Notes: generated by a model not told the origin, from the letters alone. Numbered from the stretch's first letter, positions 1 through 64,000 are shown. The stretch is DNA of 64,000 nucleotides from Psittacicella melopsittaci (GCF_003585925.1 NZ_NRJH01000013.1:1-64000), one strand, 5' to 3'. A program made the numbers and translations.

Positions 1-1810
1 GTTGAACTACCTCAGGTTGAGCTACTTCAGGTTGAACTACTTCAGGTTGAGCAACTTCAGGTTGAGCAACTTCAGGTTGAGTTTCCTCTGCTTGAGCTAG
101 CTCTGCTTGTGTAGCCTCAGACTCCTCTTCTTGCTCAGGTAAAGTAACTTCACCTATTTCATATGGGTACTTAGCTCTAATTTCTTCGAGGCGTTTTCTT
201 TCAGCCTGTTCTTTAAGTTCTTGTTCCCGCATTACTAAACTTGTAATGGTTTGCGAACCAAAATCCAGCTCATCTTCCTCATTAAAATCATGCCCTTCCC
301 CACTTGCTCTTAAAGCAAAAGTTGAAGCAAGAGGATCATCTGTATGTTGTAAATACTCTTGATCTTCTTTATATCCCTTTAAAAAGGCTTTAGCTTGAGC
401 TAGTTTTTTCTCTGCTAAGGCATCTGCTTCTGGAGTTGCTAGAGGATTGCTGAACTCTTTTTGAATCCCTTGAAAATCAAAGTCTTCTAAAGAAGCAGGA
501 AGATCTTCATCACTTTCATAGCCATAGAGCTCTTCTTTTTGTGCTTCTATTTCTCTTTGCAGAGCAGCTATTTGTTGATCTATATCAACATTTTGCTCCG
601 AAGCAAAATTAGAAAGTTGACTTAAGAGAAGCTCGCGCTCTTGCTCAGAAATACCTTGTAAAAGCTGTTCTAAGTTATCTGTCTCAGCGTCAGTATTAGC
701 TTCTTCCTCTTGATCTTCATCAAGCTCTTGCTCAGCATCAGCTACTATCTCATCATCGGCATAAGCTACTTGTTCATCGTCGCTATAAGCCTCATCTTCT
801 TCTAGCTCCTCAACTTCTTCTGCACTTGAAGAATCATCTTTATAGACATTTTCCAACCATTGATCTACCCCACCTGCAAGGTTAATCCCTGTACCTTGAG
901 AAACAACTGGAGCTTGCTTAGGACTGATAGTTAAACTCGGTTCTATGTCATCATGCTCAGATGTTACTTCTTGATATAAATCGGTAAAAGGATCTTCTTC
1001 CTCGGGTGGAACACCAGCTGTAAGATTTAAATGCTCTGTATCAAGGTTTGGTGAGACTGTAGTTTCATTTTCTTGAGCAACAAAATGAGTTTCTTGCCCA
1101 GCAACATTTTCTGGGAAATACTCTTGGCTTAATTCCTCACCTTGCTCCCTGTTTTCTCCATCAACCTGCTCTTCTTGTCCTCTTGCTACTTGCTCCACTG
1201 GAGCTAGAGGAACTTGATCTACAGGTATAGTAGGCACCTGATCCACTGGAGCTACAGGAACTTGATCTACAGGAATAGTAGGCACCTGATCTACTGGAGC
1301 TACAGGAACTTGGTCTACAGGAATAGTCGGAACTTGCTCTACTTGAGCCACAGGCACCTGAGCTTCAGGTTGAGCAAAGTGATCATAGTCATAGTTGTAG
1401 TCTTGAGCATCTTCAAATTCTTCACTTGGCTCTGGTTCTAGTGAAAGATTTAAAGGTTCTTGTTCTACAGGCGTGCCTATATAAACCTCGTTGTGTTCAA
1501 GGTCTTGCGGTGCTGGAGTAGTTGTGGCTTCTACCGAAGCAAAATAATCATCTGCTTCTTTCCCCACAACCTTGTCAACTAAACGTTTAAACATCCCCTT
1601 TTTCTGATTATTACTAATTTCGTAAGTCACAGGGATAACAGGAGATGAGGTTGTATTATTTTCAAAAGTTATCTGAGATTCATCGCTCAGATCTTCAGTA
1701 ACTGAATCTTCATCATTTTGCGTAAAATCGGTTAGTTCATCCAATTGAGCAAAAAAATCAAATTCAGCCTTATTATTTTGCGTATTAGGATCTTTATTCT
1801 TTTTTTGCAT
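1..1810 (-). CDS. acidic repeat-rich protein of unknown function (partial, C-terminus outside window)
   Basis: An open frame of 603 codons runs leftward from an ATG at 1808-1810 and leaves the window still open, so the C-terminus is not visible. I do not recognise a domain. The N-terminus (MQKKNKDPNTQ...) leads into a strongly acidic, Asp/Glu/Gln-rich chain. Near residues 145-205 there is a Pro-Val repeat made of alternating VPTIPVDQ and VPVAPVDQ units, and at the window edge a QPEVA/QPEVV repeat begins. No signal peptide or membrane segment is visible. It lies 125 bp downstream of another acidic protein and two genes below an FtsK-like membrane domain, all on the same strand. FtsK has a long Pro/Gln-rich linker before its motor, so this could be linker material leading to a motor beyond the edge; that is speculation. 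Confidence 0.85.
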   Translation of the reverse strand, partial: MQKKNKDPNTQNNKAEFDFFAQLDELTDFTQNDEDSVTEDLSDESQITFENNTTSSPVIPVTYEISNNQKKGMFKRLVDKVVGKEADDYFASVEATTTPAPQDLEHNEVYIGTPVEQEPLNLSLEPEPSEEFEDAQDYNYDYDHFAQPEAQVPVAQVEQVPTIPVDQVPVAPVDQVPTIPVDQVPVAPVDQVPTIPVDQVPLAPVEQVARGQEEQVDGENREQGEELSQEYFPENVAGQETHFVAQENETTVSPNLDTEHLNLTAGVPPEEEDPFTDLYQEVTSEHDDIEPSLTISPKQAPVVSQGTGINLAGGVDQWLENVYKDDSSSAEEVEELEEDEAYSDDEQVAYADDEIVADAEQELDEDQEEEANTDAETDNLEQLLQGISEQERELLLSQLSNFASEQNVDIDQQIAALQREIEAQKEELYGYESDEDLPASLEDFDFQGIQKEFSNPLATPEADALAEKKLAQAKAFLKGYKEDQEYLQHTDDPLASTFALRASGEGHDFNEEDELDFGSQTITSLVMREQELKEQAERKRLEEIRAKYPYEIGEVTLPEQEEESEATQAELAQAEETQPEVAQPEVAQPEVVQPEVAQPEVVQ

Positions 1811-1893
1811 AGAACTTTATTAGGACTTCTAACTACATTTTAGATAAAGATTTAAGGTCTCTAACTCTTTACCTAAAATGACCAGAGAAAGTC

Positions 1894-1921
1894 CCTGTCA
1901 GAACTCAAAAGTTCTGACAGG
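1894..1921 (-). terminator. 12-bp hairpin after the 978-residue gene
   Basis: A perfect 12-bp stem (1894-1905 with 1910-1921, loop CAAA) sits just downstream of the leftward stop at 1935. No clean U-tract follows on the minus strand, so it may be a weak terminator or an mRNA-stabilising hairpin. Confidence 0.5.
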
Positions 1922-1934
1922 TGCCAAAATAAAA

Positions 1935-4871
1935 TTATTTATCGGAAAACCCAGGCATATTAAAATCACTAAAGCCAAGGAAATCCTTGAATTCAGAATC
2001 CTTAGATTCTGTTTGCTCAGAAGAAGGGTTAACTTTATCGAACATAGGAACAAAATCTAACTCCGTTGGAGCCGATTCTTCTTGCTCTAAATCTTCAACA
2101 AAATTAACTTTCACATCTAGAGTGGCATTATTAGTTTGCGGGATAAGCTCTTCTTGTGCTTCTTGCTCTTGCTCCAAATCTTCATCAGTAAGAATTGGGA
2201 AAGTGAAAGTAAAAAGATCATCTTCCTCATTAGCACTTATATTTTGCGTTAAAGCAATTTTCTCACCTACTGGCTCTGCTTGTTCAGTGCTCTGAGCAGA
2301 CTCTACTTGCTCAAGGCTCTGAGCAGGTGAAGTTAAAGCTTCTGGTTGCTCAATCGCAGTTGTCCCCACTTGTAAATCTGGAGTGTTTTCCAGTTGGGAA
2401 GCAAGATTAGCCTCTAGAGAAGTTTGCTCTTCAGAACTTACCTGCTCTGCTTTGGCTTTATTTTCTTCTAAAGCTTGAGCAAGATTTTCTTTAGTGCCAA
2501 GAACCCTAATCCCTGCCTCTTGTTGTGGTGGAACAACTATTGGAGCTGCAAGTACCTTGGCAGTAGAGGTTCTTTCTTTTGCAATAGGAGCAAAATTATT
2601 AAACACAGGTGGAGCTATTACTTTTGCATTACCTGCCACCTCTTTACGCTTGTTAGCTAAACGAGTATAGAGGTCTTGCTCTTGTTGCTCTTGTTCTTTT
2701 GCTTTACGAGAAGCTATACGTTCTTCCAATAAATTAAGAGCTTGTTCTGGATCAAAGTCTGGTGGAAGATTACCTGTAGCTATAGCCCCCTGTTCACTAA
2801 AGCGAGTGATCTTAGCTTGATTTGCTTTGTCAAGATCAATGGCAAAAGGGTGCTTGAGAAGATTTTTACTACGCGGTGAAGCATAATCTTCATTCCCTGT
2901 AACAAAAGCAACTTGCTCTGGTAATACTACCAGATCTTTGTGCTGTAACAGATGTTTTACATTGTAAAGAGCTAACCCTGGTTTTAAGCCCAGAGAAATG
3001 ATTTTGATTTCTTCTTTTTTGAGGCGTGCACGTAACTGTTCTATGTCAGTAACGGCAATCATTTCTGTCGCTAAGAAAACTTCAATTAACTCTTCACGAC
3101 TTAATACAGGACGTGGAATTAGGTTTTTGCCTAAAAAATGGAAAAACTCACCGTCATAGCCATGACGGATATGCATAGAAACTACACGTTCGTCATGAGT
3201 ACGGTTACTTGTATTACGTTTAGGGAAAGCTAAAGCTTTAAACTTGCTACTTGATTTGTAGCGACTTAAATTCTCGTAAGCTACATCATAAGGAATACCA
3301 ACTAGACTTTTACGGAGTTGGTGTTGTCTTTCGCTTAGACCATCTTGAGCTAATTTAGAGCTGGCAAGAATTTTACTTGAATTTTTAACTAGATTTAACG
3401 CTTCGTTAGTTAAAAAGGTTAAATTTGGTGGAGCTATATAGCCTTCATCAGCAAGGTAGTTAGCTTGAATTTGGGTAAAGTCAGGTCCTGAAAGCTCGTG
3501 AATAGCCTTGTCCATAGCATCAAGACGAGAAATACCTTGCGTACCTTTATCATGCAGATCGTCATACTTTAAAGTTGGGATGTGCACAAAGAACATATTC
3601 TCGCTGTTCCCTACAATTTGCGTAGCAAATAGTTGCTCCGAGTTGCTCGCAAAACGTGGCTGATTAGCTTTTTGTTGCTGATAGTTTTCTTCGCCAGTTA
3701 AAGCATTAGCCTTAGCTAAAGAATTTTCGCTAGTAATGTTGTTAGTCGCTTGTTGACTACTATAATTTACGTCTTCTGAAGCAAGAGCTTCTGCTTGCTC
3801 AGCTAAAGCAACGTCTTGGGCAGCTAAAGCCGTGTTCGCCTCAGGTGAATCTTGCATTTCTTCTAAAGGAGTAGCTTGTTGCTCTAGAAGGGTTTCTTGC
3901 TCTTCTTTAACTGTAACATTAGCTTCTAATTCTTGCTCTAAATTAGTTTGTGATAATTGTTTATCCTCTTGCTCTGCTTTAGGAGTTAAAGCAAAAAGAC
4001 TATCTACAGCCGATTCTTTAGCTTTTTCTTGCTCGGTAAATAAATCCTTACCTTGTTTTACATCGGCAACTATATCTTCTAATAGATTTTTTGTTCCTGT
4101 ACTTTTTCTCTCTGCCTCTTTTTCTGGGCTTTTTGCTTCAGCTTCTTTTTCTGAGCTTTTTACCTCAAGCTCGTCTTGGCTTTTAACTTCAGGCACTGCT
4201 TTGCTTTTTTTGTTAGCTTCTTGTTCTGGGCTAACTTCATTGGCAAATAGATCATTTTGGTTTGCCTTCTGAGGCGAAGTCTTTTGCGCAAATAACTCAT
4301 CTAAAGAATTGTCTTGCCACTTAGGAGAAGCAGTTTTACCTTTCGAGGCAGTAAATAGCTCTTCCAGAGAGTTATCGGTAGTTTTCTCTTCTACCTTAGC
4401 AAAAAGATCGTCAGTAGACTCCTCTTCTTTGCTTGTAACTAACTCATTTTTTTTATTAGCAAAAAGCTCATCTGATAAAGTTTGCTCATGTTGAGCAAAA
4501 AGACTATCAAGGGAGTCTTCTTTTTCCTTAGCAAAGAGATCTGTTGTTGCTTTTTCTTGCTCTTGGGTAAAGAGGTCATCAGCAGTTGCTTTTTCTGGAG
4601 TTTCAGGCTCTAAAAAACTCTCAGTTTTTGCTTTGTTTAAGTCTTCCTTTTTCGCTTGTAGCTGTTGGTCTAGACTTTGGATTAAATCTTCTTGTGGAGC
4701 TGAGGTAGATAAGTTATCTAACTCAACATCTTGGTTATTTTGTTCGGTCTTTTTTTCCTTAGAAGCAGTTGCTTTTTTACCAAAAAGTTTTGCCCAAAAA
4801 CCAACGTTTTGGGGCGCTTCTTGTTCTTTCTCTAAGGAAAATAATTCATCTAGTGAAGTATCTTTTTTCAT
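1935..4871 (-). CDS. 978-residue acidic protein with repeated D-x-LF motifs, function unknown
   Basis: The protein starts MKKDTSLDELFSLEKE. Over roughly residues 1-300 it repeats a short motif of the form D-D/E/S-LF-A/T about a dozen times (SLDELF, TADDLF, TTDLFA, DSLFAQ, SDELFA, TDDLFA, SLEELF, SLDELFA and others), separated by acidic, Lys/Gln/Glu-rich spacers. One more copy (DDLFTF) lies near the C-terminus. A more ordinary, probably folded region occupies about residues 425-720; it resembles nothing I can name with confidence. One stretch, near IISLGLKPGLALYN, faintly recalls a segment of the GT25-like modules at 56-60 kb. The rest is Gln/Glu/Ala-rich. No signal peptide or membrane helix is seen, so it is probably cytoplasmic. 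It follows the FtsK-like gene by 111 bp on the same strand. Confidence 0.85.
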   Translation of the reverse strand: MKKDTSLDELFSLEKEQEAPQNVGFWAKLFGKKATASKEKKTEQNNQDVELDNLSTSAPQEDLIQSLDQQLQAKKEDLNKAKTESFLEPETPEKATADDLFTQEQEKATTDLFAKEKEDSLDSLFAQHEQTLSDELFANKKNELVTSKEEESTDDLFAKVEEKTTDNSLEELFTASKGKTASPKWQDNSLDELFAQKTSPQKANQNDLFANEVSPEQEANKKSKAVPEVKSQDELEVKSSEKEAEAKSPEKEAERKSTGTKNLLEDIVADVKQGKDLFTEQEKAKESAVDSLFALTPKAEQEDKQLSQTNLEQELEANVTVKEEQETLLEQQATPLEEMQDSPEANTALAAQDVALAEQAEALASEDVNYSSQQATNNITSENSLAKANALTGEENYQQQKANQPRFASNSEQLFATQIVGNSENMFFVHIPTLKYDDLHDKGTQGISRLDAMDKAIHELSGPDFTQIQANYLADEGYIAPPNLTFLTNEALNLVKNSSKILASSKLAQDGLSERQHQLRKSLVGIPYDVAYENLSRYKSSSKFKALAFPKRNTSNRTHDERVVSMHIRHGYDGEFFHFLGKNLIPRPVLSREELIEVFLATEMIAVTDIEQLRARLKKEEIKIISLGLKPGLALYNVKHLLQHKDLVVLPEQVAFVTGNEDYASPRSKNLLKHPFAIDLDKANQAKITRFSEQGAIATGNLPPDFDPEQALNLLEERIASRKAKEQEQQEQDLYTRLANKRKEVAGNAKVIAPPVFNNFAPIAKERTSTAKVLAAPIVVPPQQEAGIRVLGTKENLAQALEENKAKAEQVSSEEQTSLEANLASQLENTPDLQVGTTAIEQPEALTSPAQSLEQVESAQSTEQAEPVGEKIALTQNISANEEDDLFTFTFPILTDEDLEQEQEAQEELIPQTNNATLDVKVNFVEDLEQEESAPTELDFVPMFDKVNPSSEQTESKDSEFKDFLGFSDFNMPGFSDK

Positions 4872-4954
4872 TTTGAGAAAATTATCAATGCATTTTCGAA
4901 AATATCTTTCTGTATATTATATATTATATTAGGGACAAATCCCGAAATTACCGT

Positions 4955-4985
4955 AAAAAAATAGTCATCTTTTTCAAGATGACTA
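4955..4985 (-). terminator. rho-independent terminator of the FtsK-like gene
   Basis: A 10-bp stem (4962-4971 with 4976-4985, loop TTTC) is followed on the minus strand by a run of six U (4955-4960). It overlaps the TAG stop codon at 4983-4985. Confidence 0.8.
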
Positions 4986-6584
4986 CTTACTGGATGAACT
5001 CTGTTCTTTTAAAGCTTTTAGCTTTTCTAAGATAGCTTCTTTTTGCGCTAGCTCAGCTTTTTTGGCAGCTAAAATAGAATTACCTTTTTCATAGGAAATA
5101 TTATAGTATCCCGTTGCCTTTTGTCCTTTTTTGCTTTTGCCTTTACCTGCAGGCTTTTGCTTTGCAGGAGCTGGAGTAGCTTGTTCTTGAACTTGCTCTT
5201 CTCTTGCAGGCTCACTTGAAGGAGTAGGCTCAGCTTGAGGTTCTTGAGCAATTGCAAGAGCTGGTTCAGCTTGAGGTTCTTGAGCAGTTGCAAAAGTTTG
5301 CTCTGCTTGAGGCTCTTGAGCAGTTGTAAGAGTTGGCTCTTGTTGAGGCTCTTGAGCAGTTGAGAGAACTTGCTCTTCTTGACTTGGCTTTTTAATGTCC
5401 TGTTCTAGAGAATGAAACTCTTCCCATAAACTACCAACTCTGTCCTCTTGAGCGGTAGAAGGTTCTGCAGCATATTCTGTAGCTTCTTCTCTCCCTACTT
5501 GCTCAATTACCTGCTCACCCTCTCCTTGCTCACTTACATACTCTTGTCCTAGTGACTCTTCTGCATAAGTTATTGGCACGTAATTATCTTCTTGCCCTAG
5601 CGGAATTAATTGAGAAATTTTTACATTTTCGCGATCAATTGGGCTGTAAGGTAAGGATATTTGACTCAATGTTGGTGAATACCCCGAGCTTACAATCATA
5701 CGTAAAATACCTGTAAATTTCTTTTTCCCTAACTCTTTGCGGAGCTTAATAAACTCTTGGTACTTAGTTTCATATAAGCGAATTAAGTAATCTTGAGTTT
5801 GTTGTTGGGCTGGAGTTAAGCGAGGTAAGACATCTAATGAAGTTGCTAAACTTGCAATAGAATCCACTTCACTTTGGAGTTGTTCGAGCTTATCTTGAGC
5901 AGATATGCCTGGTAAATTGAAAAATGGATATTCTTTACTACGTTGCTCTTCTTTTTCTTGGCGTCGTCTTTGTGACTCTTCCAGAATAGATGAGCTAATA
6001 CTACTGTCTTGATAGCCTTCGAGGTTAGCTTCTTTATCAGCTTGTAAGAAGGCATAATAGTCTGCGATTAGGCGTTTGATCATAAACTGATACATAGCAA
6101 AAACGCCAAGAAGTACTAAAGCTAAACCAAGAAGAAATTTAATGAGAATTTCACTAACAAAGTAGCTTACTAAAGTAGCAAAAAAGCCACCCATGTTGTA
6201 AATATTAAACAGGCGATATTCTGAAGTTTGGGTAGAGGCATAAATTAAGCCTAGTCCCCAAAAAAGAATCCCCGTTGCGAGGATAAATCCTAACCAACGT
6301 AACCAATTAAATCCCTTACGCGTACGTTGGAAAAGAAAAAGAATATGCATTAAAGTTAAAAATACAGGCACTAAATAAGCAAAGCGACCAAAAAAGAAAA
6401 AGTTGAGGTCAGATAAGCCCGTAAGTGCTCCTTGCCATAAAGACTGAGTTTTATATAAACTTGTTGTATAGGTTATTCCTGAATAAGTAGGATTAAAAAG
6501 AAAGACGCTAGCGATAGTGACTAAACCAAAAAACACTAATAAAAATAGCGTTAAGCGGCTTAAAAAACCTGTTTCACTTACCAT
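4983..6584 (-). CDS. FtsK-like N-terminal four-helix membrane domain protein lacking the DNA motor
   Basis: The first 175 residues match the layout of the FtsK N-terminal division-site domain. TM1 (about 8-30) is followed directly by FNP, TM2 carries FFFFGRFAYLVPVF (E. coli FtsK has LFFIFGVMAYTIPVI), TM3 begins LRWLGF, and TM4 begins with a GG pair. FtsK's N-terminal domain anchors the protein at the septum and is the part needed for cell division. After it come a charged, partly coiled region (about 195-290), four or five TAQEPQ-type repeats (about 390-460) and a Lys/Gly-rich basic tail. There is no Walker A or FtsK gamma domain, so the 533 residues stop within what would be the linker. The two genes downstream on the same strand are also acidic linker-like proteins. 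The assignment rests on motif recall, not a search. Confidence 0.65.
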   Translation of the reverse strand: MVSETGFLSRLTLFLLVFFGLVTIASVFLFNPTYSGITYTTSLYKTQSLWQGALTGLSDLNFFFFGRFAYLVPVFLTLMHILFLFQRTRKGFNWLRWLGFILATGILFWGLGLIYASTQTSEYRLFNIYNMGGFFATLVSYFVSEILIKFLLGLALVLLGVFAMYQFMIKRLIADYYAFLQADKEANLEGYQDSSISSSILEESQRRRQEKEEQRSKEYPFFNLPGISAQDKLEQLQSEVDSIASLATSLDVLPRLTPAQQQTQDYLIRLYETKYQEFIKLRKELGKKKFTGILRMIVSSGYSPTLSQISLPYSPIDRENVKISQLIPLGQEDNYVPITYAEESLGQEYVSEQGEGEQVIEQVGREEATEYAAEPSTAQEDRVGSLWEEFHSLEQDIKKPSQEEQVLSTAQEPQQEPTLTTAQEPQAEQTFATAQEPQAEPALAIAQEPQAEPTPSSEPAREEQVQEQATPAPAKQKPAGKGKSKKGQKATGYYNISYEKGNSILAAKKAELAQKEAILEKLKALKEQSSSSK

Positions 6585-6677
6585 GGTTAGAAAAATTTTG
6601 AGTTAATTATTTTAATCAGTCTAAGTTAATAAATTTTTATTAGTCTATATTTTAGCATTAATATATATTTTTCGGGC

Positions 6678-6712
6678 AAAAGAAAGACCCAAAGAACGAA
6701 TTCTTTGGGTCT
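6678..6712 (-). terminator. rnpB terminator
   Basis: A 12-bp perfect stem (6685-6696 with 6701-6712, loop CGAA) followed by a U-rich stretch on the minus strand immediately after the RNase P RNA. Confidence 0.8.
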
Positions 6713-7060
6713 GCTAAGCTATTCCATAAGCCGGATTTTGTTTTATGTAATCATTCATCTAGGACTAACATCACTGTTAGCCTCAAGCGATCTACCCGTG
6801 TTCAACGATGGGCGCGTTATATGAACACCTATTTGATCTTGCTCCGAGTGGAGTTTACCAAGCACAGTCATTGCTGAACTGCCTGGTGAGCTCTTACCTC
6901 ACCGTTTCACCCTTACCTACCGAAATAGGCGGTATACTTTCTGTTGCACTAGTCGTAAGTTTTTGCAAACTTCCCAGGCGTTACCTGGCACTATGCCCAT
7001 TGGAGTCCGGACTTTCCTCTTATTCAAAGTGAACAAGCGATTACTCGAATCTACTCAGCG
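6713..7060 (-). ncRNA. rnpB: RNase P RNA (bacterial type A)
   Basis: Read on the minus strand, the segment contains the universal RNase P RNA core. GAGGAAAGUCCGG lies near the 5' end, followed by UGCCAGGUAACGCCUGG, ACGACUAGUGCAACAGA, GGUAAGGGUGAAACGGUGAGG, GGUAAACUCCACUCGGAGCAA and, near the 3' end, CUAGAUGAAUGAUUAC and AAUCCGGCUUAU. It is the ribozyme that trims the 5' leaders of precursor tRNAs together with RnpA protein. The ends (about 7060 and 6713) can pair as P1 with some G-U pairs. Upstream is a near-consensus promoter and downstream a strong terminator. The open frame running rightward through 6808-7032 is a shadow of this RNA. Confidence 0.95.
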
Positions 7061-7066
7061 GGGTTA

Positions 7067-7095
7067 ATTATAGCATAAAAAGAAGCGACTATCAA
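7067..7095 (-). promoter_or_regulatory. sigma-70 promoter of rnpB
   Basis: On the minus strand TTGATA (7090-7095) and TATAAT (7067-7072) are separated by exactly 17 bp, placing +1 near 7060. The -35 box lies inside the ybaL terminator hairpin. Confidence 0.8.
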
Positions 7096-7108
7096 AAGAT
7101 AGCCGCTT
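7074..7108 (-). terminator. ybaL terminator overlapping the rnpB promoter
   Basis: An 11-bp stem with one mismatch (7083-7093 with 7098-7108, loop AAAA) and then five U (7077-7081) on the minus strand, 10 bp after the ybaL stop codon. Confidence 0.75.
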
Positions 7109-7117
7109 ATTTACTAA

Positions 7118-9463
7118 TTATTTTTTCGCTTCTTGCTCTTTTTCAGCTTTAATAGCTTTTAAAGCTTCTTCTTGAGCTTGTTGCGTTTGTTCTTTAATTG
7201 GTGCTGCCTCTTGTGCTTTTTCTTGAGCTGCTTGGGCTGCTTGATCAGCTTGTTCATGAGCTTGATCTGCTTGAGCACGAGCATTTTCTGCTACTTCTTG
7301 AGCTTCTTGCGCTTTTTCTTGCGCTTTAGCATCTGCAGATTGCTCAGCTTCTTTAGCTGCTTGTTCAGCTTCTTTTTCTGCTTGGGCAGCTAGACGTTCT
7401 GCTTCTTTAGCAGCTTCTTTTTCTTCTTTAGCTTTTTCTTTAGCTACGCGTTCGTTAACTAAAGCTTGAGCTTTGGCTGCTAAGGCTTCACGTTTAGCCA
7501 ATTTTTCTTTTACTTTTTCTTTATCAACTTCTAGTTTTAAAGTATAGCTTTCTTTGTCTTCATCTTTGCTTAAAGTAGAGTTTTTATTATCTTTAATTGA
7601 AGCATTGTAAAGGACAATAGAAGCCATATCACGTAAGTTGATAATGTCTGTAACATGATGTTGTTCTAAGAACTCTACTTCATCATTGTATGAAGCAATT
7701 GCTGAAACGCTGAAGTTTAAGTTAACAAATAACTCTGGATGTTCTTCGTAGATTTTATCTACAGTGTAACCAACTTCGAAGATTTTCTCGCAAGTGAAGA
7801 TAACTGCACGAGCTTCTTTAATGTTCGCTTCTTCAAAGTGAGCAATGTTTTTGAAGTCACCGAAAATAGCGTGCACCCCTTCGCGGTTAGTTTCATAGAA
7901 CTCTTCTAAGTTGTTTGTAATAACTACAACTGGAATAGTTTCTTTGTTTAAACGATCTACAATAGCTTTACCAATTGAAGAGTAACCTACAACAATAGTG
8001 TGTTTGCTCATCAGAACTTGGTTGTTTACAAAGCCTTGATCGTTTTCAATTGCTTTCTCAATTTCTGAATCAGAAAGAGGAATTACAGATGAAGCACCTG
8101 AAATAATTTCAACATCTGGATTCGCTAGATCATGTTCTTCTTCATGGCCAGCTGCTACATTTTCAGCTTTAACTTTTGCTTTCCCTGGAGCTTCCCAAGT
8201 AACTTCTGGGCTAGCTTCTTCTTGAGCAGGTACAGCACCAGTAACATGTGATTCTAAACCAGTGCGTAAACGGTTGTCGTACCATTTGAGGAATTTTTCC
8301 ATTGCTAAGAATAAGAATGGGTTAAGCACAATACTGATAATTGCCCCAGCAAGAATTAAGTCTTTTTGGCCATTATCTAAGTAACCATAACCTACTGCTA
8401 GACCTGCAAGGATGAATGAGAATTCACCGATTTGCGCTAGAGATACGGAAATGGTTAGAGCCGTACGGTTGGATTTACCCATAGCACGGATTAAGACATA
8501 AGCTACTAAAGATTTAACTACAACAATTACTAGAGCTGTAGCAACAACGCCTAGTGGATTAGTTAAGATAACTGAATAGTTAAATAACATACCCACAGCT
8601 ACGAAGAATAATACTCCAAACGCGTCACGTAAAGGTAATGTATTGTCTGCTGCACGGTGAGATAGTTCAGAACCGTTTAAGATCATTCCCGCAAAGAATG
8701 CCCCTAACGCATATGAAACATTGAATACCTCAACGGCAATATAAGCGATCCCTAGTGAGATAGCAAGAGTTGCGAGGGTAAAGAGTTCTGATGAACCTGT
8801 AGCTGCCGAACGGTAAATTGCCGCTGGAATAATTTTACCCCCAAAGAAGAACATTACAAAGACAAAGGCTGCAAACTTAACTGCCGTCCAGAAAAGATTC
8901 ATTCCGAACGCGGCCATATCAAAACCGTCACCTGAATTCATAAAGCTCATAGTTGGCAGGATAACTAACACCACAACTGTGAGTAAGTCTTCCACAATTA
9001 GCCAACCTATAGCTATTTTCCCCCTTGGCGTCTGCGTAATATTATTATCGTTTAAAGCACGTAATAATACCACCGTAGATGCTACAGATAAACAGAGACC
9101 AAAAATACCTGCTTGGAACCAACTCATGCCGAAGAAGTGACCGACAATACATACTACAGCTATGGTCCCGAGAACCTGAGCTATAGCACCTGGAATAGCA
9201 ATGTATTTAACTTCGTTAAGATCCTTAACCGAGAAGTGTAAACCAACCCCGAACATTAGAAGGATAACCCCTACTTCAGAAATTTGGTTAGCTAACTCAA
9301 GGTCAGCATTATACACAAAACTTACGTTAGGTCCTAAGAGAATACCAGCAAATAAATAACCGATAATTGGTGATAGTTTTAGGCGATTTGCAATCATCCC
9401 GAAGATGTATGCTAGCATAAAGCCAATCGCGATAATACTAATCAAAGGAGTATCATGGTGCAT
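7118..9463 (-). CDS. ybaL: YbaL-type CPA2 cation:proton antiporter with RCK domain
   Basis: The 781-residue protein begins MHHDTPLISI and keeps the family phrases ANRLKLSPIIGYLFAG, SEVGVILLMFGVGLHFS and AIPGAIAQVLGTI, matching the E. coli YbaL/KefB branch of monovalent cation:proton antiporters in the inner membrane. About twelve membrane helices fill residues 1-400. A cytoplasmic TrkA-N (Rossmann) domain follows from about residue 485 (HTIVVGYSSIGKAIVDRL). Its glycine motif is GYSSIG rather than the usual GxGxxG, so nucleotide binding may be altered. From about residue 640 the chain becomes an Ala/Glu/Lys/Gln-rich helical tail of some 140 residues, which I do not associate with the family. 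It is expressed alone: its own terminator follows, and an 887-bp AT-rich spacer precedes it. Confidence 0.9.
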   Translation of the reverse strand: MHHDTPLISIIAIGFMLAYIFGMIANRLKLSPIIGYLFAGILLGPNVSFVYNADLELANQISEVGVILLMFGVGLHFSVKDLNEVKYIAIPGAIAQVLGTIAVVCIVGHFFGMSWFQAGIFGLCLSVASTVVLLRALNDNNITQTPRGKIAIGWLIVEDLLTVVVLVILPTMSFMNSGDGFDMAAFGMNLFWTAVKFAAFVFVMFFFGGKIIPAAIYRSAATGSSELFTLATLAISLGIAYIAVEVFNVSYALGAFFAGMILNGSELSHRAADNTLPLRDAFGVLFFVAVGMLFNYSVILTNPLGVVATALVIVVVKSLVAYVLIRAMGKSNRTALTISVSLAQIGEFSFILAGLAVGYGYLDNGQKDLILAGAIISIVLNPFLFLAMEKFLKWYDNRLRTGLESHVTGAVPAQEEASPEVTWEAPGKAKVKAENVAAGHEEEHDLANPDVEIISGASSVIPLSDSEIEKAIENDQGFVNNQVLMSKHTIVVGYSSIGKAIVDRLNKETIPVVVITNNLEEFYETNREGVHAIFGDFKNIAHFEEANIKEARAVIFTCEKIFEVGYTVDKIYEEHPELFVNLNFSVSAIASYNDEVEFLEQHHVTDIINLRDMASIVLYNASIKDNKNSTLSKDEDKESYTLKLEVDKEKVKEKLAKREALAAKAQALVNERVAKEKAKEEKEAAKEAERLAAQAEKEAEQAAKEAEQSADAKAQEKAQEAQEVAENARAQADQAHEQADQAAQAAQEKAQEAAPIKEQTQQAQEEALKAIKAEKEQEAKK

Positions 9464-9877
9464 TAATGTTTTGTATCCTTATCTTGTTTGTGTTTAAAAA
9501 AAGTTACACTACAAAACTACACCCCTGTTGGATTGTTCACCGCACCTTCAAGGCTGTAACCTTGAGCGCTAGATGTTGTACGTTTCCAAAAAATGGCAAT
9601 TAAATACTTAAACTTTAAATTATTTTCGATAAGAAAGACTGTTAAAAATTACAAAAAAAATAACAAACATAGGTTTGTCAAAAATCTAAAGAGTATTTAA
9701 TCTTATCCATTGAAATAACTTCAATAGTGAACCATTTTCCTTCGCCGTAAAGGATTATTCTATAATTTAGAATAATGTGAAATATTTAATTTATTTACCT
9801 ATAAATTTTAGCATAAAAAGGAGTTTTTCCACTTACTTTTCCGTAGATTTTGCGAAAAAAATTTAATTTATGCGTTT

Positions 9878-10203
9878 AAAACTTGCAAATGATAGATTTT
9901 GCCAAACTAATAAAAAAAGGAGCAAAAAACACTTTTTTAAGAGAAAAATTACTGCATTTTTTACCATAAAATTCGCCTTTTTCCTTTGCGGTTTATCCTA
10001 AATATCAATTAGTTACCACTTAAAGCAAATTTGGCATTTTTCTTGTGAGCTAAATTTTTACTTTAGCTTAAAAATCCCCATGTTTAGGCAAAAACAAAGA
10101 TAAATAATAAACTATCATTTGCAAGTTTTGCCACTTTTGCCATTTTTGCAAAAATCCACCAAATGTAAGGTTGTTTTAACAAAAAATCTATCTTTTGCAA
10201 GTT
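9878..10203. repeat. three copies of an 16-18 bp element, two in perfect inverted orientation
   Basis: AAAACTTGCAAATGATAG occurs at 9878-9895 and its exact reverse complement at 10112-10129. CTATCTTTTGCAAGTT at 10188-10203 differs from the second copy by one base. The function is unknown; it could be a regulator binding site or a folded RNA. Confidence 0.7.
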
Positions 10204-10306
10204 AAAGCAAATTTACCCAAAGTAAAAAAATAATTTTTTACCAGCAAATTTGCCCTGCGAATCTATCGTAAATAATCCCAAAGCAAGAGCCATTTTTTTT
10301 ATATAG

Positions 10307-10338
10307 CAAAAGCCCCCAGAACTTTGTTCTGAGGGCTT
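10307..10338 (-). terminator. ldhA terminator
   Basis: A 13-bp stem with one G-U pair (10310-10322 with 10326-10338), 12 bp beyond the ldhA stop, ending in U on the minus strand. Confidence 0.8.
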
Positions 10339-10350
10339 TATAACTCTATC

Positions 10351-11355
10351 TTAGTTTAAAACTGTGTTAGTTGCTTTACCTGTTTCAACAACTTCTTTAA
10401 TGTTGCTTAAAGTAGTGTTAGAAATTGAAGTTAAAGCTTCTTCAGTTAAGAATGCTTGGTGACCAGTTAATAATACACGTGGGTTCATAATTAAACGTGT
10501 AAATAGGTCGTCAGAAATTACTTCGTTAGATAAATCTTTGAAGAATAGAGCTGATTCTTTTTCGTATACGTCTAGACCTAAACCACGTAATTTACCTGAA
10601 GCTAAAGCATCTAAAGCATCTTCAGTGTGTAATAAACCACCACGGCTTGAGTTAACTAAGATAACACCGTCTTTCATTTTTGCAAATGCTTCTTTGTTTA
10701 AGAAGTGAGTGTTTTCTTTGAATAATGGGCAGTGAACTGAGATTACATCTGAAGCTTGGTATAGAGCATCTAATTCAACGTATTCTGCACCTGCGTCAAT
10801 AGCTGCTTGGTTAACAAATGGGTCATAACAAACAACTTTCATACCTAAACCACGTAAAATACGGATCATAGCTAGACCGATTTTACCTGTACCGATAACA
10901 CCTGCAGTTTTACCGTATAAGCAAATACCAGTTAAGTTTTCTAAGTTGAAGTTAGCGTTTCTTGTACGGTCGTATGCTTTGTGAGTATTACGGTTTAAAG
11001 TGAATAATAGAGCTGCAGCGTGTTCAGCAACTGATTCTGGTGAGTAAGCTGGTACACGTACTACTTGGAAACCTAATTCTTTAGCTGCTTCTAAATCTAC
11101 GTTATTGAAACCTGCACAACGTAGAGCTACGATTTTAACACCTTTAGCACTTAAAGCTTCTAATACAGGACGTGAAGCATCATCGTTTACGAAGATACAT
11201 ACTACGTCTTGTTGACCTTCTGCTAATAGGTTTACAGTGTTAATATCTAAACGTTGTTCAACATAAGAAATGTTGTAGTTGAAACCACCTTCAACATTTA
11301 CTTTATCGAAGAATTCTTGATCGTATGATTTTGAGCTAAAAAGAGTAATGTTCAT
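10351..11355 (-). CDS. ldhA: D-lactate dehydrogenase (fermentative, NAD-dependent)
   Basis: The 334-residue cytoplasmic enzyme matches LdhA in length and motifs. It reduces pyruvate to D-lactate with NADH, regenerating NAD during fermentation. Visible are the NAD-binding GVIGTGKIG near residue 155, the catalytic Arg in NSSRGG, the Glu in DVYEKE and the catalytic His in LTGHQAFLT, in the order expected for the D-2-hydroxyacid dehydrogenase family. The start is supported by GGAG eight bases upstream and by a TATAAT at 11391-11396. It is a single-gene unit with its own terminator. Codon use is very regular, as in a highly expressed gene. Confidence 0.95.
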   Translation of the reverse strand: MNITLFSSKSYDQEFFDKVNVEGGFNYNISYVEQRLDINTVNLLAEGQQDVVCIFVNDDASRPVLEALSAKGVKIVALRCAGFNNVDLEAAKELGFQVVRVPAYSPESVAEHAAALLFTLNRNTHKAYDRTRNANFNLENLTGICLYGKTAGVIGTGKIGLAMIRILRGLGMKVVCYDPFVNQAAIDAGAEYVELDALYQASDVISVHCPLFKENTHFLNKEAFAKMKDGVILVNSSRGGLLHTEDALDALASGKLRGLGLDVYEKESALFFKDLSNEVISDDLFTRLIMNPRVLLTGHQAFLTEEALTSISNTTLSNIKEVVETGKATNTVLN

Positions 11356-11390
11356 GAATTAAACTCCAATGTGTTTGTCAATTTGCAGAT

Positions 11391-11419
11391 ATTATACAGC
11401 AAATTGCTATTTTCTTCAC
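11391..11419 (-). promoter_or_regulatory. likely ldhA promoter
   Basis: TATAAT (11391-11396, minus strand) lies about 36 bp upstream of the ldhA ATG. The -35 position (11414-11419, GTGAAG) is poor. Confidence 0.5.
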
Positions 11420-11920
11420 GTTAGTTTTTTCTAAATTATTAACAATTTTTTTACTTTTTAACACAGATTTAACATTTAAGCTTTACCTCAGATATTGATT
11501 TTTAAGCATAAATAATTCCTCTTAATTAAAAGCAATCAGCCTAAATTGCAATTTTTAAGCACCAGTTAACAAGTTAATAATTTACCGCATAACTCAAGTT
11601 TTATTTTTCTTAGCAAGCAAATTTTGCGATAATATCGGCGAGTTTTAAAAACCTTAATAATTGTAAGGTTATTTTACTTTACTTAGCCTTGTCCTTAGGT
11701 ACCTAAAAAAAGAAAAATTGCTATTAGTAAAAAACTTTTAACCTCAGTCAACAACCAACAAACAAAACTTATCGCAAAACTTCTTCCCTTTCCTTTTACT
11801 TTTCTTTTGCTTTCCCTTCCCTTTTCTCTTTCTTACCCAAGTAAGCAAAAAACTCTATCCCTGAAGCTAGTTAAACTTGCCTTTTAAGCCTTGAAATTTA
11901 GGAATTTACCTATATAAAGC

Positions 11921-11948
11921 AAAACCAGGAAACCTCTGTTTCCTGGTT
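11921..11948 (-). terminator. hemH terminator
   Basis: An 11-bp stem (11922-11932 with 11938-11948) 12 bp after the hemH stop, with a short U-run on the minus strand. Confidence 0.7.
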
Positions 11949-11960
11949 GATATATTGCTG

Positions 11961-13019
11961 TTATAAAGCATTTGTCTCTTGGTTTTCTACTAGAGCTATA
12001 TAAGGCTTAAGCAGATCAACAAACATACGAATATGTGCACTTGAAGCATTGAGACAAGGTACCATAGAAAAGCCCCCGCCTCCATGTTCTGTAAACAGAT
12101 GTTTGTTCTCTTGGGCTATTTCTTCTAGAGTTTCAATACAGTCAGCCGCAAAGCCTGGACAAATTACCATAGCTTTGGCACCTGGATTGGCTTGAGCATA
12201 GCTCGTAAGCGTTTGATCTGTTTGTGGGACTAACCAAGGTTCTTTACCAAAAACCGATTGATAAGTCTGTTGGTACTGCTCTTCGCTTAAACCTAAAAGT
12301 TTTACTAAAGCCTCAGTTGTTCCTTCACACATTTGCGGATAAGGATCAGCAAGCTGCTCTGCATAACGGGTTGGAATGCCGTGATAACTTAAAAAGAGTT
12401 TATTTTGGGCATTAAAATAGCTCGCTGGATTTACTTGCTCTAGAGCAATATTTTCTACTTGAGCTATGTGTTCTTTAATACTGTCAGCTAAAGCATGAAT
12501 ATAACTTTGATGACGGCTATAGTTATGCACTATGCTAAACTGCGGAACAAATCTTTGGTTTTTATCAGCATAACCGCGATTAAAAGCATCTATAACTGGT
12601 AAGGTTGTAGTTGAAGAAAACTGCGGATAAGCTGGTAATAAAATTACATGGTCTGGCTCTTGATTAAATACTGCCGTAGTAACATTTTTTAAACTCGGTT
12701 CGCCATAGGTCATGCCAAGCACTACTGTCCACTGATGTTGGGGATAAAGCTCGGTCAGTAAAGCTTGTAAAGCGTCGCGTTGAGCATTACTAATTTGCAT
12801 TAACGGACTCCCTTGCTCAGTCCAAACCGATTGATAAATCTTTGCGACTTTAGGAGCACGAAAAAACCTGATAATGCGTAAAATTAAGCCCCATTTAGGT
12901 TGAGGTACGTCAACTACACGCGGGTCTGAAAGAAATTCTTTTAAGTAGGATGAAACTGCTTTGGGAGTTGCCTCTTCTGGAGTCCCCAAATTTGCTAAAA
13001 TTACACTAATATTAGCCAT
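11961..13019 (-). CDS. hemH: ferrochelatase
   Basis: The 352-residue protein matches HemH, which inserts ferrous iron into protoporphyrin IX, the last step of haem synthesis, at the inner face of the membrane. Visible are the start ILANLGTPEEATP, the conserved YLKEFLSDPRVVD, the segment SPLMQISNAQ, the metal-inserting His in LSYHGIPTRY near residue 210, and the second active-site region CPGFAADCIETLEE with its conserved Glu. Length is slightly above the E. coli enzyme. It is divergent from tolQ, where many gammaproteobacteria carry ybgC, so this gene order differs from the usual one. Whether the organism makes its own porphyrin or chelates imported porphyrin cannot be told here. Confidence 0.95.
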   Translation of the reverse strand: MANISVILANLGTPEEATPKAVSSYLKEFLSDPRVVDVPQPKWGLILRIIRFFRAPKVAKIYQSVWTEQGSPLMQISNAQRDALQALLTELYPQHQWTVVLGMTYGEPSLKNVTTAVFNQEPDHVILLPAYPQFSSTTTLPVIDAFNRGYADKNQRFVPQFSIVHNYSRHQSYIHALADSIKEHIAQVENIALEQVNPASYFNAQNKLFLSYHGIPTRYAEQLADPYPQMCEGTTEALVKLLGLSEEQYQQTYQSVFGKEPWLVPQTDQTLTSYAQANPGAKAMVICPGFAADCIETLEEIAQENKHLFTEHGGGGFSMVPCLNASSAHIRMFVDLLKPYIALVENQETNAL

Positions 13020-13080
13020 TTAAACTTCCTTGTTGAACAATCTAACCCTTAATTTTATCACGAAATAGAAACAATAATAG

Positions 13081-13086
13081 TATAAT
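13081..13086 (+). promoter_or_regulatory. -10 box upstream of tolQ
   Basis: TATAAT at 13081-13086, about 65 bp before the preferred tolQ ATG; no good -35 box is seen at 16-18 bp spacing. Confidence 0.45.
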
Positions 13087-13150
13087 TAACTGACATTTAT
13101 CTACACTTTCTTTGTCTAAGCAATGTTATTTGTTTAATTTTTTACTTCAT

Positions 13151-13852
13151 ATGAACTTAGAATTTATTTATCACATTTTCTTAAATGCTAGCCTTGTCGT
13201 TAAAACCGTAATGATTATTTTATTATGCTTATCGATTTGGTCATGGACATTAATTATTAACCGTTTTATTAGCTTAGGACGCGTTAGACGTCAAGACAAA
13301 GCTTTTAGCAAAATCTATAACCAAGGGGTAGGCTTTGCTAAACTAATTGACTTTACTGACAAACAAAGTGACCTCGTAGGTGTTAGCCGCGTGTTCTCAG
13401 AAGGGGTTGCTTCTTATAAAACTATTTCAAATATTAAATACCAAACTCCAGAAGCTCTTATGGATTTAATTAACCGTAAAATGACTTCAACTATTTCTGA
13501 AGAAGTAGAAGAGCAAGATTTTGGTTTAAATATTCTATCAATTATTACAAGTATTTCTCCTTATATTGGTCTATTTGGTACCGTTTGGGGAATTATCGAA
13601 GTATTTACGAGCTTAGGTTCTTTACAACAAGTAAATATTCAAGCTATAGCTCCAGGTATTTCTGAAGCTCTTATAGCTACGGCTATGGGTCTATTTGTTG
13701 CTATTCCAGCTCTAGTGTTCTATAACATTTTTAACCGTCGCGTTAACTTTAACGAAACTAATTACTACAACTTCCAAGATACATTTACAGGCGTAATTCA
13801 AGAAGACGTTCACCGTCGTTTACGTCAACAATCTCAAGAACCTAAAGAGTAA
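13151..13852 (+). CDS. tolQ: Tol-Pal system inner-membrane protein TolQ
   Basis: TolQ forms the proton channel with TolR that energises TolA for outer-membrane constriction at division. Here the conserved block SITSISPYIGLFGTVWGI, followed by APGISEALIATAMGLFVAIPALV, identifies it clearly. Three membrane helices are visible: one near the N-terminus and two flanking that block. I chose ATG at 13151 (233 residues, beginning MNLEFIYHIF) because it lines up with E. coli TolQ (MTDMNILDLF). An upstream in-frame TTG at 13112 would add 13 residues unlike the family. Neither start has a good Shine-Dalgarno sequence. tolR follows after 4 bp. Confidence 0.93.
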   Translation: MNLEFIYHIFLNASLVVKTVMIILLCLSIWSWTLIINRFISLGRVRRQDKAFSKIYNQGVGFAKLIDFTDKQSDLVGVSRVFSEGVASYKTISNIKYQTPEALMDLINRKMTSTISEEVEEQDFGLNILSIITSISPYIGLFGTVWGIIEVFTSLGSLQQVNIQAIAPGISEALIATAMGLFVAIPALVFYNIFNRRVNFNETNYYNFQDTFTGVIQEDVHRRLRQQSQEPKE

Positions 13853-13856
13853 CAAA

Positions 13857-14303
13857 ATGGCAAATTATAGACGACGCAATGGCTTACGTCCAGGACGTAA
13901 AACAGAAATCAATATGATTCCTTTCCTCGACGTTCTTTTAACCCTGCTGTTAATCTTTATGATTGCAGCTCCAGCGGTTAATAATTCTATTGACGTTACC
14001 GTACCTAACTCGAGTGTTGCCAAAGCTACAACGCAAACTGCTGAAAAAGATATAGTGGTGATTGAGGTACATGGCGATGACAGCTATACCTTACTCTTTA
14101 ATAATGAAAAATTCACTGCCCTTGACCAAAACAACCTACAAACGAGATTAAATTCTACTCTCGAAGGCAAGGATCTAAAAAATCTGATTGTTCAAGTAGC
14201 AGCAGATAAAGGGGCAGTTTATGATAATGTAGTTAAAGCCCTCACCATTCTCAAGGCTTACGGTATTGTAGACGTTGGTTTAATTACTAACCCAGAAAAC
14301 TAA
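13857..14303 (+). CDS. tolR: Tol-Pal system protein TolR
   Basis: The 148-residue protein has a short basic cytoplasmic N-terminus, one membrane helix and a periplasmic domain, as TolR does. The helix carries NMIPFLDVLLTLLLIFMIA with the essential proton-relay Asp at residue 25 (E. coli Asp23). It works with TolQ as the ion-driven stator acting on TolA. The periplasmic part ends VGLITNPEN, close to the conserved VGLMT-P-E ending of TolR. It sits 4 bp after tolQ and 8 bp before tolA, so the three genes should be one operon. Confidence 0.95.
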   Translation: MANYRRRNGLRPGRKTEINMIPFLDVLLTLLLIFMIAAPAVNNSIDVTVPNSSVAKATTQTAEKDIVVIEVHGDDSYTLLFNNEKFTALDQNNLQTRLNSTLEGKDLKNLIVQVAADKGAVYDNVVKALTILKAYGIVDVGLITNPEN

Positions 14304-14311
14304 TTACACAT

Positions 14312-15289
14312 ATGAATAAAGGTATATGGTGGCAAGTGGTAATAGCCGTGCTCTTGCATGCTAGTGTCCTTCTTACTCTTATCACCTGGGGCGGAGATAG
14401 CCGTATCAATGACGCCTCAGGAATGATCGGGGATACCAAGCTTAAAGAAGGAAATAGTGCTGTTACCTCACAACCCATTAAAATTTCTTTAGATACAGGT
14501 GATGTGGCAGATGCCCGTCAACTGATTGCCCAACGCAATGCGCAAGCTAGAGCTGAAGCTGAGGCAAAAGCAAGAGCTGAAGCCGAAGCCAAAGCTAGAG
14601 CTGAGGCAGAAGCAAGAGCTAAGGCAGAGGCAGAAGCTAAAGCCAAATCCGAGGCAGAAGCCAAAGCTAAAGCCGAGGCAGAAGCTAAAGCTAAAGCCGA
14701 GGCAGAAGCTAAAGCTAAAGACGAGGCAGAAGCTAAAGCTAAAGCCGAGGCAGAAGCTAAAGCCAAAGCTGAGGCAGAAGCTAAAGCCAAAGCCGAGGCT
14801 CAAGCCAAAGCAGAGGCTCAAGCTAAAGCTAAAGCTGAAGCAGATGCCAAAGCTAAAGCAGAGGCTCAAGCTAAAGCTCAAGCCCAAGCCCGAGCGAAAG
14901 CCCAAGCTGAAGCCAAAGCTAAAGCCGAGGCAGCAAGACAAAGCCAATTCAACGATGCCTTTGCCGATATTATCGGTGACGGCGGTGGGGATGGCTCAAG
15001 AAATAATAATAGTTCTGCTTCCGACTTTGAGCGATATAAAGCAAGGATTCAAAGTGAAGTAAATAATAACTTTAGCTATAATCCTGCTTTTACTGGACGT
15101 CAATGTGCCGTAGATGTTAATATTGCCGCTGACGGTACTTTAACTCCTTACCAAAACTCAAGTCGTGGTCAAGCTAACGTTTGTGCATTAGGCGTACAAG
15201 CAATAGTTAATACAGGTAGAGTTACGGCTCCACCGCAAGAATTACTTAATCAAGTACAACGTATTACTTTAGTATTTATCGTTCGTTAA
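14312..15289 (+). CDS. tolA: Tol-Pal system envelope-spanning protein TolA
   Basis: TolA bridges the inner-membrane TolQR motor to TolB/Pal at the outer membrane. The 325 residues show the three expected domains. There is one N-terminal membrane anchor (about 5-25, with H and S in VVIAVLLHASVLLTL), then a long helical Ala/Lys/Glu rod (about 75-212), and a C-terminal globular domain starting FERYKARIQSEV. The globular domain has two cysteines (RQCAVDV and NVCALG) as in other TolA proteins. The rod is encoded by a near-perfect DNA repeat that may vary in length by slippage. It is the last gene of the operon: a terminator follows, and tolB and pal are absent from this place. Confidence 0.95.
   Translation: MNKGIWWQVVIAVLLHASVLLTLITWGGDSRINDASGMIGDTKLKEGNSAVTSQPIKISLDTGDVADARQLIAQRNAQARAEAEAKARAEAEAKARAEAEARAKAEAEAKAKSEAEAKAKAEAEAKAKAEAEAKAKDEAEAKAKAEAEAKAKAEAEAKAKAEAQAKAEAQAKAKAEADAKAKAEAQAKAQAQARAKAQAEAKAKAEAARQSQFNDAFADIIGDGGGDGSRNNNSSASDFERYKARIQSEVNNNFSYNPAFTGRQCAVDVNIAADGTLTPYQNSSRGQANVCALGVQAIVNTGRVTAPPQELLNQVQRITLVFIVR
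14545..14935 (+). repeat. tandem repeat encoding the TolA helical rod
   Basis: About 390 bp of repeated 18-24 bp units such as GAGGCAGAAGCTAAAGC, translating to EAEAKAKA. The centre (about 14640-14800) is the most regular. Both long frames in other phases here are shadows of the repeat. Confidence 0.85.
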
Positions 15290-15293
15290 TAAT

Positions 15294-15326
15294 AAAACTC
15301 TTTAACCTCGGTTAAAGAGTTTTATC
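15294..15326 (+). terminator. tolA terminator, just before the bcr-like gene
   Basis: A perfect 13-bp stem (15294-15306 with 15311-15323, loop CTCG) starting 5 bp after the tolA stop and ending about 15 bp before the next ATG. Confidence 0.75.
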
Positions 15327-15338
15327 TTTGTTTTTATT

Positions 15339-16595
15339 ATGTCTTCTTTTGAACAAACTACTCCTTGGCAAGAGCAATTAAAAGATAAACTCCCGCCTTT
15401 AGCAATTTTAATTCCTCTCCTTGCCCTCTTAACTATAATGTCGGCATTTGTTAATGATGCCTTTTCTCCTACCCTGCAAAGCATGGCACAGGACTTTGAG
15501 ACAAATATTACGCAAATGCAAAAAATCATTTCCTATAACCTAATAGGGATGGGGATAGGAGTGTTAATCTTTGGTCCAATTATAGATAGATATGGGCGCA
15601 AAAGTGCATTAGTTGCTTGTAGTATTCTGGGCATTCTGGTAAACCTTGCCATGATTAATGCTCCTAGCTATAACTGGCTCATAGCTATACGCATTTGTCA
15701 GGGGATAATTTTTGGGGGCTTAAGCAGCACTCCTGAGGTAATGATTAAGGACGCTTTTAGTCCGCGTCGTTTTATTATCCTCAATGCTTGGCTTATTACT
15801 CTATTTCTTTTTGGACCTGCCTTAAGTCCATTAATTGGCGGTTATATTTTTATCTGGTGGGGTTGGCAGTGGATTTTTTACAGTGTTTGTCTGGTTTTAG
15901 CCTTAGCTATAGTAATTGTAGTCTTCTTTGTTCCAGAAACCCTTGATCCCAAAAATGTGCAAGCCATTAATCCCAAACGAATTCTATCTAACTTTGGGCA
16001 AATTCTCCGCACACGTCCGGCAGTACTTTTAATTATTAATAGTACCCTTTTAACCTGTGCGGTATTTGGTTTTCCTACGCTTTTACCAGCTATTTACCTT
16101 GAAGACTATAATGTTGCTCCGCAAGTTTTTGGTTACTATACTTTTGCGTTAGTGCTCTTACAAATTGTGGGTATACAGCTCAATAAATTTGTTATGAAGC
16201 GTGGCTATTCGCCAATTAAAGTTTGGTTATGGGCAACAAGTATTCAAGCACTATTTACCCTCGCTAACTTTACTTTAGTTTTGCAACCGCAGTGGCTCTC
16301 GGTCTTAAGTATTATTATTGTTTTAGGTTTAAACATGACCCTCAATGGCTTTCAAATTGGCAATATGACCGTTACCTATTTAATGTACTTTCCGCAAATG
16401 ACTGGCACAGCTCTTTCGCTTCTTACTTTTGTGCGTCTGGTTGTCCCAGGACTAATTATAGGTCTGGTAGCTAGCCTTCCTCGCCATGCGGGAGCAACCT
16501 TACTGGCTCTTAATGCCTGTTTAATTATTTGCTGTTGTCTAGGAGCTTGGCTCTTTAGTTTAAAATATGGACATAAATTTAAAACCGAGAGTTAG
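15339..16595 (+). CDS. Bcr/CflA-family multidrug efflux transporter (MFS)
   Basis: The 418-residue protein has about twelve hydrophobic helices and belongs to the DHA1 branch of the major facilitator superfamily. Evidence includes motif A between helices 2 and 3 (GPIIDRYGRKSALV), then RICQGIIFGG with the conserved Arg of helix 4, a motif-C-like LFGPALSPLIGGY in helix 5, and FVPETL at the end of the first half. These exporters use the proton gradient to expel drugs such as bicyclomycin or chloramphenicol, or amino acids; the substrate cannot be told here. The ATG follows the tolA terminator by about 15 bp with no Shine-Dalgarno sequence, so expression may depend on read-through. Confidence 0.88.
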   Translation: MSSFEQTTPWQEQLKDKLPPLAILIPLLALLTIMSAFVNDAFSPTLQSMAQDFETNITQMQKIISYNLIGMGIGVLIFGPIIDRYGRKSALVACSILGILVNLAMINAPSYNWLIAIRICQGIIFGGLSSTPEVMIKDAFSPRRFIILNAWLITLFLFGPALSPLIGGYIFIWWGWQWIFYSVCLVLALAIVIVVFFVPETLDPKNVQAINPKRILSNFGQILRTRPAVLLIINSTLLTCAVFGFPTLLPAIYLEDYNVAPQVFGYYTFALVLLQIVGIQLNKFVMKRGYSPIKVWLWATSIQALFTLANFTLVLQPQWLSVLSIIIVLGLNMTLNGFQIGNMTVTYLMYFPQMTGTALSLLTFVRLVVPGLIIGLVASLPRHAGATLLALNACLIICCCLGAWLFSLKYGHKFKTES

Positions 16596-16610
16596 TCTCT
16601 CGGTTTTATT
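16581..16610. terminator. shared terminator of the convergent MFS gene and 883-residue gene
   Basis: An 11-bp perfect stem (16581-16591 with 16597-16607), overlapping the MFS stop codon and ending 5 bp before the leftward gene's stop. The U-tract is better on the plus strand. Confidence 0.7.
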
Positions 16611-16614
16611 TTGT

Positions 16615-19266
16615 TTAGGCTAAGCGATATCTGGTGCCACGGATACGATAAGAATTATAACGATTGATTTCTTCAGGATCATCTTTTACATCAAATACTA
16701 TATTATCTATGCCATGTACCTGTTCAACTAAGCGATTGCTTGGCAAGCTATAGCCAAACTTAGTACGATATTGCTTAATTAGCTGATGTAAAGAACCTAA
16801 GCCTAGATCAGCAAACTCTAAGTTCACCCCATCGTGGGCTAAAACATTGAGCGTAATTAGCTGGGAGTTCATAATCAGGGTAAAGAGTAAGGAGTTATTA
16901 AACTGTGGAACATATAAATTACTTACGCCAAAACCTAATTGGCTCTGAATACGAGCTTGTAATTTATAGCCTACATTTACCACATCATAAATATTAAAAT
17001 ATGGCTTAGCTTCGAGTTCGCTAATATAGTTGCGAATATCTATATAACGTCCGGCAAAATACTGATCAACAATAAATAGCTCAGGTTTAGTAGTGAGAAT
17101 TAAAAAGTCATTATTGTTATGCCCAAGATGGCTAAACCAAACTTGGAGTTTATTAAATGCTTTTTGGTTTGTCACTACCGCAATTTGACTTGGCTGATGT
17201 GCAGCAATATCCAAACGGGTATAAATAAAATCAAGCAAGCTATAGGTATTATGGGCTTGCGTTTTATCTTGCCCTAAAGGACTAAAGCCTGGAACTATAG
17301 CTAGATCTGTTTGCTCAGGTGCCTGCACTTGGGTAAGAGTTTGCCAAGAATCTACAACCCCTTGTTGATAGCTAATAAACTTTTGTAAAAAAGCAAGATT
17401 GAAGGCAATTTTATTAGCGTGTTCGTTTACAGGATAAGCAAAAGGATTTTGACTCACTTGTTCTTGCTCTTGTTGCTCTTGCTCGAGACGAGCTTGAGCT
17501 ACTACATGAGCTACCGAATACTCACTTTCCACACTTGGCTTGAGCTTTTGTCGTCTTACAAGAGTATCGTAAGCTTGCTGTTTACGTTTAGCCATGCCTA
17601 CCATGCTTCGAGCTTGAGCTAGAACATTTAAATCAGAAGCCGAGCCTTCGACTGCTCTTTCTTTAACTAGCTTAAGAGCCTTAGCATTAACTTGACGTTC
17701 ATTAGCATCCAAATAAATTGGATTTACGGTAGCTAAAGCTAAATCTACTTGCGGTTGCGTAGCTTCTTCGGACTCAGAATCCTTATCTTTAGACTCTTGA
17801 GCAAGGAGAGCTTGACTTAGCAGAGCTAAGTCGAGGGCATCTTTTTTACTTAAATCAAAAAGCGAAGGAATAACTATTTCCTGATCTTGCTCTTTGAGTT
17901 GTAAAACTAAATTCTGAATTTCTTGCTCAAAATCAACAAAGCTTTGGTCAACCAGTTGACCCCAGAGGTATTTATCGAGGCGTTCTCTACCTATTTGCGC
18001 ACTTTTATAGGCAAAATCTGCATCTTTAAAATCTATGCCCAGCGAGTTTTGGAGCGAGAAAATGAGATTTTGGTAATTAACCCCAGCTTGCTGACAAAAC
18101 TCGAGCACTTCAGGATAGTTTAAAGCTAAAACTAAATCACAAACAAAATTTTGTCGTCCTACTACCGCATAACAAAGTTCAGGAGCAAATAAACCATGCA
18201 CAATTAAACTATGCGGTGGTAAGCTGGCAAAGAGCGGAAAATAAAACTCTGGCGTTTGTAAAAATACCCCTTCAACGCCATAGGTTTGTAAAGCTAGACT
18301 AATTTGCTCAACTTGAGTTTGACTTGCGCGTGCATCTACGTGCACTAATACTTTTTTGAAAGGTAAGTAAGAAAACTTTTCTGCTACTTTAACTAAGTAG
18401 TCGGCATAATGCTCAGGAGTAAGGAGCTGTAAAGTTAAAGCGTCTATGAGCCAGAGATTGGCTTTTAACTCATTAGGACGAACAATTTTGTCCGCTCGCA
18501 TCTCTTGATTAAACTGCATGAGACTTTGAAAAAGTTCACGACTTTGTGGCAGTTGAGCTACTTGCTCATAAGTAAAAGTAGTAATCTGCGTTGCCCTTCC
18601 TTGATACTCAGGTTGTCCTACCCAGTAAAAAGGAGCTAGGTTAGTGCGATAAAAATGCACTGGATTTACTTTTGTGCCGATTTGGGCATTAAATAATACT
18701 TTTAAATCCGTACTGCGACAAACTATATACGGCGGAATGCCCGTATGATAATAAGTTGCTTCAGGATAGTCTTGATAGAACTCAGCAAATTGGCTAGTTA
18801 AGCTTGCCCCTAGCGGCACTTTATCGCCAAGGTAAGAGCTTACATCTGCTTCGAGAATATTTAAACTCGAACATTGTGGGTGATCAGCTAAAAACTGAGC
18901 TTCAATGCTATCTAAATAAGGAATATATACTTCAAACTCAGGTAAGGTTAAACTCTGAGCATTAATATTTGCGTAACTAACTTCAGTTTGACCAAGAAAG
19001 TTAGCAATTAACTGATAGTAACTTTGTCCTAAAGCAAAGTACACAGCAATATTAAAATCATTTAATAAGCTCGAAAATTGAGCTACTTCTTTATCTATTG
19101 CCAAAGTATGGCTTGGCTCTAAGCCTAAACTATAAACGGCATTATAAGCTTGTGCCGTATAGAGCACATATACTTGATCTAAATTGAGATTTTTTTCTTT
19201 GATTACCAAAGCAGCTAAGTTAGCAGCTGTGGCACTAGGAAGTAAAAATAGATGTTTCGTTGTCAT
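16615..19266 (-). CDS. 883-residue protein, possibly a decayed glycosyltransferase
   Basis: I do not recognise this protein with confidence. The N-terminus (KHLFLLPSATAANLAALVI) looks like the first strand and helix of a nucleotide-binding fold rather than a signal peptide, and no clear membrane segment follows. Two segments recall the active-site block of the GT25-like modules elsewhere in the window: FKKVLVHVDARASQ near residue 305 and NNDFLILTTKPEL near residue 725. Both lack the acidic EDD. The middle (about 515-620) is a Gln/Glu- and Lys/Arg-rich linker. It may therefore be a two-module relative of the giant proteins at 31.6-37.4 and 54-64 kb, but this is weak. Start ATG at 19266 has no Shine-Dalgarno sequence. 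It stands alone between two terminators. Confidence 0.8.
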   Translation of the reverse strand: MTTKHLFLLPSATAANLAALVIKEKNLNLDQVYVLYTAQAYNAVYSLGLEPSHTLAIDKEVAQFSSLLNDFNIAVYFALGQSYYQLIANFLGQTEVSYANINAQSLTLPEFEVYIPYLDSIEAQFLADHPQCSSLNILEADVSSYLGDKVPLGASLTSQFAEFYQDYPEATYYHTGIPPYIVCRSTDLKVLFNAQIGTKVNPVHFYRTNLAPFYWVGQPEYQGRATQITTFTYEQVAQLPQSRELFQSLMQFNQEMRADKIVRPNELKANLWLIDALTLQLLTPEHYADYLVKVAEKFSYLPFKKVLVHVDARASQTQVEQISLALQTYGVEGVFLQTPEFYFPLFASLPPHSLIVHGLFAPELCYAVVGRQNFVCDLVLALNYPEVLEFCQQAGVNYQNLIFSLQNSLGIDFKDADFAYKSAQIGRERLDKYLWGQLVDQSFVDFEQEIQNLVLQLKEQDQEIVIPSLFDLSKKDALDLALLSQALLAQESKDKDSESEEATQPQVDLALATVNPIYLDANERQVNAKALKLVKERAVEGSASDLNVLAQARSMVGMAKRKQQAYDTLVRRQKLKPSVESEYSVAHVVAQARLEQEQQEQEQVSQNPFAYPVNEHANKIAFNLAFLQKFISYQQGVVDSWQTLTQVQAPEQTDLAIVPGFSPLGQDKTQAHNTYSLLDFIYTRLDIAAHQPSQIAVVTNQKAFNKLQVWFSHLGHNNNDFLILTTKPELFIVDQYFAGRYIDIRNYISELEAKPYFNIYDVVNVGYKLQARIQSQLGFGVSNLYVPQFNNSLLFTLIMNSQLITLNVLAHDGVNLEFADLGLGSLHQLIKQYRTKFGYSLPSNRLVEQVHGIDNIVFDVKDDPEEINRYNSYRIRGTRYRLA

Positions 19267-19330
19267 AATTGATCTAACTTTTCCATATAGGTGTGACTAT
19301 TTTACTACATTTAGTGCTTGTCCGACCAAG

Positions 19331-19366
19331 AAAAAAGCCCGAGAGGCTTGCTCTCGGACTTTTTTT
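19331..19366 (-). terminator. pdxY terminator
   Basis: A 15-bp stem with one mismatch (19331-19345 with about 19351-19365), A/T runs on both sides, 2 bp from the pdxY stop. It could act in both directions. Confidence 0.8.
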
Positions 19367-19367
19367 C

Positions 19368-20276
19368 TTATAGAGCTTTGTGTTTTGCCACAAAGTCAGC
19401 TGGATTTAATTCCACAGCACGGTAAGTTAATGGTGGATCCATAATCTCACGACGTACAGTTACAGGTTGAAGCTCTAGCTCTCCTGCATCTTTAGCAGCT
19501 TTAACTACTAGGTATACAGCATTTTGGGCATGCTCAAAAGCTTCTAAAGCTGTTTTACCTGTTAGTAAACAAGCTAAAAGCACCCCTGTTAACATGTCCC
19601 CTGCTCCTACCGGATCACGTGGTAAATCCACAAGTGGACGCGTTAAGTGGTAAAGTTTACCTGTATTGTCATCATATAAAATGCTTTCGAACTCATATGG
19701 TTGAGCTAAAGCACAACGATGTAGGTGTTTTACCATTACAATAGAAGGACCTTTTTTAGCCAGTTGAATAGTTGCATTTACTGCATCAGCAAACGAATTT
19801 AATTCGCTGCCATGGAGAATTTGTAACTCTTCAAGATTAGGGCAAGTAATATTCGCACGAGAAACGGCTTTATCACGAATTGCTTGGGCTACACCAGGAG
19901 CAACAATACAACCTTTTCCTGCTTTACCCATTACTGGATCTAGTAAGTATACTGCATCTGGATTTTGTTCTCTAACTGTGTCTACAATTTCAAGAATTGC
20001 ATCTACTTGTTCAGCCGAACCTAAATAACCAGAAAGTACAGCGTCAACTTTGTGTAAGAAGTTAACTTCTGGATCCGCTAAAGTTTTTACAATTTTAATT
20101 AAATCTTCATTAGTCGTTACTGGACCTGCAAATTTAGGATAACGAGTTGATGAAGAAAATTGTACGGTATTTAATGGCCATACATCTACCCCACACAGTT
20201 GCATGGGTAAAGTAGCTGCTTTATTTCCAGCATACCCATAAACTACATGAGACTGAATTGTTAAAACATTTTTCAT
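19368..20276 (-). CDS. pdxY: pyridoxal kinase
   Basis: The 302-residue protein matches PdxY/PdxK, which phosphorylates pyridoxal (and related B6 vitamers) with ATP to salvage pyridoxal phosphate in the cytoplasm. Visible motifs are the N-terminal LTIQSHVVYGYAGNKAA, the substrate-loop region VLSGYLGSAEQ, YLLDPVMG, TCPNLEELQ and the ATP/catalytic motif DPVGAGDMLTGVLLA with the catalytic Asp. A strong Shine-Dalgarno (GGAGT) sits five bases before the ATG. It is a single gene divergent from lpxB. No pyridoxine synthesis gene is present in this window, so I cannot say if it is the sole route to B6. Confidence 0.95.
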   Translation of the reverse strand: MKNVLTIQSHVVYGYAGNKAATLPMQLCGVDVWPLNTVQFSSSTRYPKFAGPVTTNEDLIKIVKTLADPEVNFLHKVDAVLSGYLGSAEQVDAILEIVDTVREQNPDAVYLLDPVMGKAGKGCIVAPGVAQAIRDKAVSRANITCPNLEELQILHGSELNSFADAVNATIQLAKKGPSIVMVKHLHRCALAQPYEFESILYDDNTGKLYHLTRPLVDLPRDPVGAGDMLTGVLLACLLTGKTALEAFEHAQNAVYLVVKAAKDAGELELQPVTVRREIMDPPLTYRAVELNPADFVAKHKAL

Positions 20277-20447
20277 AGTACTCCAACAATGCCTAAAAGC
20301 ATTGGTATGAATTTAAAGAAAGTAGTAGTTCTTAATCTTATTTTTATGTTCATAAACATAAAATACTAACTAAATTAGTATACTATAAAATGAAAAAATA
20401 TTCTTAGGGATAAGTGCCTTTTTTCTCTGTAGCAAAGTTATCTTTGA

Positions 20448-20453
20448 TATAAT
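20448..20453 (+). promoter_or_regulatory. -10 box upstream of lpxB
   Basis: TATAAT 31 bp before the lpxB ATG; no good -35 box at the expected spacing. Confidence 0.4.
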
Positions 20454-20483
20454 AAAACTAGTACTTATCTCCTTAGGTTAAAC

Positions 20484-22463
20484 ATGAAAGATTTATTAAA
20501 TAACATCCCCTTAAATACAAAAATCTGCCTTGTAGCAGGTGAAGTAAGCGGTGATCAATTAGGTGCTGGCTTAGTCGCACAACTTAAAACTTATCGCCCT
20601 GACCTCCAGTTTGTTGGTATAGGTGGGGATCTTATGCGAGCTCAAGGTGTCGATACTTGGTACGACATTAGTGAACTTTCCTACTTTGGGGTCGTAGATG
20701 TAGTTTTAAGTTTACCTAAAATTCTCCGCGTAATTAGTCGCACTAAAGCTCGCCTTAAAGAATCCGGGGCGCAGTTATATATAGGTATAGATAACCCTGA
20801 CTTTAATTTACGTCTTGAAACCTATGCCAAAGAAAGTCTGGGCATTAAAACTATCCATTATGTAAGTCCTTCAGTTTGGGCATGGCGTCAAGGTCGTATT
20901 GAAACCATTAAAAAAGCATGTGATCTTGTCCTTTGCTTATTACCATTTGAAAAAGACTTTTACGATCAACATCAGCAACCAGCAGCCTTTGTTGGACACC
21001 GTCTTGCAAATACTCTGGGGGCGAGTTTACAACTGGATGCCCAAGCTTATCAAGAACTTTTAATTAACACCGCTCAGCAACGCTTAAATACTTTAAGCAA
21101 TGGGCAAGTGTGGGTATCACAAGCTAAACGCTTAATGGAAGCAAGCCAAGAACCTCTAAGTGACAGTGAGTTTATTGCTTTACAAAATCAACCGCGTGAT
21201 GCTCTCAGTGGCAGTAAAATTGTTGCAGATTTAGAAGAACAAGCTCAAACAGCAAATGAAAACCAAGAGCAAGCTAAACCAGAAGAGGCAACTCTAGCAG
21301 CTCAACCTGAAAAGTCTACGCAAGCAAGCCAAGAAGAGCAAACTTCAGCAAGCCAAACTTCAACTCAGCCTGAAGAACCAACACCAGCAACAAAAGCTGA
21401 ACTTACTTTAAGTGCGGGAAGCCAAAATCTTGCTCTAGGCTTTAAAGACCTAGTGCTGGGCGTTGATGGCAAATACTATTTAAGCCTCACTCCAGAGCAA
21501 GTAGATAACTTAAAAGCCCAAGCTAAAAAAGTTGAATCTGTGAGCAAAAAAGTTGAGAAAGCAACTGCAGAAGTTGAGAAAGCAACTGTAGAAGTTGAAG
21601 TTAAAGAACCAACGCTAGCTACTCCTGACTTTATTGTTAATTCTCAAAGACTACAAGCTTTTGTTAATAACTTACCTTCGGCTCAACAAGCCTTAGCAAA
21701 ACTGCAAGCTCAAGTTGAACTTGAAGTAAACCAAGTTAAAGTAGCAATTTTACCTGGTTCACGCAGTGCGGAAATTGATTTAATTTTCCCTTGGTACTTA
21801 AGTGGTATTCGTAAAGCAATTCAAGAAAAACTTTTACCAGAGCAAGTAGAACTCTTAGTTCCTGTAGCCAAAGCTAAACTAAAAGACCAACTTATAGCTG
21901 TAGCTGCCGACTATAAGGATCTAAACTTAAAATTTATTGATGGCCATGCTCATCAAGTGCTGCAAAGTGCAGTTTTTGCTTTAGTTTCTTCTGGAACAGC
22001 AACTCTTGATACCCTTTTATGTCATACGCCAATGCTCGTAGGCTATCGTTTAAGTGGCTTAAACTTCTTCTTAGCTAAACGCCTCATCAAAACTCCATAT
22101 GTGGCTCTAGCTAATGTAATTATGGGACAAGAATTTGCTAAAGAGTTAATTCAAGATGATTTAACGGCAGCTAATATTGTTAGCCAACTTAAACCTCTTC
22201 TGGACGTAAACTACAACTTAAATATTCGTCAAGTGTACTTTTTCGAGCACTTACGTTTACAAAAAGACTCAGATAAATTAGCAGCTCAAGCAACTCTAGC
22301 CCTTCTGGCTGGAGACCTAGAAGCCGCTACTTTAACCCAAGGAGAACAAGCAAGCTCAGATTCAGAGCCTGTAAGCTCAGATTCGGAGCCAGTAAGCTCT
22401 GACCAAGAGCCTGCTAGTGCAGAGTCAGCTCCAGAGCAACTTAAAGCTCCAACTTCAAACTAA
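20484..22463 (+). CDS. lpxB: lipid-A-disaccharide synthase with a large internal insertion
   Basis: LpxB joins UDP-diacylglucosamine to lipid X to make the disaccharide core of lipid A at the inner membrane. The N-terminal half is canonical: LVAGEVSGDQLGAG, FVGIGGDLMRAQG, LYIGIDNPDFNLRLE, YVSPSVWAWRQGRI and FVGHRLANTL. The C-terminal half resumes at VAILPGSRSAEI near residue 420 and continues through SSGTATLDTLL and PMLVGYRLSGLN. Between them, about residues 180-415, lies a Gln/Glu/Ala/Thr-rich segment some 210 residues longer than the short connection in E. coli LpxB. A second low-complexity tail with three SSDSEP-type repeats ends the protein. Total 659 residues against about 380 usually. 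The catalytic parts look intact, so it is probably active. Confidence 0.92.
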   Translation: MKDLLNNIPLNTKICLVAGEVSGDQLGAGLVAQLKTYRPDLQFVGIGGDLMRAQGVDTWYDISELSYFGVVDVVLSLPKILRVISRTKARLKESGAQLYIGIDNPDFNLRLETYAKESLGIKTIHYVSPSVWAWRQGRIETIKKACDLVLCLLPFEKDFYDQHQQPAAFVGHRLANTLGASLQLDAQAYQELLINTAQQRLNTLSNGQVWVSQAKRLMEASQEPLSDSEFIALQNQPRDALSGSKIVADLEEQAQTANENQEQAKPEEATLAAQPEKSTQASQEEQTSASQTSTQPEEPTPATKAELTLSAGSQNLALGFKDLVLGVDGKYYLSLTPEQVDNLKAQAKKVESVSKKVEKATAEVEKATVEVEVKEPTLATPDFIVNSQRLQAFVNNLPSAQQALAKLQAQVELEVNQVKVAILPGSRSAEIDLIFPWYLSGIRKAIQEKLLPEQVELLVPVAKAKLKDQLIAVAADYKDLNLKFIDGHAHQVLQSAVFALVSSGTATLDTLLCHTPMLVGYRLSGLNFFLAKRLIKTPYVALANVIMGQEFAKELIQDDLTAANIVSQLKPLLDVNYNLNIRQVYFFEHLRLQKDSDKLAAQATLALLAGDLEAATLTQGEQASSDSEPVSSDSEPVSSDQEPASAESAPEQLKAPTSN

Positions 22464-22469
22464 ATTAAA

Positions 22470-22498
22470 AAAAGAGCAAACCTCAAGTTTGCTCTTTT
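22470..22498 (+). terminator. lpxB terminator or attenuator before uvrC
   Basis: A perfect 12-bp stem (22470-22481 with 22487-22498) 7 bp after the lpxB stop and 18 bp before the next ATG. The U-run is only four long and lies within the stem. Confidence 0.6.
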
Positions 22499-22516
22499 CA
22501 CGTTCACAATAACCTT

Positions 22517-23767
22517 ATGGCAACTCTAACTCTAGTTGATTTTACCGACTCCGAGCATCAAGTGCGTTGGCTCATGAATCAAGACATTCCCTTTAATGCC
22601 GAAAAATTCTGTGCTGCTACGCCGCAAGTGCCTGGGGTATATCGCATGCTCCGCAAGGACGGACATGTTATTTATGTAGGTAAAGCCAAACAACTTCCCA
22701 AACGTTTTGCAAGCTATTTTAAAGGAAGTTCCCACCGACCTGAAATGGAACCACAAATAGCCAATATGCAAACGGTTTTTGTGCTGCAAGACCTTCAAGC
22801 ACACGAACTCGAATACAATATTTACTTAAAATTTTACTTACCCTACTACAATAAAACGAGCCCAGAAAGCTCGAAGTATTTATATTTAACTCCCGACGAA
22901 CCCTATCAGAGCCTTTACCCTATGGGAGCTTATCGTCGTGATATTATCACTTTAAGTCGTCACTTAAAAAGACCTATAGATTTTATTGGACCTTTTACCA
23001 ATACGCGAGCTTGGGCACAAATTATTAATGAGTTTCAAAAAACCTTTAAAATTCCAAGTTGTTCGCCAACTATTTTTCGTCGCCACCAAAAATACCAACA
23101 CCCATGCGACAAATATGACTTTGGTTTATGTAAAGGACATTGTGTCTATACTAAACCTCTTGACTATAAAGCCTACTGGCAACCGATTAAGGAAATTTTT
23201 CTAAATAAAGGAGCTGCTGGTAAGGCTCTGTTTAAACAAGTTGCCGAGCAAATGCCTGTAACCAAAGCCAATATTGCCACGCGCTCAATTCTTGATACTT
23301 TAGACTTTAGTGATAATTTTGAATTGGTTGTGCTCTATCGCGACGCTCTGGGCACTTGCATGAGTGTAGTTGAGGTTTGTCACGGTCTGGTAATAGATGT
23401 GCGTAATCTGCTTTTAGCTTGCCCTGAGCAAACTAAAAATGTTAAACAAGCTCAATTGCGTGCCAGTGAATTAAGTAATGCCCAGCTCTATACAGGCTTT
23501 TTAGTTCCCTATTACCAAATAGTTCGTCAACACGAATATTTACCGACCAATACTGAAATACTCAATCATCGTCCTCGCAAAGTTATAGTGCATAACTCGG
23601 GCTTATCTCCTAGTCAAGCTAAAGATATTTCCAAAGAACTATCCCAAGTGTTTGGTTATAACGTGTTGCTAGGAGCAAGATGTAAATACCAAAGTTTAAT
23701 AAAACTTGCCGAATACAATGCTAAATGTGCTCTTGAGCAAAGAGTTAACTTAATTTTACCTAAGTAA
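22517..23767 (+). CDS. uvrC: UvrC N-terminal half (GIY-YIG nuclease part), separate gene
   Basis: This 416-residue protein corresponds to the first two thirds of UvrC, the incision nuclease of nucleotide excision repair. The GIY-YIG domain that makes the 3' cut is present: PGVYRMLRKDGHVIYVGKA with the conserved Tyr and Gly, KQLPKRFASYF with the Arg, and the Glu in LQAHELEYN. The Cys-rich region follows with four cysteines (CSPT..., HPCDKY, LCKGHC). The UVR motif that binds UvrB should come next but is poorly recognisable. The chain ends just after the segment equivalent to KLARTNAATAL of E. coli (here KLAEYNAKCAL), at the border with the RNase H-like domain. The remainder is encoded by the next gene, 5 bp downstream in another frame. 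Confidence 0.88.
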   Translation: MATLTLVDFTDSEHQVRWLMNQDIPFNAEKFCAATPQVPGVYRMLRKDGHVIYVGKAKQLPKRFASYFKGSSHRPEMEPQIANMQTVFVLQDLQAHELEYNIYLKFYLPYYNKTSPESSKYLYLTPDEPYQSLYPMGAYRRDIITLSRHLKRPIDFIGPFTNTRAWAQIINEFQKTFKIPSCSPTIFRRHQKYQHPCDKYDFGLCKGHCVYTKPLDYKAYWQPIKEIFLNKGAAGKALFKQVAEQMPVTKANIATRSILDTLDFSDNFELVVLYRDALGTCMSVVEVCHGLVIDVRNLLLACPEQTKNVKQAQLRASELSNAQLYTGFLVPYYQIVRQHEYLPTNTEILNHRPRKVIVHNSGLSPSQAKDISKELSQVFGYNVLLGARCKYQSLIKLAEYNAKCALEQRVNLILPK

Positions 23768-23772
23768 AAGCT

Positions 23773-25839
23773 ATGTCAAATAAGCAACTTAACCACTTTT
23801 TAAGCAGTGAGATAGAGTTTTTTAATCAACTGCTACCGCATATTTTTGTCGCTAAAAACGAAAATAAACTCTTAGCCCAATTAGTTCTCGAAGTTCTTTA
23901 TCAAAATCCTGTTAAAGCTACTTTGCTTGCCCAACAACTTCAAGCTCTCGAGCAAATGAGCCAAGTGTTTTTGCAAGACCGTTGTGCCCAAAAGGCAGAG
24001 CTAGCAAGTGCTACAACAAACGATAATGAAGTGAGTGTAAGCGATAGTGATAGCGATGATCCTCTAGCCCAATATCAAGCGAGCCAACAAAGTTGGAATG
24101 TTTTTGATTTTGCAGAGCAAGTAGATCTAGACGATCTCGAACGTCAAGAGTTTGCTGACTTTGAGGCAATTGAACAAGAAAAACCAAGTGCGAAGCAAAA
24201 CCAAAATCTTCCTGGGCACAAACTAATTAACCAAAGCAAAAGATTTTTGGCTCAACTCAGTAAAAATATGCAACGCCAACTCGAAGAGCAGGCACAACAT
24301 ATTCTTTATAGCCCTTTGCCTTACTATCAAAGTACTTTTACTCTAAGCCAAGCCTATCCTGCCAAAGTCTGGGAAAAAGAATATCAAAGCACCTTAAAAC
24401 TTGTCTCTCCGCAAGTTTTTCTCAGCGAGGCTTTTGAGCAATATCAAATGCAAATGCTCAATGCTAACTTTGAGCAAGTAGAAGAAAATTTAGATAAAAT
24501 TTTTGAGGGAGAGGCAATAGTTAACCTCTACCCCCATGTAAAATATCTCGAACTAAGTCGTTTGAGTTTTAATCATACTTTGTCTATAGCTCAGGCTAAG
24601 TCAGATTTTGATTATACGAAGTTCAATTTTATTGGCGATGATACTATTACTAGCAGTAGTTGGAATAATCTTTCTGACCTTTTTGCCCTCAATGGCATTA
24701 TGAATAAAATGCACTGCTTTGATATTTCCCATGATCGGGGGATGTTTACTAAGGGTTCGTGCGTAGCTGCTGATAAAAACGGAGTTCTTGCTGCCGATTA
24801 TCGTCACTTTAATATCGAAGATATTACCCCAGGCGATGACTATGCCGCTATGGAACAAGCGGTAAGCAAGCGTTATCACAGTATTACCCAAGTTGAGCAA
24901 ATGCCTGCAATTATTCTCATTGACGGGGGAGCTAATCAAGTTAAATCTGCCAATGGAGCTCTTTTACCTATAGTTGCACGCCAAAAAGCCATTGAAGCCT
25001 ATACTACTTTAGTTTTTCGTGGGGAAAATATTATTAGCCATTTGGCAAATAAAAACTACCAGCTCTTTAATGGGGTAAACTCAAATGTTTTTGCTTTAAC
25101 TACTGCCGAGTTTATTTACAACAAACTCTTGGCACCAACCCTAGCTTATAGCCAAAATAACACTGCTTTTGTCAGTTGTGAAGAACTTGTAAGAATTTAC
25201 GCTTTAGCCCCAAATAGTAAAGCTCCTAACTATTTGAGTATGCTCTATTTGGTACATAAAGAAAAACAACAACGCCAAGAAAAAGTTAGCCAAGATATTT
25301 ACAACTTTGCTGATCTAGCTTGGGATAGTGAAGAGCACTTTGCTTTTGAGTTTTCTTTTTTAGAGCAAATTCCTGCACATTTAACGGTTAAAGATATTCG
25401 TGATCTCCTGATTATGAGCCAAACTTTTGTGGAGTTTGTTTATATCACTAAAACTATTGGCGTAACCAAACAAGAAAACCGTCGCTATACCGCAGAAAAG
25501 TTTTTAGATGGAGTAAATGGGAGTGAGATTGCTATCCCCCCTCAAAGTCCTGAACTTTATACTATCTTAAAACTACGTGATGCAGCTCATAATTATGCCA
25601 ACCGTAAACGTACAGAAAAACGTGACTCTGAGTTAGTTACAGGCAAGCAAATGCTAGCCCAAATTCCAGGTCTGGGGGCAACTAGCCTCAATAAACTCTA
25701 TAGCCATTATGGCAGTACTGGGGAAATTATTAAGCAGTTGCGTCAAAGCCCTGATCCGCGTGCTATTTTAAAGGATATAGGTCTGCCGAAAAAGGCAATA
25801 GATAACCTCTTAGAGAGCTTAGATAAGTTTCCTGTATAG
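23773..25839 (+). CDS. uvrC: UvrC C-terminal half (RNase H-like 5' nuclease and HhH), separate gene with insertions
   Basis: The 688-residue protein carries the second nuclease of UvrC. The catalytic residues of the RNase H-like fold, which makes the 5' incision, are all present: Asp317 in CFDISH, Asp384 in ILIDGG and His606 in RDAAHNYA. The distance between the two Asp (67) equals that in E. coli UvrC (399 to 466). The distance from the second Asp to the His is 222 instead of 72, so about 150 residues are inserted in the fold. About 310 unfamiliar residues precede the domain. The C-terminal helix-hairpin-helix DNA-binding part (IPGLGATSLNKLYSHYG) is intact. It starts 5 bp after the N-terminal half in a different frame, suggesting co-translation. 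Confidence 0.88.
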   Translation: MSNKQLNHFLSSEIEFFNQLLPHIFVAKNENKLLAQLVLEVLYQNPVKATLLAQQLQALEQMSQVFLQDRCAQKAELASATTNDNEVSVSDSDSDDPLAQYQASQQSWNVFDFAEQVDLDDLERQEFADFEAIEQEKPSAKQNQNLPGHKLINQSKRFLAQLSKNMQRQLEEQAQHILYSPLPYYQSTFTLSQAYPAKVWEKEYQSTLKLVSPQVFLSEAFEQYQMQMLNANFEQVEENLDKIFEGEAIVNLYPHVKYLELSRLSFNHTLSIAQAKSDFDYTKFNFIGDDTITSSSWNNLSDLFALNGIMNKMHCFDISHDRGMFTKGSCVAADKNGVLAADYRHFNIEDITPGDDYAAMEQAVSKRYHSITQVEQMPAIILIDGGANQVKSANGALLPIVARQKAIEAYTTLVFRGENIISHLANKNYQLFNGVNSNVFALTTAEFIYNKLLAPTLAYSQNNTAFVSCEELVRIYALAPNSKAPNYLSMLYLVHKEKQQRQEKVSQDIYNFADLAWDSEEHFAFEFSFLEQIPAHLTVKDIRDLLIMSQTFVEFVYITKTIGVTKQENRRYTAEKFLDGVNGSEIAIPPQSPELYTILKLRDAAHNYANRKRTEKRDSELVTGKQMLAQIPGLGATSLNKLYSHYGSTGEIIKQLRQSPDPRAILKDIGLPKKAIDNLLESLDKFPV

Positions 25840-25906
25840 CTAAAAAATATAAAATGCCAAATGCATAATGTAGTTGTAAAAAGCATAATGCAAATGCAAA
25901 AAGCAA

Positions 25907-25945
25907 AAAAGCCTCTGAACTCAAAATTCGGAGGCTTTTATTTTA
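25907..25945 (+). terminator. terminator of the split uvrC unit
   Basis: A 13-bp stem with one G-U pair (25907-25919 with 25927-25939), followed by ATTTTATC. Confidence 0.8.
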
Positions 25946-25998
25946 TCTCAAGCATATAACAGAACTAGTTTTTCTCTATTAAGTTAGATTTTGTCGGC

Positions 25999-26034
25999 AA
26001 AAAAAAGTCCTCTGGACTTATTAAGACAGAGGAC
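25999..26034 (-). terminator. terminator of the first EamA-type transporter
   Basis: An 8-bp stem (26007-26014 with 26027-26034) overlapping the end of the coding region, with seven U on the minus strand. Confidence 0.75.
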
Positions 26035-26944
26035 GAGTATTTTTTCTGCTTTGGGATAAGTTGTAAAGATAGAGGATAATTCCACCTCCAACAATGCAAA
26101 AGTATCCTAAAATAGACCTCCAATCAGGAACAAAGCTAAAGAAAATAAAACCAAATAAACTACTCCAGAGGAGCGATGAATATTGGTAAACATTAACTTC
26201 AACCGCTGGGGCATATTTAAAAGCAAATGAAAAAGTGTATTGGGCTATTACCCCAAAAGCACTAGAAAGAAAGAGAAAAAGATAAACATGGGGATCACTA
26301 TTAAAGCCCTGAAAGTCTCGAATACTAGGATAGAGACAAGCTACTACCATGAATAAAGCTAAAGAGCTTTCTACAGTAATTGGGTTTTCAGGATTAGGAG
26401 CTAGGGCAACTAAACAACGAATAGCTAAAGCTGCTAGAGCTGCAGTTACCGCACAAAGGATCCCAATTGCATAACTAAAAAGTAAGGGATTATTAAAACT
26501 TGGCTTAATAATAAATATAGCACCTATAATGCTAATAAATACTACCAGAACTTGTACTTTATTGATTTTGTCTTGTTTAAAGAACAAAGCCCCAAAAGGA
26601 ATAATAAATATTGCCGTTAGCTTGGTCATCATATCAGCATCTGCCAAGCTTAAAGTATCCACACAGTAAACGTAAGAAAGGACGCCAATAAAGCCCATGC
26701 TACAACGCACAAACATCATAAATTCATTGCCTCGTTTAGCAAAGTAGGCAGGTGGATTAGCTTTATTCTTTTTCCGTAAAATGGTGATTACAATAAGACA
26801 AACGGCAAGGCTTAATAAACCTCGAGCCAGAGTTCGATCATAAATTGTTAAGTCTGCATATGTCAGTTTATAAAACAGTGCCATTAAGGCTCCTGAAAAA
26901 ACAGAAAAGCAAACTAAAAGTATCCCTTTTGTTAATGAGGTCAT
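26021..26944 (-). CDS. EamA/DMT-family transporter, tandem copy 1
   Basis: The 307-residue inner-membrane protein has about ten hydrophobic helices in two repeated halves, as in the EamA branch of the drug/metabolite transporter superfamily. Family-like features are the N-terminal LTKGILLVCFSVFSGALMALFYKL, the TLSLADADMMTKLTAIFIIPFGALFF segment closing the first half, GAIFIIKPSF, and APAVEVNVYQYSSLLWSSLFG in the second half. The substrate is unknown. It is the most divergent of three tandem paralogues in this stretch and lies about 110 bp from copy 2. A TATAAT-like box and a weak hairpin with a U-run lie between the two copies, so it may be transcribed separately. Confidence 0.88.
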   Translation of the reverse strand: MTSLTKGILLVCFSVFSGALMALFYKLTYADLTIYDRTLARGLLSLAVCLIVITILRKKNKANPPAYFAKRGNEFMMFVRCSMGFIGVLSYVYCVDTLSLADADMMTKLTAIFIIPFGALFFKQDKINKVQVLVVFISIIGAIFIIKPSFNNPLLFSYAIGILCAVTAALAALAIRCLVALAPNPENPITVESSLALFMVVACLYPSIRDFQGFNSDPHVYLFLFLSSAFGVIAQYTFSFAFKYAPAVEVNVYQYSSLLWSSLFGFIFFSFVPDWRSILGYFCIVGGGIILYLYNLSQSRKNTRPLS

Positions 26945-27055
26945 AAACGAATAAAAGTTAAATTATTTTGTCATTATAAAAAAAGGAAAGCCCTCAGTTA
27001 AACATAACAAAGGTGCTTCCCTATTATAAGAAAATTTTTGTTTTTTGCTTGATTT

Positions 27056-27997
27056 TTAATTAAGTTTTGCCTTAGCTTGACGATATTGACGGAGATTGTA
27101 GACATATAGCATTACTCCACCAAAGATAATTAGCACATATCCGAGAACTGTATAGAAATCTGGGATAAAGGCAAAGAAAATCCAACCAAAAAGACTTGTC
27201 CAGAGTAAAGAGAGGTATTGATATACATTTACTTCAACTGCTGGAGCAAATTTCATGGCATAGGAGAAAGTATATTGTGCTACTACCGCAAATGCCGTAG
27301 CTAAAGCTAAGTAAGTATAAGCTAGGGCTTTACCTTCCCACCCCGTAAAGTAATACACGGCTGGAATTACCGAAATCAGGAGAGTTACTAAAGCATAAGA
27401 ACTTTCTACTGAAATAGGGTGTTCTTTATTTTTTGCGGTAGCTAAAAGATAACGCACGGCTAAATAAGCAATAGCTGCAAGAATTGCTTGTAAAATACCA
27501 ATTAAGTAACTACCTAAGAGAGGATTATCAAAGCTCGGTTTAATAATAAAGGCCGCACCCACTAAGCTAATAATTACCACTAATACTTGTACTAGATTAA
27601 TTGAATCTGATTTTAACCAAAAAGCCCCAATGATAATGATAAATACGGCAGCTAGTTTATTTAACATATCCGCATCTGAGAGGCTTAAGGCATCAACTAT
27701 ATAAATGTAAGTTAAAATTGCTAGGCTTCCACTTACTGCCCTTACTAGCATTAAAGCAAAGTTACCTTTTTGGGAAAAGTAAGCAGGAATAATTTGCCCA
27801 GGATTATTTGAGGTCTTAGCTTTACGACGCATAGCGTAAATAAAACTGTAAGCAATAATTACACTCGCTGCTCCACGAGTTAAAAGTTTTTCATAAATAG
27901 ATACATCGGCTGGAATTAGTTTGTAAAACAGAGACATTAACGCATTTGCTAAAACAGATATACAAACTAAGAGAATGCCTTTACTTAAATCGCTCAT
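27056..27997 (-). CDS. EamA/DMT-family transporter, tandem copy 2
   Basis: A 313-residue membrane protein of about ten helices, clearly a paralogue of its neighbours. It begins MSDLSKGILLVCISVLANALM, almost the same as copy 3, and shares the LSLSDADMLNKLAAVFIIIIGAFWL block, GAAFIIKPSFDNPLLGSY and APAVEVNVYQYLSLLWTSLFGW. Members of this family move small metabolites such as amino acids, nucleotides or S-adenosylmethionine; nothing here picks one. The charged loop after helix 2 (RRKAKTSNNPGQ) and the C-terminus differ most among the copies, a common pattern after duplication. Confidence 0.88.
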   Translation of the reverse strand: MSDLSKGILLVCISVLANALMSLFYKLIPADVSIYEKLLTRGAASVIIAYSFIYAMRRKAKTSNNPGQIIPAYFSQKGNFALMLVRAVSGSLAILTYIYIVDALSLSDADMLNKLAAVFIIIIGAFWLKSDSINLVQVLVVIISLVGAAFIIKPSFDNPLLGSYLIGILQAILAAIAYLAVRYLLATAKNKEHPISVESSYALVTLLISVIPAVYYFTGWEGKALAYTYLALATAFAVVAQYTFSYAMKFAPAVEVNVYQYLSLLWTSLFGWIFFAFIPDFYTVLGYVLIIFGGVMLYVYNLRQYRQAKAKLN

Positions 27998-28320
27998 AAT
28001 ATTTTTTTCTGTTGTTTATAGTGTTGTTCAAAAAAATAATTAGCGTATTATAGCACGAGAAGCAAATAAATCTAGATAAGAGCCATTTGCATTTAGAAAT
28101 GACTTGATCTGTTTTTGGAGTTAAAAAATCACTTTTGCTTGGAGCTAAATTTAAGCTTCAACTTATTTCCAAGCTCGAGAGATTCGTTAACTTTTACCTG
28201 ATTTCACTATTACAAAATTTAGAGTAATCGACGTGCCTAAAAGTACATTTTTTGCAAAAATAACTCAAGCTAATAGGCATACAATTTGTGTAAGTTTTAG
28301 CTTTACTTTAACTCGATTAA

Positions 28321-28364
28321 GGTTGGTTAATTATTTTAATAAATCTTTGGTTGGTTAATTATTT
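28321..28364 (+). repeat. two copies of a 16-bp repeat also found near polA
   Basis: GGTTGGTTAATTATTT occurs at 28321-28336 and 28349-28364. A third exact copy is at 50842-50857, also in a spacer on the same strand. Confidence 0.75.
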
Positions 28365-28393
28365 TTATTGTTAATATCTCTAGCCCAATAATA

Positions 28394-28426
28394 AAAAAAG
28401 GAAGCCATTTGAGCTTCCATTTTTTT
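28394..28426. terminator. terminator downstream of transporter copy 3
   Basis: GGAAGC / GCTTCC stem flanked by seven A on one side and seven T on the other, so it could work on both strands. It lies about 130 bp past the copy 3 stop. Confidence 0.7.
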
Positions 28427-28435
28427 ATTTTGTTT

Positions 28436-28545
28436 GCCTTGCTTTGGCATTACAATGACTTGTTTTAGTATTGTTTTGGCATTGCCTTGTCTAGCAATAC
28501 TTTTACATTACCTTGCTTAGCATTATTTTTGCATCTGCTTGCTTT
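28436..28545. repeat. imperfect tandem repeat of about 26 bp, four units
   Basis: On the minus strand the units share an ATGCnAAA-AT-TGCTA-CAAGG outline with many substitutions. It is not coding in any frame I tried. It directly follows the stop codon of transporter copy 3. Confidence 0.5.
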
Positions 28546-28554
28546 AATTGATCT

Positions 28555-29502
28555 TTAGCTTTGCTTTAGTTGAGCTTTCTTTTTGTTTTGGCGATACAAG
28601 CGGAGATTATAGACATAAAGCACTAAGCCTCCCGCAAGAATAAGCAAATAACCTAAAAGCGAGAAAAAGTCAGGAATAAAAGCAAAGAACAGCCAGCCAA
28701 ATAAACTTGACCAGAGTAAAGATAAGTATTGATAAACATTTACTTCTACTGCGGGAGCAAACTTCATGGCAAAAGAAAAAGTATACTGGGCGATTAAAGC
28801 AAATAAAGTAGCTATAGCCAAATATAAGTAAGCTAACCCCTTACCTTCCCAGCCTGAAAACTGACTTATGGCAGGATATAAAGCAAAAAGCACCGTAAAT
28901 AAAGCCAATGAACTTTCAATAGTTAAAGGATGTTCTTTGCGTTCTACCTTGGTCAGGAGGTAACGGATGCATAAGTAGGAAATTGCCGCAAAAATCGCTT
29001 GTAAAATGCCAATGAAATAACTGCCTAACAGAGGATTAGCAAAGCTAGGTTTGATAATTAATCCCGCTCCTAGCAAACTAATAAAAACTACAAATACTTG
29101 CACTTTATTAATGGCATCTGCTTTTAAGAAAAAAGCACCAATAAGAATAATAAATACTGTAGCTAGTTTAGTGAGCATATCCGCGTCAGAAAGACTTAAC
29201 TCATTTACCACGTAAATGTAACTTAAAATCCCTAAACAGCCCATTAAACAACGCAAGAGCATGAGTTTTACATTTCCTTGTTGGGCAAAGTAAGCTGGAA
29301 GCATATCTTGCTCTTTACTTTTTAGTTTACGTCGTAAAGCATAAATTAAACTATAGGCAATAACTACACTAGCTACACCTCGAGCTAAGAGCTTGGTAAA
29401 AACTGAAATATCTGGGGGAATCAGCTTGTAAAACAAAGCCATTAAAGCACTAGCTAAAACGGAAATACAAACTAAAATAATCCCTTTACTAAGATCACTC
29501 AT
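28555..29502 (-). CDS. EamA/DMT-family transporter, tandem copy 3
   Basis: A 315-residue membrane protein with about ten helices and the same landmarks as copy 2: MSDLSKGIILVCISVLASALMALFYKL-type start, ELSLSDADMLTKLATVFIILIGAFFL, GLIIKPSFANPLLGSY and FAPAVEVNVYQYLSLLW. It is closer to copy 2 than to copy 1. The C-terminus is a basic, Lys/Gln-rich tail. Upstream on the minus strand there is a TATAAT-containing stretch near 29538, so the tandem genes may start from separate promoters. The first translated gene of the array in transcription order, it follows the sirtuin gene's terminator. Confidence 0.88.
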   Translation of the reverse strand: MSDLSKGIILVCISVLASALMALFYKLIPPDISVFTKLLARGVASVVIAYSLIYALRRKLKSKEQDMLPAYFAQQGNVKLMLLRCLMGCLGILSYIYVVNELSLSDADMLTKLATVFIILIGAFFLKADAINKVQVFVVFISLLGAGLIIKPSFANPLLGSYFIGILQAIFAAISYLCIRYLLTKVERKEHPLTIESSLALFTVLFALYPAISQFSGWEGKGLAYLYLAIATLFALIAQYTFSFAMKFAPAVEVNVYQYLSLLWSSLFGWLFFAFIPDFFSLLGYLLILAGGLVLYVYNLRLYRQNKKKAQLKQS

Positions 29503-29552
29503 ATAAAAAATAGATAAACCTAACTGGGGGATAATATTATAGCATATCTAAC

Positions 29553-29583
29553 AAAAAAACCTCACAAGGTTATTTTGTGAGGT
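29553..29583 (-). terminator. terminator of the sirtuin gene
   Basis: A 9-bp stem (29559-29567 with 29575-29583) followed by seven U on the minus strand; it overlaps the last coding bases. Confidence 0.8.
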
Positions 29584-30145
29584 CTGGATTTTCTGCTATT
29601 AATCTTTCTAATAAAGCAGGAAGCTGATGAGCCGCATCTTCTTGAATTTCATAAATGCGACAACCCATACGTTGAGCTATATGACGTAAGTCATTAGCTA
29701 TAGCCGTATGATAAGAGCAACCTACGACAATAAAAATGTCATTGGCATCTAAGTTAGATACCCAATCAAAAGCCCGTTCATAATTAGGTGCAGGATCACC
29801 ATAAAGCACAGGTTTATTATGCAGAGTACTTGCATGATCCATTTCATTATCTTCAGGTAAGCCACCATGTAATTCAAGTACTTTTTTAGATCCAGCTTTA
29901 GTATGTAAACCATCAATATTCATGGTAATTACAGGAATATTGTATTGAGCTAAAGCATAGTGAGCAGGATTAGGCTCGGCATTTGCCATGCCTGCTTTTA
30001 GTTCGGCAATAGTTTGGTTATATTCCTCAGGATGACGTTGAGCAAAACTGCGATGTAAGCGATCGCGAATATCTGGACGCTCCATAAAGGTAGGAATATT
30101 AGATTGTTTACTGATTCCTGCCCCAGTAAAGGCGATAATTTTCAT
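29570..30145 (-). CDS. short sirtuin-family NAD-dependent deacylase lacking the zinc cysteines
   Basis: The 191-residue protein has the sirtuin core: FTGAGISKQSNIPTF near the N-terminus (NAD-binding GAGIS), TMNIDGLHTKAG (the NID motif contacting nicotinamide) and ELHG with the catalytic His. A GCS motif (VVGCSYHTAIAND) replaces the usual GTS. Sirtuins remove acyl groups from lysines using NAD. The small zinc-binding module, normally held by two CxxC pairs after the catalytic His, is missing: the region reads GLPEDNEMDHAST with no cysteines, and the protein is shorter than CobB (about 240-280). It could be an active divergent deacylase or a related NAD-processing enzyme. The gene stands alone. 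Confidence 0.85.
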   Translation of the reverse strand: MKIIAFTGAGISKQSNIPTFMERPDIRDRLHRSFAQRHPEEYNQTIAELKAGMANAEPNPAHYALAQYNIPVITMNIDGLHTKAGSKKVLELHGGLPEDNEMDHASTLHNKPVLYGDPAPNYERAFDWVSNLDANDIFIVVGCSYHTAIANDLRHIAQRMGCRIYEIQEDAAHQLPALLERLIAENPDLTK

Positions 30146-30299
30146 AAGAAATTTCCCTAAAATCTTTTGCTAGAGGCTACTAGAAAAAAACCTCCAGTTT
30201 TTACCTTTCATTGTACTCCTTTTTTTCCCTAATTGGTATAGGGAAAAGCATAATCTTATGCACTTGAAGGCAAATTTTAAGGCAAATGCAAATTCTTCC

Positions 30300-30334
30300 C
30301 AAAAAAAATACCTTCTTGTTAAAAAACAAGAAGG
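30300..30334 (-). terminator. terminator of the old yellow enzyme gene
   Basis: A 10-bp perfect stem (30311-30320 with 30325-30334, loop AAAA) followed on the minus strand by a U-rich run; 8 bp from the stop codon. Confidence 0.8.
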
Positions 30335-30341
30335 CAAATAT

Positions 30342-31379
30342 TTATTTTAAACCACGGATGTAGGTATTAATTGGTAAAGGAGCATTAGGTGCATCATGTA
30401 ATTTATAAGCAGCATTAAGTACCCAGTTAGGGTTAGCAATTAAACCACGACCTATATAAATTACTTGCGCATGCCCTGCACGTAATACATACTCGGCTAA
30501 TTCTGGCGTATCTAAGAGACCAACAGCCCCTACAGGTAAACCTGCAGCTGCAAACTTAGCAGCATGTAAAGCTTGGTAACCAGGGAAAATTTCTGGTGCT
30601 GTAGGGGTAATTCCGCCCGAAGAAATATCAAAGAAAACCACTCCGTCACGATGTGCCCAAGTTAAAACCTGTTGAATATCATCAAGGCTATTACCTGCTG
30701 GATCTACTTCATTGGCAGAAATACGTAAATGAATATCTAATTCCGTTTGTGCTTTAATTCCCGTAATAATGCGACGAAAAACTTCGTAGCGTTTTTCTAA
30801 ACTACCACCAAATTCATCTGTACGGTGATTAGTTAAAGGAGAAATAAACTCACTGAGTAAATAGCCATGTGCCCCATGAATTTCAATAAAATCAAAGCCT
30901 GCACTTTCAGCTCGTTTTGCAGCCGCAATAAAGTCGGCAATAAATTTTTCTACTTGCTCAGCAGTTAAAGCCACTGGATCTTTATATTCAGGACTATCAG
31001 AGAATCTACCCACAGCCGAAGGAGCATAAACTGTTTCCCAACTTACGCCCTTGCGTCCCGAGTGCCCGAGTTGAATTCCAATTTTTGTATCATAACTATG
31101 CACTACTGCTGTTAAACCTGCTAAAGCACGTGCTTGTTCATCGTTCCATAAACCTAAATCAAGGTTAGTAATTCCCCCTTGAGGTTGCACGCTCGTAGCC
31201 TCAACCACAATTGCTCCTACCCCACCTGCAGCTCGAGCTACATAGTGATCAAAGCGACGTTGGTCTAATAAACCTGTTCCAGGTTGACTAGAGTACATGC
31301 ACATAGGTGACATGAAGACGCGATTTTTAAAAGTGTGTCTGCCAATTGTAACTGGAGACATTAGCATAGATTGAGCCAT
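30342..31379 (-). CDS. NADPH dehydrogenase of the old yellow enzyme family (YqjM/NamA-like)
   Basis: The 345-residue FMN enzyme reduces activated C=C bonds of enones and similar electrophiles with NADPH. It is of the YqjM class: SPMCMYSS near residue 24 holds the class-defining Cys27 and Tyr29 that tune FMN, IHGAHGYLLSEFISP carries the substrate-binding His pair, and NHRTDEFGGSLEKRYEV plus the C-terminal GRGLIANPNWV complete the barrel's FMN site. The length matches YqjM (338). An AAGGA sequence lies upstream of the ATG. It is monocistronic, with a terminator of its own. The physiological substrate cannot be told. Confidence 0.93.
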   Translation of the reverse strand: MAQSMLMSPVTIGRHTFKNRVFMSPMCMYSSQPGTGLLDQRRFDHYVARAAGGVGAIVVEATSVQPQGGITNLDLGLWNDEQARALAGLTAVVHSYDTKIGIQLGHSGRKGVSWETVYAPSAVGRFSDSPEYKDPVALTAEQVEKFIADFIAAAKRAESAGFDFIEIHGAHGYLLSEFISPLTNHRTDEFGGSLEKRYEVFRRIITGIKAQTELDIHLRISANEVDPAGNSLDDIQQVLTWAHRDGVVFFDISSGGITPTAPEIFPGYQALHAAKFAAAGLPVGAVGLLDTPELAEYVLRAGHAQVIYIGRGLIANPNWVLNAAYKLHDAPNAPLPINTYIRGLK

Positions 31380-31559
31380 GTATCATTTCCTTTTTTTACA
31401 TTAACTATGCTATATATTATACTCCTCTTTAGTAAAAAATTTGTGCTTAGGTTTTGTACCTTGAAAATAGTTGGGGAAAATATTTTTTCTTTACCTTACT
31501 CAGGCTAAAGAATTTAGTATTATTTTATTTAGTTTTTTTTATTTAGTTGAATTTAAGAC

Positions 31560-31591
31560 AAAAAAACCAGACGCATGCACGTCTGGTTTTT
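31560..31591 (-). terminator. terminator of the 1936-residue gene
   Basis: A 12-bp perfect stem (31562-31573 with 31580-31591, loop CATGCA) with an A-run on the left giving U on the minus strand; 4 bp from the stop codon. Confidence 0.85.
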
Positions 31592-31594
31592 AAA

Positions 31595-34500
31595 TTATTT
31601 CCAAATGATTTTACGATTCGTAAAGCAGTAAATAGCTCCCATTTTTTGGTAACCATGGAATAGAGAATCCATAGTATTCACACTATTATTATTGTGAGCT
31701 AAGGTTGGAATTGCTAGACGAATACGATCTGGCCAAATATTTAAGAAGTTAGCAAGGTCACTTGCTTGTGCCCCTACTTGATCTAATACTCCTTGTTGTA
31801 CCGCACGGCAAATAGCACTTTTACGCACTAGGTAACATGCTGAAGAAATCGGACGGTATAACGGGAACTCTACCAGTTGTGGTAAATCTGGAGTTGAGAT
31901 ATAACGCCATGAAGATAAGTTAATTACTTTGGCATTATGTAACTCGATTGGATATACCATATCTGAGTAGATTTTTGGATGTAAAAGAGTAATAGCATCT
32001 ATAGGTTCATTAGTTGCTTGCTGTAAAATCCGCGTTAAGCGTACTTGCCAATCTGGACTAAAGACTATGTCATCTTCACAAATAAGAACAAAGTCGTTTT
32101 GGTCGATTGACTCATCATAAAGAGCACTTAGTAACGCTTTACGGTGAGCTAGAGCAGCCCCTATTTCCCTTGGCGTTGCTGGACGGCGGTTAAATAAGAT
32201 GAACTTGTCTTGAGCAAAGTTATCATCAATAACCTTTTCACTTAATTCATCGCCACGTACCCCTTCAATACGCTGTACCGAAGCTACAATTGAGGTTTTT
32301 AGTTGACTAAACATACCTTCCCAACGGTAAAATTGCGTATCTAAGTTAAGTACTTTAACTTTAAGCTGTTGTAAAGTTTGCGGAGTATTACGGTTATTGG
32401 TAATTATCCCTACATCAGCAGCTTGTTGTTCGAGGCGTGGGTAAGCCGCAAACACCGAAGATTTAACCAGATTATCTAACTCTCTTAACTCTTGGAGTTC
32501 GATTTCTTTAATCGACATTCCACGTAAACGAGCATTATCTCGATCTAAGCGTTTTAAGTAATTTTCATAGTCGCTCGAAGGACTAATTTTAACGCCAAGA
32601 TCAAAGTTAACCGTAAGTTTATTTGCTCCTTTACCGCGTTTGCCAGAAATAAAGGCTTCGTTATTGGCTAGTTTACGTTCAACGTAGCGTTGAGCACGAC
32701 GAATTAACGAACGTCCACCAAAGGCAGCTTTTACTCCACTAATGATTTCTTCTTTCGAAGCACTAACTAGAGCTACCCCCAGATTACCTGTACCTGTAAA
32801 ACCAAAGGCTTGAGCAATAGTTGCTTTACCACTCGCTTTGCCTGCACCAAAGTCATCTTGTCCTCCTACTGGATCAAAGCTTTTAACTTTAGCTTTAGCT
32901 GGAGATCCTGAAGCAAAGTCACCTTCAAAGCCAGCTTTACTTGGATTAGCATCAAAGCTTAAAGTTTTAACGGCAACAGCTTTAAACTCCACCGCTTTAA
33001 CTTCTTTTGCTTCTTTAACCTGAGCAACTTCTTTGCCTTTACCTTTAGTTTCTTTGCTTGGGAGTTTTTCCTGTTCGTCGTCATCATCGGAGAATAAACC
33101 AAATTTCCACCAAGCTCCTTTAGATTTACGTGGTTGTTGTGCTACCACCTCTTCTAAAAGTTTTTGGCTAGCTTGATGATCTTCGCCTTCTTGGTCATCA
33201 CGATAGTAAGAAGTAGTTTCTACTTGACGATAACTAGTATGCTCCTCATCTCTCCCAAAGTCAGTATCTAAGAAACCAGTGGTTGTAGTTAAACCCTTTC
33301 TTTCCTCATCACTGTCTTCGAAAAAGCTTGGCAGCATGCTCACACCTGTCTCTGGAGTATTAGCCACTTCGTTAACATTTAAATGATAAGCTTCAGCTTG
33401 TAATACTTTTGCAGGAGTATAACTCGATTTTTTGTGATAAGTAAGAGCAATTTTTGCAACATAATCATCTTGAGTAATTGGTAATTGCGAAATACTTTGC
33501 ATACCAAAATTATGCTCATGTGCCCAAGAAAGTAAGTCAGATACGCTTGGAGTTTGGTATTGTTGGTTAAATACTTGTACTTGTTCCACTACCTGTTCGA
33601 GCGGAAGTTGGCGTACTGGACTTTGAGCTAAGAAAGCTATGCGTTGGTTAGCAGCTACAAGTTGGAGAATTTTACCGATATGCCAATCTGGCTCTTGCCA
33701 AATAGCCGCACTTTGACGGATAAGTCCTTTACTGATTACCCAAGTTTGCGGAATATTGTTAAAGGCAAGACTCTCGTTCCCCATTTGTAAATCTAGAGTA
33801 CGTTGTTGTGGAATAGCTGCCACTGAGTCAAGAATAACTATATCCTCACGAATCTCTTGATGAGCTTGATAGTAAACTAATACTCGCATTAAGAGATCTT
33901 GGTTTACCTTATCTAGTTGCGGACGCACGCGATTGAGGTACTCTTGGTGCAGAGCTAAATTAACTTCAGGATAACGATAACCTGTAGCTAAGAAGTTATA
34001 ACGCGTACTCCAAGGTTCAATAGCTTGTTGTAAAGCCAATAAGTATTGGAACTCTTGGTTAGCTCTATCTAACTCACCTTCAATTAGGTTTTGTAAGGCA
34101 GTTACTTTACTTACAAACGCAGGTACTGGGTCTGTTTGTACCGGAACCAGAATTTGAGCATGGTAAGGACGGGTTAAACCTGCTAAAGGACTAAAGGTGT
34201 TATAGCCCATGAAGTTTAACTCATTACCAGTTAAGCCCGACTCTGTTAAGAACTGGAGTAAGCGATTAGAATCACGAGGCGTAGTGTCATAGTGATACTC
34301 TTGCGCTAAAAGGTTACGGTTAAGGAGTTTAACTCTTTCGCTAATTGGCGTAGTATAAAGTTTAGCGTAATCTAACCAAATACTTAAAGAATCATATTGA
34401 ATATCTTCTTCAATAATTGCCCCGTCCACTTTTTGGTGTTCGATAGCATGATAAGGCGCCACATGATAGTATTTAGCAAAGAGGTAAAGTAAACGTATAC

Positions 34501-37405
34501 CTGGTAGTACTTCAGGAGCAGCATAGTATAAACGTTGTCCTACAGTTACCACACGATAGCCCAGTTCGAGAGCTTTTTGGCGTTCTTCTTTAATGCGTTC
34601 GAGTTCTGCCTGATCAATTTTTGGAGCTTTAATCAGTTGATATGGAAACGGACCATATTTGCGATTGGTAGTTTCAAAAACATGGGAAAGATAACTTTCT
34701 ACTTTAGCCGAAGCTGGAGTAATAAAGTGTTTCATCCCCAGTTCTTGAGCCATTTCCACATATCTTTCCATTGGCATACTAGCAAAATCAGCTTCGCTAT
34801 AAACCTTGTCTTTTTCGAGTTCGCCAGTTAACACTTGCATATTTTGTTTGGCTTGATATGCCGTGCGAATTACCTCATGTTGCGAAGCTTTTAACTCTTC
34901 CCAGAGGTCGGCTGGAACAAAGGCAAATTTTTCGAACTGAATGCTAGGAGACTGATTATTTTCTTTTTGCACTCGTAAAAAGTGCTGTAATTGCTCACGT
35001 TCAAGTAAAGTTAACTGGTTCGTTTGGTTCAGTAACTTAATTAAAGTTGCTTGCGGTTTACCACTCGCTTGTCCAGGAATTACAACCTTAGTACTTGGAT
35101 ATAAGCCAGTCAGAGCATAAGGTTTAGTTACAAAACTCGGCAGGGAGAAAAAGCTTGCCGTTGCTACTTGAGGATAGCTTACTCTATTTCTATCCCAAGC
35201 AGGAATACGAGATTTATTAACTAATTTAAATAAGAAGTTATTAGTATAACCGTCAGCCAGAATTAATGGCACATTAGATTCAATTCCCGTAATGTGCTGT
35301 TTAATTGACTCAGGTTTTACGTGTTGCTCGAGAACCTGTCCTAAGTAGGCGGTTTCAGCCATACTATTATCAACCGTTGCCGCTAAACGTTTTTTATCAC
35401 GTGCTTTTTCTTTGGCATCTTGTTGTTTAATCAGGTCAAGAAGCGATAATTCTTCATTATGCTCGTAGTCTTTTACACTAATTTCTTCTCTTTGGCTTTC
35501 CACATGCGCATGAACTTTATCAGCTTCACGGTCTTTTTGATGAAGCTGTTCAATAGCCTTTTCAATTTTGGCATTTAAATCTTGCCCATGTTGCATGCGG
35601 TCTAATTGACGACGGTTTTTTCGACTGAGACGATTAGTATGCTCGCCTGTTGCCGTTACTGCCGTATTAGCAAACGAAGAAACCTTAGTAATTTGTTCTT
35701 CACTTAAAACTTCATAATCTAACGGCGTACGGAAAGCACGTTCTGCTTGCCCACGCGTTAAGAAGTTATTAATGGTATTAAAGGCTTCGGCTGGTAAATG
35801 TTGGTGCGTATTGGTAATAAAGATGTAATCATCTTCTTTTAAAACATTATTTGCCAGCACTCGCTTGAAAAGCTCTTTAACACTAAAAGTTAACTCTAGT
35901 ACCTCAGGTCCTAAACGACGATATGAGTCCTCAAAGTTATCATCACGGTACTCTAAGTTAAAGTCACGTAAGGTAGTAAGAGGACGTAATACCCAGTTAA
36001 TGTTTTGTGGGGTATTAACTAAAAAGCGTTTGAGTGAGTTATTTTGTTTAACTTCGTAAAAACTTACATAAAAAGCTGGACGCTTATTGTAAATAAAGAT
36101 CTGTTGGGAGTAATTTAAAATTGGTCGGTTAAAACCAATAATGTTTGGATTAACTTTAGCAATTAACGGGAACGAAGCCGACATTGCTTGGAGCATATCC
36201 CAGCTTAATAGAGTTTTTAATTTTGCCCATGCTCTATTAAAACTGTCATTTTCTGAGAAAATCTCTCCCTTAGTTTTAGAATTTTGTTGACTAAACTGAA
36301 TTGCTTTTTGCACATTAAGTGCCTGTGCCTCTGCTTGTTCAGCAAAGTCACTGTCATTGAATTTTCTTGGGGTGTACTCTGGATCTAAAGCATGCAGAGA
36401 ACGTAAATTAAGAATATAGCCAGTTGCTCCTCGTCCTTTCGGGTTAGTCTCACCCAGACGACCGTGCATAAACATAAAGTTTAAGCCAAAGTTTTGTGGA
36501 TCTTTTTGGCTTTGTTCGTTCCACGCCTCAAAAGTTTTTTGCTCAAATGGGGTTACTTTTTCCAGACGACGCCCATTGAAGTGGAACATAAGTTGCTCTT
36601 CAACATTAAGACCTAGACTATTTTTAATATAATCTAGCTCCATAAAGCTACGACTATCACGTTGGAAATAACCCATGTTAATTAAGCCGTAGTTAAAACC
36701 TTTACTACGAGCATAGGTTATAGCCGCATCAACTTTGATTTTCCAATCGGTAGCTAAACTTACAGTTGGCTCGACAATGGTCGCATGCTCATAGATCTCA
36801 GCTTGACCATAAGCTAAGAGCTGTAAGTTAAGTTGGGTTAAACGATAGAGACCATCAAGGGCACTAATAGTTTTAGCGCGTTCATTTGGTACTTGTTTAC
36901 TTAAATAGTCTTCAAGTTCTTGGCGTACACTTGAAGAAAGTAAGTTTAAAACTGCAGGGTGAACGGTCGCATTACGGTCAAATTTATCAAACCCTAAAAT
37001 TTTGTTGAGCAGGTTTAACCCCATTTTTGGGGTAGTTAAAATAAGTTGGAACATCGGAAGTTTTCGTAAATCAACAACTTGAATACGATATAAATCCGGA
37101 TTAGTTAAGACAGGAATAGGGGTTGAAGCGTCTGCTAAGTATTGTGCAAAGTTTTTGCGCAGAGCATCAACATTTATTATTTCCGCAGGATCTTTACCTA
37201 GTAAAGAATCAAACTCTTTTGAAGTTGAACGCGCTTCTGCATCAGGTGGTGCATAAGCCAACTCACTCAAGTCTTGGTGCGGATTAAGACGCGTATAACG
37301 CTCCTTAGTATCGAGAAGCTTTTGGGCATTAATTAAGTAGGAAATTATTTGCGAAAAGCCCACGAAACTAAGCTGGAGACTTTGATTTAAGTATGGATAT
37401 TCCAT
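31595..37405 (-). CDS. 1936-residue multi-module protein with a C-terminal GT25 glycosyltransferase domain
   Basis: The last 270 residues are a complete family-25 glycosyltransferase domain, the type that adds sugars to lipooligosaccharide in Haemophilus and Pasteurella. It has VKVLNLDTQFYRWEGM, then RPATPREIGAALAHRKAL, then the metal-binding block DFVLICEDDIVFSPDW (Glu-Asp-Asp near residue 1776), and an ISSACYLVRKSA segment. Before it comes a Lys/Gly/Ala-rich linker (about 1390-1560). The first 1350 residues contain weaker echoes of the same block: ATIVEPTVSLATDW (about 205), DDYIFITNTHQHLP (about 525), GAIIEEDIQYDSLSIW (about 995) and DIVILDSVAAIP (about 1190), mostly without EDD. So this looks like a chain of decayed modules ending in one live enzyme. 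No signal peptide or membrane helix is seen. It is a single transcription unit. Confidence 0.85.
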   Translation of the reverse strand: MEYPYLNQSLQLSFVGFSQIISYLINAQKLLDTKERYTRLNPHQDLSELAYAPPDAEARSTSKEFDSLLGKDPAEIINVDALRKNFAQYLADASTPIPVLTNPDLYRIQVVDLRKLPMFQLILTTPKMGLNLLNKILGFDKFDRNATVHPAVLNLLSSSVRQELEDYLSKQVPNERAKTISALDGLYRLTQLNLQLLAYGQAEIYEHATIVEPTVSLATDWKIKVDAAITYARSKGFNYGLINMGYFQRDSRSFMELDYIKNSLGLNVEEQLMFHFNGRRLEKVTPFEQKTFEAWNEQSQKDPQNFGLNFMFMHGRLGETNPKGRGATGYILNLRSLHALDPEYTPRKFNDSDFAEQAEAQALNVQKAIQFSQQNSKTKGEIFSENDSFNRAWAKLKTLLSWDMLQAMSASFPLIAKVNPNIIGFNRPILNYSQQIFIYNKRPAFYVSFYEVKQNNSLKRFLVNTPQNINWVLRPLTTLRDFNLEYRDDNFEDSYRRLGPEVLELTFSVKELFKRVLANNVLKEDDYIFITNTHQHLPAEAFNTINNFLTRGQAERAFRTPLDYEVLSEEQITKVSSFANTAVTATGEHTNRLSRKNRRQLDRMQHGQDLNAKIEKAIEQLHQKDREADKVHAHVESQREEISVKDYEHNEELSLLDLIKQQDAKEKARDKKRLAATVDNSMAETAYLGQVLEQHVKPESIKQHITGIESNVPLILADGYTNNFLFKLVNKSRIPAWDRNRVSYPQVATASFFSLPSFVTKPYALTGLYPSTKVVIPGQASGKPQATLIKLLNQTNQLTLLEREQLQHFLRVQKENNQSPSIQFEKFAFVPADLWEELKASQHEVIRTAYQAKQNMQVLTGELEKDKVYSEADFASMPMERYVEMAQELGMKHFITPASAKVESYLSHVFETTNRKYGPFPYQLIKAPKIDQAELERIKEERQKALELGYRVVTVGQRLYYAAPEVLPGIRLLYLFAKYYHVAPYHAIEHQKVDGAIIEEDIQYDSLSIWLDYAKLYTTPISERVKLLNRNLLAQEYHYDTTPRDSNRLLQFLTESGLTGNELNFMGYNTFSPLAGLTRPYHAQILVPVQTDPVPAFVSKVTALQNLIEGELDRANQEFQYLLALQQAIEPWSTRYNFLATGYRYPEVNLALHQEYLNRVRPQLDKVNQDLLMRVLVYYQAHQEIREDIVILDSVAAIPQQRTLDLQMGNESLAFNNIPQTWVISKGLIRQSAAIWQEPDWHIGKILQLVAANQRIAFLAQSPVRQLPLEQVVEQVQVFNQQYQTPSVSDLLSWAHEHNFGMQSISQLPITQDDYVAKIALTYHKKSSYTPAKVLQAEAYHLNVNEVANTPETGVSMLPSFFEDSDEERKGLTTTTGFLDTDFGRDEEHTSYRQVETTSYYRDDQEGEDHQASQKLLEEVVAQQPRKSKGAWWKFGLFSDDDDEQEKLPSKETKGKGKEVAQVKEAKEVKAVEFKAVAVKTLSFDANPSKAGFEGDFASGSPAKAKVKSFDPVGGQDDFGAGKASGKATIAQAFGFTGTGNLGVALVSASKEEIISGVKAAFGGRSLIRRAQRYVERKLANNEAFISGKRGKGANKLTVNFDLGVKISPSSDYENYLKRLDRDNARLRGMSIKEIELQELRELDNLVKSSVFAAYPRLEQQAADVGIITNNRNTPQTLQQLKVKVLNLDTQFYRWEGMFSQLKTSIVASVQRIEGVRGDELSEKVIDDNFAQDKFILFNRRPATPREIGAALAHRKALLSALYDESIDQNDFVLICEDDIVFSPDWQVRLTRILQQATNEPIDAITLLHPKIYSDMVYPIELHNAKVINLSSWRYISTPDLPQLVEFPLYRPISSACYLVRKSAICRAVQQGVLDQVGAQASDLANFLNIWPDRIRLAIPTLAHNNNSVNTMDSLFHGYQKMGAIYCFTNRKIIWK

Positions 37406-37699
37406 AATAATATTCGGGCAATTATATTATTTATACTATTTTTCTTAGTCTTGTTGTAAAACTAAGTAAAAAGAGCCTAAGGCATTATCTTTTATTATAA
37501 AGTAAATGCCCCATTTGTGCCTAAGATAGTTAAATAAAAAAGTCAAGAATGCTTAAATAGCTTTATACCTTGCTAATTAATAAGTATTAAAAAGCAAAGT
37601 TAAAGCTAGAGGTAAATTAATACTTAAGTTATTTACTCAAGTATATTAATAAAACTCCTTTATTTATTAGACGTGTTTATAAAGAAAAAGTTTTATTAT

Positions 37700-38404
37700 C
37701 TACTCGGGGTTCTCTTGAAATTCGGGAATTAAATAGTCTTGGCTAAAATCAGCTGGAGACTCAAACTCTAACCATTGCCCCGTTTGCGGATGAGCAAAAC
37801 CTAAATGCCCTGCATGCAGGCAAAGTCTAAAGTAAGGAGCTGACTTATAGTACTGATCGTAAAACTTATCCCCCACAATGGCATGCCCTAAGCTTTGCAT
37901 ATGCACGCGCAATTGATGGGAGCGACCTGTATGAGGCGTTAGCTTTACTAGAGTTAAGTTTAAATAAGGATCACGTTGTAAAACCGTGCACTCGGTTAAA
38001 GAGTACTTACCTGTGTCCGTGTAATCTATGCGTTGACGCGGACGTAGAGGCCAGTCACAACCTAGAGGGCGTTCAATATACTGGTGCTCTTTAGCAACCA
38101 AACCTCTTACTATGGCATAATAGGCTTTACTAGTTTTACGTTCCCGAAATTGCTTTTTGAGTTCGGAATCAGCAAGCTTAGATACAGCAAGGACAAGAAT
38201 TCCCGAAGTTGCCATATCTAAACGGTGGACTGCCTCGACAAACTCATACTTTTGTTGTAGACGGGTAACCACACTATCTTGTAAACGCTCATCGACCCCA
38301 GGAACTGATAACAAGCCATAAGGCTTGTTAACTACCACTAGATGCTCATCGGCATAAAGAATTTCCATGGGTACATGAGCAGTATTGTATGCTTGTAAAG
38401 TCAT
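37700..38404 (-). CDS. rluA: RluA-type pseudouridine synthase
   Basis: The 234-residue protein follows E. coli RluA closely in order and length (219): ILYADEHLVVVNKPYGLLSVPG, the catalytic motif AVHRLDMATSG with Asp63, KQFRERKTSKAYYA, LGCDWPLRPRQ, and TGRSHQLRVHMQSLGHAIVGD. RluA converts a uridine in 23S rRNA (746) and in several tRNAs (32) to pseudouridine. No S4 domain precedes the catalytic part, which separates RluA from RluC/RluD. It is divergent from lpxK, with about 60 bp between start codons. Confidence 0.92.
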   Translation of the reverse strand: MTLQAYNTAHVPMEILYADEHLVVVNKPYGLLSVPGVDERLQDSVVTRLQQKYEFVEAVHRLDMATSGILVLAVSKLADSELKKQFRERKTSKAYYAIVRGLVAKEHQYIERPLGCDWPLRPRQRIDYTDTGKYSLTECTVLQRDPYLNLTLVKLTPHTGRSHQLRVHMQSLGHAIVGDKFYDQYYKSAPYFRLCLHAGHLGFAHPQTGQWLEFESPADFSQDYLIPEFQENPE

Positions 38405-38412
38405 AAACCTTG

Positions 38413-38418
38413 TATAAT
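38413..38418 (+). promoter_or_regulatory. -10 box upstream of lpxK
   Basis: TATAAT 45 bp before the lpxK ATG, in the short divergent spacer shared with rluA. The -35 would lie inside the rluA start region and is weak. Confidence 0.4.
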
Positions 38419-38463
38419 ATATAGAGAATTTCTTTTTATCTTTATTATATCATTTTAACCTCT

Positions 38464-40671
38464 ATGAAATTTTGGTATAAACCTAAAGTCAGCTTTCTGG
38501 CAGCACTTCTTTGGCCTCTAAGTTTACTTTATAAAAAAATTGTTTACCGCAAATATCAAAAGGACTTAGCTTCGCTTAGCAAACCCAATTCTTTGGCACA
38601 TAAGCTAAATATTCCTGTGATAGTTGTAGGTAATCTAACCGTTGGTGGTACAGGTAAAACACCAATGGTACGCTTTCTTTTTCGTTATTTACATGTAATG
38701 GGATTTAAAGTGGGGGTTATTAGCCGAGGTTACGGCGGTAACTATAAAGGGGTACATCATGTGCAAGCGAGCGATGAGCCTGGGCTCGTAGGCGATGAAG
38801 TAGCTATGCAATATGCCTATTGCCAACGTCAAGGTCTAGATAATATTGAGTTTGTGGTAGCACGCCAACGTATTCAAGCGGCCTTAAAAGCTCAAGAACT
38901 CGGCTGTAACTTTATTATTTCCGATGATGGTTTACAACACTATTGTTTACCGCGTCATTTAGAAATTGCCGTAATTGGTCCGCTTGGCTTAGGGAATAAA
39001 CTCTTTATTCCTGCTGGTCCATTAAGAGAAGAGGTAAAACGCTTACGCAAAGTAGACTTTGTGATAAATAACTCCAGTGATCCTAAATTTGGCAGCTATA
39101 CCATGAGTTATCGTTATCTGGGCTTTCTTGCCGTAAAAGATATAAGTACTTCGCGTTCGCCTGCTTTTAATCTTGAACAAATCCTTTCTTACTGGAATGA
39201 CTTTTTACAACAAAAGTCACCGCAAAACCTAATTATTTGGCAAGAGTATTTAAAACGTCATCCAGCGTTCATTAGTACTCTAGCTACCCGTTATGAAGGT
39301 TGTACTTATCAAAGTCGCCAAGATTATTTAGCAGCTCAGTTTAATCGTCCGGATCAAGTGCTAGCTTTTGATTCTTTACAAAAGGACTCAGCTCCTACTT
39401 ATGCTCCTAATGAAGGCAAAGTAAGTGAAGAGAAAATAAATCCTAATAGCTATAATCAAGTTACAGCACAAACTACTGCCGAAACAGCAAAAAGCATTAA
39501 TAAAGTCGCTGATGCTGAGCTAGATCCCGATGATCCACTTTTACTCTCTAAAATCGAAGAGCATGTGCACCTCTTATCTAAAGAGCAACTTAATAAAATC
39601 GCTCACAAAATGGCAGATAAAGCCAGTGATGAGGAAAAAGAAGGAAACTTTTTTACTGAGGCACGCCATAAACTGGCGCATGAGTTAAATAAAATGGTCG
39701 GAGTTGAGGTGCATAATCAACCCGCTCCTTTTGTTAACTATGCTCAAGAGCTAGAAGCGACGCAAGACCTCGATAACAAGGATGAATTTGCTCAAGCGCA
39801 AGAAGATGAAGTTAAAGAGGCTGAACAAGCTAGCCAAGCAAATGGTGCACAAACTCATCAAGCAACCTCAGTGGAGGCAAGCCAAGCAACGACAACTGAG
39901 GCTGGACAAGCAACCTCAGAAGAACAAGCAGTAGACACGAGCGCTCTAGTTGCAAAAATTGACCAACTGGCAAGCCAAAGTGTACCTAATCCAACTCATG
40001 ATCCAATTATGGACAACTTTGTTGGAGATGCCCAAGAGCTCTTTACCTCGGTACCAAAACAACAAGAAGTAAAAGAACAACTAAAAAATCTGGTAAAACA
40101 AGCTAAAACTAATCCTGAAACAACTAGCGTAACCGTAAAACAAGCTAAGGTTTTAGAAAAAGTTCAACAAAGCTTAACTTCAGATCAACCCAATCATTTT
40201 GCTAATTCAGAAGAGTTTCTCGAGTTTATCGATAAGCAACTTGATCCTGGCGTTCTTTCCTATAAATATCTTTTAGCTAAATCGCGTTCGCTCATTTCTA
40301 CCGAACATGTGTTGGTTGAATGTATGCAAGCAGTGTTCCCTAAAGTAGCAGCTCTATGTGCTATAGGTTACCCAGAAGGGTTTAGAAAAACCTTAACCGA
40401 TATGGGCTTTACGGTTGAACACCTTTTTGCCTTCCCTGATCACTATGAATTTAAGCAAGAAGATATAGACAAGCTCCTTAACGAACATCCTGAACTAAGT
40501 GAAATACCTTTAATGGTAACCGAAAAGGATGCAATAAAACTGCAATATCTTGATCTTCCGCCTCTAACTTTCTTTATTGAGCGCGAAGGTTATTTTGCTG
40601 AACACACTAGATGGCTCGAAAGCCTCAAAAATCGCCTAATTAGCATTTATACTAGCGGAGTAGACAACTAA
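38464..40671 (+). CDS. lpxK: tetraacyldisaccharide 4'-kinase with a large internal insertion
   Basis: LpxK phosphorylates the 4' position of the lipid A disaccharide at the inner membrane. The N-terminal 235 residues are canonical: a hydrophobic N-terminus, VGNLTVGGTGKTP (P-loop, about 56-68), VISRGYGG, VGDEVAMQY, FIISDDGLQHY and LGNKLFIPAGPLREE. The family's C-terminal part returns at CAIGYPEGFRKTL (about 628) with PLMVTEKDAIKL and the final segment. In between lie about 380 extra residues, mostly acidic Gln/Glu/Ala/Thr-rich sequence with ATSVEASQATTTEAGQAT-like repeats. Total 735 residues against about 330 usually. The stop overlaps the next start by one base (TAATG), so lpxK and the following kdsB fusion are coupled. 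Confidence 0.92.
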   Translation: MKFWYKPKVSFLAALLWPLSLLYKKIVYRKYQKDLASLSKPNSLAHKLNIPVIVVGNLTVGGTGKTPMVRFLFRYLHVMGFKVGVISRGYGGNYKGVHHVQASDEPGLVGDEVAMQYAYCQRQGLDNIEFVVARQRIQAALKAQELGCNFIISDDGLQHYCLPRHLEIAVIGPLGLGNKLFIPAGPLREEVKRLRKVDFVINNSSDPKFGSYTMSYRYLGFLAVKDISTSRSPAFNLEQILSYWNDFLQQKSPQNLIIWQEYLKRHPAFISTLATRYEGCTYQSRQDYLAAQFNRPDQVLAFDSLQKDSAPTYAPNEGKVSEEKINPNSYNQVTAQTTAETAKSINKVADAELDPDDPLLLSKIEEHVHLLSKEQLNKIAHKMADKASDEEKEGNFFTEARHKLAHELNKMVGVEVHNQPAPFVNYAQELEATQDLDNKDEFAQAQEDEVKEAEQASQANGAQTHQATSVEASQATTTEAGQATSEEQAVDTSALVAKIDQLASQSVPNPTHDPIMDNFVGDAQELFTSVPKQQEVKEQLKNLVKQAKTNPETTSVTVKQAKVLEKVQQSLTSDQPNHFANSEEFLEFIDKQLDPGVLSYKYLLAKSRSLISTEHVLVECMQAVFPKVAALCAIGYPEGFRKTLTDMGFTVEHLFAFPDHYEFKQEDIDKLLNEHPELSEIPLMVTEKDAIKLQYLDLPPLTFFIEREGYFAEHTRWLESLKNRLISIYTSGVDN

Positions 40672-41672
40672 TGAATAGAAAACCTCTTGAAGGCTTAGTA
40701 TGTCCGATTACTAAACAACCTTTATACCGTTTAGATGAACATCATGTAGCCACAGCTGATCAAAGTCATGTGTATCTTGTGGAAAATGGTATTTTTCGTT
40801 TAAAATCTAGTCAACATCACTATCGCATAGTTATTCCATCTCGTTTAGCTTCAACGCGTTTACCAAATAAACCTCTAGCTAAAATTGATGAGTGGAATCT
40901 AATCAATACCGTAGTTTACTCGGCATTACAAACTGGCTTAGATGTAATAGTTGCTACTGACTCAGATTTAATTGAGCAGGCAGTAAATGAGTTTACGGCA
41001 CAACATCAATTAGGCGATCGTGTCCAAGTAGTTTTAACCGATTCGAGCTTAGAAAATGGTACCGAGCGTATTGCTCAGGCTATAGATAAACTTGAGCTTA
41101 GCGATGATGAAATTATTGTTAATGTGCAAGGGGATGAACCATTTTTCAATCCAGAGATTTTAAATGATTTAGTGGCTCACTTTGTTGAAGCTGAAACAAA
41201 AAATCCGAGCATTAAAATGGCAACTATTGGGCAATTAGCTCATCCTGAAGATGTAACTTCCCCTAACGCCGTTAAAGTAGTTACGGATAAATATGGTTTA
41301 GCTCTCTACTTCTCGCGTAACCCAATTCCTTATCCACGTTCGGTAGCCCAAGAACAAATTAAATATATTAAACACGCTGGGGTATATGTTTACCGTGCTA
41401 AATTTGTACGTGAGTATAAAGCTTTAGCTATGACACCATTAGCAACTGCTGAATCCCTTGAACAATTAAAAGTTTTAGAGCATGGCTATAAAATTGCTTT
41501 AATGATGATTCAAGGACGTGGTTTTGTGGGTGTAGATACAGCTCAAGACCTCGAGCAAGCGCAAAAGATTAAAGCTCAATACTGGCAAACAGCTCCAGGT
41601 TCGCCTCAAGCTCCAGATCAAGAATCTTACCGTAAATTCTTAGCTAGCTTTGGCAGTAAATACTTAGATTAA
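40671..41672 (+). CDS. kdsB: YcaR-KdsB fusion: CMP-Kdo synthetase with an N-terminal Trm112-like segment
   Basis: From about residue 50 this is KdsB, which activates Kdo to CMP-Kdo for addition to lipid A. It has RIVIPSRLASTRLPNKPL, DVIVATDSD, NGTERIAQAI, IIVNVQGDEPFF (metal and nucleotide site) and the C-terminal GVDTAQDLEQA. The first 50 residues (LEGLVCPITKQPLYRLDEH ... VENGIFRL) resemble YcaR, the small Trm112-like protein encoded between lpxK and kdsB in E. coli. Here the ycaR stop is gone and the two are one protein. Only one cysteine of the usual CPxC remains, so zinc binding is unlikely. It overlaps lpxK by one base and ends at a strong terminator. Confidence 0.92.
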   Translation: MNRKPLEGLVCPITKQPLYRLDEHHVATADQSHVYLVENGIFRLKSSQHHYRIVIPSRLASTRLPNKPLAKIDEWNLINTVVYSALQTGLDVIVATDSDLIEQAVNEFTAQHQLGDRVQVVLTDSSLENGTERIAQAIDKLELSDDEIIVNVQGDEPFFNPEILNDLVAHFVEAETKNPSIKMATIGQLAHPEDVTSPNAVKVVTDKYGLALYFSRNPIPYPRSVAQEQIKYIKHAGVYVYRAKFVREYKALAMTPLATAESLEQLKVLEHGYKIALMMIQGRGFVGVDTAQDLEQAQKIKAQYWQTAPGSPQAPDQESYRKFLASFGSKYLD

Positions 41673-41688
41673 AAAGTTTACTTTTTTC

Positions 41689-41720
41689 GGGTTAAGGGAT
41701 TGTCCCTTAACCCCTTTTTT
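41689..41720 (+). terminator. kdsB terminator
   Basis: A perfect 11-bp stem (41689-41699 with 41703-41713, loop TTG) followed by CTTTTTTC. Confidence 0.9.
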
Positions 41721-41724
41721 CTGC

Positions 41725-41757
41725 TACAATAGATAGAGATAAACCCTCTTAAAGGAG
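41725..41757 (+). promoter_or_regulatory. -10 box and ribosome binding site of ydfG
   Basis: TACAAT (41725-41730) directly after the kdsB terminator, then AAAGGAG (41751-41757), nine bases before the ydfG ATG. This is one of the few clear Shine-Dalgarno sequences in the window. Confidence 0.55.
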
Positions 41758-41766
41758 TAATTAACT

Positions 41767-42531
41767 ATGGTAATTCTAGTTACAGGGGCAACAGCAGGTT
41801 TTGGTAAGGCAATTGCTTTACGTCTGCTCGCTCAAGGACATCAAGTTATAGGTACTGGACGCAGATTAGAAAAACTGCAAGAGCTCAGTCAAGCTTATCC
41901 GCAAAGCTTTACCCCTCTAGTTTTTGATTTACAAGACCGCCAGGCTACAGAGCAAGCTTTGGCAAGTTTAAGTCCTGAATTACGTAACAATATCGATGTT
42001 TTAGTAAACAATGCTGGTCTAGCTAAGGGCTTGGATCCAGCTTATAAGGCAGATTTTGCTGACTGGCAAACTATGATAGATACTAATGTGGTAGGCTTGG
42101 TTTCTTTAACTAATTTAGTTTTACCAACTATGGTAAAAAATCATCGCGGCTACATTATTAATCTGGGCTCTATTGCAGGCACCTACCCATATCCAGGTGG
42201 CAATATTTATGGGGCAACTAAAGCCTTTGTCCGTCAATTTAGTCTAAATCTCCGTGCTGATCTTGCAGGTACAGGCGTGCGCGTAACTAACCTCGAGCCA
42301 GGTCTGTGCGGTGATACTGAGTTTTCTCAAGTTCGTTTCCGTGGCGATCTTGACAAGGCAGCTCAAGTATATGCCAACATTGACTATGTAACTCCAGAAG
42401 ACATAGCCGACATAGTTTCTTACTTAATTCATTTACCAGCCCATGTAAATGTAAATAGTTTAGAAGTAATGCCAACGGCACAAACTTTTAATCCTCTCAG
42501 AGTTGATACTAAAGATTTTAAAGTAGAGTAA
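41767..42531 (+). CDS. ydfG: YdfG-like short-chain dehydrogenase
   Basis: The 254-residue NADP enzyme matches YdfG, which oxidises L-allo-threonine and serine and reduces malonic semialdehyde. It has VTGATAGFGKAIALRL (cofactor binding), the Arg pair in GTGRRLEKL that favours NADPH, NNAGLA, and the catalytic Ser-Tyr-Lys set in NLGSIAG and YGATKAFVRQFS. RVTNLEPGLCGDTEFSQVRFRGD and the ending with PTAQTFNPL are typical of this subfamily. It lies between kdsB and prfA, each with its own signals, so it is probably transcribed alone. Confidence 0.92.
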   Translation: MVILVTGATAGFGKAIALRLLAQGHQVIGTGRRLEKLQELSQAYPQSFTPLVFDLQDRQATEQALASLSPELRNNIDVLVNNAGLAKGLDPAYKADFADWQTMIDTNVVGLVSLTNLVLPTMVKNHRGYIINLGSIAGTYPYPGGNIYGATKAFVRQFSLNLRADLAGTGVRVTNLEPGLCGDTEFSQVRFRGDLDKAAQVYANIDYVTPEDIADIVSYLIHLPAHVNVNSLEVMPTAQTFNPLRVDTKDFKVE

Positions 42532-42546
42532 AAAAACCTTGCTTTG

Positions 42547-42555
42547 TGCTATAAT
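42547..42555 (+). promoter_or_regulatory. extended -10 promoter of prfA
   Basis: TGCTATAAT at 42547-42555, an extended -10 element that needs little -35 contact. It leaves a leader of about 77 bases before the prfA ATG; the leader can form a small hairpin near 42594-42613. Confidence 0.55.
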
Positions 42556-42638
42556 ATGGTACTTGGTGTTATATGTTTAACTTATCTCTGATCGTTAAGC
42601 TTTACTGAGGCTTACGTCCAGAATCTTTTTATGCAACT

Positions 42639-43727
42639 ATGAAACAAAGTTTAGTCGAAAAACTACAAGTACTAGTTGAACGCTACGAAGAATTACAACA
42701 ACTTTTAGGTGACGCTGAAGTAATTAGCGATCAAGAGAAATTCCGTGCGTATTCAAAAGAGTACTCTAATTTAGAACCAGTGGTAAAAGATTTTACCCAC
42801 TGGCAACAGCTAAAAGATGACATAGCTGGAGCTAAAGAACTTCTTGAAGATCCAGATATGGCTGAATTAGCACAAATGGAAATTGAACAAAAAGAAGAAG
42901 AACTTGTAAAAATGGAAGATGCTTTACAAGTTCACTTAATTCCTAAAGACCCTAACGATGAATACAATGTCTTCTTGGAAATCCGTGCAGGTACAGGTGG
43001 TGATGAAGCTGCTATTTTCTGTGGTGATCTTTTCCGTATGTATTCACGTTTTTGTGAACGCAAGGGTTGGCGTTATGAAGTAATCTCTTCTTCAGAATCT
43101 GATCAAGGTGGTTACAAAGAAATCGTAATGCACATTTCTGGGGATATGGTTTACTCTAACCTTAAATTCGAGTCAGGCGGTCACCGTGTACAACGTGTAC
43201 CAAAAACAGAATCTCAAGGTCGTATCCATACTTCAGCATGTACAGTTGCCGTATTAGTTGAGTTACCAGAAGCAGAAATGCCTGATATTAACCCAGCTGA
43301 TTTACGTATTGATACTTTCCGTGCTTCAGGGGCAGGTGGTCAGCACATTAACAAAACTGACTCTGCAGTACGTATTACCCATATTCCAACAGGAATTGTG
43401 GTTGAGTGTCAGGATGAACGTTCGCAACACAAAAATAAAGCCAAAGCTCTATCTGTGTTAGCTTCGCGCATTCAACAAGGAATTATTGATCAACGTAATG
43501 CCGAGGTATCAGAAACTCGTCGTAACCTTTTAGGTTCGGGCGACCGTTCTGATAAGATCCGTACTTACAACTACCCACAATCAAGGGTAACTGATCACCG
43601 GATTAACCTCACTTTATATCGTTTAGACGATATTATGGACGGTAACCTAGATCAATTAATTACTCCGATTATCCAAGAGTTCCAAGCTGATCAATTAAAA
43701 GAAATGATTGGTAGTGAAACTCTATAA
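42639..43727 (+). CDS. prfA: peptide chain release factor 1
   Basis: RF1 reads UAA and UAG and triggers peptide release on the ribosome. The 362 residues match the family in length. The GGQ catalytic loop is in [15 protein letters not shown] (about 229-245). The stop-codon-reading region is [20 protein letters not shown] with PKT in the place of E. coli PAT. The N-terminal coiled domain and the ending [17 protein letters not shown] are also typical. The stop is UAA, one of its own signals. adk follows after 17 bp instead of the usual prmC, so the neighbourhood is rearranged. Confidence 0.97.
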
Positions 43728-43744
43728 GACAAGAGAAAAGTAAC

Positions 43745-44404
43745 ATGAAACGTATTTTATTATTAGGTGCTCCAGGAGCAGGTAAAGGGACTCAAGCCCA
43801 AACTATTATGCACTTATTTAACATCCCACAAATTTCAACGGGTGATTTATTACGTGCTGAAGTTAAATCTGGTTCAGAATTAGGTAATCAACTAGCTGAT
43901 ATCTTAAAATCAGGGCAATTAGTTTCTGATGATATAGTTACTCGCCTAGTTAAAGAAAAAGCTGCAAAACCAGAATGTGCTGAAGGCTATTTACTTGATG
44001 GTTTCCCACGTAACCTTGCTCAAGCTCAGGCTTTAGAAGCAGCTAACCTAGGTTTAGATTTAGTAATTGAGTTTGATGTACCAGATGATGTAATCGTTGA
44101 ACGTATTACAGGTCGCCGTAGCCACCCTGCTTCAGGTCGTGTTTACCACGTTAAATTTAATCCACCTAAAGTAGAAGGTCTAGATGATGTTACAGGTGAA
44201 CCTCTAGTAACTCGTCCAGACGATACTCCAGAAGTGGTAGAAAAGCGTCTTGAAGTTTATCATACTCAAACTGCACCTTTAATTAGCTACTACCGTGAAT
44301 TAGCTAAAGAAGGTAAAGTTCGTTTCTTAAAAATTAATGGTAACGATGATATCGAAGTGGTAGCAAAAAATCTCCGCGACGAACTTCGTACAGTATTTAA
44401 CTAA
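43745..44404 (+). CDS. adk: adenylate kinase
   Basis: Adenylate kinase interconverts ATP + AMP and 2 ADP in the cytoplasm. The 219-residue protein has the P-loop GAPGAGKGT at residues 8-16, the AMP-binding [10 protein letters not shown], the [10 protein letters not shown] segment and the LID beginning [19 protein letters not shown]. The LID lacks the four zinc cysteines, as in E. coli. Codon use is regular, as expected for an abundant protein. It starts 17 bp after prfA with AAGAGAAAAG upstream, so it probably shares the prfA transcript, and ends at a hairpin terminator. Confidence 0.97.
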
Positions 44405-44411
44405 TTAAAGC

Positions 44412-44446
44412 AAAAAAAGAGAAGGCACGTGCTTTCTCTTTTTCTT
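44412..44446 (+). terminator. adk terminator abutting the tag start codon
   Basis: A strong stem rich in A/T (about 44412-44426 with 44430-44445, core GCAC/GTGC) followed by U. The tag ATG at 44451 is only a few bases away. Confidence 0.75.
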
Positions 44447-44450
44447 ATAT

Positions 44451-45002
44451 ATGGCACAAAATTTTACTACCTGGTGTGAAGTGGAGAAAAATCCTTTAGA
44501 AACTTCCTACCATGATCAACGCTGGGCTATGCCCATTACCGACAAGCAAGAACTTTTTGCTTTACTTATGCTCGAATGCCAACAAGCTGGCTTAAGCTGG
44601 GCAGTGGTACTAAAAAAAGAGCAAGCCTTAGCCCAAGCTTTTTTAGCTTGGGATCCGCAAGCTCTTGCGCAAATGTCTGACGCTTATATTGAAGAGTTAA
44701 AAGACAACCCTGAAATAATTCGTCATACAGGCAAAATTATTGCTATGCGTAGTAACGCTCAAGCTTTTTTACGTCTCGAGCAACAAGGCATAGATTTTAG
44801 TCATTGGCTCTGGAGCCATGACCTAGATGCTCAAACTCTGAGCAAGCAACTGAAAAAGTGGGGCTTTAAATTTGTTGGACCTACTACCGCTCAAGCTTAT
44901 TTAGAAGCAGTAGGAAAGATAAATCCCCATCACCCGCAATGCCCTTGTTATGCTCGTGTAGAGCAAGCCCAACAACCGGTAAAAGCAAAATATCAAGCAT
45001 AA
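44451..45002 (+). CDS. tag: DNA-3-methyladenine glycosylase I
   Basis: The 183-residue protein matches Tag, which excises 3-methyladenine from alkylated DNA. It keeps YHDQRWAMPITDKQELFALLMLECQQAGLSWA-type order (YHD, then LECQQAGLSW), IIRHTGKI, and KKWGFKFVGPTTAQAYLEAVG. The zinc clamp is present as a Cys at residue 8, a His in YHD, and His/Cys in NPHHPQCPCY near the end. There is no Shine-Dalgarno sequence and the ATG lies directly after the adk terminator. Expression may rest on read-through or on a promoter inside adk. Confidence 0.93.
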   Translation: MAQNFTTWCEVEKNPLETSYHDQRWAMPITDKQELFALLMLECQQAGLSWAVVLKKEQALAQAFLAWDPQALAQMSDAYIEELKDNPEIIRHTGKIIAMRSNAQAFLRLEQQGIDFSHWLWSHDLDAQTLSKQLKKWGFKFVGPTTAQAYLEAVGKINPHHPQCPCYARVEQAQQPVKAKYQA

Positions 45003-45003
45003 A

Positions 45004-45036
45004 CAAAAAGAACTCGGTGGGGAACCGAGTTCTTTT
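45004..45036. terminator. two-way terminator between tag and the small leftward ORF
   Basis: A perfect 13-bp stem (45006-45018 with 45024-45036) with A/T ends on both sides, between convergent genes. Confidence 0.85.
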
Positions 45037-45053
45037 GCGTTTATTATTCTAGA

Positions 45054-45230
45054 CTATTCTTCAATAGTATCGTAGATTTTATCTAATTGGCTTTGATCAA
45101 AAGCCTGATGACATTTAAAAGTTGAAGGGGTTGCCGCAGCATGAACGTCAAATGGCATATTGCAAGCACCAAAGGCACCTAAAATATTTTTCCCAAACTT
45201 TGTCATAGCTTCAACAAAAGTAGTGAACAT
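45054..45230 (-). CDS. small 58-residue protein of unknown function
   Basis: An ATG at 45228-45230 opens a 58-codon leftward frame preceded by AAGGAG six bases upstream, the best ribosome-binding site in this part of the window. The protein begins MFTTFVEAMTKFGKNILG and ends KIYDTIEE. It has an amphipathic N-terminal helix, one Cys in GACNMPFDVHAA, another in FKCHQ, and an acidic end. It is not a membrane protein. A two-way terminator follows 18 bp after its stop. I do not recognise the family. The clear signals at both ends suggest a real, expressed gene. Confidence 0.75.
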   Translation of the reverse strand: MFTTFVEAMTKFGKNILGAFGACNMPFDVHAAATPSTFKCHQAFDQSQLDKIYDTIEE

Positions 45231-45690
45231 ATTTTATCTCCTTATTAACTTTAACATGTAAGGGAAACAAGGATCCCTATACTTTTATCTTACTACAAAA
45301 GTAAGTTTCTGTAAACTTGCACGTTTTTGAGAAAACGTGCAAAATTTACTAGATATCTTGCACGTTTTTATTGCTCGTTTTTTATAATTGCCCAAATTTA
45401 GGGCGTAAGAGCAAGATAAAATCTTATTAACTTGTAACTTTTGCAAGTTTTACCCTAATAAACTTTTTTCTTATCTTATTGAAAAACAAAGGGTTTTAAT
45501 TTGACTAAAATTAGCTAATTAACTGAAATTTATGCACATTATTGCTATTTTTTTGTAAATTAAGCAAAACAAAAAAAGAACCAAACGAGAATTTCTCGCT
45601 TGGTTCTTTTTCCCCAAAAACTTCCTAGACTTGCGTGCAAGCCTAGGAAAGTACACCCATATTTACTTTGGATAGAGAGGTGTTGGGAGA
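45231..45690. other. 460-bp spacer with TTGCACGTTTT repeats and two hairpins
   Basis: It contains three copies of TTGCACGTTTT, two of them facing each other as a hairpin (45317-45327 and 45332-45342) and one at 45358-45368. It also holds the terminator of the binding-protein gene (45571-45612) and an earlier 13-bp hairpin (45622-45634 with 45637-45649). No further ORF with a ribosome-binding site. Confidence 0.65.
45571..45612 (-). terminator. terminator of the amino-acid binding protein gene
   Basis: A long stem of about 17 bp with one mismatch, flanked by A7 and T5. It is about 80 bp beyond the stop; another hairpin (45622-45649) lies between. Confidence 0.85.
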
Positions 45691-46455
45691 TTATTCTGCG
45701 TGACTAACACCGTATTTAGTTTTTAATTGCTCAATAAAACCTGATTCTTGGGCTTTAGCTAAAGCAGCGTTAAGTTTATTAAGTAATTCAGTATTGTTTC
45801 TATTTACAGCAATAGCTAAACCTTGACCTAAAATAGGATCATTAACTAATTGCGGTAATAAAGTGTAGCTATCTGGGTTATTTTCCGCAAATTTTTCTAC
45901 TACTTGCCCATCTGCTAATAAAGCGTTAACACGTCCTGCTCTTAAATCAAGTAAAGCAGTATCATAGTTATCGTAACCTACAGCACGAACACCTTTACTT
46001 TTTTCTTGTAAGTATTTACCTGCAAGAGTACCATTTTGATAGCCAACAGCTTTTAATTCACTTACGTCATTATAGTTGCTGTTTTTTAATACTAAGTAGC
46101 GGTAAGGAGCAGCTGGTAAGTATTCATTTGAAAAAGCAACTTGTTTAGCACGCTCTTCAGTAATGTTCATAGCAGCTATAGCTATATCAATTTTACGATA
46201 CATTAAGTTAGGTACTAGGGCATCGAAGTTTTGGTTTTTAACTTCACATTTAATCCCAGCTTGTTCACAGATATAGTTAATTAAATCTATATCAAAGCCA
46301 ACAATTTGTCCTTTGTCGTTTAAGTACTCATATGGAGCATAACCTGCTTCGGTACCTACAACATAAGTTTTATTATCAGCATGAGCATAACCTGAGAATA
46401 CTACTGCACTTGCTGCTACAGCAAAGGCTGCTAATTTTTTAGTGAATTTAAACAT
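45691..46455 (-). CDS. periplasmic amino-acid (ArtJ/ArtI-like) ABC transporter binding protein
   Basis: The 254-residue protein begins with a signal peptide (basic MFKFTKK, hydrophobic core, probable cleavage after SGYAHA). The mature part is a family-3 solute-binding protein: VVGTEAGYAPYEYLNDKGQIVGFDIDLINYICEQ-type opening (with GFDIDL), then IDIAIAAMNITEERAK, VGYQNGTLAGKYL and DLRAGRVNALLAD. The GFDIDL and ITEER features suit a basic-amino-acid (arginine/lysine-type) binder. It would deliver its ligand to an ABC permease, but no permease or ATPase gene is adjacent. Repeats of TTGCACGTTTT flank the gene on both sides, which may matter for regulation. Confidence 0.92.
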   Translation of the reverse strand: MFKFTKKLAAFAVAASAVVFSGYAHADNKTYVVGTEAGYAPYEYLNDKGQIVGFDIDLINYICEQAGIKCEVKNQNFDALVPNLMYRKIDIAIAAMNITEERAKQVAFSNEYLPAAPYRYLVLKNSNYNDVSELKAVGYQNGTLAGKYLQEKSKGVRAVGYDNYDTALLDLRAGRVNALLADGQVVEKFAENNPDSYTLLPQLVNDPILGQGLAIAVNRNNTELLNKLNAALAKAQESGFIEQLKTKYGVSHAE

Positions 46456-47030
46456 TGTAACTTTCCTTAATTATGGAGTAGCTAAAAACTTTTACCCTTT
46501 TCTAATTGGTTTAATCTATCGTAATTCTTTTTTTGTAAAGCATTATCTTTTTTTTTCTTTACATGTAAATATCTTACTCTAATTTTTTCTCCTTGTAAAT
46601 CGTTAATATTTTTGCACGTTTTTCTAAAAAAATGCAAAAACTTTAGCAACTTTTTTATTTTCTTCACCTTAAAACTACCTTAAACTGCGGAAAAATAGAA
46701 CTTATAGCAAAGAATAAATTGCACGTTTTGCAAGAAAAACAAGCAAAGGCAAAGAAAAATATTTCTCTAATTATTTGAAAAACAAGACAACTTTTTTAGC
46801 GAGGAAATCAAGTTTTTGCCTCGTTTTTCTCTAAAATTGCACCTTTTTGCTCGAGATTTTGCTCTTTATTGACAAGGAATTTGCCCAAGGATATGCTTAT
46901 TAATTTTTTTTTACCTGTAATAATTTAAATAATTAACCTAATTAACCAAATAACCTAATTAACCTAGCCAAAATAACTTTTTGTTCTGGGGTATCTCTAT
47001 TTTTTTGTATATGTAAAGGTTATCTTTGCT

Positions 47031-47061
47031 CTTGTTTAAAAGTAAACAAGGCTATTTTTTT
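47031..47061 (+). terminator. orphan rightward terminator before the GT8 gene
   Basis: An 8-bp stem (47031-47038 with 47043-47050) followed by GCTATTTTTTT. No rightward gene ends nearby, so it may end a small RNA or act as an attenuator. Confidence 0.6.
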
Positions 47062-47078
47062 CCCTTGTATATAGGCGT

Positions 47079-47084
47079 TATAAT
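47079..47084 (+). promoter_or_regulatory. -10 box upstream of the GT8 gene
   Basis: TATAAT 39 bp before the ATG; the -35 position falls in a T-run of the preceding terminator. Confidence 0.45.
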
Positions 47085-47123
47085 ATAATATAGAGAACGC
47101 ACTGCTATTTATTCAATTAAGTC

Positions 47124-48395
47124 ATGACAAAGTATAAACAACAAGTTCTTTTAACTACCGATGCTGGTTTTATTCAGCGTTTACCTAATTTTATAAAAAA
47201 TCTAATTGCGTTTAATCGTGACCTTTTAGATATCTATATTATTACTTCTTTTGATTTTGCTAATTCTGAGTATAAATCATTATTTACCGAGTTCGATAAT
47301 TACCCGAACTGCAAGTTACATTTTCATTATGTAACTCCAGAACAACGCTTTAAATATGAACAAGTAGACTATGCTAATAAAGACCGTGCTAATGCTATGA
47401 GTCTACGTTTATATGCTACCGAACTAAAACTAACAGGACGTCTGCTCTACCTAGATGCAGATATTCTTTGTACAGCTCCTTTTGCTGAGCTCTTTGATGA
47501 CGAGAAAGTAGATCTACAAGGTAAAACTCTAGGTGTAGTTACTGACTACTACCTTATGGCAAAAAGTCTACTAACCAATGGTAAAGCTTTTAAAACAAAA
47601 CTTTCAGGACGAGCAAGAGTAACCCCTTTTGATAGTGAAAATCCTTACTTTAACTCAGGATTTTTACTCATTGATATGGACAAACTCAATGCCTCAAACC
47701 TGTGGCTAAACCATATTGCCGAGTTAAAAGACTATGATGCCTTCCCTGATCAGGATTTACTTAATGTTCTTCACTTTAATGACAAGGTAGAGTTAAGCTC
47801 AAAATACAATTATTTAGCTTATCACTTAATTCTTTGTCGTTACTTCTTTATGCGCGATCGTTGGCATCAAGTAACCCAAGTTAATCGTAAAAAAGTACGT
47901 CATCAAGCCGAGCAAGAAAATCAATTTCCTGCCGACTATCCTTTTGCGCAAGTGGATGTATTTAAGAAAGTAACTCCAACTTTTTTACATTTTGCCGGAT
48001 CACGTAAACAATGGAATAGCCATGCCCAAGAATTTGTTGATGCCTATAATCTGTTTACACAAAACCTCGAACAAATTCTGGCTCAACCTGTAAGCTATTA
48101 TGAGCATTATTTTGCGACTCTATTTAAAGTTTACGACTACTTACCTGTGTTAAATGACTATCAAGATAGCAATACTTTTGCTGATTTTTCTTTAGAAAAA
48201 TATAGTTTTTACTTTAACTCTTGTAAGCCTTGGACATTTAATCCGATTCTATTAAATACGCGTATGTATCCTTTAAAATCGCTTAAAGTCTTACTACGTA
48301 ATGCTATGGCAACAAAAGGACGAGATAAACTTAATGCTCAAGAATATAGCACTAAACATCCGCTTTTTGTTAAAGCTCTAGCAGAGAAAAACTAA
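47124..48395 (+). CDS. family-8 glycosyltransferase
   Basis: The 423-residue protein belongs to glycosyltransferase family 8, which includes LgtC and the LPS glucosyl- and galactosyltransferases RfaI/RfaJ. It starts with LLTTDAGFIQRLPNFIKNLIAFN, has the metal-binding DxD in LLYLDADILC (about 110), YFNSGFLLIDMDKL, FPDQDLLNVLHF and HFAGSRKQW with a conserved His. Beyond the catalytic domain (about 1-300) there is a C-terminal extension of about 120 residues typical for membrane-associated members. It probably adds a hexose to lipooligosaccharide on the cytoplasmic face. It is transcribed alone, and a row of small hairpin repeats separates it from the terminator. Confidence 0.9.
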   Translation: MTKYKQQVLLTTDAGFIQRLPNFIKNLIAFNRDLLDIYIITSFDFANSEYKSLFTEFDNYPNCKLHFHYVTPEQRFKYEQVDYANKDRANAMSLRLYATELKLTGRLLYLDADILCTAPFAELFDDEKVDLQGKTLGVVTDYYLMAKSLLTNGKAFKTKLSGRARVTPFDSENPYFNSGFLLIDMDKLNASNLWLNHIAELKDYDAFPDQDLLNVLHFNDKVELSSKYNYLAYHLILCRYFFMRDRWHQVTQVNRKKVRHQAEQENQFPADYPFAQVDVFKKVTPTFLHFAGSRKQWNSHAQEFVDAYNLFTQNLEQILAQPVSYYEHYFATLFKVYDYLPVLNDYQDSNTFADFSLEKYSFYFNSCKPWTFNPILLNTRMYPLKSLKVLLRNAMATKGRDKLNAQEYSTKHPLFVKALAEKN

Positions 48396-48420
48396 AGAGC
48401 TAGATTTACCTAGGGCAAAT

Positions 48421-48500
48421 TACTTGCTTAGATAGTAATTTACTTACTTAAACAGTAAGCTACTTGCTTCAACAGTGAGCAACTAGCTTTAACAGCTAGT
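48421..48500 (+). repeat. 20-bp tandem repeat, four units, each a small hairpin
   Basis: Four consecutive 20-bp units (TACTTGCTTAGATAGTAATT, TACTTACTTAAACAGTAAGC and two variants) fill 48421-48500. Each unit can fold on itself, for example CTAGCT-TTAAC-AGCTAG. Base changes between units often keep the pairing. It lies between the GT8 stop and the terminator. Confidence 0.7.
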
Positions 48501-48535
48501 TAATTACTTAACGACTTTATTACAACTTTTAGCTA

Positions 48536-48575
48536 AAAAAAGAGCCCCGAGTGATAAACACTCGGGGATTTTTTC
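48536..48575. terminator. two-way terminator between the GT8 gene and glnA
   Basis: A GC-rich 9-bp stem (48545-48553 with 48559-48567) flanked by A7 and T6, ending at the glnA stop codon. Confidence 0.9.
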
Positions 48576-50009
48576 TTAGCATGAATAGTATAATTCAAAT
48601 TCAATTGGGTGTGGTAACATACGTAATTTTTGTACATCACGAGCTTTTAAGGCAATGAATGTATCAATAAATTCTTTTGTAAATACCCCACCTTCAAGTA
48701 AGAATGCGTGATCTTCAGCTAAAGCTTTTAATGCTTCTTCTAAAGAGAAAGCTACTTGTGGGAAGTTTAATAACTCTTCACCTTCTAAATCGTAAAGGTT
48801 ACGATCTGAAGCTGCACCTGGGTGAATTTTGTTTTTAATACCATCTAAACCAGCCATTAATAGCGCTGAGAATGCTAAATATGGGTTAGCTGTACAATCT
48901 GGGAAACGTACTTCGATACGTTTTGCTTTAGGTGTAGCTACAGCTGGAATACGTACAGATGCCGAACGGTTAGACGCTGAGTAAGCTAACATAACTGGAG
49001 CTTCAAAACCAGGTACTAAACGTTTGTAAGAGTTAGTTGAAGGGTTAGTAAACGCATTTAAAGCACGTGCGTGTTTTAATACCCCACCAATGAAGTATAA
49101 AGCTGTTTCTGATAAGCCTGCATATTCATCACCAACAAAGAGGTTTTCTCCGTCTTTAGTTAATGAGAAGTGAACGTGCATACCTGAACCATTGTCACCA
49201 TATAAAGGTTTTGGCATAAATGTAGCTGTTTTACCGTTTGCATGAGCAACGTTGTGTACTACATATTTGTAAACTTGAACTTCGTCAGCTTTTGCTACTA
49301 AAGTGTTGTAACGTGTAGCAATTTCATTTTGTGCCATAGCTACTTCGTGGTGATGAGCTTCAACTTCTAAGCCCATTTGCGCTAACACTTCACACATTAA
49401 AGAACGAATAGCTTGAGAATGGTCAATTGGTGCTACTGGGAAGTAACCACCTTTAACACCTGGACGGTGAGCATAGTTAGCGGTACCACCAACTTCTTTT
49501 TTGTTTGAGTTCCAAATACATTCTACATCTTCAACTTCGTAGAATGAAGTACGCATACTGTTTTCAAAGCGTACAGAATCGAATAAGAAAAACTCTAGTT
49601 CTGGACCAACAAATACTTGATCTGCAAAACCTTCTTTGCGTAAGTATTCTTCAGCACGTACAGCAATAGTACGAGGACAACGGTCATAACCTTGACCTGA
49701 AGTTTCATATACTTGTGTACGGATAATAATTGTTGGTGAACCTGTGTCGCCGGCTAAATCTAATAAAGGCTCTTGCTCTACTGGTAAAAGTACCATATCT
49801 GAGTTATCAATTGATTTCCAACCTTTGATTGAAGAACCATCAATTACTTTACCGTGGAGGAAAAAGTCTTCGTCTACTAAACTTGCTGGGATAGAAACGT
49901 GTTGTTCTTTACCTAAAATATCTGTAAAACGTAAATCAGCCCATACTACACCAGCTGCTTCGATAAAATCTCTAAACTTCTTAGCACTTGCTTTAGCATC
50001 TAACGACAT
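48576..50009 (-). CDS. glnA: glutamine synthetase type I
   Basis: GlnA makes glutamine from glutamate, ammonia and ATP. The 477-residue protein has the GSI landmarks: [31 protein letters not shown] (metal ligands), NEIATRYN-type [17 protein letters not shown] region, [17 protein letters not shown] (active site) and [18 protein letters not shown]. It keeps the adenylylation site in NLYDLEGEE, so activity should be tuned by the GlnE/GlnB system. The ending [10 protein letters not shown] is typical. AAGGA lies upstream of the ATG. No ntrB/ntrC follows, unlike in enteric bacteria. It is monocistronic. Confidence 0.97.
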
Positions 50010-50930
50010 ATGAATAATCCTTTTGTAAATAAATGTGTATATTTTAGCTTTATTACTTACTTATAAACCAAATAATTTAGCTAATATGATTAATGATTGA
50101 AAAATGTGTAAGGTATAGGTCCTACTTAAGTAGGTAAAAAAATAAAAAACGTTGCCTCAGCTCCCAATTTCTTGGTATTAGAGTCAACTACAATAATTTG
50201 GCTAATTATTTTATTTTTTTAATTATTTTTAATTATGTTTTTATTTTACTCGAAAAAAACTCTTTTGTCATTCTCTTTGCCATTATTTTTTTATTAAATT
50301 TTAAATTTTTTCCCTAACTCACTGTTTTTCCGTGTAAATTTTTCTTAAGAAAAAATGATCACATGCGATCATTTTTGGGCTATAAAGCTATCTTTGCTCC
50401 CTTAAAGTGAGTTTATTCTTTTTCTGACCTAAAAATAATGATCAAAAACAATCGTTATTGCTTGCACATTTTTTACTTAGCTTTTACCCCTGATTTAGGT
50501 TAAAAATTAATAATTTATTAAATTTATAGTGCAAATACCTCTTAGTTTTTCTTAATAAAATGATCGCCTGAACAAAAGCGATCATTTTTATTTTTGATTA
50601 TAGTTAACTATAATAAAATAGCACTTTTATTAAACAAAATTTAATCAAACCGCGCTATTTAACTTTTCTCTTAGTAAGAACTATAATTATTGCTCTCAAG
50701 TTGGCTTTTTTAGCTCGATCTATTTATGTTCAAGAAAATAACCTTATATTTTATAAGGTTTTAGAGACAAAAAATAACCCTTTGCAAATTGCAAAAGGCT
50801 ATTTTTTTTATGGTTAATTATTAGTAATGCTAAATTCTTATGGTTGGTTAATTATTTAAATTAAATTCCCTTAACTAAGATAAAGTGGTTAAGGAGTTAA
50901 CTATTTAGTTAACTACTTATAAGAATATAA
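50010..50930. other. 921-bp AT-rich spacer between glnA and polA
   Basis: No gene seen. It contains three hairpins built on ATGATC (50351-50376, 50434-50459, 50558-50589), an AACCTTATA-type hairpin (50740-50760), the polA terminator (50769-50808), and one copy of GGTTGGTTAATTATTT (50842-50857). One or more small RNAs are possible. Confidence 0.6.
50769..50808. terminator. probable polA terminator (two-way)
   Basis: A near-perfect stem of about 19 bp, flanked by A and T runs, about 125 bp beyond the polA stop. Confidence 0.65.
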
Positions 50931-53900
50931 CTATTTACTCCAATGCTCGCCCACTGTAGCTTCTACTTTTAATTTAACCCCAGGCAGGCTTACCGAAGTT
51001 TCCATTACCTGTTTAATTTGAGCTAAGTATTTATCTACAAGAGCTTCTGGTATCGAAAATACTAATTCATCGTGAATTTGTAAATGCGAAATTACCTCTG
51101 GCATACAAGTCATTATCTCTTTTTGTAATTCGATCATAGCCAGCTTAATAATTTCGGCAGCCGAACCTTGAATTGGATAGTTAGTGGCATTACGTTTTTC
51201 CGCTTCAGCTACTGCTCTTACCGAAGAGTCAATTAAAGGAAGCGGAATTACACGTCCTTCTAGCGTTTCAATAAATTTTCTTGCCGTAGCCTTGTCGATA
51301 GTTTGATTAATAAAGTCTTTAATGCGTGGATAACTTGCAAAGTACTCATTAATATAACTAGAAGCTTCTTGACGGCTAATCCCTAACTCGGTAGATAAAC
51401 TGAACGCAGTTTTACCATAGTTAAGCCCGAAGTTAATTGCTTTAGCAATTTGACGTTGGGCACGGGTTACTTGCTCAAGAGGCACATTAAAGATTTTACT
51501 TGCCGTACGAGCGTGAATATCTTCATCTTGGTTAAAGCCGGCAAGCATATGCTCATCTTGGGATAGAGATGCCGAAACCCTTAACTCAATTTGGCTATAG
51601 TCCAGACTTACCATTTTGTAACCTGGAGGAGCAATAAAACTCGCACGAATGCGTTGGGCTATACCAGCGGTTGCAGGAACGTTTTGCAGGTTTGGTTCTT
51701 GCGAAGATAAACGTCCAGTTACAGTTTGCGTTTGTAAGAAGGTTGTATGGATCTTACGCTCTGGATTTGCTAAAGCCAGCTCAATTAAAGGAGCAACGTG
51801 ACTACCAAGGATAGTAGTTAAAGATCTATAGCTTAATAAAGGTTCTATAATTTCATGCTCGAGTTGTACTAAAGTTTCAGCAGCTGTCGAGCCCTTGCCT
51901 GTTGGATCTTCAAGCAAGAGTTGGTTATAGAGAATATCGGCCGTTTGTTTCGGGCTATTAATATTGAACTTAGTTCCTGCCAGAGCATATACTTGCTCTT
52001 CAAGGGCACTAATTTGCTCTTCTAAGTCTGCTTTAATTGCCTCTAGGTTTGCTAGATCCACTAAAATACCATTAACTTCCATGGTGTAAAGATACTTCCA
52101 CAGAGGTTGTTCCATTTTAGTATAAAGTTGACTAGCTATAGTTTGGTGGCAGAGGCGATAGAACAATGGCATAAAAATTGTACTATCTTGGCAAGTACTT
52201 AAAACTGCAGGTAAGTCCACACGCGTTTTTAAATACTTAATCGGGGCAAACTCTAAAGCACAATATACTGAAGCTAAGTTAGCTAAAGAATTGTCTTTAA
52301 TTGCCGAGTTACGCGTATAACCAACTAAACGTAAGTCATGGACATTAGTGCCCACGGCATTAACTTGAGCAATAGTTAGGTCAAACTCATGAGCTAAGTC
52401 TTTTAAGTTGGCTGTAAGCACAGGAATAGTAGTTTGACTTAATAAAGGAACAAACACTTGTTGCCCAAATGCCTGACAAAAAGCTTGATAAGTTGGAGTG
52501 ATAAACTCATCGTTTTTTACCTTATCAATAAAGCGCGAGTCGCCCGCAAATTGCAGACTAAAAAGTTGACGCTCAGAGTAAATACTGCGTCCACTTTTAC
52601 TCGATACTTTTTCTAACTTGCCACCTTCAACGAGAATATTTAGCACTACAGGCGTATTATGTAAAGGATTTTTCTCTAACATAATACTTACTTGCTGAGC
52701 TTGTGCTAAAGCTTGCCCTAACGCACTAGTTGCCAGTTGTTGTCTAAAATCAGCAACCTGATCATCTTGACTATATGGCTCGACGTGAAGTTCGAGGTTA
52801 TGATAAACTACGCCCTCTTTAAAGTCACTAAAGTCACCTGTAAAAGGTTGAGTATTAGCAAATAATGCCTTATCTTCGGCTGTAGGCTTGTAATCACTTT
52901 TACTTGCTTTAGTAGCTCCTTTACTTGCCCCTGCGCCTTTACGACTCGAAGCAGCCACTAGTGGCGTACCGTCTGGGTACTTACCTGTAGTAAGAATTTG
53001 CTCAGCTAATTCTGGCGTTAGTTCTTTTACTTCAAACTTCGAAAGACTTGTTCGTGATTTAGCTTCTTTTAAAGTATGAGTTTTTAAATAGGCATCTACT
53101 TCAGGAGCTAAACTCTCTTCAGTGCAAGCTAAACAAGTTAAACGACCTTCAATAAAAGAGTTACGAATTCTAAATAACTCATACTCTTCAAGTAAATCTA
53201 ACACGCGGGTTACATCTGGTTTTTGCATTACCAGATTTTCAAGGGAAATATCCCCAACTGGAGCTTGTGTATTAATAGTTGCGAGCTTATATGAAAGAAA
53301 AGCTTCTTCACGACTGGCAAGCATTTTCTTTTTCAGGGTTTCAGGTTTTAAGTTCCCTACTTGGGTTGTAAATCTATCTTCATCAATAGCTTGATAGATT
53401 TGCTCGAGTCCGCCATAAGTATTAATTAACCCTGCTGCCGTTTTTTCTCCTACCCCTTTGATGCCAGGAATATTGTCGATTTTATCCCCACAAATAGCAA
53501 GAAAATCTATAGTATTGGCAATAGGCACCCCAAATTTACGATCCCCGTTTTTAAAATCATACAGAGAGTCATTTTGCGTATCGGCAAGAGAAATATTCTC
53601 GTCAATTAATTGAACAAAGTCTTTATCTTTAGACTCAATTAAAACTTCAACGCCACGCTCACTATGATACTTGGCAATTGTTCCTATAACATCATCTGCC
53701 TCATAGCCAGGAACTATGAGCACAGGAAAGCCCAGAGCCTTAATCAGCTCGGGAATACGTTCTATTTGCCAAAGTAATTGCGGATCTGGCTTGCTCCTGT
53801 TTTGTTTATACTCACTATAAATTTCATTACGGAACGAGCCCCCTTTAGGATCAAAAACCACCACTATATTAGTCGGATCCACTTTACCTATATAAGAGTT

Positions 53901-54032
53901 TAGGGAGGTAATAGTTCCCGATAAGGCTGCCGTATCGTGATAACTTGAGTTTAAAAAGTAACTCAAAGAGGCGTGATAGTTACGGAAAATTAATGCCGTA
54001 CCATCCACTATATAAAGAAACTTGTCTTGCAT
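50931..54032 (-). CDS. polA: DNA polymerase I with a decayed proofreading domain
   Basis: PolA fills gaps and removes primers. The 1033-residue protein (928 in E. coli) has an intact 5'-nuclease (about 1-300): YIVDGTALIFRNYHA, VVFDPKGGSFRNE, PGYEADDVIGT, SKDKDFVQL, GDKIDNIPGIKGVG. The polymerase domain is complete: TVTGRLSSQEPNLQNVP, motif A SLDYSQIELR, motif B RQIAKAINFGLNYG and motif C QIHDEL. In the middle, a Lys/Ser/Gly/Ala linker precedes a domain in the 3'-exonuclease position. The DTET motif is absent, NLKYD reads NLKDL, and the third acidic site is unclear, so proofreading is probably lost, as in several other bacterial PolA proteins. Monocistronic, divergent from the GT25-like genes. 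Confidence 0.95.
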   Translation of the reverse strand: MQDKFLYIVDGTALIFRNYHASLSYFLNSSYHDTAALSGTITSLNSYIGKVDPTNIVVVFDPKGGSFRNEIYSEYKQNRSKPDPQLLWQIERIPELIKALGFPVLIVPGYEADDVIGTIAKYHSERGVEVLIESKDKDFVQLIDENISLADTQNDSLYDFKNGDRKFGVPIANTIDFLAICGDKIDNIPGIKGVGEKTAAGLINTYGGLEQIYQAIDEDRFTTQVGNLKPETLKKKMLASREEAFLSYKLATINTQAPVGDISLENLVMQKPDVTRVLDLLEEYELFRIRNSFIEGRLTCLACTEESLAPEVDAYLKTHTLKEAKSRTSLSKFEVKELTPELAEQILTTGKYPDGTPLVAASSRKGAGASKGATKASKSDYKPTAEDKALFANTQPFTGDFSDFKEGVVYHNLELHVEPYSQDDQVADFRQQLATSALGQALAQAQQVSIMLEKNPLHNTPVVLNILVEGGKLEKVSSKSGRSIYSERQLFSLQFAGDSRFIDKVKNDEFITPTYQAFCQAFGQQVFVPLLSQTTIPVLTANLKDLAHEFDLTIAQVNAVGTNVHDLRLVGYTRNSAIKDNSLANLASVYCALEFAPIKYLKTRVDLPAVLSTCQDSTIFMPLFYRLCHQTIASQLYTKMEQPLWKYLYTMEVNGILVDLANLEAIKADLEEQISALEEQVYALAGTKFNINSPKQTADILYNQLLLEDPTGKGSTAAETLVQLEHEIIEPLLSYRSLTTILGSHVAPLIELALANPERKIHTTFLQTQTVTGRLSSQEPNLQNVPATAGIAQRIRASFIAPPGYKMVSLDYSQIELRVSASLSQDEHMLAGFNQDEDIHARTASKIFNVPLEQVTRAQRQIAKAINFGLNYGKTAFSLSTELGISRQEASSYINEYFASYPRIKDFINQTIDKATARKFIETLEGRVIPLPLIDSSVRAVAEAEKRNATNYPIQGSAAEIIKLAMIELQKEIMTCMPEVISHLQIHDELVFSIPEALVDKYLAQIKQVMETSVSLPGVKLKVEATVGEHWSK

Positions 54033-54198
54033 AATAAATTCAATCTTAGGTTGTTACCCTACAAATTTTAACATACTACCCCAGTAAACTTTGAGACAAT
54101 TTATTTGTCTAAGTGGTACCTAATGCTTTTTTTCCTATTTTCTTTGCCTTTGTAGTAAAATATAGGAGTAAAAAACCCTACTCACCTAGATAACAGCT

Positions 54199-56352
54199 AT
54201 GCATAAATTTTTGCAAACTCCGCTTACCCAAAAGCTCCCTAAATTTGTTTTAGGTGATGCTCCTTTATTTAATTTTCAACCATATAATGAAGCCTTTACC
54301 ACTTTTGCTCGGGTTGATTTAGAGCTCCTCGAACAAGACTGGTACTTTTTCAATCTTCTTGCCCAACTTGGTTATTTAGCTCCAGCTGAGCAACTTGCCC
54401 CTGGAACTAAATTAAACGCCGAGCAAGAACTTTGTCTTCAATATTGGCAACAAATGGCACAGCACTTACAAGAGCAAGTGCAAGCTGACTATAAAGTAGC
54501 ACAAGTGCCGAACCTACTTAATCTTTTAACCCCAGCAACTTATGTTGAGCAAGCAACTCTTACCCCTGCTTTACTGCCTGAAAAAATTAGCCCTCGTGCT
54601 TACCTTTTTCTTGCTCTGAGTCTACCTTATCTAGGAGAAAAACTCAGCCCAAGTCAAGTAGAGCAGGCACTAAGTATGCGTTGTCTTTTTAATCATCTTC
54701 TTTGCCAGGTATATCAAGGCAGCCAAGATAGCGACGTCTTACTAAATGAGTATCAAGATACTAATCAATGGGTGCTCGTAGTTAGTGATCAAGCTAAATT
54801 AACGCCAGATTGGCAAGCACGCCTCGAAGGCATTTTAACTGCCTTACAAGGTCGTAGCCAAGTTCTGGCTAACCCGCAATTGCTCGAAGCTGCTAAAGCT
54901 CTAGAAAAGCAAGATAGAAGCGATCTAGCTAACTTTTGGCGAGCACAAAACTACTACCGCCAGCAGTACTTGATTGCCGTAGAAGACTATGCGCAAAGTC
55001 TCGAGCAAAACTATGCTACTGCCGACCGCCTCATGCGTACTGCGGTAATTGCTTTAGATAACCAGTTTGAGTTAGAGGCAGAATTTGAGGCTTCTACAGG
55101 TCTTGGCTTTATTGCCAGCCAAAGTTGGAGTCAAAATCTCCCTAACTTTAATAAACCGCAAGCGCAAAGTCTGCACTTTTTACATAGTCTTAATGGAGCA
55201 AGCCAAGGGGCTTACTTACTTAACCTTGCAGCTCTGGCTAACTTAAAAGTGCAAGCTTTAGCTCCAGCTGAGCAAGCTTTTGGTATCTATGCGCAAATTG
55301 AGCAACAAGAGCTAGGTAAACTCAAAAGCAAATTAAAAAACTACCGCATTACTTATCCGCAGGCAAGTGTTAGTCTCGATCCATTTGGGGCTTGGTTTGT
55401 GGCTCAAGAACAAAGAGCGGTATTAGCTCAAGCCCAACCTAGTTTAGCTCAAGTACCAAGCACGGCTGAGCAAAAACTGGCAGTAGCCCAATACCAACGT
55501 ACGCTCCCAGGTTATAACTACTCAGGGAACTACCTCGGACAAGGTTATGATTATCTTGCTACTTGCAAACATCTAGTTCTCAGCTATATGCCAGCGAGCC
55601 AAAGTCAATTTGATCTGTTCAACCAACTTGGAAGAGCAGATCTACAAGGCTTTATCTCAACTAGCCCAGAACTAGCTTTAGGTAATTTTTATAAACAACC
55701 TCATACTTTAAATTTTGTTCCTGTACCTCTGCAAGCAAAATTTAGTCAAGACGAGCAGGTTTTAGCAGGTAACTTTTTTACCCCGCAAACTTTAATTGCT
55801 CTTTTTGCTCAGTTAAGCAAGCAAAATGATATTCTTGCCCACGACTATATTCTAGTTTGCCAAACTACAAGTCGCTTTGCTACTAACTGGTATGGGCAAC
55901 TGAACCAACAGCTAGCACTAATTTTTGCTCAAGAGCTTCCTCCAGTAATAGCTCTAGGCGGTCAAGATCTGGGGCAAACAGTAAAACCAGAACAACTCTC
56001 TGCCTTTTTAGTGCAAAAGCAAGCTCTTGCTAGCTTAATTGAACGTTTAGAGGCAAGTCAGGATCTCGAAGTTTATTGTCTTGAGCAAGAACTAGTAACG
56101 CGAGCATCGGGACAAAGCTCAAGCTCTACTCAGGCTAAAGTAGTTAATCTCGGACAAGATGCACAACTGGCAACGCGACCTATAACCCTTAATGCAAAAC
56201 AGTTTAAACTCTTGGCGCAGAGTTTAGATCTAACTCCAAAAGAGTTACGCAAATACATTCTCAGCGAAAGCAAGAAAGGTGCAAAAACAACTTATACTTT
56301 TGCTTTCACGCAACTTATAGAACAACATTATGGCAAATCTTCCTCTGTTTGA
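54199..56352 (+). CDS. 717-residue GT25-like protein with two decayed modules
   Basis: This first gene of a three-gene array has no intact catalytic motif. Two segments align by eye with the GT25 active-site block of its neighbours: QWVLVVSDQAKLTPDWQARL (about 188-207) and YILVCQTTSRFATNWYGQL (about 550-568). In both, the Glu-Asp-Asp that binds metal and sugar nucleotide is replaced (SDQ at 196, QTT at 555). The rest is Gln/Leu/Ala-rich with patches such as YNYSGNYLGQGYDYL that recur in the third gene (VSLGYDYVGQMPKFV). No signal peptide or membrane helix. The stop overlaps the next start by 23 bp, so the two are translationally coupled. It may be a scaffold or a dead paralogue; function is unproven. 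Confidence 0.85.
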   Translation: MHKFLQTPLTQKLPKFVLGDAPLFNFQPYNEAFTTFARVDLELLEQDWYFFNLLAQLGYLAPAEQLAPGTKLNAEQELCLQYWQQMAQHLQEQVQADYKVAQVPNLLNLLTPATYVEQATLTPALLPEKISPRAYLFLALSLPYLGEKLSPSQVEQALSMRCLFNHLLCQVYQGSQDSDVLLNEYQDTNQWVLVVSDQAKLTPDWQARLEGILTALQGRSQVLANPQLLEAAKALEKQDRSDLANFWRAQNYYRQQYLIAVEDYAQSLEQNYATADRLMRTAVIALDNQFELEAEFEASTGLGFIASQSWSQNLPNFNKPQAQSLHFLHSLNGASQGAYLLNLAALANLKVQALAPAEQAFGIYAQIEQQELGKLKSKLKNYRITYPQASVSLDPFGAWFVAQEQRAVLAQAQPSLAQVPSTAEQKLAVAQYQRTLPGYNYSGNYLGQGYDYLATCKHLVLSYMPASQSQFDLFNQLGRADLQGFISTSPELALGNFYKQPHTLNFVPVPLQAKFSQDEQVLAGNFFTPQTLIALFAQLSKQNDILAHDYILVCQTTSRFATNWYGQLNQQLALIFAQELPPVIALGGQDLGQTVKPEQLSAFLVQKQALASLIERLEASQDLEVYCLEQELVTRASGQSSSSTQAKVVNLGQDAQLATRPITLNAKQFKLLAQSLDLTPKELRKYILSESKKGAKTTYTFAFTQLIEQHYGKSSSV

Positions 56353-59300
56353 TTCTCTTCCAAAGTTTGTTCTGGTAAAACCAACTGGAACTAAAACTCG
56401 AGAGTCATTTTTCCGTCAACCTTTTGCAAACCTCTTTACGCCAGTTCCTGCTTGGGATATGACTCAATATCTCGAGGAGCTTGGGCTAATTACGCCTGAA
56501 ATGGCAAAAGAATATGGGCATGAGGTAAAATTCGATCTCACCGATAGCTTTTTATACAATCCTGCTTGTATGCATGTGCCTTTTATGGAGGCCTTAAAAC
56601 CATATTTTGATATCCGTGACTTACCTAATACTTACGACCGTAATGTTCCGCGTCGCTTTTTAAGCATGGATGATGTTAACGAAAGCGTAAGTCTGGTTAA
56701 CCTCCTGGCTCATATTAGTATGGATAAAAGCATCCCGGATGATCAGTGGATCCTAATTGCCGAAGATCAAGCTATTCTAAATCCAGAATGGCCACAAAGA
56801 ATTGAAGCAATTCTTCGTCAATTAGTTCCAGTTAATCGTAGCCTGCAAGCTATTGTGGGACAATCGCGAGAGTATTTGCCAGAAAGTGATGTTGGGCGAT
56901 TAAAAGCAATAATTCTTTCGGCTGAGGGAAATAAAACTTTTAAAACTCTGAGCAAAGAAGATAAAGATGCCTTACGCATTTACCCGCACCAAAACCTTAC
57001 TTGTGATTATGCTCAGTTTTGTCAGGGCGTAGCTTCGCCTCTAGGCGGACAAGAGCTCGAAATTTCTAATGTATTTAACTATCACCGTTCGAGCTTTTTC
57101 CTCATTAATAAACTGGCTCTAATTCCTAAACTCAAACGTTGGGTTAAGGAAAAGATTGAGCAGGTTAACTACGGGAAAATCCATAATATTGTCCAAGGCG
57201 AAAATGGTCTATTTACTTGCTACCAAAAAAATATTGCTGCTCCTGAAGTAATAGATCTTAAACTCAAAGACGAGTATAGCCAAAGAGAAAATTATCCTGA
57301 CTATATTCTTGCGGGCGTAGACGCAGCAGGAAAAGAGTATACTAAGTTAATTCCTTTAGCTCAACCAGTAGCCTTTTATAAAGATACTATTCAATGCTTA
57401 ATGCACTTTACGCCTAATTCGATTGCTTATGCTAATCCTCTGCTAGCTATTCATACTTTTGCCAATAACAACCACTTGCTCAAAGATCAAGACTATGTTG
57501 ATATTGCCAAAGAACAAAGTAAGGCTGTAGTTTTTAATGCTAGCTTAAATCGCTTTGCTCCTTATGGCTATGACTTTATTCAGCCTTTACGCAAATACGT
57601 TTTCCAGGGCAAGCATCACTTAAATCTATTTCCGAGCTTTTTTGCTCAGCGTAATACCCAAGACTTTACTCCAGTATTGGCACCAAACCTCGAACAATGG
57701 AGTCTGGAACAAGTAGATAAGGCATATTATTTCCCAACCAAATTTGCCCGTGGGACTAACCACATGCCGAATCTAAGCCAAGTAGAGCAAACTCTTTTAC
57801 AACGTCGCTTTTTCTTGGATCTGCTTGCTGATGATACTATTCCTGATGATCAATGGATAGTAGTAGCCAAAGACCAAACAGTATTTCGTCCAGATTGGTA
57901 TCCACGCTTAAACTTTTTCTTACGTTGGTCAACCATTCGTTATCCTGAAGCAAAAATTCTGGTAGCAGGCTATGAAAGCCCTGAGGCTGGCTTTAGCTTT
58001 ATGAGCGAGCAAGATCCAGAAAAACTGCGAGAAATCTTTGCTCAGGCAGGTATTTTTACGCCTGATCGTTCTTGGAGTTGTAAACTAACTCATGATTTTG
58101 AAGCCCTAGTAGCAAATTCATTCCGCTATATTACTTACTCGTTCATTTTATTCCGTAAAAGTATTATTAAGGAAAAATTTGCTCCAAGTATTTTCCAAGA
58201 GCCAAGCACTTATTACCAAGATCGCTTTGCCGATTTAATTCGCTTTAATGCCACTAATGTAATTTGCCTCAACCCAGGACTAGCAGTATATCGTCCTCTC
58301 GAGCAAATTCACCAGCAACCTAAGCTCAGCTCAGGGCAAGAGTTAGAAGCTCTAATTGATACGAGCGAAATGGAGCAAGATCCACAGGCTCAAGCCCAAG
58401 AGCTTTATCGTCAGGCTGTAACTGCCCCAGATGCTCAAGTTAACCCAGAAAACTATGATAATCTCGATGATCTGGTTAACCCAATTGAAAATATCAATAC
58501 CATTCAAGCTAAAGAACAACTTGATCTTAGCCCCTATGGTGCTGAGCAAAGAGCAAAAATTGCCCAAGAGCAACCGTTATTTTTTGGTAAGCAAAAACCA
58601 TTGAGTGAGTATTTTGCTCAACTTGAACCAGAACAGTTTGCTTATTGTTGCAAATCGAGCCCGAAACTCGATCCGCAATCTAGCTATCGCAAAGCAGGCT
58701 TTTTACCGGATTTAGTTGCCAAGGTAAAAAAATATGTGATTAACCTGCCAAGCTCGCATGACCGCTTACAAGCCTTTATGCGCCAAAATAATGTTGAAGA
58801 CTTTATTGTCCATGAAGCAGTTTGGGGTAAAGACTTAAGCGAGGCAGATAAAGCTCAACTGTTCGATCAAGAGAAGTACGACAAACGTTATAACCGTACT
58901 ATGCATGCGGGCGAATATGGTTGTTCGCTAAGTCATACGCAAATATTACGTCATGCTTTATATGATCCAGAATTGCAACTTGATGACTGGCTCTTAATTA
59001 TTGAAGATGATACGCGTCTTAATCCTGACTGGTACCAAATGCTCAATAAAGTACTCCACTTTGTTGAAAACAACCTCAGCGAGCGTGTAGAAATTATTAA
59101 TGGAGCACAAAACCAAATTCCAAACTTTGATTTTATTGCTCCAAAACGCTTTACTAAGTACCATAGTATTTATTCGCAAATTAATAACTATTATGAACTT
59201 GAGCCAGAGTTAGGTATTACTTTAATTAACCGTGATTTCCCTGCAGGGGCTGGTTTTTACCTCATACGTAAAAGCTTGTTAGTAAAAAATGCTCAACGCA

Positions 59301-60175
59301 TTTGTGGCAAAATTGATTGGGTTGCCGATGACCTTGCTCAAATGTATACTTTCCGTCCTGAAGTCTTTGCCTATGTTAATCCACAGTTAGGCTTTGATGA
59401 TCCGAATTTAGTGTCAATTCTCGACGGAGAAAGGGTAGCAAGTATTGCCGCTGAAAAAATGAAGCGCCGAGCAATACCTATTACTAAACCGCACCCTTAT
59501 GTAAATCAAGAGCGTTTATATGTTATTCAAAAATCACTGAGCCTGAGCCAAATTAATAAAAAATTCCCTGGCTTCCAGGTTATTAAGCAAGTTGATTACA
59601 GTAAAATGGCACGTGCCGAACAAGAAAAACTCTTTGACTTTGCTAAATTCAAAGAGCAATATGGTCGCGATATTACCCCAGAGGAGTTAAATCTCACTCT
59701 TGCCCATCAGCAAGCTTGGGAAAAAATTCGTGATCTAGAAGCTTCGGATTTTACTTTCCACTTTATTGTTGAAGATGATCAAACTCTAGCTCCTAACTTT
59801 TTACATCAAGTTAACTGCTTATGTGAATACCTAGATACGCGTTTAGATCTCGACACCCTACTCATTCAAACAAGCAATAGCCGTCAAGCCCAAGACTTTA
59901 ACAAGTTAGACTTTGCGGCTTATGAAGAGGCTCGCATCTTCACTGATGAGCAAAACCTCTTTGCCGTTAACCCTGAGCAAGATGTGTGTCGTGTCCATCG
60001 TAAAGTAGGCAATGGTTCAGGATCTTATATCATGCTAAAATTTGTTCCTTCGCATATGCATCTTTTCTTATCGCAAGGACGTCGTTTCTTCCTTGCCGAA
60101 GACTATGTTTTAGGCATGCATTTTAGTAAAAAATCTCTGGCTTTTGCTCAACCTCAAGTGTCTATTAAACCCTAA
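56330..60175 (+). CDS. 1281-residue multi-module GT25 glycosyltransferase
   Basis: Four GT25-like modules stand in a row. Module 1 has DDQWILIAEDQAILNPEW (EDQ at 145), module 2 DDQWIVVAKDQTVFRPDW (KDQ at 514), module 3 DDWLLIIEDDTRLNPDW (EDD at 892) and module 4 FHFIVEDDQTLAPNF (EDD at 1148). Module 3 is a full family-25 domain: YVINLPSSHDRLQAFM, HAGEYGCSLSHTQILRHAL, the EDD block and WVADDLAQMY. Module 4 begins LYVIQKSLSLSQINKKF. These enzymes transfer hexoses to lipooligosaccharide in Haemophilus, Neisseria and Pasteurella; single-domain members are about 250-300 residues. Two live and two decayed modules in one chain are unusual. No signal peptide is seen, so it should act in the cytoplasm. 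It starts inside the previous gene. Confidence 0.9.
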   Translation: MANLPLFDSLPKFVLVKPTGTKTRESFFRQPFANLFTPVPAWDMTQYLEELGLITPEMAKEYGHEVKFDLTDSFLYNPACMHVPFMEALKPYFDIRDLPNTYDRNVPRRFLSMDDVNESVSLVNLLAHISMDKSIPDDQWILIAEDQAILNPEWPQRIEAILRQLVPVNRSLQAIVGQSREYLPESDVGRLKAIILSAEGNKTFKTLSKEDKDALRIYPHQNLTCDYAQFCQGVASPLGGQELEISNVFNYHRSSFFLINKLALIPKLKRWVKEKIEQVNYGKIHNIVQGENGLFTCYQKNIAAPEVIDLKLKDEYSQRENYPDYILAGVDAAGKEYTKLIPLAQPVAFYKDTIQCLMHFTPNSIAYANPLLAIHTFANNNHLLKDQDYVDIAKEQSKAVVFNASLNRFAPYGYDFIQPLRKYVFQGKHHLNLFPSFFAQRNTQDFTPVLAPNLEQWSLEQVDKAYYFPTKFARGTNHMPNLSQVEQTLLQRRFFLDLLADDTIPDDQWIVVAKDQTVFRPDWYPRLNFFLRWSTIRYPEAKILVAGYESPEAGFSFMSEQDPEKLREIFAQAGIFTPDRSWSCKLTHDFEALVANSFRYITYSFILFRKSIIKEKFAPSIFQEPSTYYQDRFADLIRFNATNVICLNPGLAVYRPLEQIHQQPKLSSGQELEALIDTSEMEQDPQAQAQELYRQAVTAPDAQVNPENYDNLDDLVNPIENINTIQAKEQLDLSPYGAEQRAKIAQEQPLFFGKQKPLSEYFAQLEPEQFAYCCKSSPKLDPQSSYRKAGFLPDLVAKVKKYVINLPSSHDRLQAFMRQNNVEDFIVHEAVWGKDLSEADKAQLFDQEKYDKRYNRTMHAGEYGCSLSHTQILRHALYDPELQLDDWLLIIEDDTRLNPDWYQMLNKVLHFVENNLSERVEIINGAQNQIPNFDFIAPKRFTKYHSIYSQINNYYELEPELGITLINRDFPAGAGFYLIRKSLLVKNAQRICGKIDWVADDLAQMYTFRPEVFAYVNPQLGFDDPNLVSILDGERVASIAAEKMKRRAIPITKPHPYVNQERLYVIQKSLSLSQINKKFPGFQVIKQVDYSKMARAEQEKLFDFAKFKEQYGRDITPEELNLTLAHQQAWEKIRDLEASDFTFHFIVEDDQTLAPNFLHQVNCLCEYLDTRLDLDTLLIQTSNSRQAQDFNKLDFAAYEEARIFTDEQNLFAVNPEQDVCRVHRKVGNGSGSYIMLKFVPSHMHLFLSQGRRFFLAEDYVLGMHFSKKSLAFAQPQVSIKP

Positions 60176-60181
60176 AAATAT

Positions 60182-63100
60182 ATGTTTAAATTAGCTCGTA
60201 GTTATTTACTTACTAATATTCAAGGCCATCAAACTGCGCGCCGGATGAGTTTACGTCAACCTTATGCTCAGGAGTTAACTGAGCATAAGGCTACTACTTA
60301 TACGCGTGAGCAAATTGCTCAACGTTTTGATGTGCAAAGCTATGAAGCCGAATTTGGTAAGCAAAATACATCGGATCAAGCTTTAAATCTAATTCTTGCT
60401 CACCTTGATCTGCATGCTCTAATAGCGCAAGATAAAACTCTCGATGAACAAGATTTTGTGTTGGTTGTGCAAGAAGGATCGATTCTGGCAAGTAACTGGA
60501 AAGAGCAAGTGCAAGATATCTTGCAAGCTGCTCAAGATAATCCTGTTCTGAGCCAACGCCTCGAGGTAGTGAGCCTTGGTGATGAGCAAGAACCAACTTT
60601 TATTCCCCGCGATCACCAACAACTCGAAAGCAAACGTAAGTTCAAAGTAAGCGAAAATAATTATTTAAGTGTTCAAGCTTGTGATAATACGGTTAAGCGT
60701 TTACGCTTACTGCCAAGTCTTAACTCTTACTTAGAGCAAAGATCGCCTCTAAATCAAGCGCAAACTTATAAAACACGTGTCTTTAACTTTAACGGGCAAC
60801 CTCTTAAACAAAACTTTGCCCAGGATAGTTTTATTAGTCTGAACCAGCTCAATGCACCGCTTGAGTTAGCTTGTGTTTCGCGTTTACCTCTAGTGCAACC
60901 TTGTGCTTACTTAATTAAAGTAAAAACTCTCCGCACTTATATTGCTGGTCTGAAGAAAAAAGCAAGTAAAGACGGCGTATGGCACGAGCCTATTGCCTGG
61001 AATATGTCCATGTGGCATAAAATTTGTGACTATAGTGTAGGTTCGGTAGCTATTAGTAACCCTAGTTTGGCTGTAGCTAACTTTATTAATGGCAATCATG
61101 TGCTAGATAAAAGCTCACATACCATTATTACTTGGATGCAAACTCACCAAATCCAAGCTCAAACTGTTAGTCTAGGATATGACTATGTAGGGCAAATGCC
61201 AAAATTTGTCCTCTATAGTCAAAACCAAGCCTATAGCTTACAACAATTTTACGGCAATAGTGACTGTGAGAGTTTTACCCCTGTACCTTTAATTTCTCCA
61301 GCTGATCCGCGCGTGCAAAACCTAAGCATGGGCTGGTCACGAGTATTTGCCGAACTAGGTAAAACTTCACAAATTTATCGTGAGCAAAGCATGGGGCAAA
61401 CTTTTGCACTCTTTAGTATTTTCCAAGCTATGCTCAGCAATCCGCAATTAGGGGAAATGGATTACTTTATTCTTGCTAATAGTAATCTCAGCCTCGATAT
61501 TGACTGGAAAGCTCGCTTAAATCAAGTAATAGCTTCGGTAGCTAACTATTTACCGAACAATTTACTGATTTTAGGGGACACCGTAGGTGCAAAAAACTTA
61601 AACTATCAACCAGCTTCGCTGTATGAACAAAGTGGACAGCTTTTTGATAAAGGGTTTAAGTTTATTGTGCAACCTGACCTCGAGCAACTTTGGGATCAAA
61701 ATGAGTTCTTTAGCTCGAGCATGCAAACTATTCGTCAGTTTACTAATAGTAATTTTTCGTTCTTGATTTTTAATAAACAGGCTATTCGCACTTACATTAA
61801 TCGCTTACGCCAAGAACTGCAAGAGCTCAGCATGGATAAAATTCTTGCTTCTTGGGAAAAAGTTGCTAACCAAATTCAACTGGGGCTTAATGTTGAAGTA
61901 AGTGAACTTAGTAAAGCGAGCTTAGAGCAAGAACGCGATGATCCGAATTCACACTACTTATTTGTCGGTGAAAACCTAAAAATCAAAGACAAAGAGCTTG
62001 AAAAACAAAACCAAAACTTCTATGCTCAAGAGCAACAACGCAAAATTATTGCTCAAATAACAGCAACTAGTGCTCAGCCTGAGCAAGATAGTTTATGGCT
62101 CGAGAGCCTTTTCAAAGCCTATAATCATGCCCGCTTATTTAATAACAAAGAGCAGTTTAGGGCTTTAATTGAGCTTGATAACCTCAGCGATTGGCAAATT
62201 CTCACTTTAGCAGCTCCTTTATTTGAGGCAAACTATACGCGTTTAACGCAGTATCTGGACTTTTATTCTCATGCAATGTTGCAAGTTAACCCGCCTCTAG
62301 GTTTTACTTCTAACCTCGAGTCAGTAGCGCAAATTGCCAATGAAGAACAATTTGGCTTAGGCGATTTCCAAGTGCTCCGCACTAATCGTCAACAACAAAG
62401 ACAGCAGGCTTTTGTCAATAATAATCCGCAAGTAACGCCAGATTACTTAAGTAAAGTACGTAAGTTTGTTATTAGCTTACCGCAATCTAAAGATCGTCTT
62501 GAAGCCTTTATGGCACAAGAAAACTGTGCTGATTTTGAGTTATTCCCTGCCGTTTATGGGAAAGAACTGAGCGATGAGCAAGTATACGCTCGCTTTGATA
62601 CGCAAATGTTCTACCATGCCTATGATCGAGCTATGACTCCAGGAGAAATAGGCTGTACTCTTTCGCATTGGGAAATTTACCAAAAAGTACTACAAGATCC
62701 AAGCATTGCTGATGACGACTGGGTGTTAGTTTGTGAAGATGATTCTAAGTTTAATCCTAACTGGTATCAACGTTTAAATAGCATTCTGCATTACCTTGCT
62801 ACCCATCCTGAGCGAGCAACTACTTTTGTTCAATGTAATAACAATGCCTTATTACAGGATCGCCCTTTAAGCTTAGAAGAGCTTCTAGAAGTAACCTACT
62901 TTAACCTTGAAGCTAAAAACCATGTGGTTCTGAGTAAACAACAAAATCTCTTTTTCCCACATGCAGTAGTTTCTTATGGTTCATCTAACTACCTCTTTAA
63001 AAAGTCTTTACTTAAAACGCAACTATTTCAGAGTTTAACGCGTCCTTATTGGGTTGCCGATGACTTCCCACGCTTTTTTGAGTTTGTTCCAGATAGCTAT

Positions 63101-64000
63101 GCCTATGCTTCGCCTATGCTCAGCTACCAAAACGTCGAAGAGTTTACTTCGGTAATTGAAGATGAACGTGAACTGGCAATCAAAAATAAACGTCAACGTT
63201 TAATGAGTGTGCCAATTTACGAACCTTTAAACTTCTTAGCTCGCAAAGTTATTGTCATTCAACGCACCCTAAGCGAAGAACAAATTCGGGAAAAATTTGG
63301 TGCCGAACTACGCCATATAGTCCGCAATGCCGAGTTTGAGGCTCTAGATAACAAGCAACTGGAAAAACGCTACGACCTCAATACCTTTAAACAAACCTAT
63401 GGGCGTTTACCAACGCGCGAGGAAATGATTCGAGCAATTTGTCACCAAGAAGCTTATCGCTTTATTGACAATGTTGTAGGGGAAGTACATAACTATTATC
63501 TAGTTGTCGAAGATGATGTTACCTTTGCTAATGAGCACTGGGAAATGCTCACCAATCTAGTTACACACTATATAGCGACGCGCCTCGATACGCGTACTGA
63601 GTTAATTGAGTTAAGTAATAGTTACTGGAATAAAGCTCTTGAGCAAGTAAATCAGGATCCACACCAACTCCAAGGACACAAGGAAGTAGGGGACTTACCT
63701 GAAGTAGGTCAAACTCTGCTTGAAGCAAAAAATAGCTATGGTTATGGCTTCCCAGAGTATGCTCTTAGCCATGATCACTTTAAAGACTATTATGTCCTCG
63801 GAAGCAAAGAGCAAAATTATGCGGTAAACCCTTTCTTAGATATCCAAATTACGAGCAACCATGCTCGCACTGGAGCTAAGGCTTACTTAATTTTCTCTTA
63901 CCCAATTAAAACCCAAACTGTGGCATACAAGCCAATTAGCTGGTTACATGATGATTTTCCACGCATTCTCTTCTACCATAACCTAGCTTTAGCTTATGCA
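60182..64000 (+). CDS. multi-module GT25 glycosyltransferase (partial, C-terminus outside window)
   Basis: The frame opens at ATG 60182, 6 bp after the previous stop, and is still open at the window end with 1273 codons. It is a paralogue of the preceding gene. Modules 1 and 2 are decayed (FVLVVQEGSILASNW, QEG at 97; YFILANSNLSLDIDW, NSN at 433). Module 3 is complete: KFVISLPQSKDRLEAFM, TPGEIGCTLSHWEIYQ, DDWVLVCEDDSKFNPNW (EDD at 852) and PYWVADDFPR. Module 4 starts VIVIQRTLSEEQIREKF and has YYLVVEDDVTFANEHW (EDD at 1110) and WLHDDFPRI. The order decayed-decayed-live-live is the same as next door. The role is presumably lipooligosaccharide glycosylation. Its product ends beyond the window. 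Confidence 0.9.
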   Translation, partial: MFKLARSYLLTNIQGHQTARRMSLRQPYAQELTEHKATTYTREQIAQRFDVQSYEAEFGKQNTSDQALNLILAHLDLHALIAQDKTLDEQDFVLVVQEGSILASNWKEQVQDILQAAQDNPVLSQRLEVVSLGDEQEPTFIPRDHQQLESKRKFKVSENNYLSVQACDNTVKRLRLLPSLNSYLEQRSPLNQAQTYKTRVFNFNGQPLKQNFAQDSFISLNQLNAPLELACVSRLPLVQPCAYLIKVKTLRTYIAGLKKKASKDGVWHEPIAWNMSMWHKICDYSVGSVAISNPSLAVANFINGNHVLDKSSHTIITWMQTHQIQAQTVSLGYDYVGQMPKFVLYSQNQAYSLQQFYGNSDCESFTPVPLISPADPRVQNLSMGWSRVFAELGKTSQIYREQSMGQTFALFSIFQAMLSNPQLGEMDYFILANSNLSLDIDWKARLNQVIASVANYLPNNLLILGDTVGAKNLNYQPASLYEQSGQLFDKGFKFIVQPDLEQLWDQNEFFSSSMQTIRQFTNSNFSFLIFNKQAIRTYINRLRQELQELSMDKILASWEKVANQIQLGLNVEVSELSKASLEQERDDPNSHYLFVGENLKIKDKELEKQNQNFYAQEQQRKIIAQITATSAQPEQDSLWLESLFKAYNHARLFNNKEQFRALIELDNLSDWQILTLAAPLFEANYTRLTQYLDFYSHAMLQVNPPLGFTSNLESVAQIANEEQFGLGDFQVLRTNRQQQRQQAFVNNNPQVTPDYLSKVRKFVISLPQSKDRLEAFMAQENCADFELFPAVYGKELSDEQVYARFDTQMFYHAYDRAMTPGEIGCTLSHWEIYQKVLQDPSIADDDWVLVCEDDSKFNPNWYQRLNSILHYLATHPERATTFVQCNNNALLQDRPLSLEELLEVTYFNLEAKNHVVLSKQQNLFFPHAVVSYGSSNYLFKKSLLKTQLFQSLTRPYWVADDFPRFFEFVPDSYAYASPMLSYQNVEEFTSVIEDERELAIKNKRQRLMSVPIYEPLNFLARKVIVIQRTLSEEQIREKFGAELRHIVRNAEFEALDNKQLEKRYDLNTFKQTYGRLPTREEMIRAICHQEAYRFIDNVVGEVHNYYLVVEDDVTFANEHWEMLTNLVTHYIATRLDTRTELIELSNSYWNKALEQVNQDPHQLQGHKEVGDLPEVGQTLLEAKNSYGYGFPEYALSHDHFKDYYVLGSKEQNYAVNPFLDIQITSNHARTGAKAYLIFSYPIKTQTVAYKPISWLHDDFPRILFYHNLALAYA

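Follow-up and report, generated by a model that had tools for sequence, protein, structure and literature searches.

Psittacicella are bird-associated bacteria. One of their loci encodes very long proteins in which GT25 glycosyltransferase modules stand in series, some with and some without the EDD active-site block, and this raises the question of what such proteins do and why the modules without EDD are kept. The stretch analyzed here (the window, 64,000 nt, C5:1-64000) comes from a Psittacicella genome of 2.29 Mb, and the genus is placed in the Psittacicellaceae, Pasteurellales (NCBI taxonomy). Among the relatives searched, no genus of the Psittacicellaceae other than Psittacicella was found. 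Comparisons within the genus draw on four genomes, namely that of the window and three more (G001, G002 and G003); relatives that carry the array are Psittacicella gerlachiana and P. hinzii.

A four-gene array of GT25-derived proteins

An earlier note on the window had described three adjacent genes with ten GT25-type blocks, and both the three ORFs (A, B and C, Table 1) and all ten blocks are present. Gene A holds decayed blocks only (SDQ and QTT), and B (EDQ, KDQ, EDD, EDD) and C (QEG, NSN, EDD, EDD) share the same order, two modules without EDD followed by two with it. The array itself is larger than was noted, as a fourth gene, D, lies outside the window, giving 14 modules across four genes, and a further family member, E, is dispersed and has one C-terminal GT25 module with EDD as well as two or more decayed modules that can still be recognized. 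Below, modules are numbered by their position in the four-module protein, and equivalent positions are called columns 1 to 4.

Table 1. Genes and modules of the GT25 family. Positions are those of the window unless a contig is named; slashes separate the blocks found in four species at the place of EDD.
Feature	Position	Strand	Size or residues	Description
Gene A	54199..56352	+	717 aa	Two modules, A1 and A2, both without EDD
Module A1	54199..55398	+	residues ~1-400	SDQ/SSN/SDQ/NEE
Module A2	55501..56118	+	residues ~435-640	QTT/QSS/QVG/PRT
Gene B	56330..60175	+	1281 aa	Four modules
Module B1	56330..57514	+		Without EDD (EDQ/NNE/QDH/EDQ); second Asp kept
Module B2	57542..58369	+		Without EDD (KDQ/KDQ/KDA/KDR); second Asp kept
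Module B3	58697..59479	+		PF01755; DR, GEYGC-LSH, EDD and WVADD conserved in four species
Module B4	59492..60172	+		PF01755; EDD and second Asp kept in four species, Arg and GC motifs absent
Gene C	60182..64000 (window edge; ends C5:64021)	+	1279 aa once contig extended	Four modules
Module C1	60182..61141	+		Without EDD (QEG/QEG/EEG/ENG)
Module C2	61154..61981	+		Without EDD (NSN/NSF/NSN/NAD)
Module C3	62429..63211	+		All GT25 motifs checked conserved in four species
Module C4	63224..64000	+		EDN in the fourth species and EDD in the others; WLHDD; no GC motif
Gene D	C5:64031-68044 (outside window)		1337 aa	Fourth array gene
Gene E	31595..37405	-	1936 aa	Dispersed fifth family member, in 4/4 genomes
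E, C-terminal GT25 module	31598..32398	-		PF01755, 33.7 bits; EDD in four species
E, decayed module, column 2	35735..35938	-	residues ~490-557	hhalign probability 94, E 7e-8
E, decayed module, columns 1/2, weak	36374..36832	-	residues ~192-344	hhalign probability 58-67, E 5e-5 to 1e-4

All four genomes have orthologous ORFs with unbroken frames, which rules out that the long ORFs reflect frame errors or are in truth separate short genes. Genes A and B overlap by 23 nt, and gaps of only 6 nt (B-C) and 9 nt (C-D) separate the others, which suggests that A to D belong to one operon. Promoter matches around the array did not rise above the shuffle background, and a hairpin with a T run that directly follows D (L007:14132-14162) can be taken only as a hint of a terminator. 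Beyond D, on the opposite strand, lies cyaA, which by eye we take to be the adenylate cyclase gene. Comparison across related genomes finds the array conserved throughout, with the order polA-A-B-C-D-cyaA kept in four of four, the contig of G003 ending before cyaA. In G003 there is also a second array locus (L047:11489-15024) with two more family members, X and a four-module gene that is apparently split, with module 1 in Y, modules 2-4 in Z and about 48 nt between the two.

Homology and fold of the modules

Ordinary family models miss over half of the GT25 domains in the array. PF01755 finds two stretches each in B, C and D, one in E and none in A; B3, B4, C3, D3 and the C-terminal module of E score above the gathering score, D4 falls below the cut-off, and C3 is the best match of the whole genome (75.4 bits). 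The modules of columns 1 and 2 are not reached by this model alone. Gene A had no match above cut-off in either Pfam or NCBIfam, and the NCBIfam search of the five proteins gave no match. Weak Pfam matches of gene A to PUB_1, ADSL_C and Cas9_a lie below cut-off and were disregarded.

A profile built from free-standing GT25s recovers modules 3 (E about 1e-12 to 1e-18), modules 4 (1e-3 to 1e-8) and D1 (1e-7), and leaves B1, B2, A1, C1, C2 and D2 at or near chance, so that profiles had to be compared ortholog to ortholog. Segment profiles made from the four orthologs were aligned pairwise with hhalign, with polA segments as controls. Scores between the segments range from about 47 to 356, and no polA control exceeds 22. 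Representative E-values are 2e-52 for B3-C3, 2e-28 for C4-D4, 2e-23 for C1-D1, 2e-19 for B2-D2 and 1e-17 for B1-D3, and the modules of gene A match those of B in the same positions (A1-B1, 1.4e-12; A2-B2, 2e-10). The C-terminal module of E groups with module 3 (E 5e-31), and a long part of the same protein, residues ~700-1670 (about 970 residues, conserved in four genomes), had no match to known families or modules.

Predicted structures were compared with Foldseek and VIA-align. The gene A model was built from an alignment of module-1/2 sequences only (mean pLDDT 60.5, cores 70-91), and the gene B model covers residues 395-1281 (mean pLDDT 60.2); with means near 60, the arrangement of the domains cannot be read from either. 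Human COLGALT1 is the best structural match for both. For A, the Foldseek E is 1.4e-4 and the VIA Z is 12.5 over residues 8-637, with an rmsd of 15 that comes from superposing the two domains as a single unit; the A model also matches a bacterial GT25 beta-1,4-galactosyltransferase (Z 11.1, rmsd 3.6). Taken singly, A1 resembles vaccinia H3, a GT-A-fold protein (Z 10.4, rmsd 4.0, 185 aligned), A2 resembles the GT25 protein R655 of Mimivirus (Z 11.8, rmsd 3.1, 146 aligned), and B3 resembles the C-terminal domain of COLGALT1 (Z 19.5, rmsd 3.1, 207 aligned). A GT-A fold is thus found by likeness to solved GT25 structures for B3 and A2, and to a GT-A-fold protein for A1. The predicted folds of the N-terminal segments in gene A are thus not unrelated to GT-A, while the B2 part of the B model is of low confidence and does not decide this for B. 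Profile comparison, the module tree described below and the AlphaFold/VIA-align comparisons agree that the blocks, including those missed by Pfam, are homologous GT-A/GT25 modules, and the mutual profile matches above controls, together with the tree, bear out the description of these proteins as serial and GT25-derived.

Active-site motifs and the number of catalytic sites

The earlier note had called the C-termini live and the N-termini decayed. The second half of this statement holds in every copy, as the metal motif is gone from modules 1 and 2; none of the column-1/2 modules has EDD, including X1 and Y1 (QDD), X2 and Z2. The second Asp is kept in B1 and B2 and lost in the other modules of these columns. 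The first half is borne out, as far as motifs go, for module 3 of B and C, where all motifs checked are present (EDD together with D/E-R, GE-GC-LSH and WVADD). In module 4 the second Asp is kept (mostly as WLxDD), and activity is uncertain because the N-terminal Arg and the GExGC motif are lost. Across species, B3, C3, B4 and E have an intact EDD in four of four; C4 has EDN in one species, D3 has QTP in one, and D4 has EDN in two and lacks the block in one. In G003, gene D (L046:527-4141) has lost module 4, and the EDD of its module 3 has become QTP, leaving no module with an intact EDD, so that enzymatic function can be dispensed with in at least one array member. EDD is itself no proof of activity, since human CEECAM1 keeps it and is nevertheless inactive (PMC3244457).

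One tentative possibility is that both C-terminal modules, 3 and 4, transfer sugar, each with its own specificity, and so add two successive sugars to a chain held by modules 1 and 2, comparable to the tandem GT-A domains that act on one glycan in K4CP, LARGE1 and CHSY-CHPF, which belong to other GT families and have two domains. In column 4, EDD and the second Asp persist in all four species for B and in most of them for C and D, and B3-B4 gives weak whole-length structural matches to CHSY3-CHPF and LARGE1. These matches, however, have an rmsd near 20, so that the two GT-A domains are alike and their arrangement is not, and both the missing Arg and GC motifs of column 4 and the EDN of D4 in two species speak against this possibility. 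We prefer to place catalysis in module 3, which is the probable catalytic site from its motifs; module 4 may be a second, specialized site, and gene A, having two inactive modules only, is probably a non-catalytic partner.

Proposed function and acceptor

Our preferred reading, to which we give a probability of roughly 0.6, is that these proteins form a genus-specific four-module GT25 family in which modules 1 and 2 would be inactive support and module 3 the catalytic unit for extending a surface glycan. The comparisons show architecture, homology, motif states, constraint and synteny; that the proteins are active, which donor and acceptor they use and what the inactive modules do is inferred. 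Modules 1 and 2 would be pseudo-glycosyltransferases that kept the GT-A fold and lost the metal/UDP-sugar motif, most likely serving as a scaffold or acceptor-binding platform, and the structural job that the earlier note had suggested, such as acceptor binding, would fit this. The job of the proteins would probably be the extension, in the cytoplasm, of a cell-surface glycan, most likely lipooligosaccharide (LOS), which is the likely acceptor because of established bacterial GT25 biology. A PF01755 search of the genome found no GT25 outside this gene family, and the genome has a GT9 gene (heptosyltransferase family) as well as lpxK and kdsB, which fit a LOS-making cell. The neighbors polA and cyaA are housekeeping genes and give no pointer to LOS.

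An acceptor of another kind, a protein modified by adhesin-like O-glycosylation much as COLGALT1 acts on collagen, is unlikely. The nearest solved structures are indeed COLGALT1 and Mimivirus R655, but structural likeness tracks the family and not the acceptor, and the bacterial GT25s studied so far work in LPS/LOS (Lex2B and LpsB in PMC3244457). A more elaborate form of the preferred reading is conceivable, though we would not lean on it: two ancestral pseudo-GT25 domains would hold the acceptor for two active C-terminal domains, and the paralogues, with A as a non-catalytic member, would form a Psittacicella-specific multi-protein complex for building glycans.

Origin and constraint of the modules

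In a maximum-likelihood tree of 74 modules, grouping is by column. All 18 first modules (support 88/85) and all 18 second modules (84/69) fall together with moderate support. All 13 fourth modules likewise form one group (100/99), and another unites all third modules and E (98/76). Within each column the grouping is by gene and then by species, and free-standing GT25s adjoin column 3. Grouping by position points to a four-module ancestor and to whole-gene duplication before the species split; most likely the four-module gene predates the A-D split, and the A-D split predates the species. The four-module form would have arisen through internal duplication of a GT25 domain, followed by whole-gene duplication, and gene A would later have lost modules 3 and 4. 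The motif loss in modules 1 and 2 is common to all paralogues and thus probably older than the gene duplications.

Between the genome of the window and P. gerlachiana, modules 1 and 2 have 47-57% amino acid identity, compared with 57-82% for module 3, and their second codon positions are 68-79% identical versus 39-49% for the third. Judged by these identities, the inactive modules are under amino acid constraint, weaker than that on module 3. Fold kept, metal motif lost and purifying selection are the marks of a pseudo-glycosyltransferase, and all three are found here, with loss of catalysis predicted. The weaker conservation, the decay of D in G003 and the splitting of the second-locus gene into Y and Z are what might be expected if the inactive modules were functionless relics in slow decay. 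We regard this as quite improbable, given that 36 column-1/2 modules persist in open frames in four genomes, that codon-position identities indicate constraint, and that the modules were retained even though their motif loss probably predates the gene duplications. The suggestion of the earlier note that the modules are a reservoir for recombination, which could serve antigenic variation, is hardly credible: tandem paralogues of surface-glycan enzymes are, as is generally known, sometimes variable, but the clustering by column, then gene, then species leaves no trace of conversion between modules or of concerted evolution in the 74-module tree, the near-identical tracts and mosaic phylogeny of gene-conversion cassettes are not seen, and direct DNA repeats shared between modules are short (at most 58 nt).

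Distribution and related systems

We searched PF01755 against overlapping samples of 59 relative, 274 class and 398 phylum genomes, several hundred proteobacterial genomes in all, and found no ORF with two matches outside Psittacicella. Most matches in these genomes are ORFs of 230-360 aa, and relatives in IMG/VR have one GT25 match per ORF. Single-match ORFs of 650-1050 aa were seen in both the sampled genomes and IMG/VR, and as PF01755 is blind to decayed modules, these could hide some. Among the bacteria sampled here, the four-module layout thus appears specific to the genus Psittacicella. A phage or plasmid origin was considered and rejected: for B3-B4 the phage collection gave nothing, and the single plasmid match was to a GT25 from Parabacteroides (34.7%). 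In the literature searched we found neither this array nor any tandem four-module GT25 protein described, and none of the Psittacicella papers returned was about these genes by title or abstract.

Several known systems share parts of the layout. Bacterial single-domain GT25s (PF01755; Lex2B, LpsB, LgtB; PDB 8xgx/8xkd) share motifs and fold with module 3, but measure about 230-360 aa, with a single GT25 match in nearly all of the genomes sampled, in contrast to four modules per chain, two of them inactive, in Psittacicella. Human COLGALT1/GLT25D1 (PDB 9evj, 9u7h, 8zgc) has two GT-A domains per chain, the C-terminal one GT25, compared with four in the array proteins; its N-terminal DXD is essential (PMC3244457), whereas EDD is lost in Psittacicella modules 1 and 2. 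Human LH3/PLOD3 sets a precedent for keeping a GT domain that is inactive, as its GT-fold accessory domain has lost catalysis and stands beside an active GT domain (PMC6082870); there, however, the order is active then inactive, a lysyl hydroxylase domain is added, and there is no GT25 tandem. Mimivirus R655 (PDB 9crz), from a virus of a eukaryote, has a single GT25 domain, which Foldseek aligns to B3 at 20% identity. The array is an example from bacteria in which pseudo-glycosyltransferase domains, ancestral and fixed, are joined in cis to probably active ones, in at least five paralogues per genome, and it makes the role of inactive GT domains (scaffold, acceptor binding, allostery) testable through module deletion.

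Other genes in the window

Additional features were seen elsewhere in the window. A GT8 family gene lies at 47124-48395 (+), and the genome has seven GT8 matches and zero free-standing GT25. An ORF of 978 aa at 1935-4871 (-) had no Pfam match at E 0.001. LpxK (38464-40671, +) has 735 aa, about twice the 328 positions of its Pfam model; it contains a long insert, acidic and of low complexity, and the Pfam match falls into two stretches. The adjoining KdsB-type cytidylyltransferase (40671-41672, +) matches PF02348 from residue 53 and has about 50 extra N-terminal residues, Trm112-type by eye. At 26021-29502 (-), three adjoining paralogous membrane proteins of 307-315 aa are DMT/EamA-like by eye.
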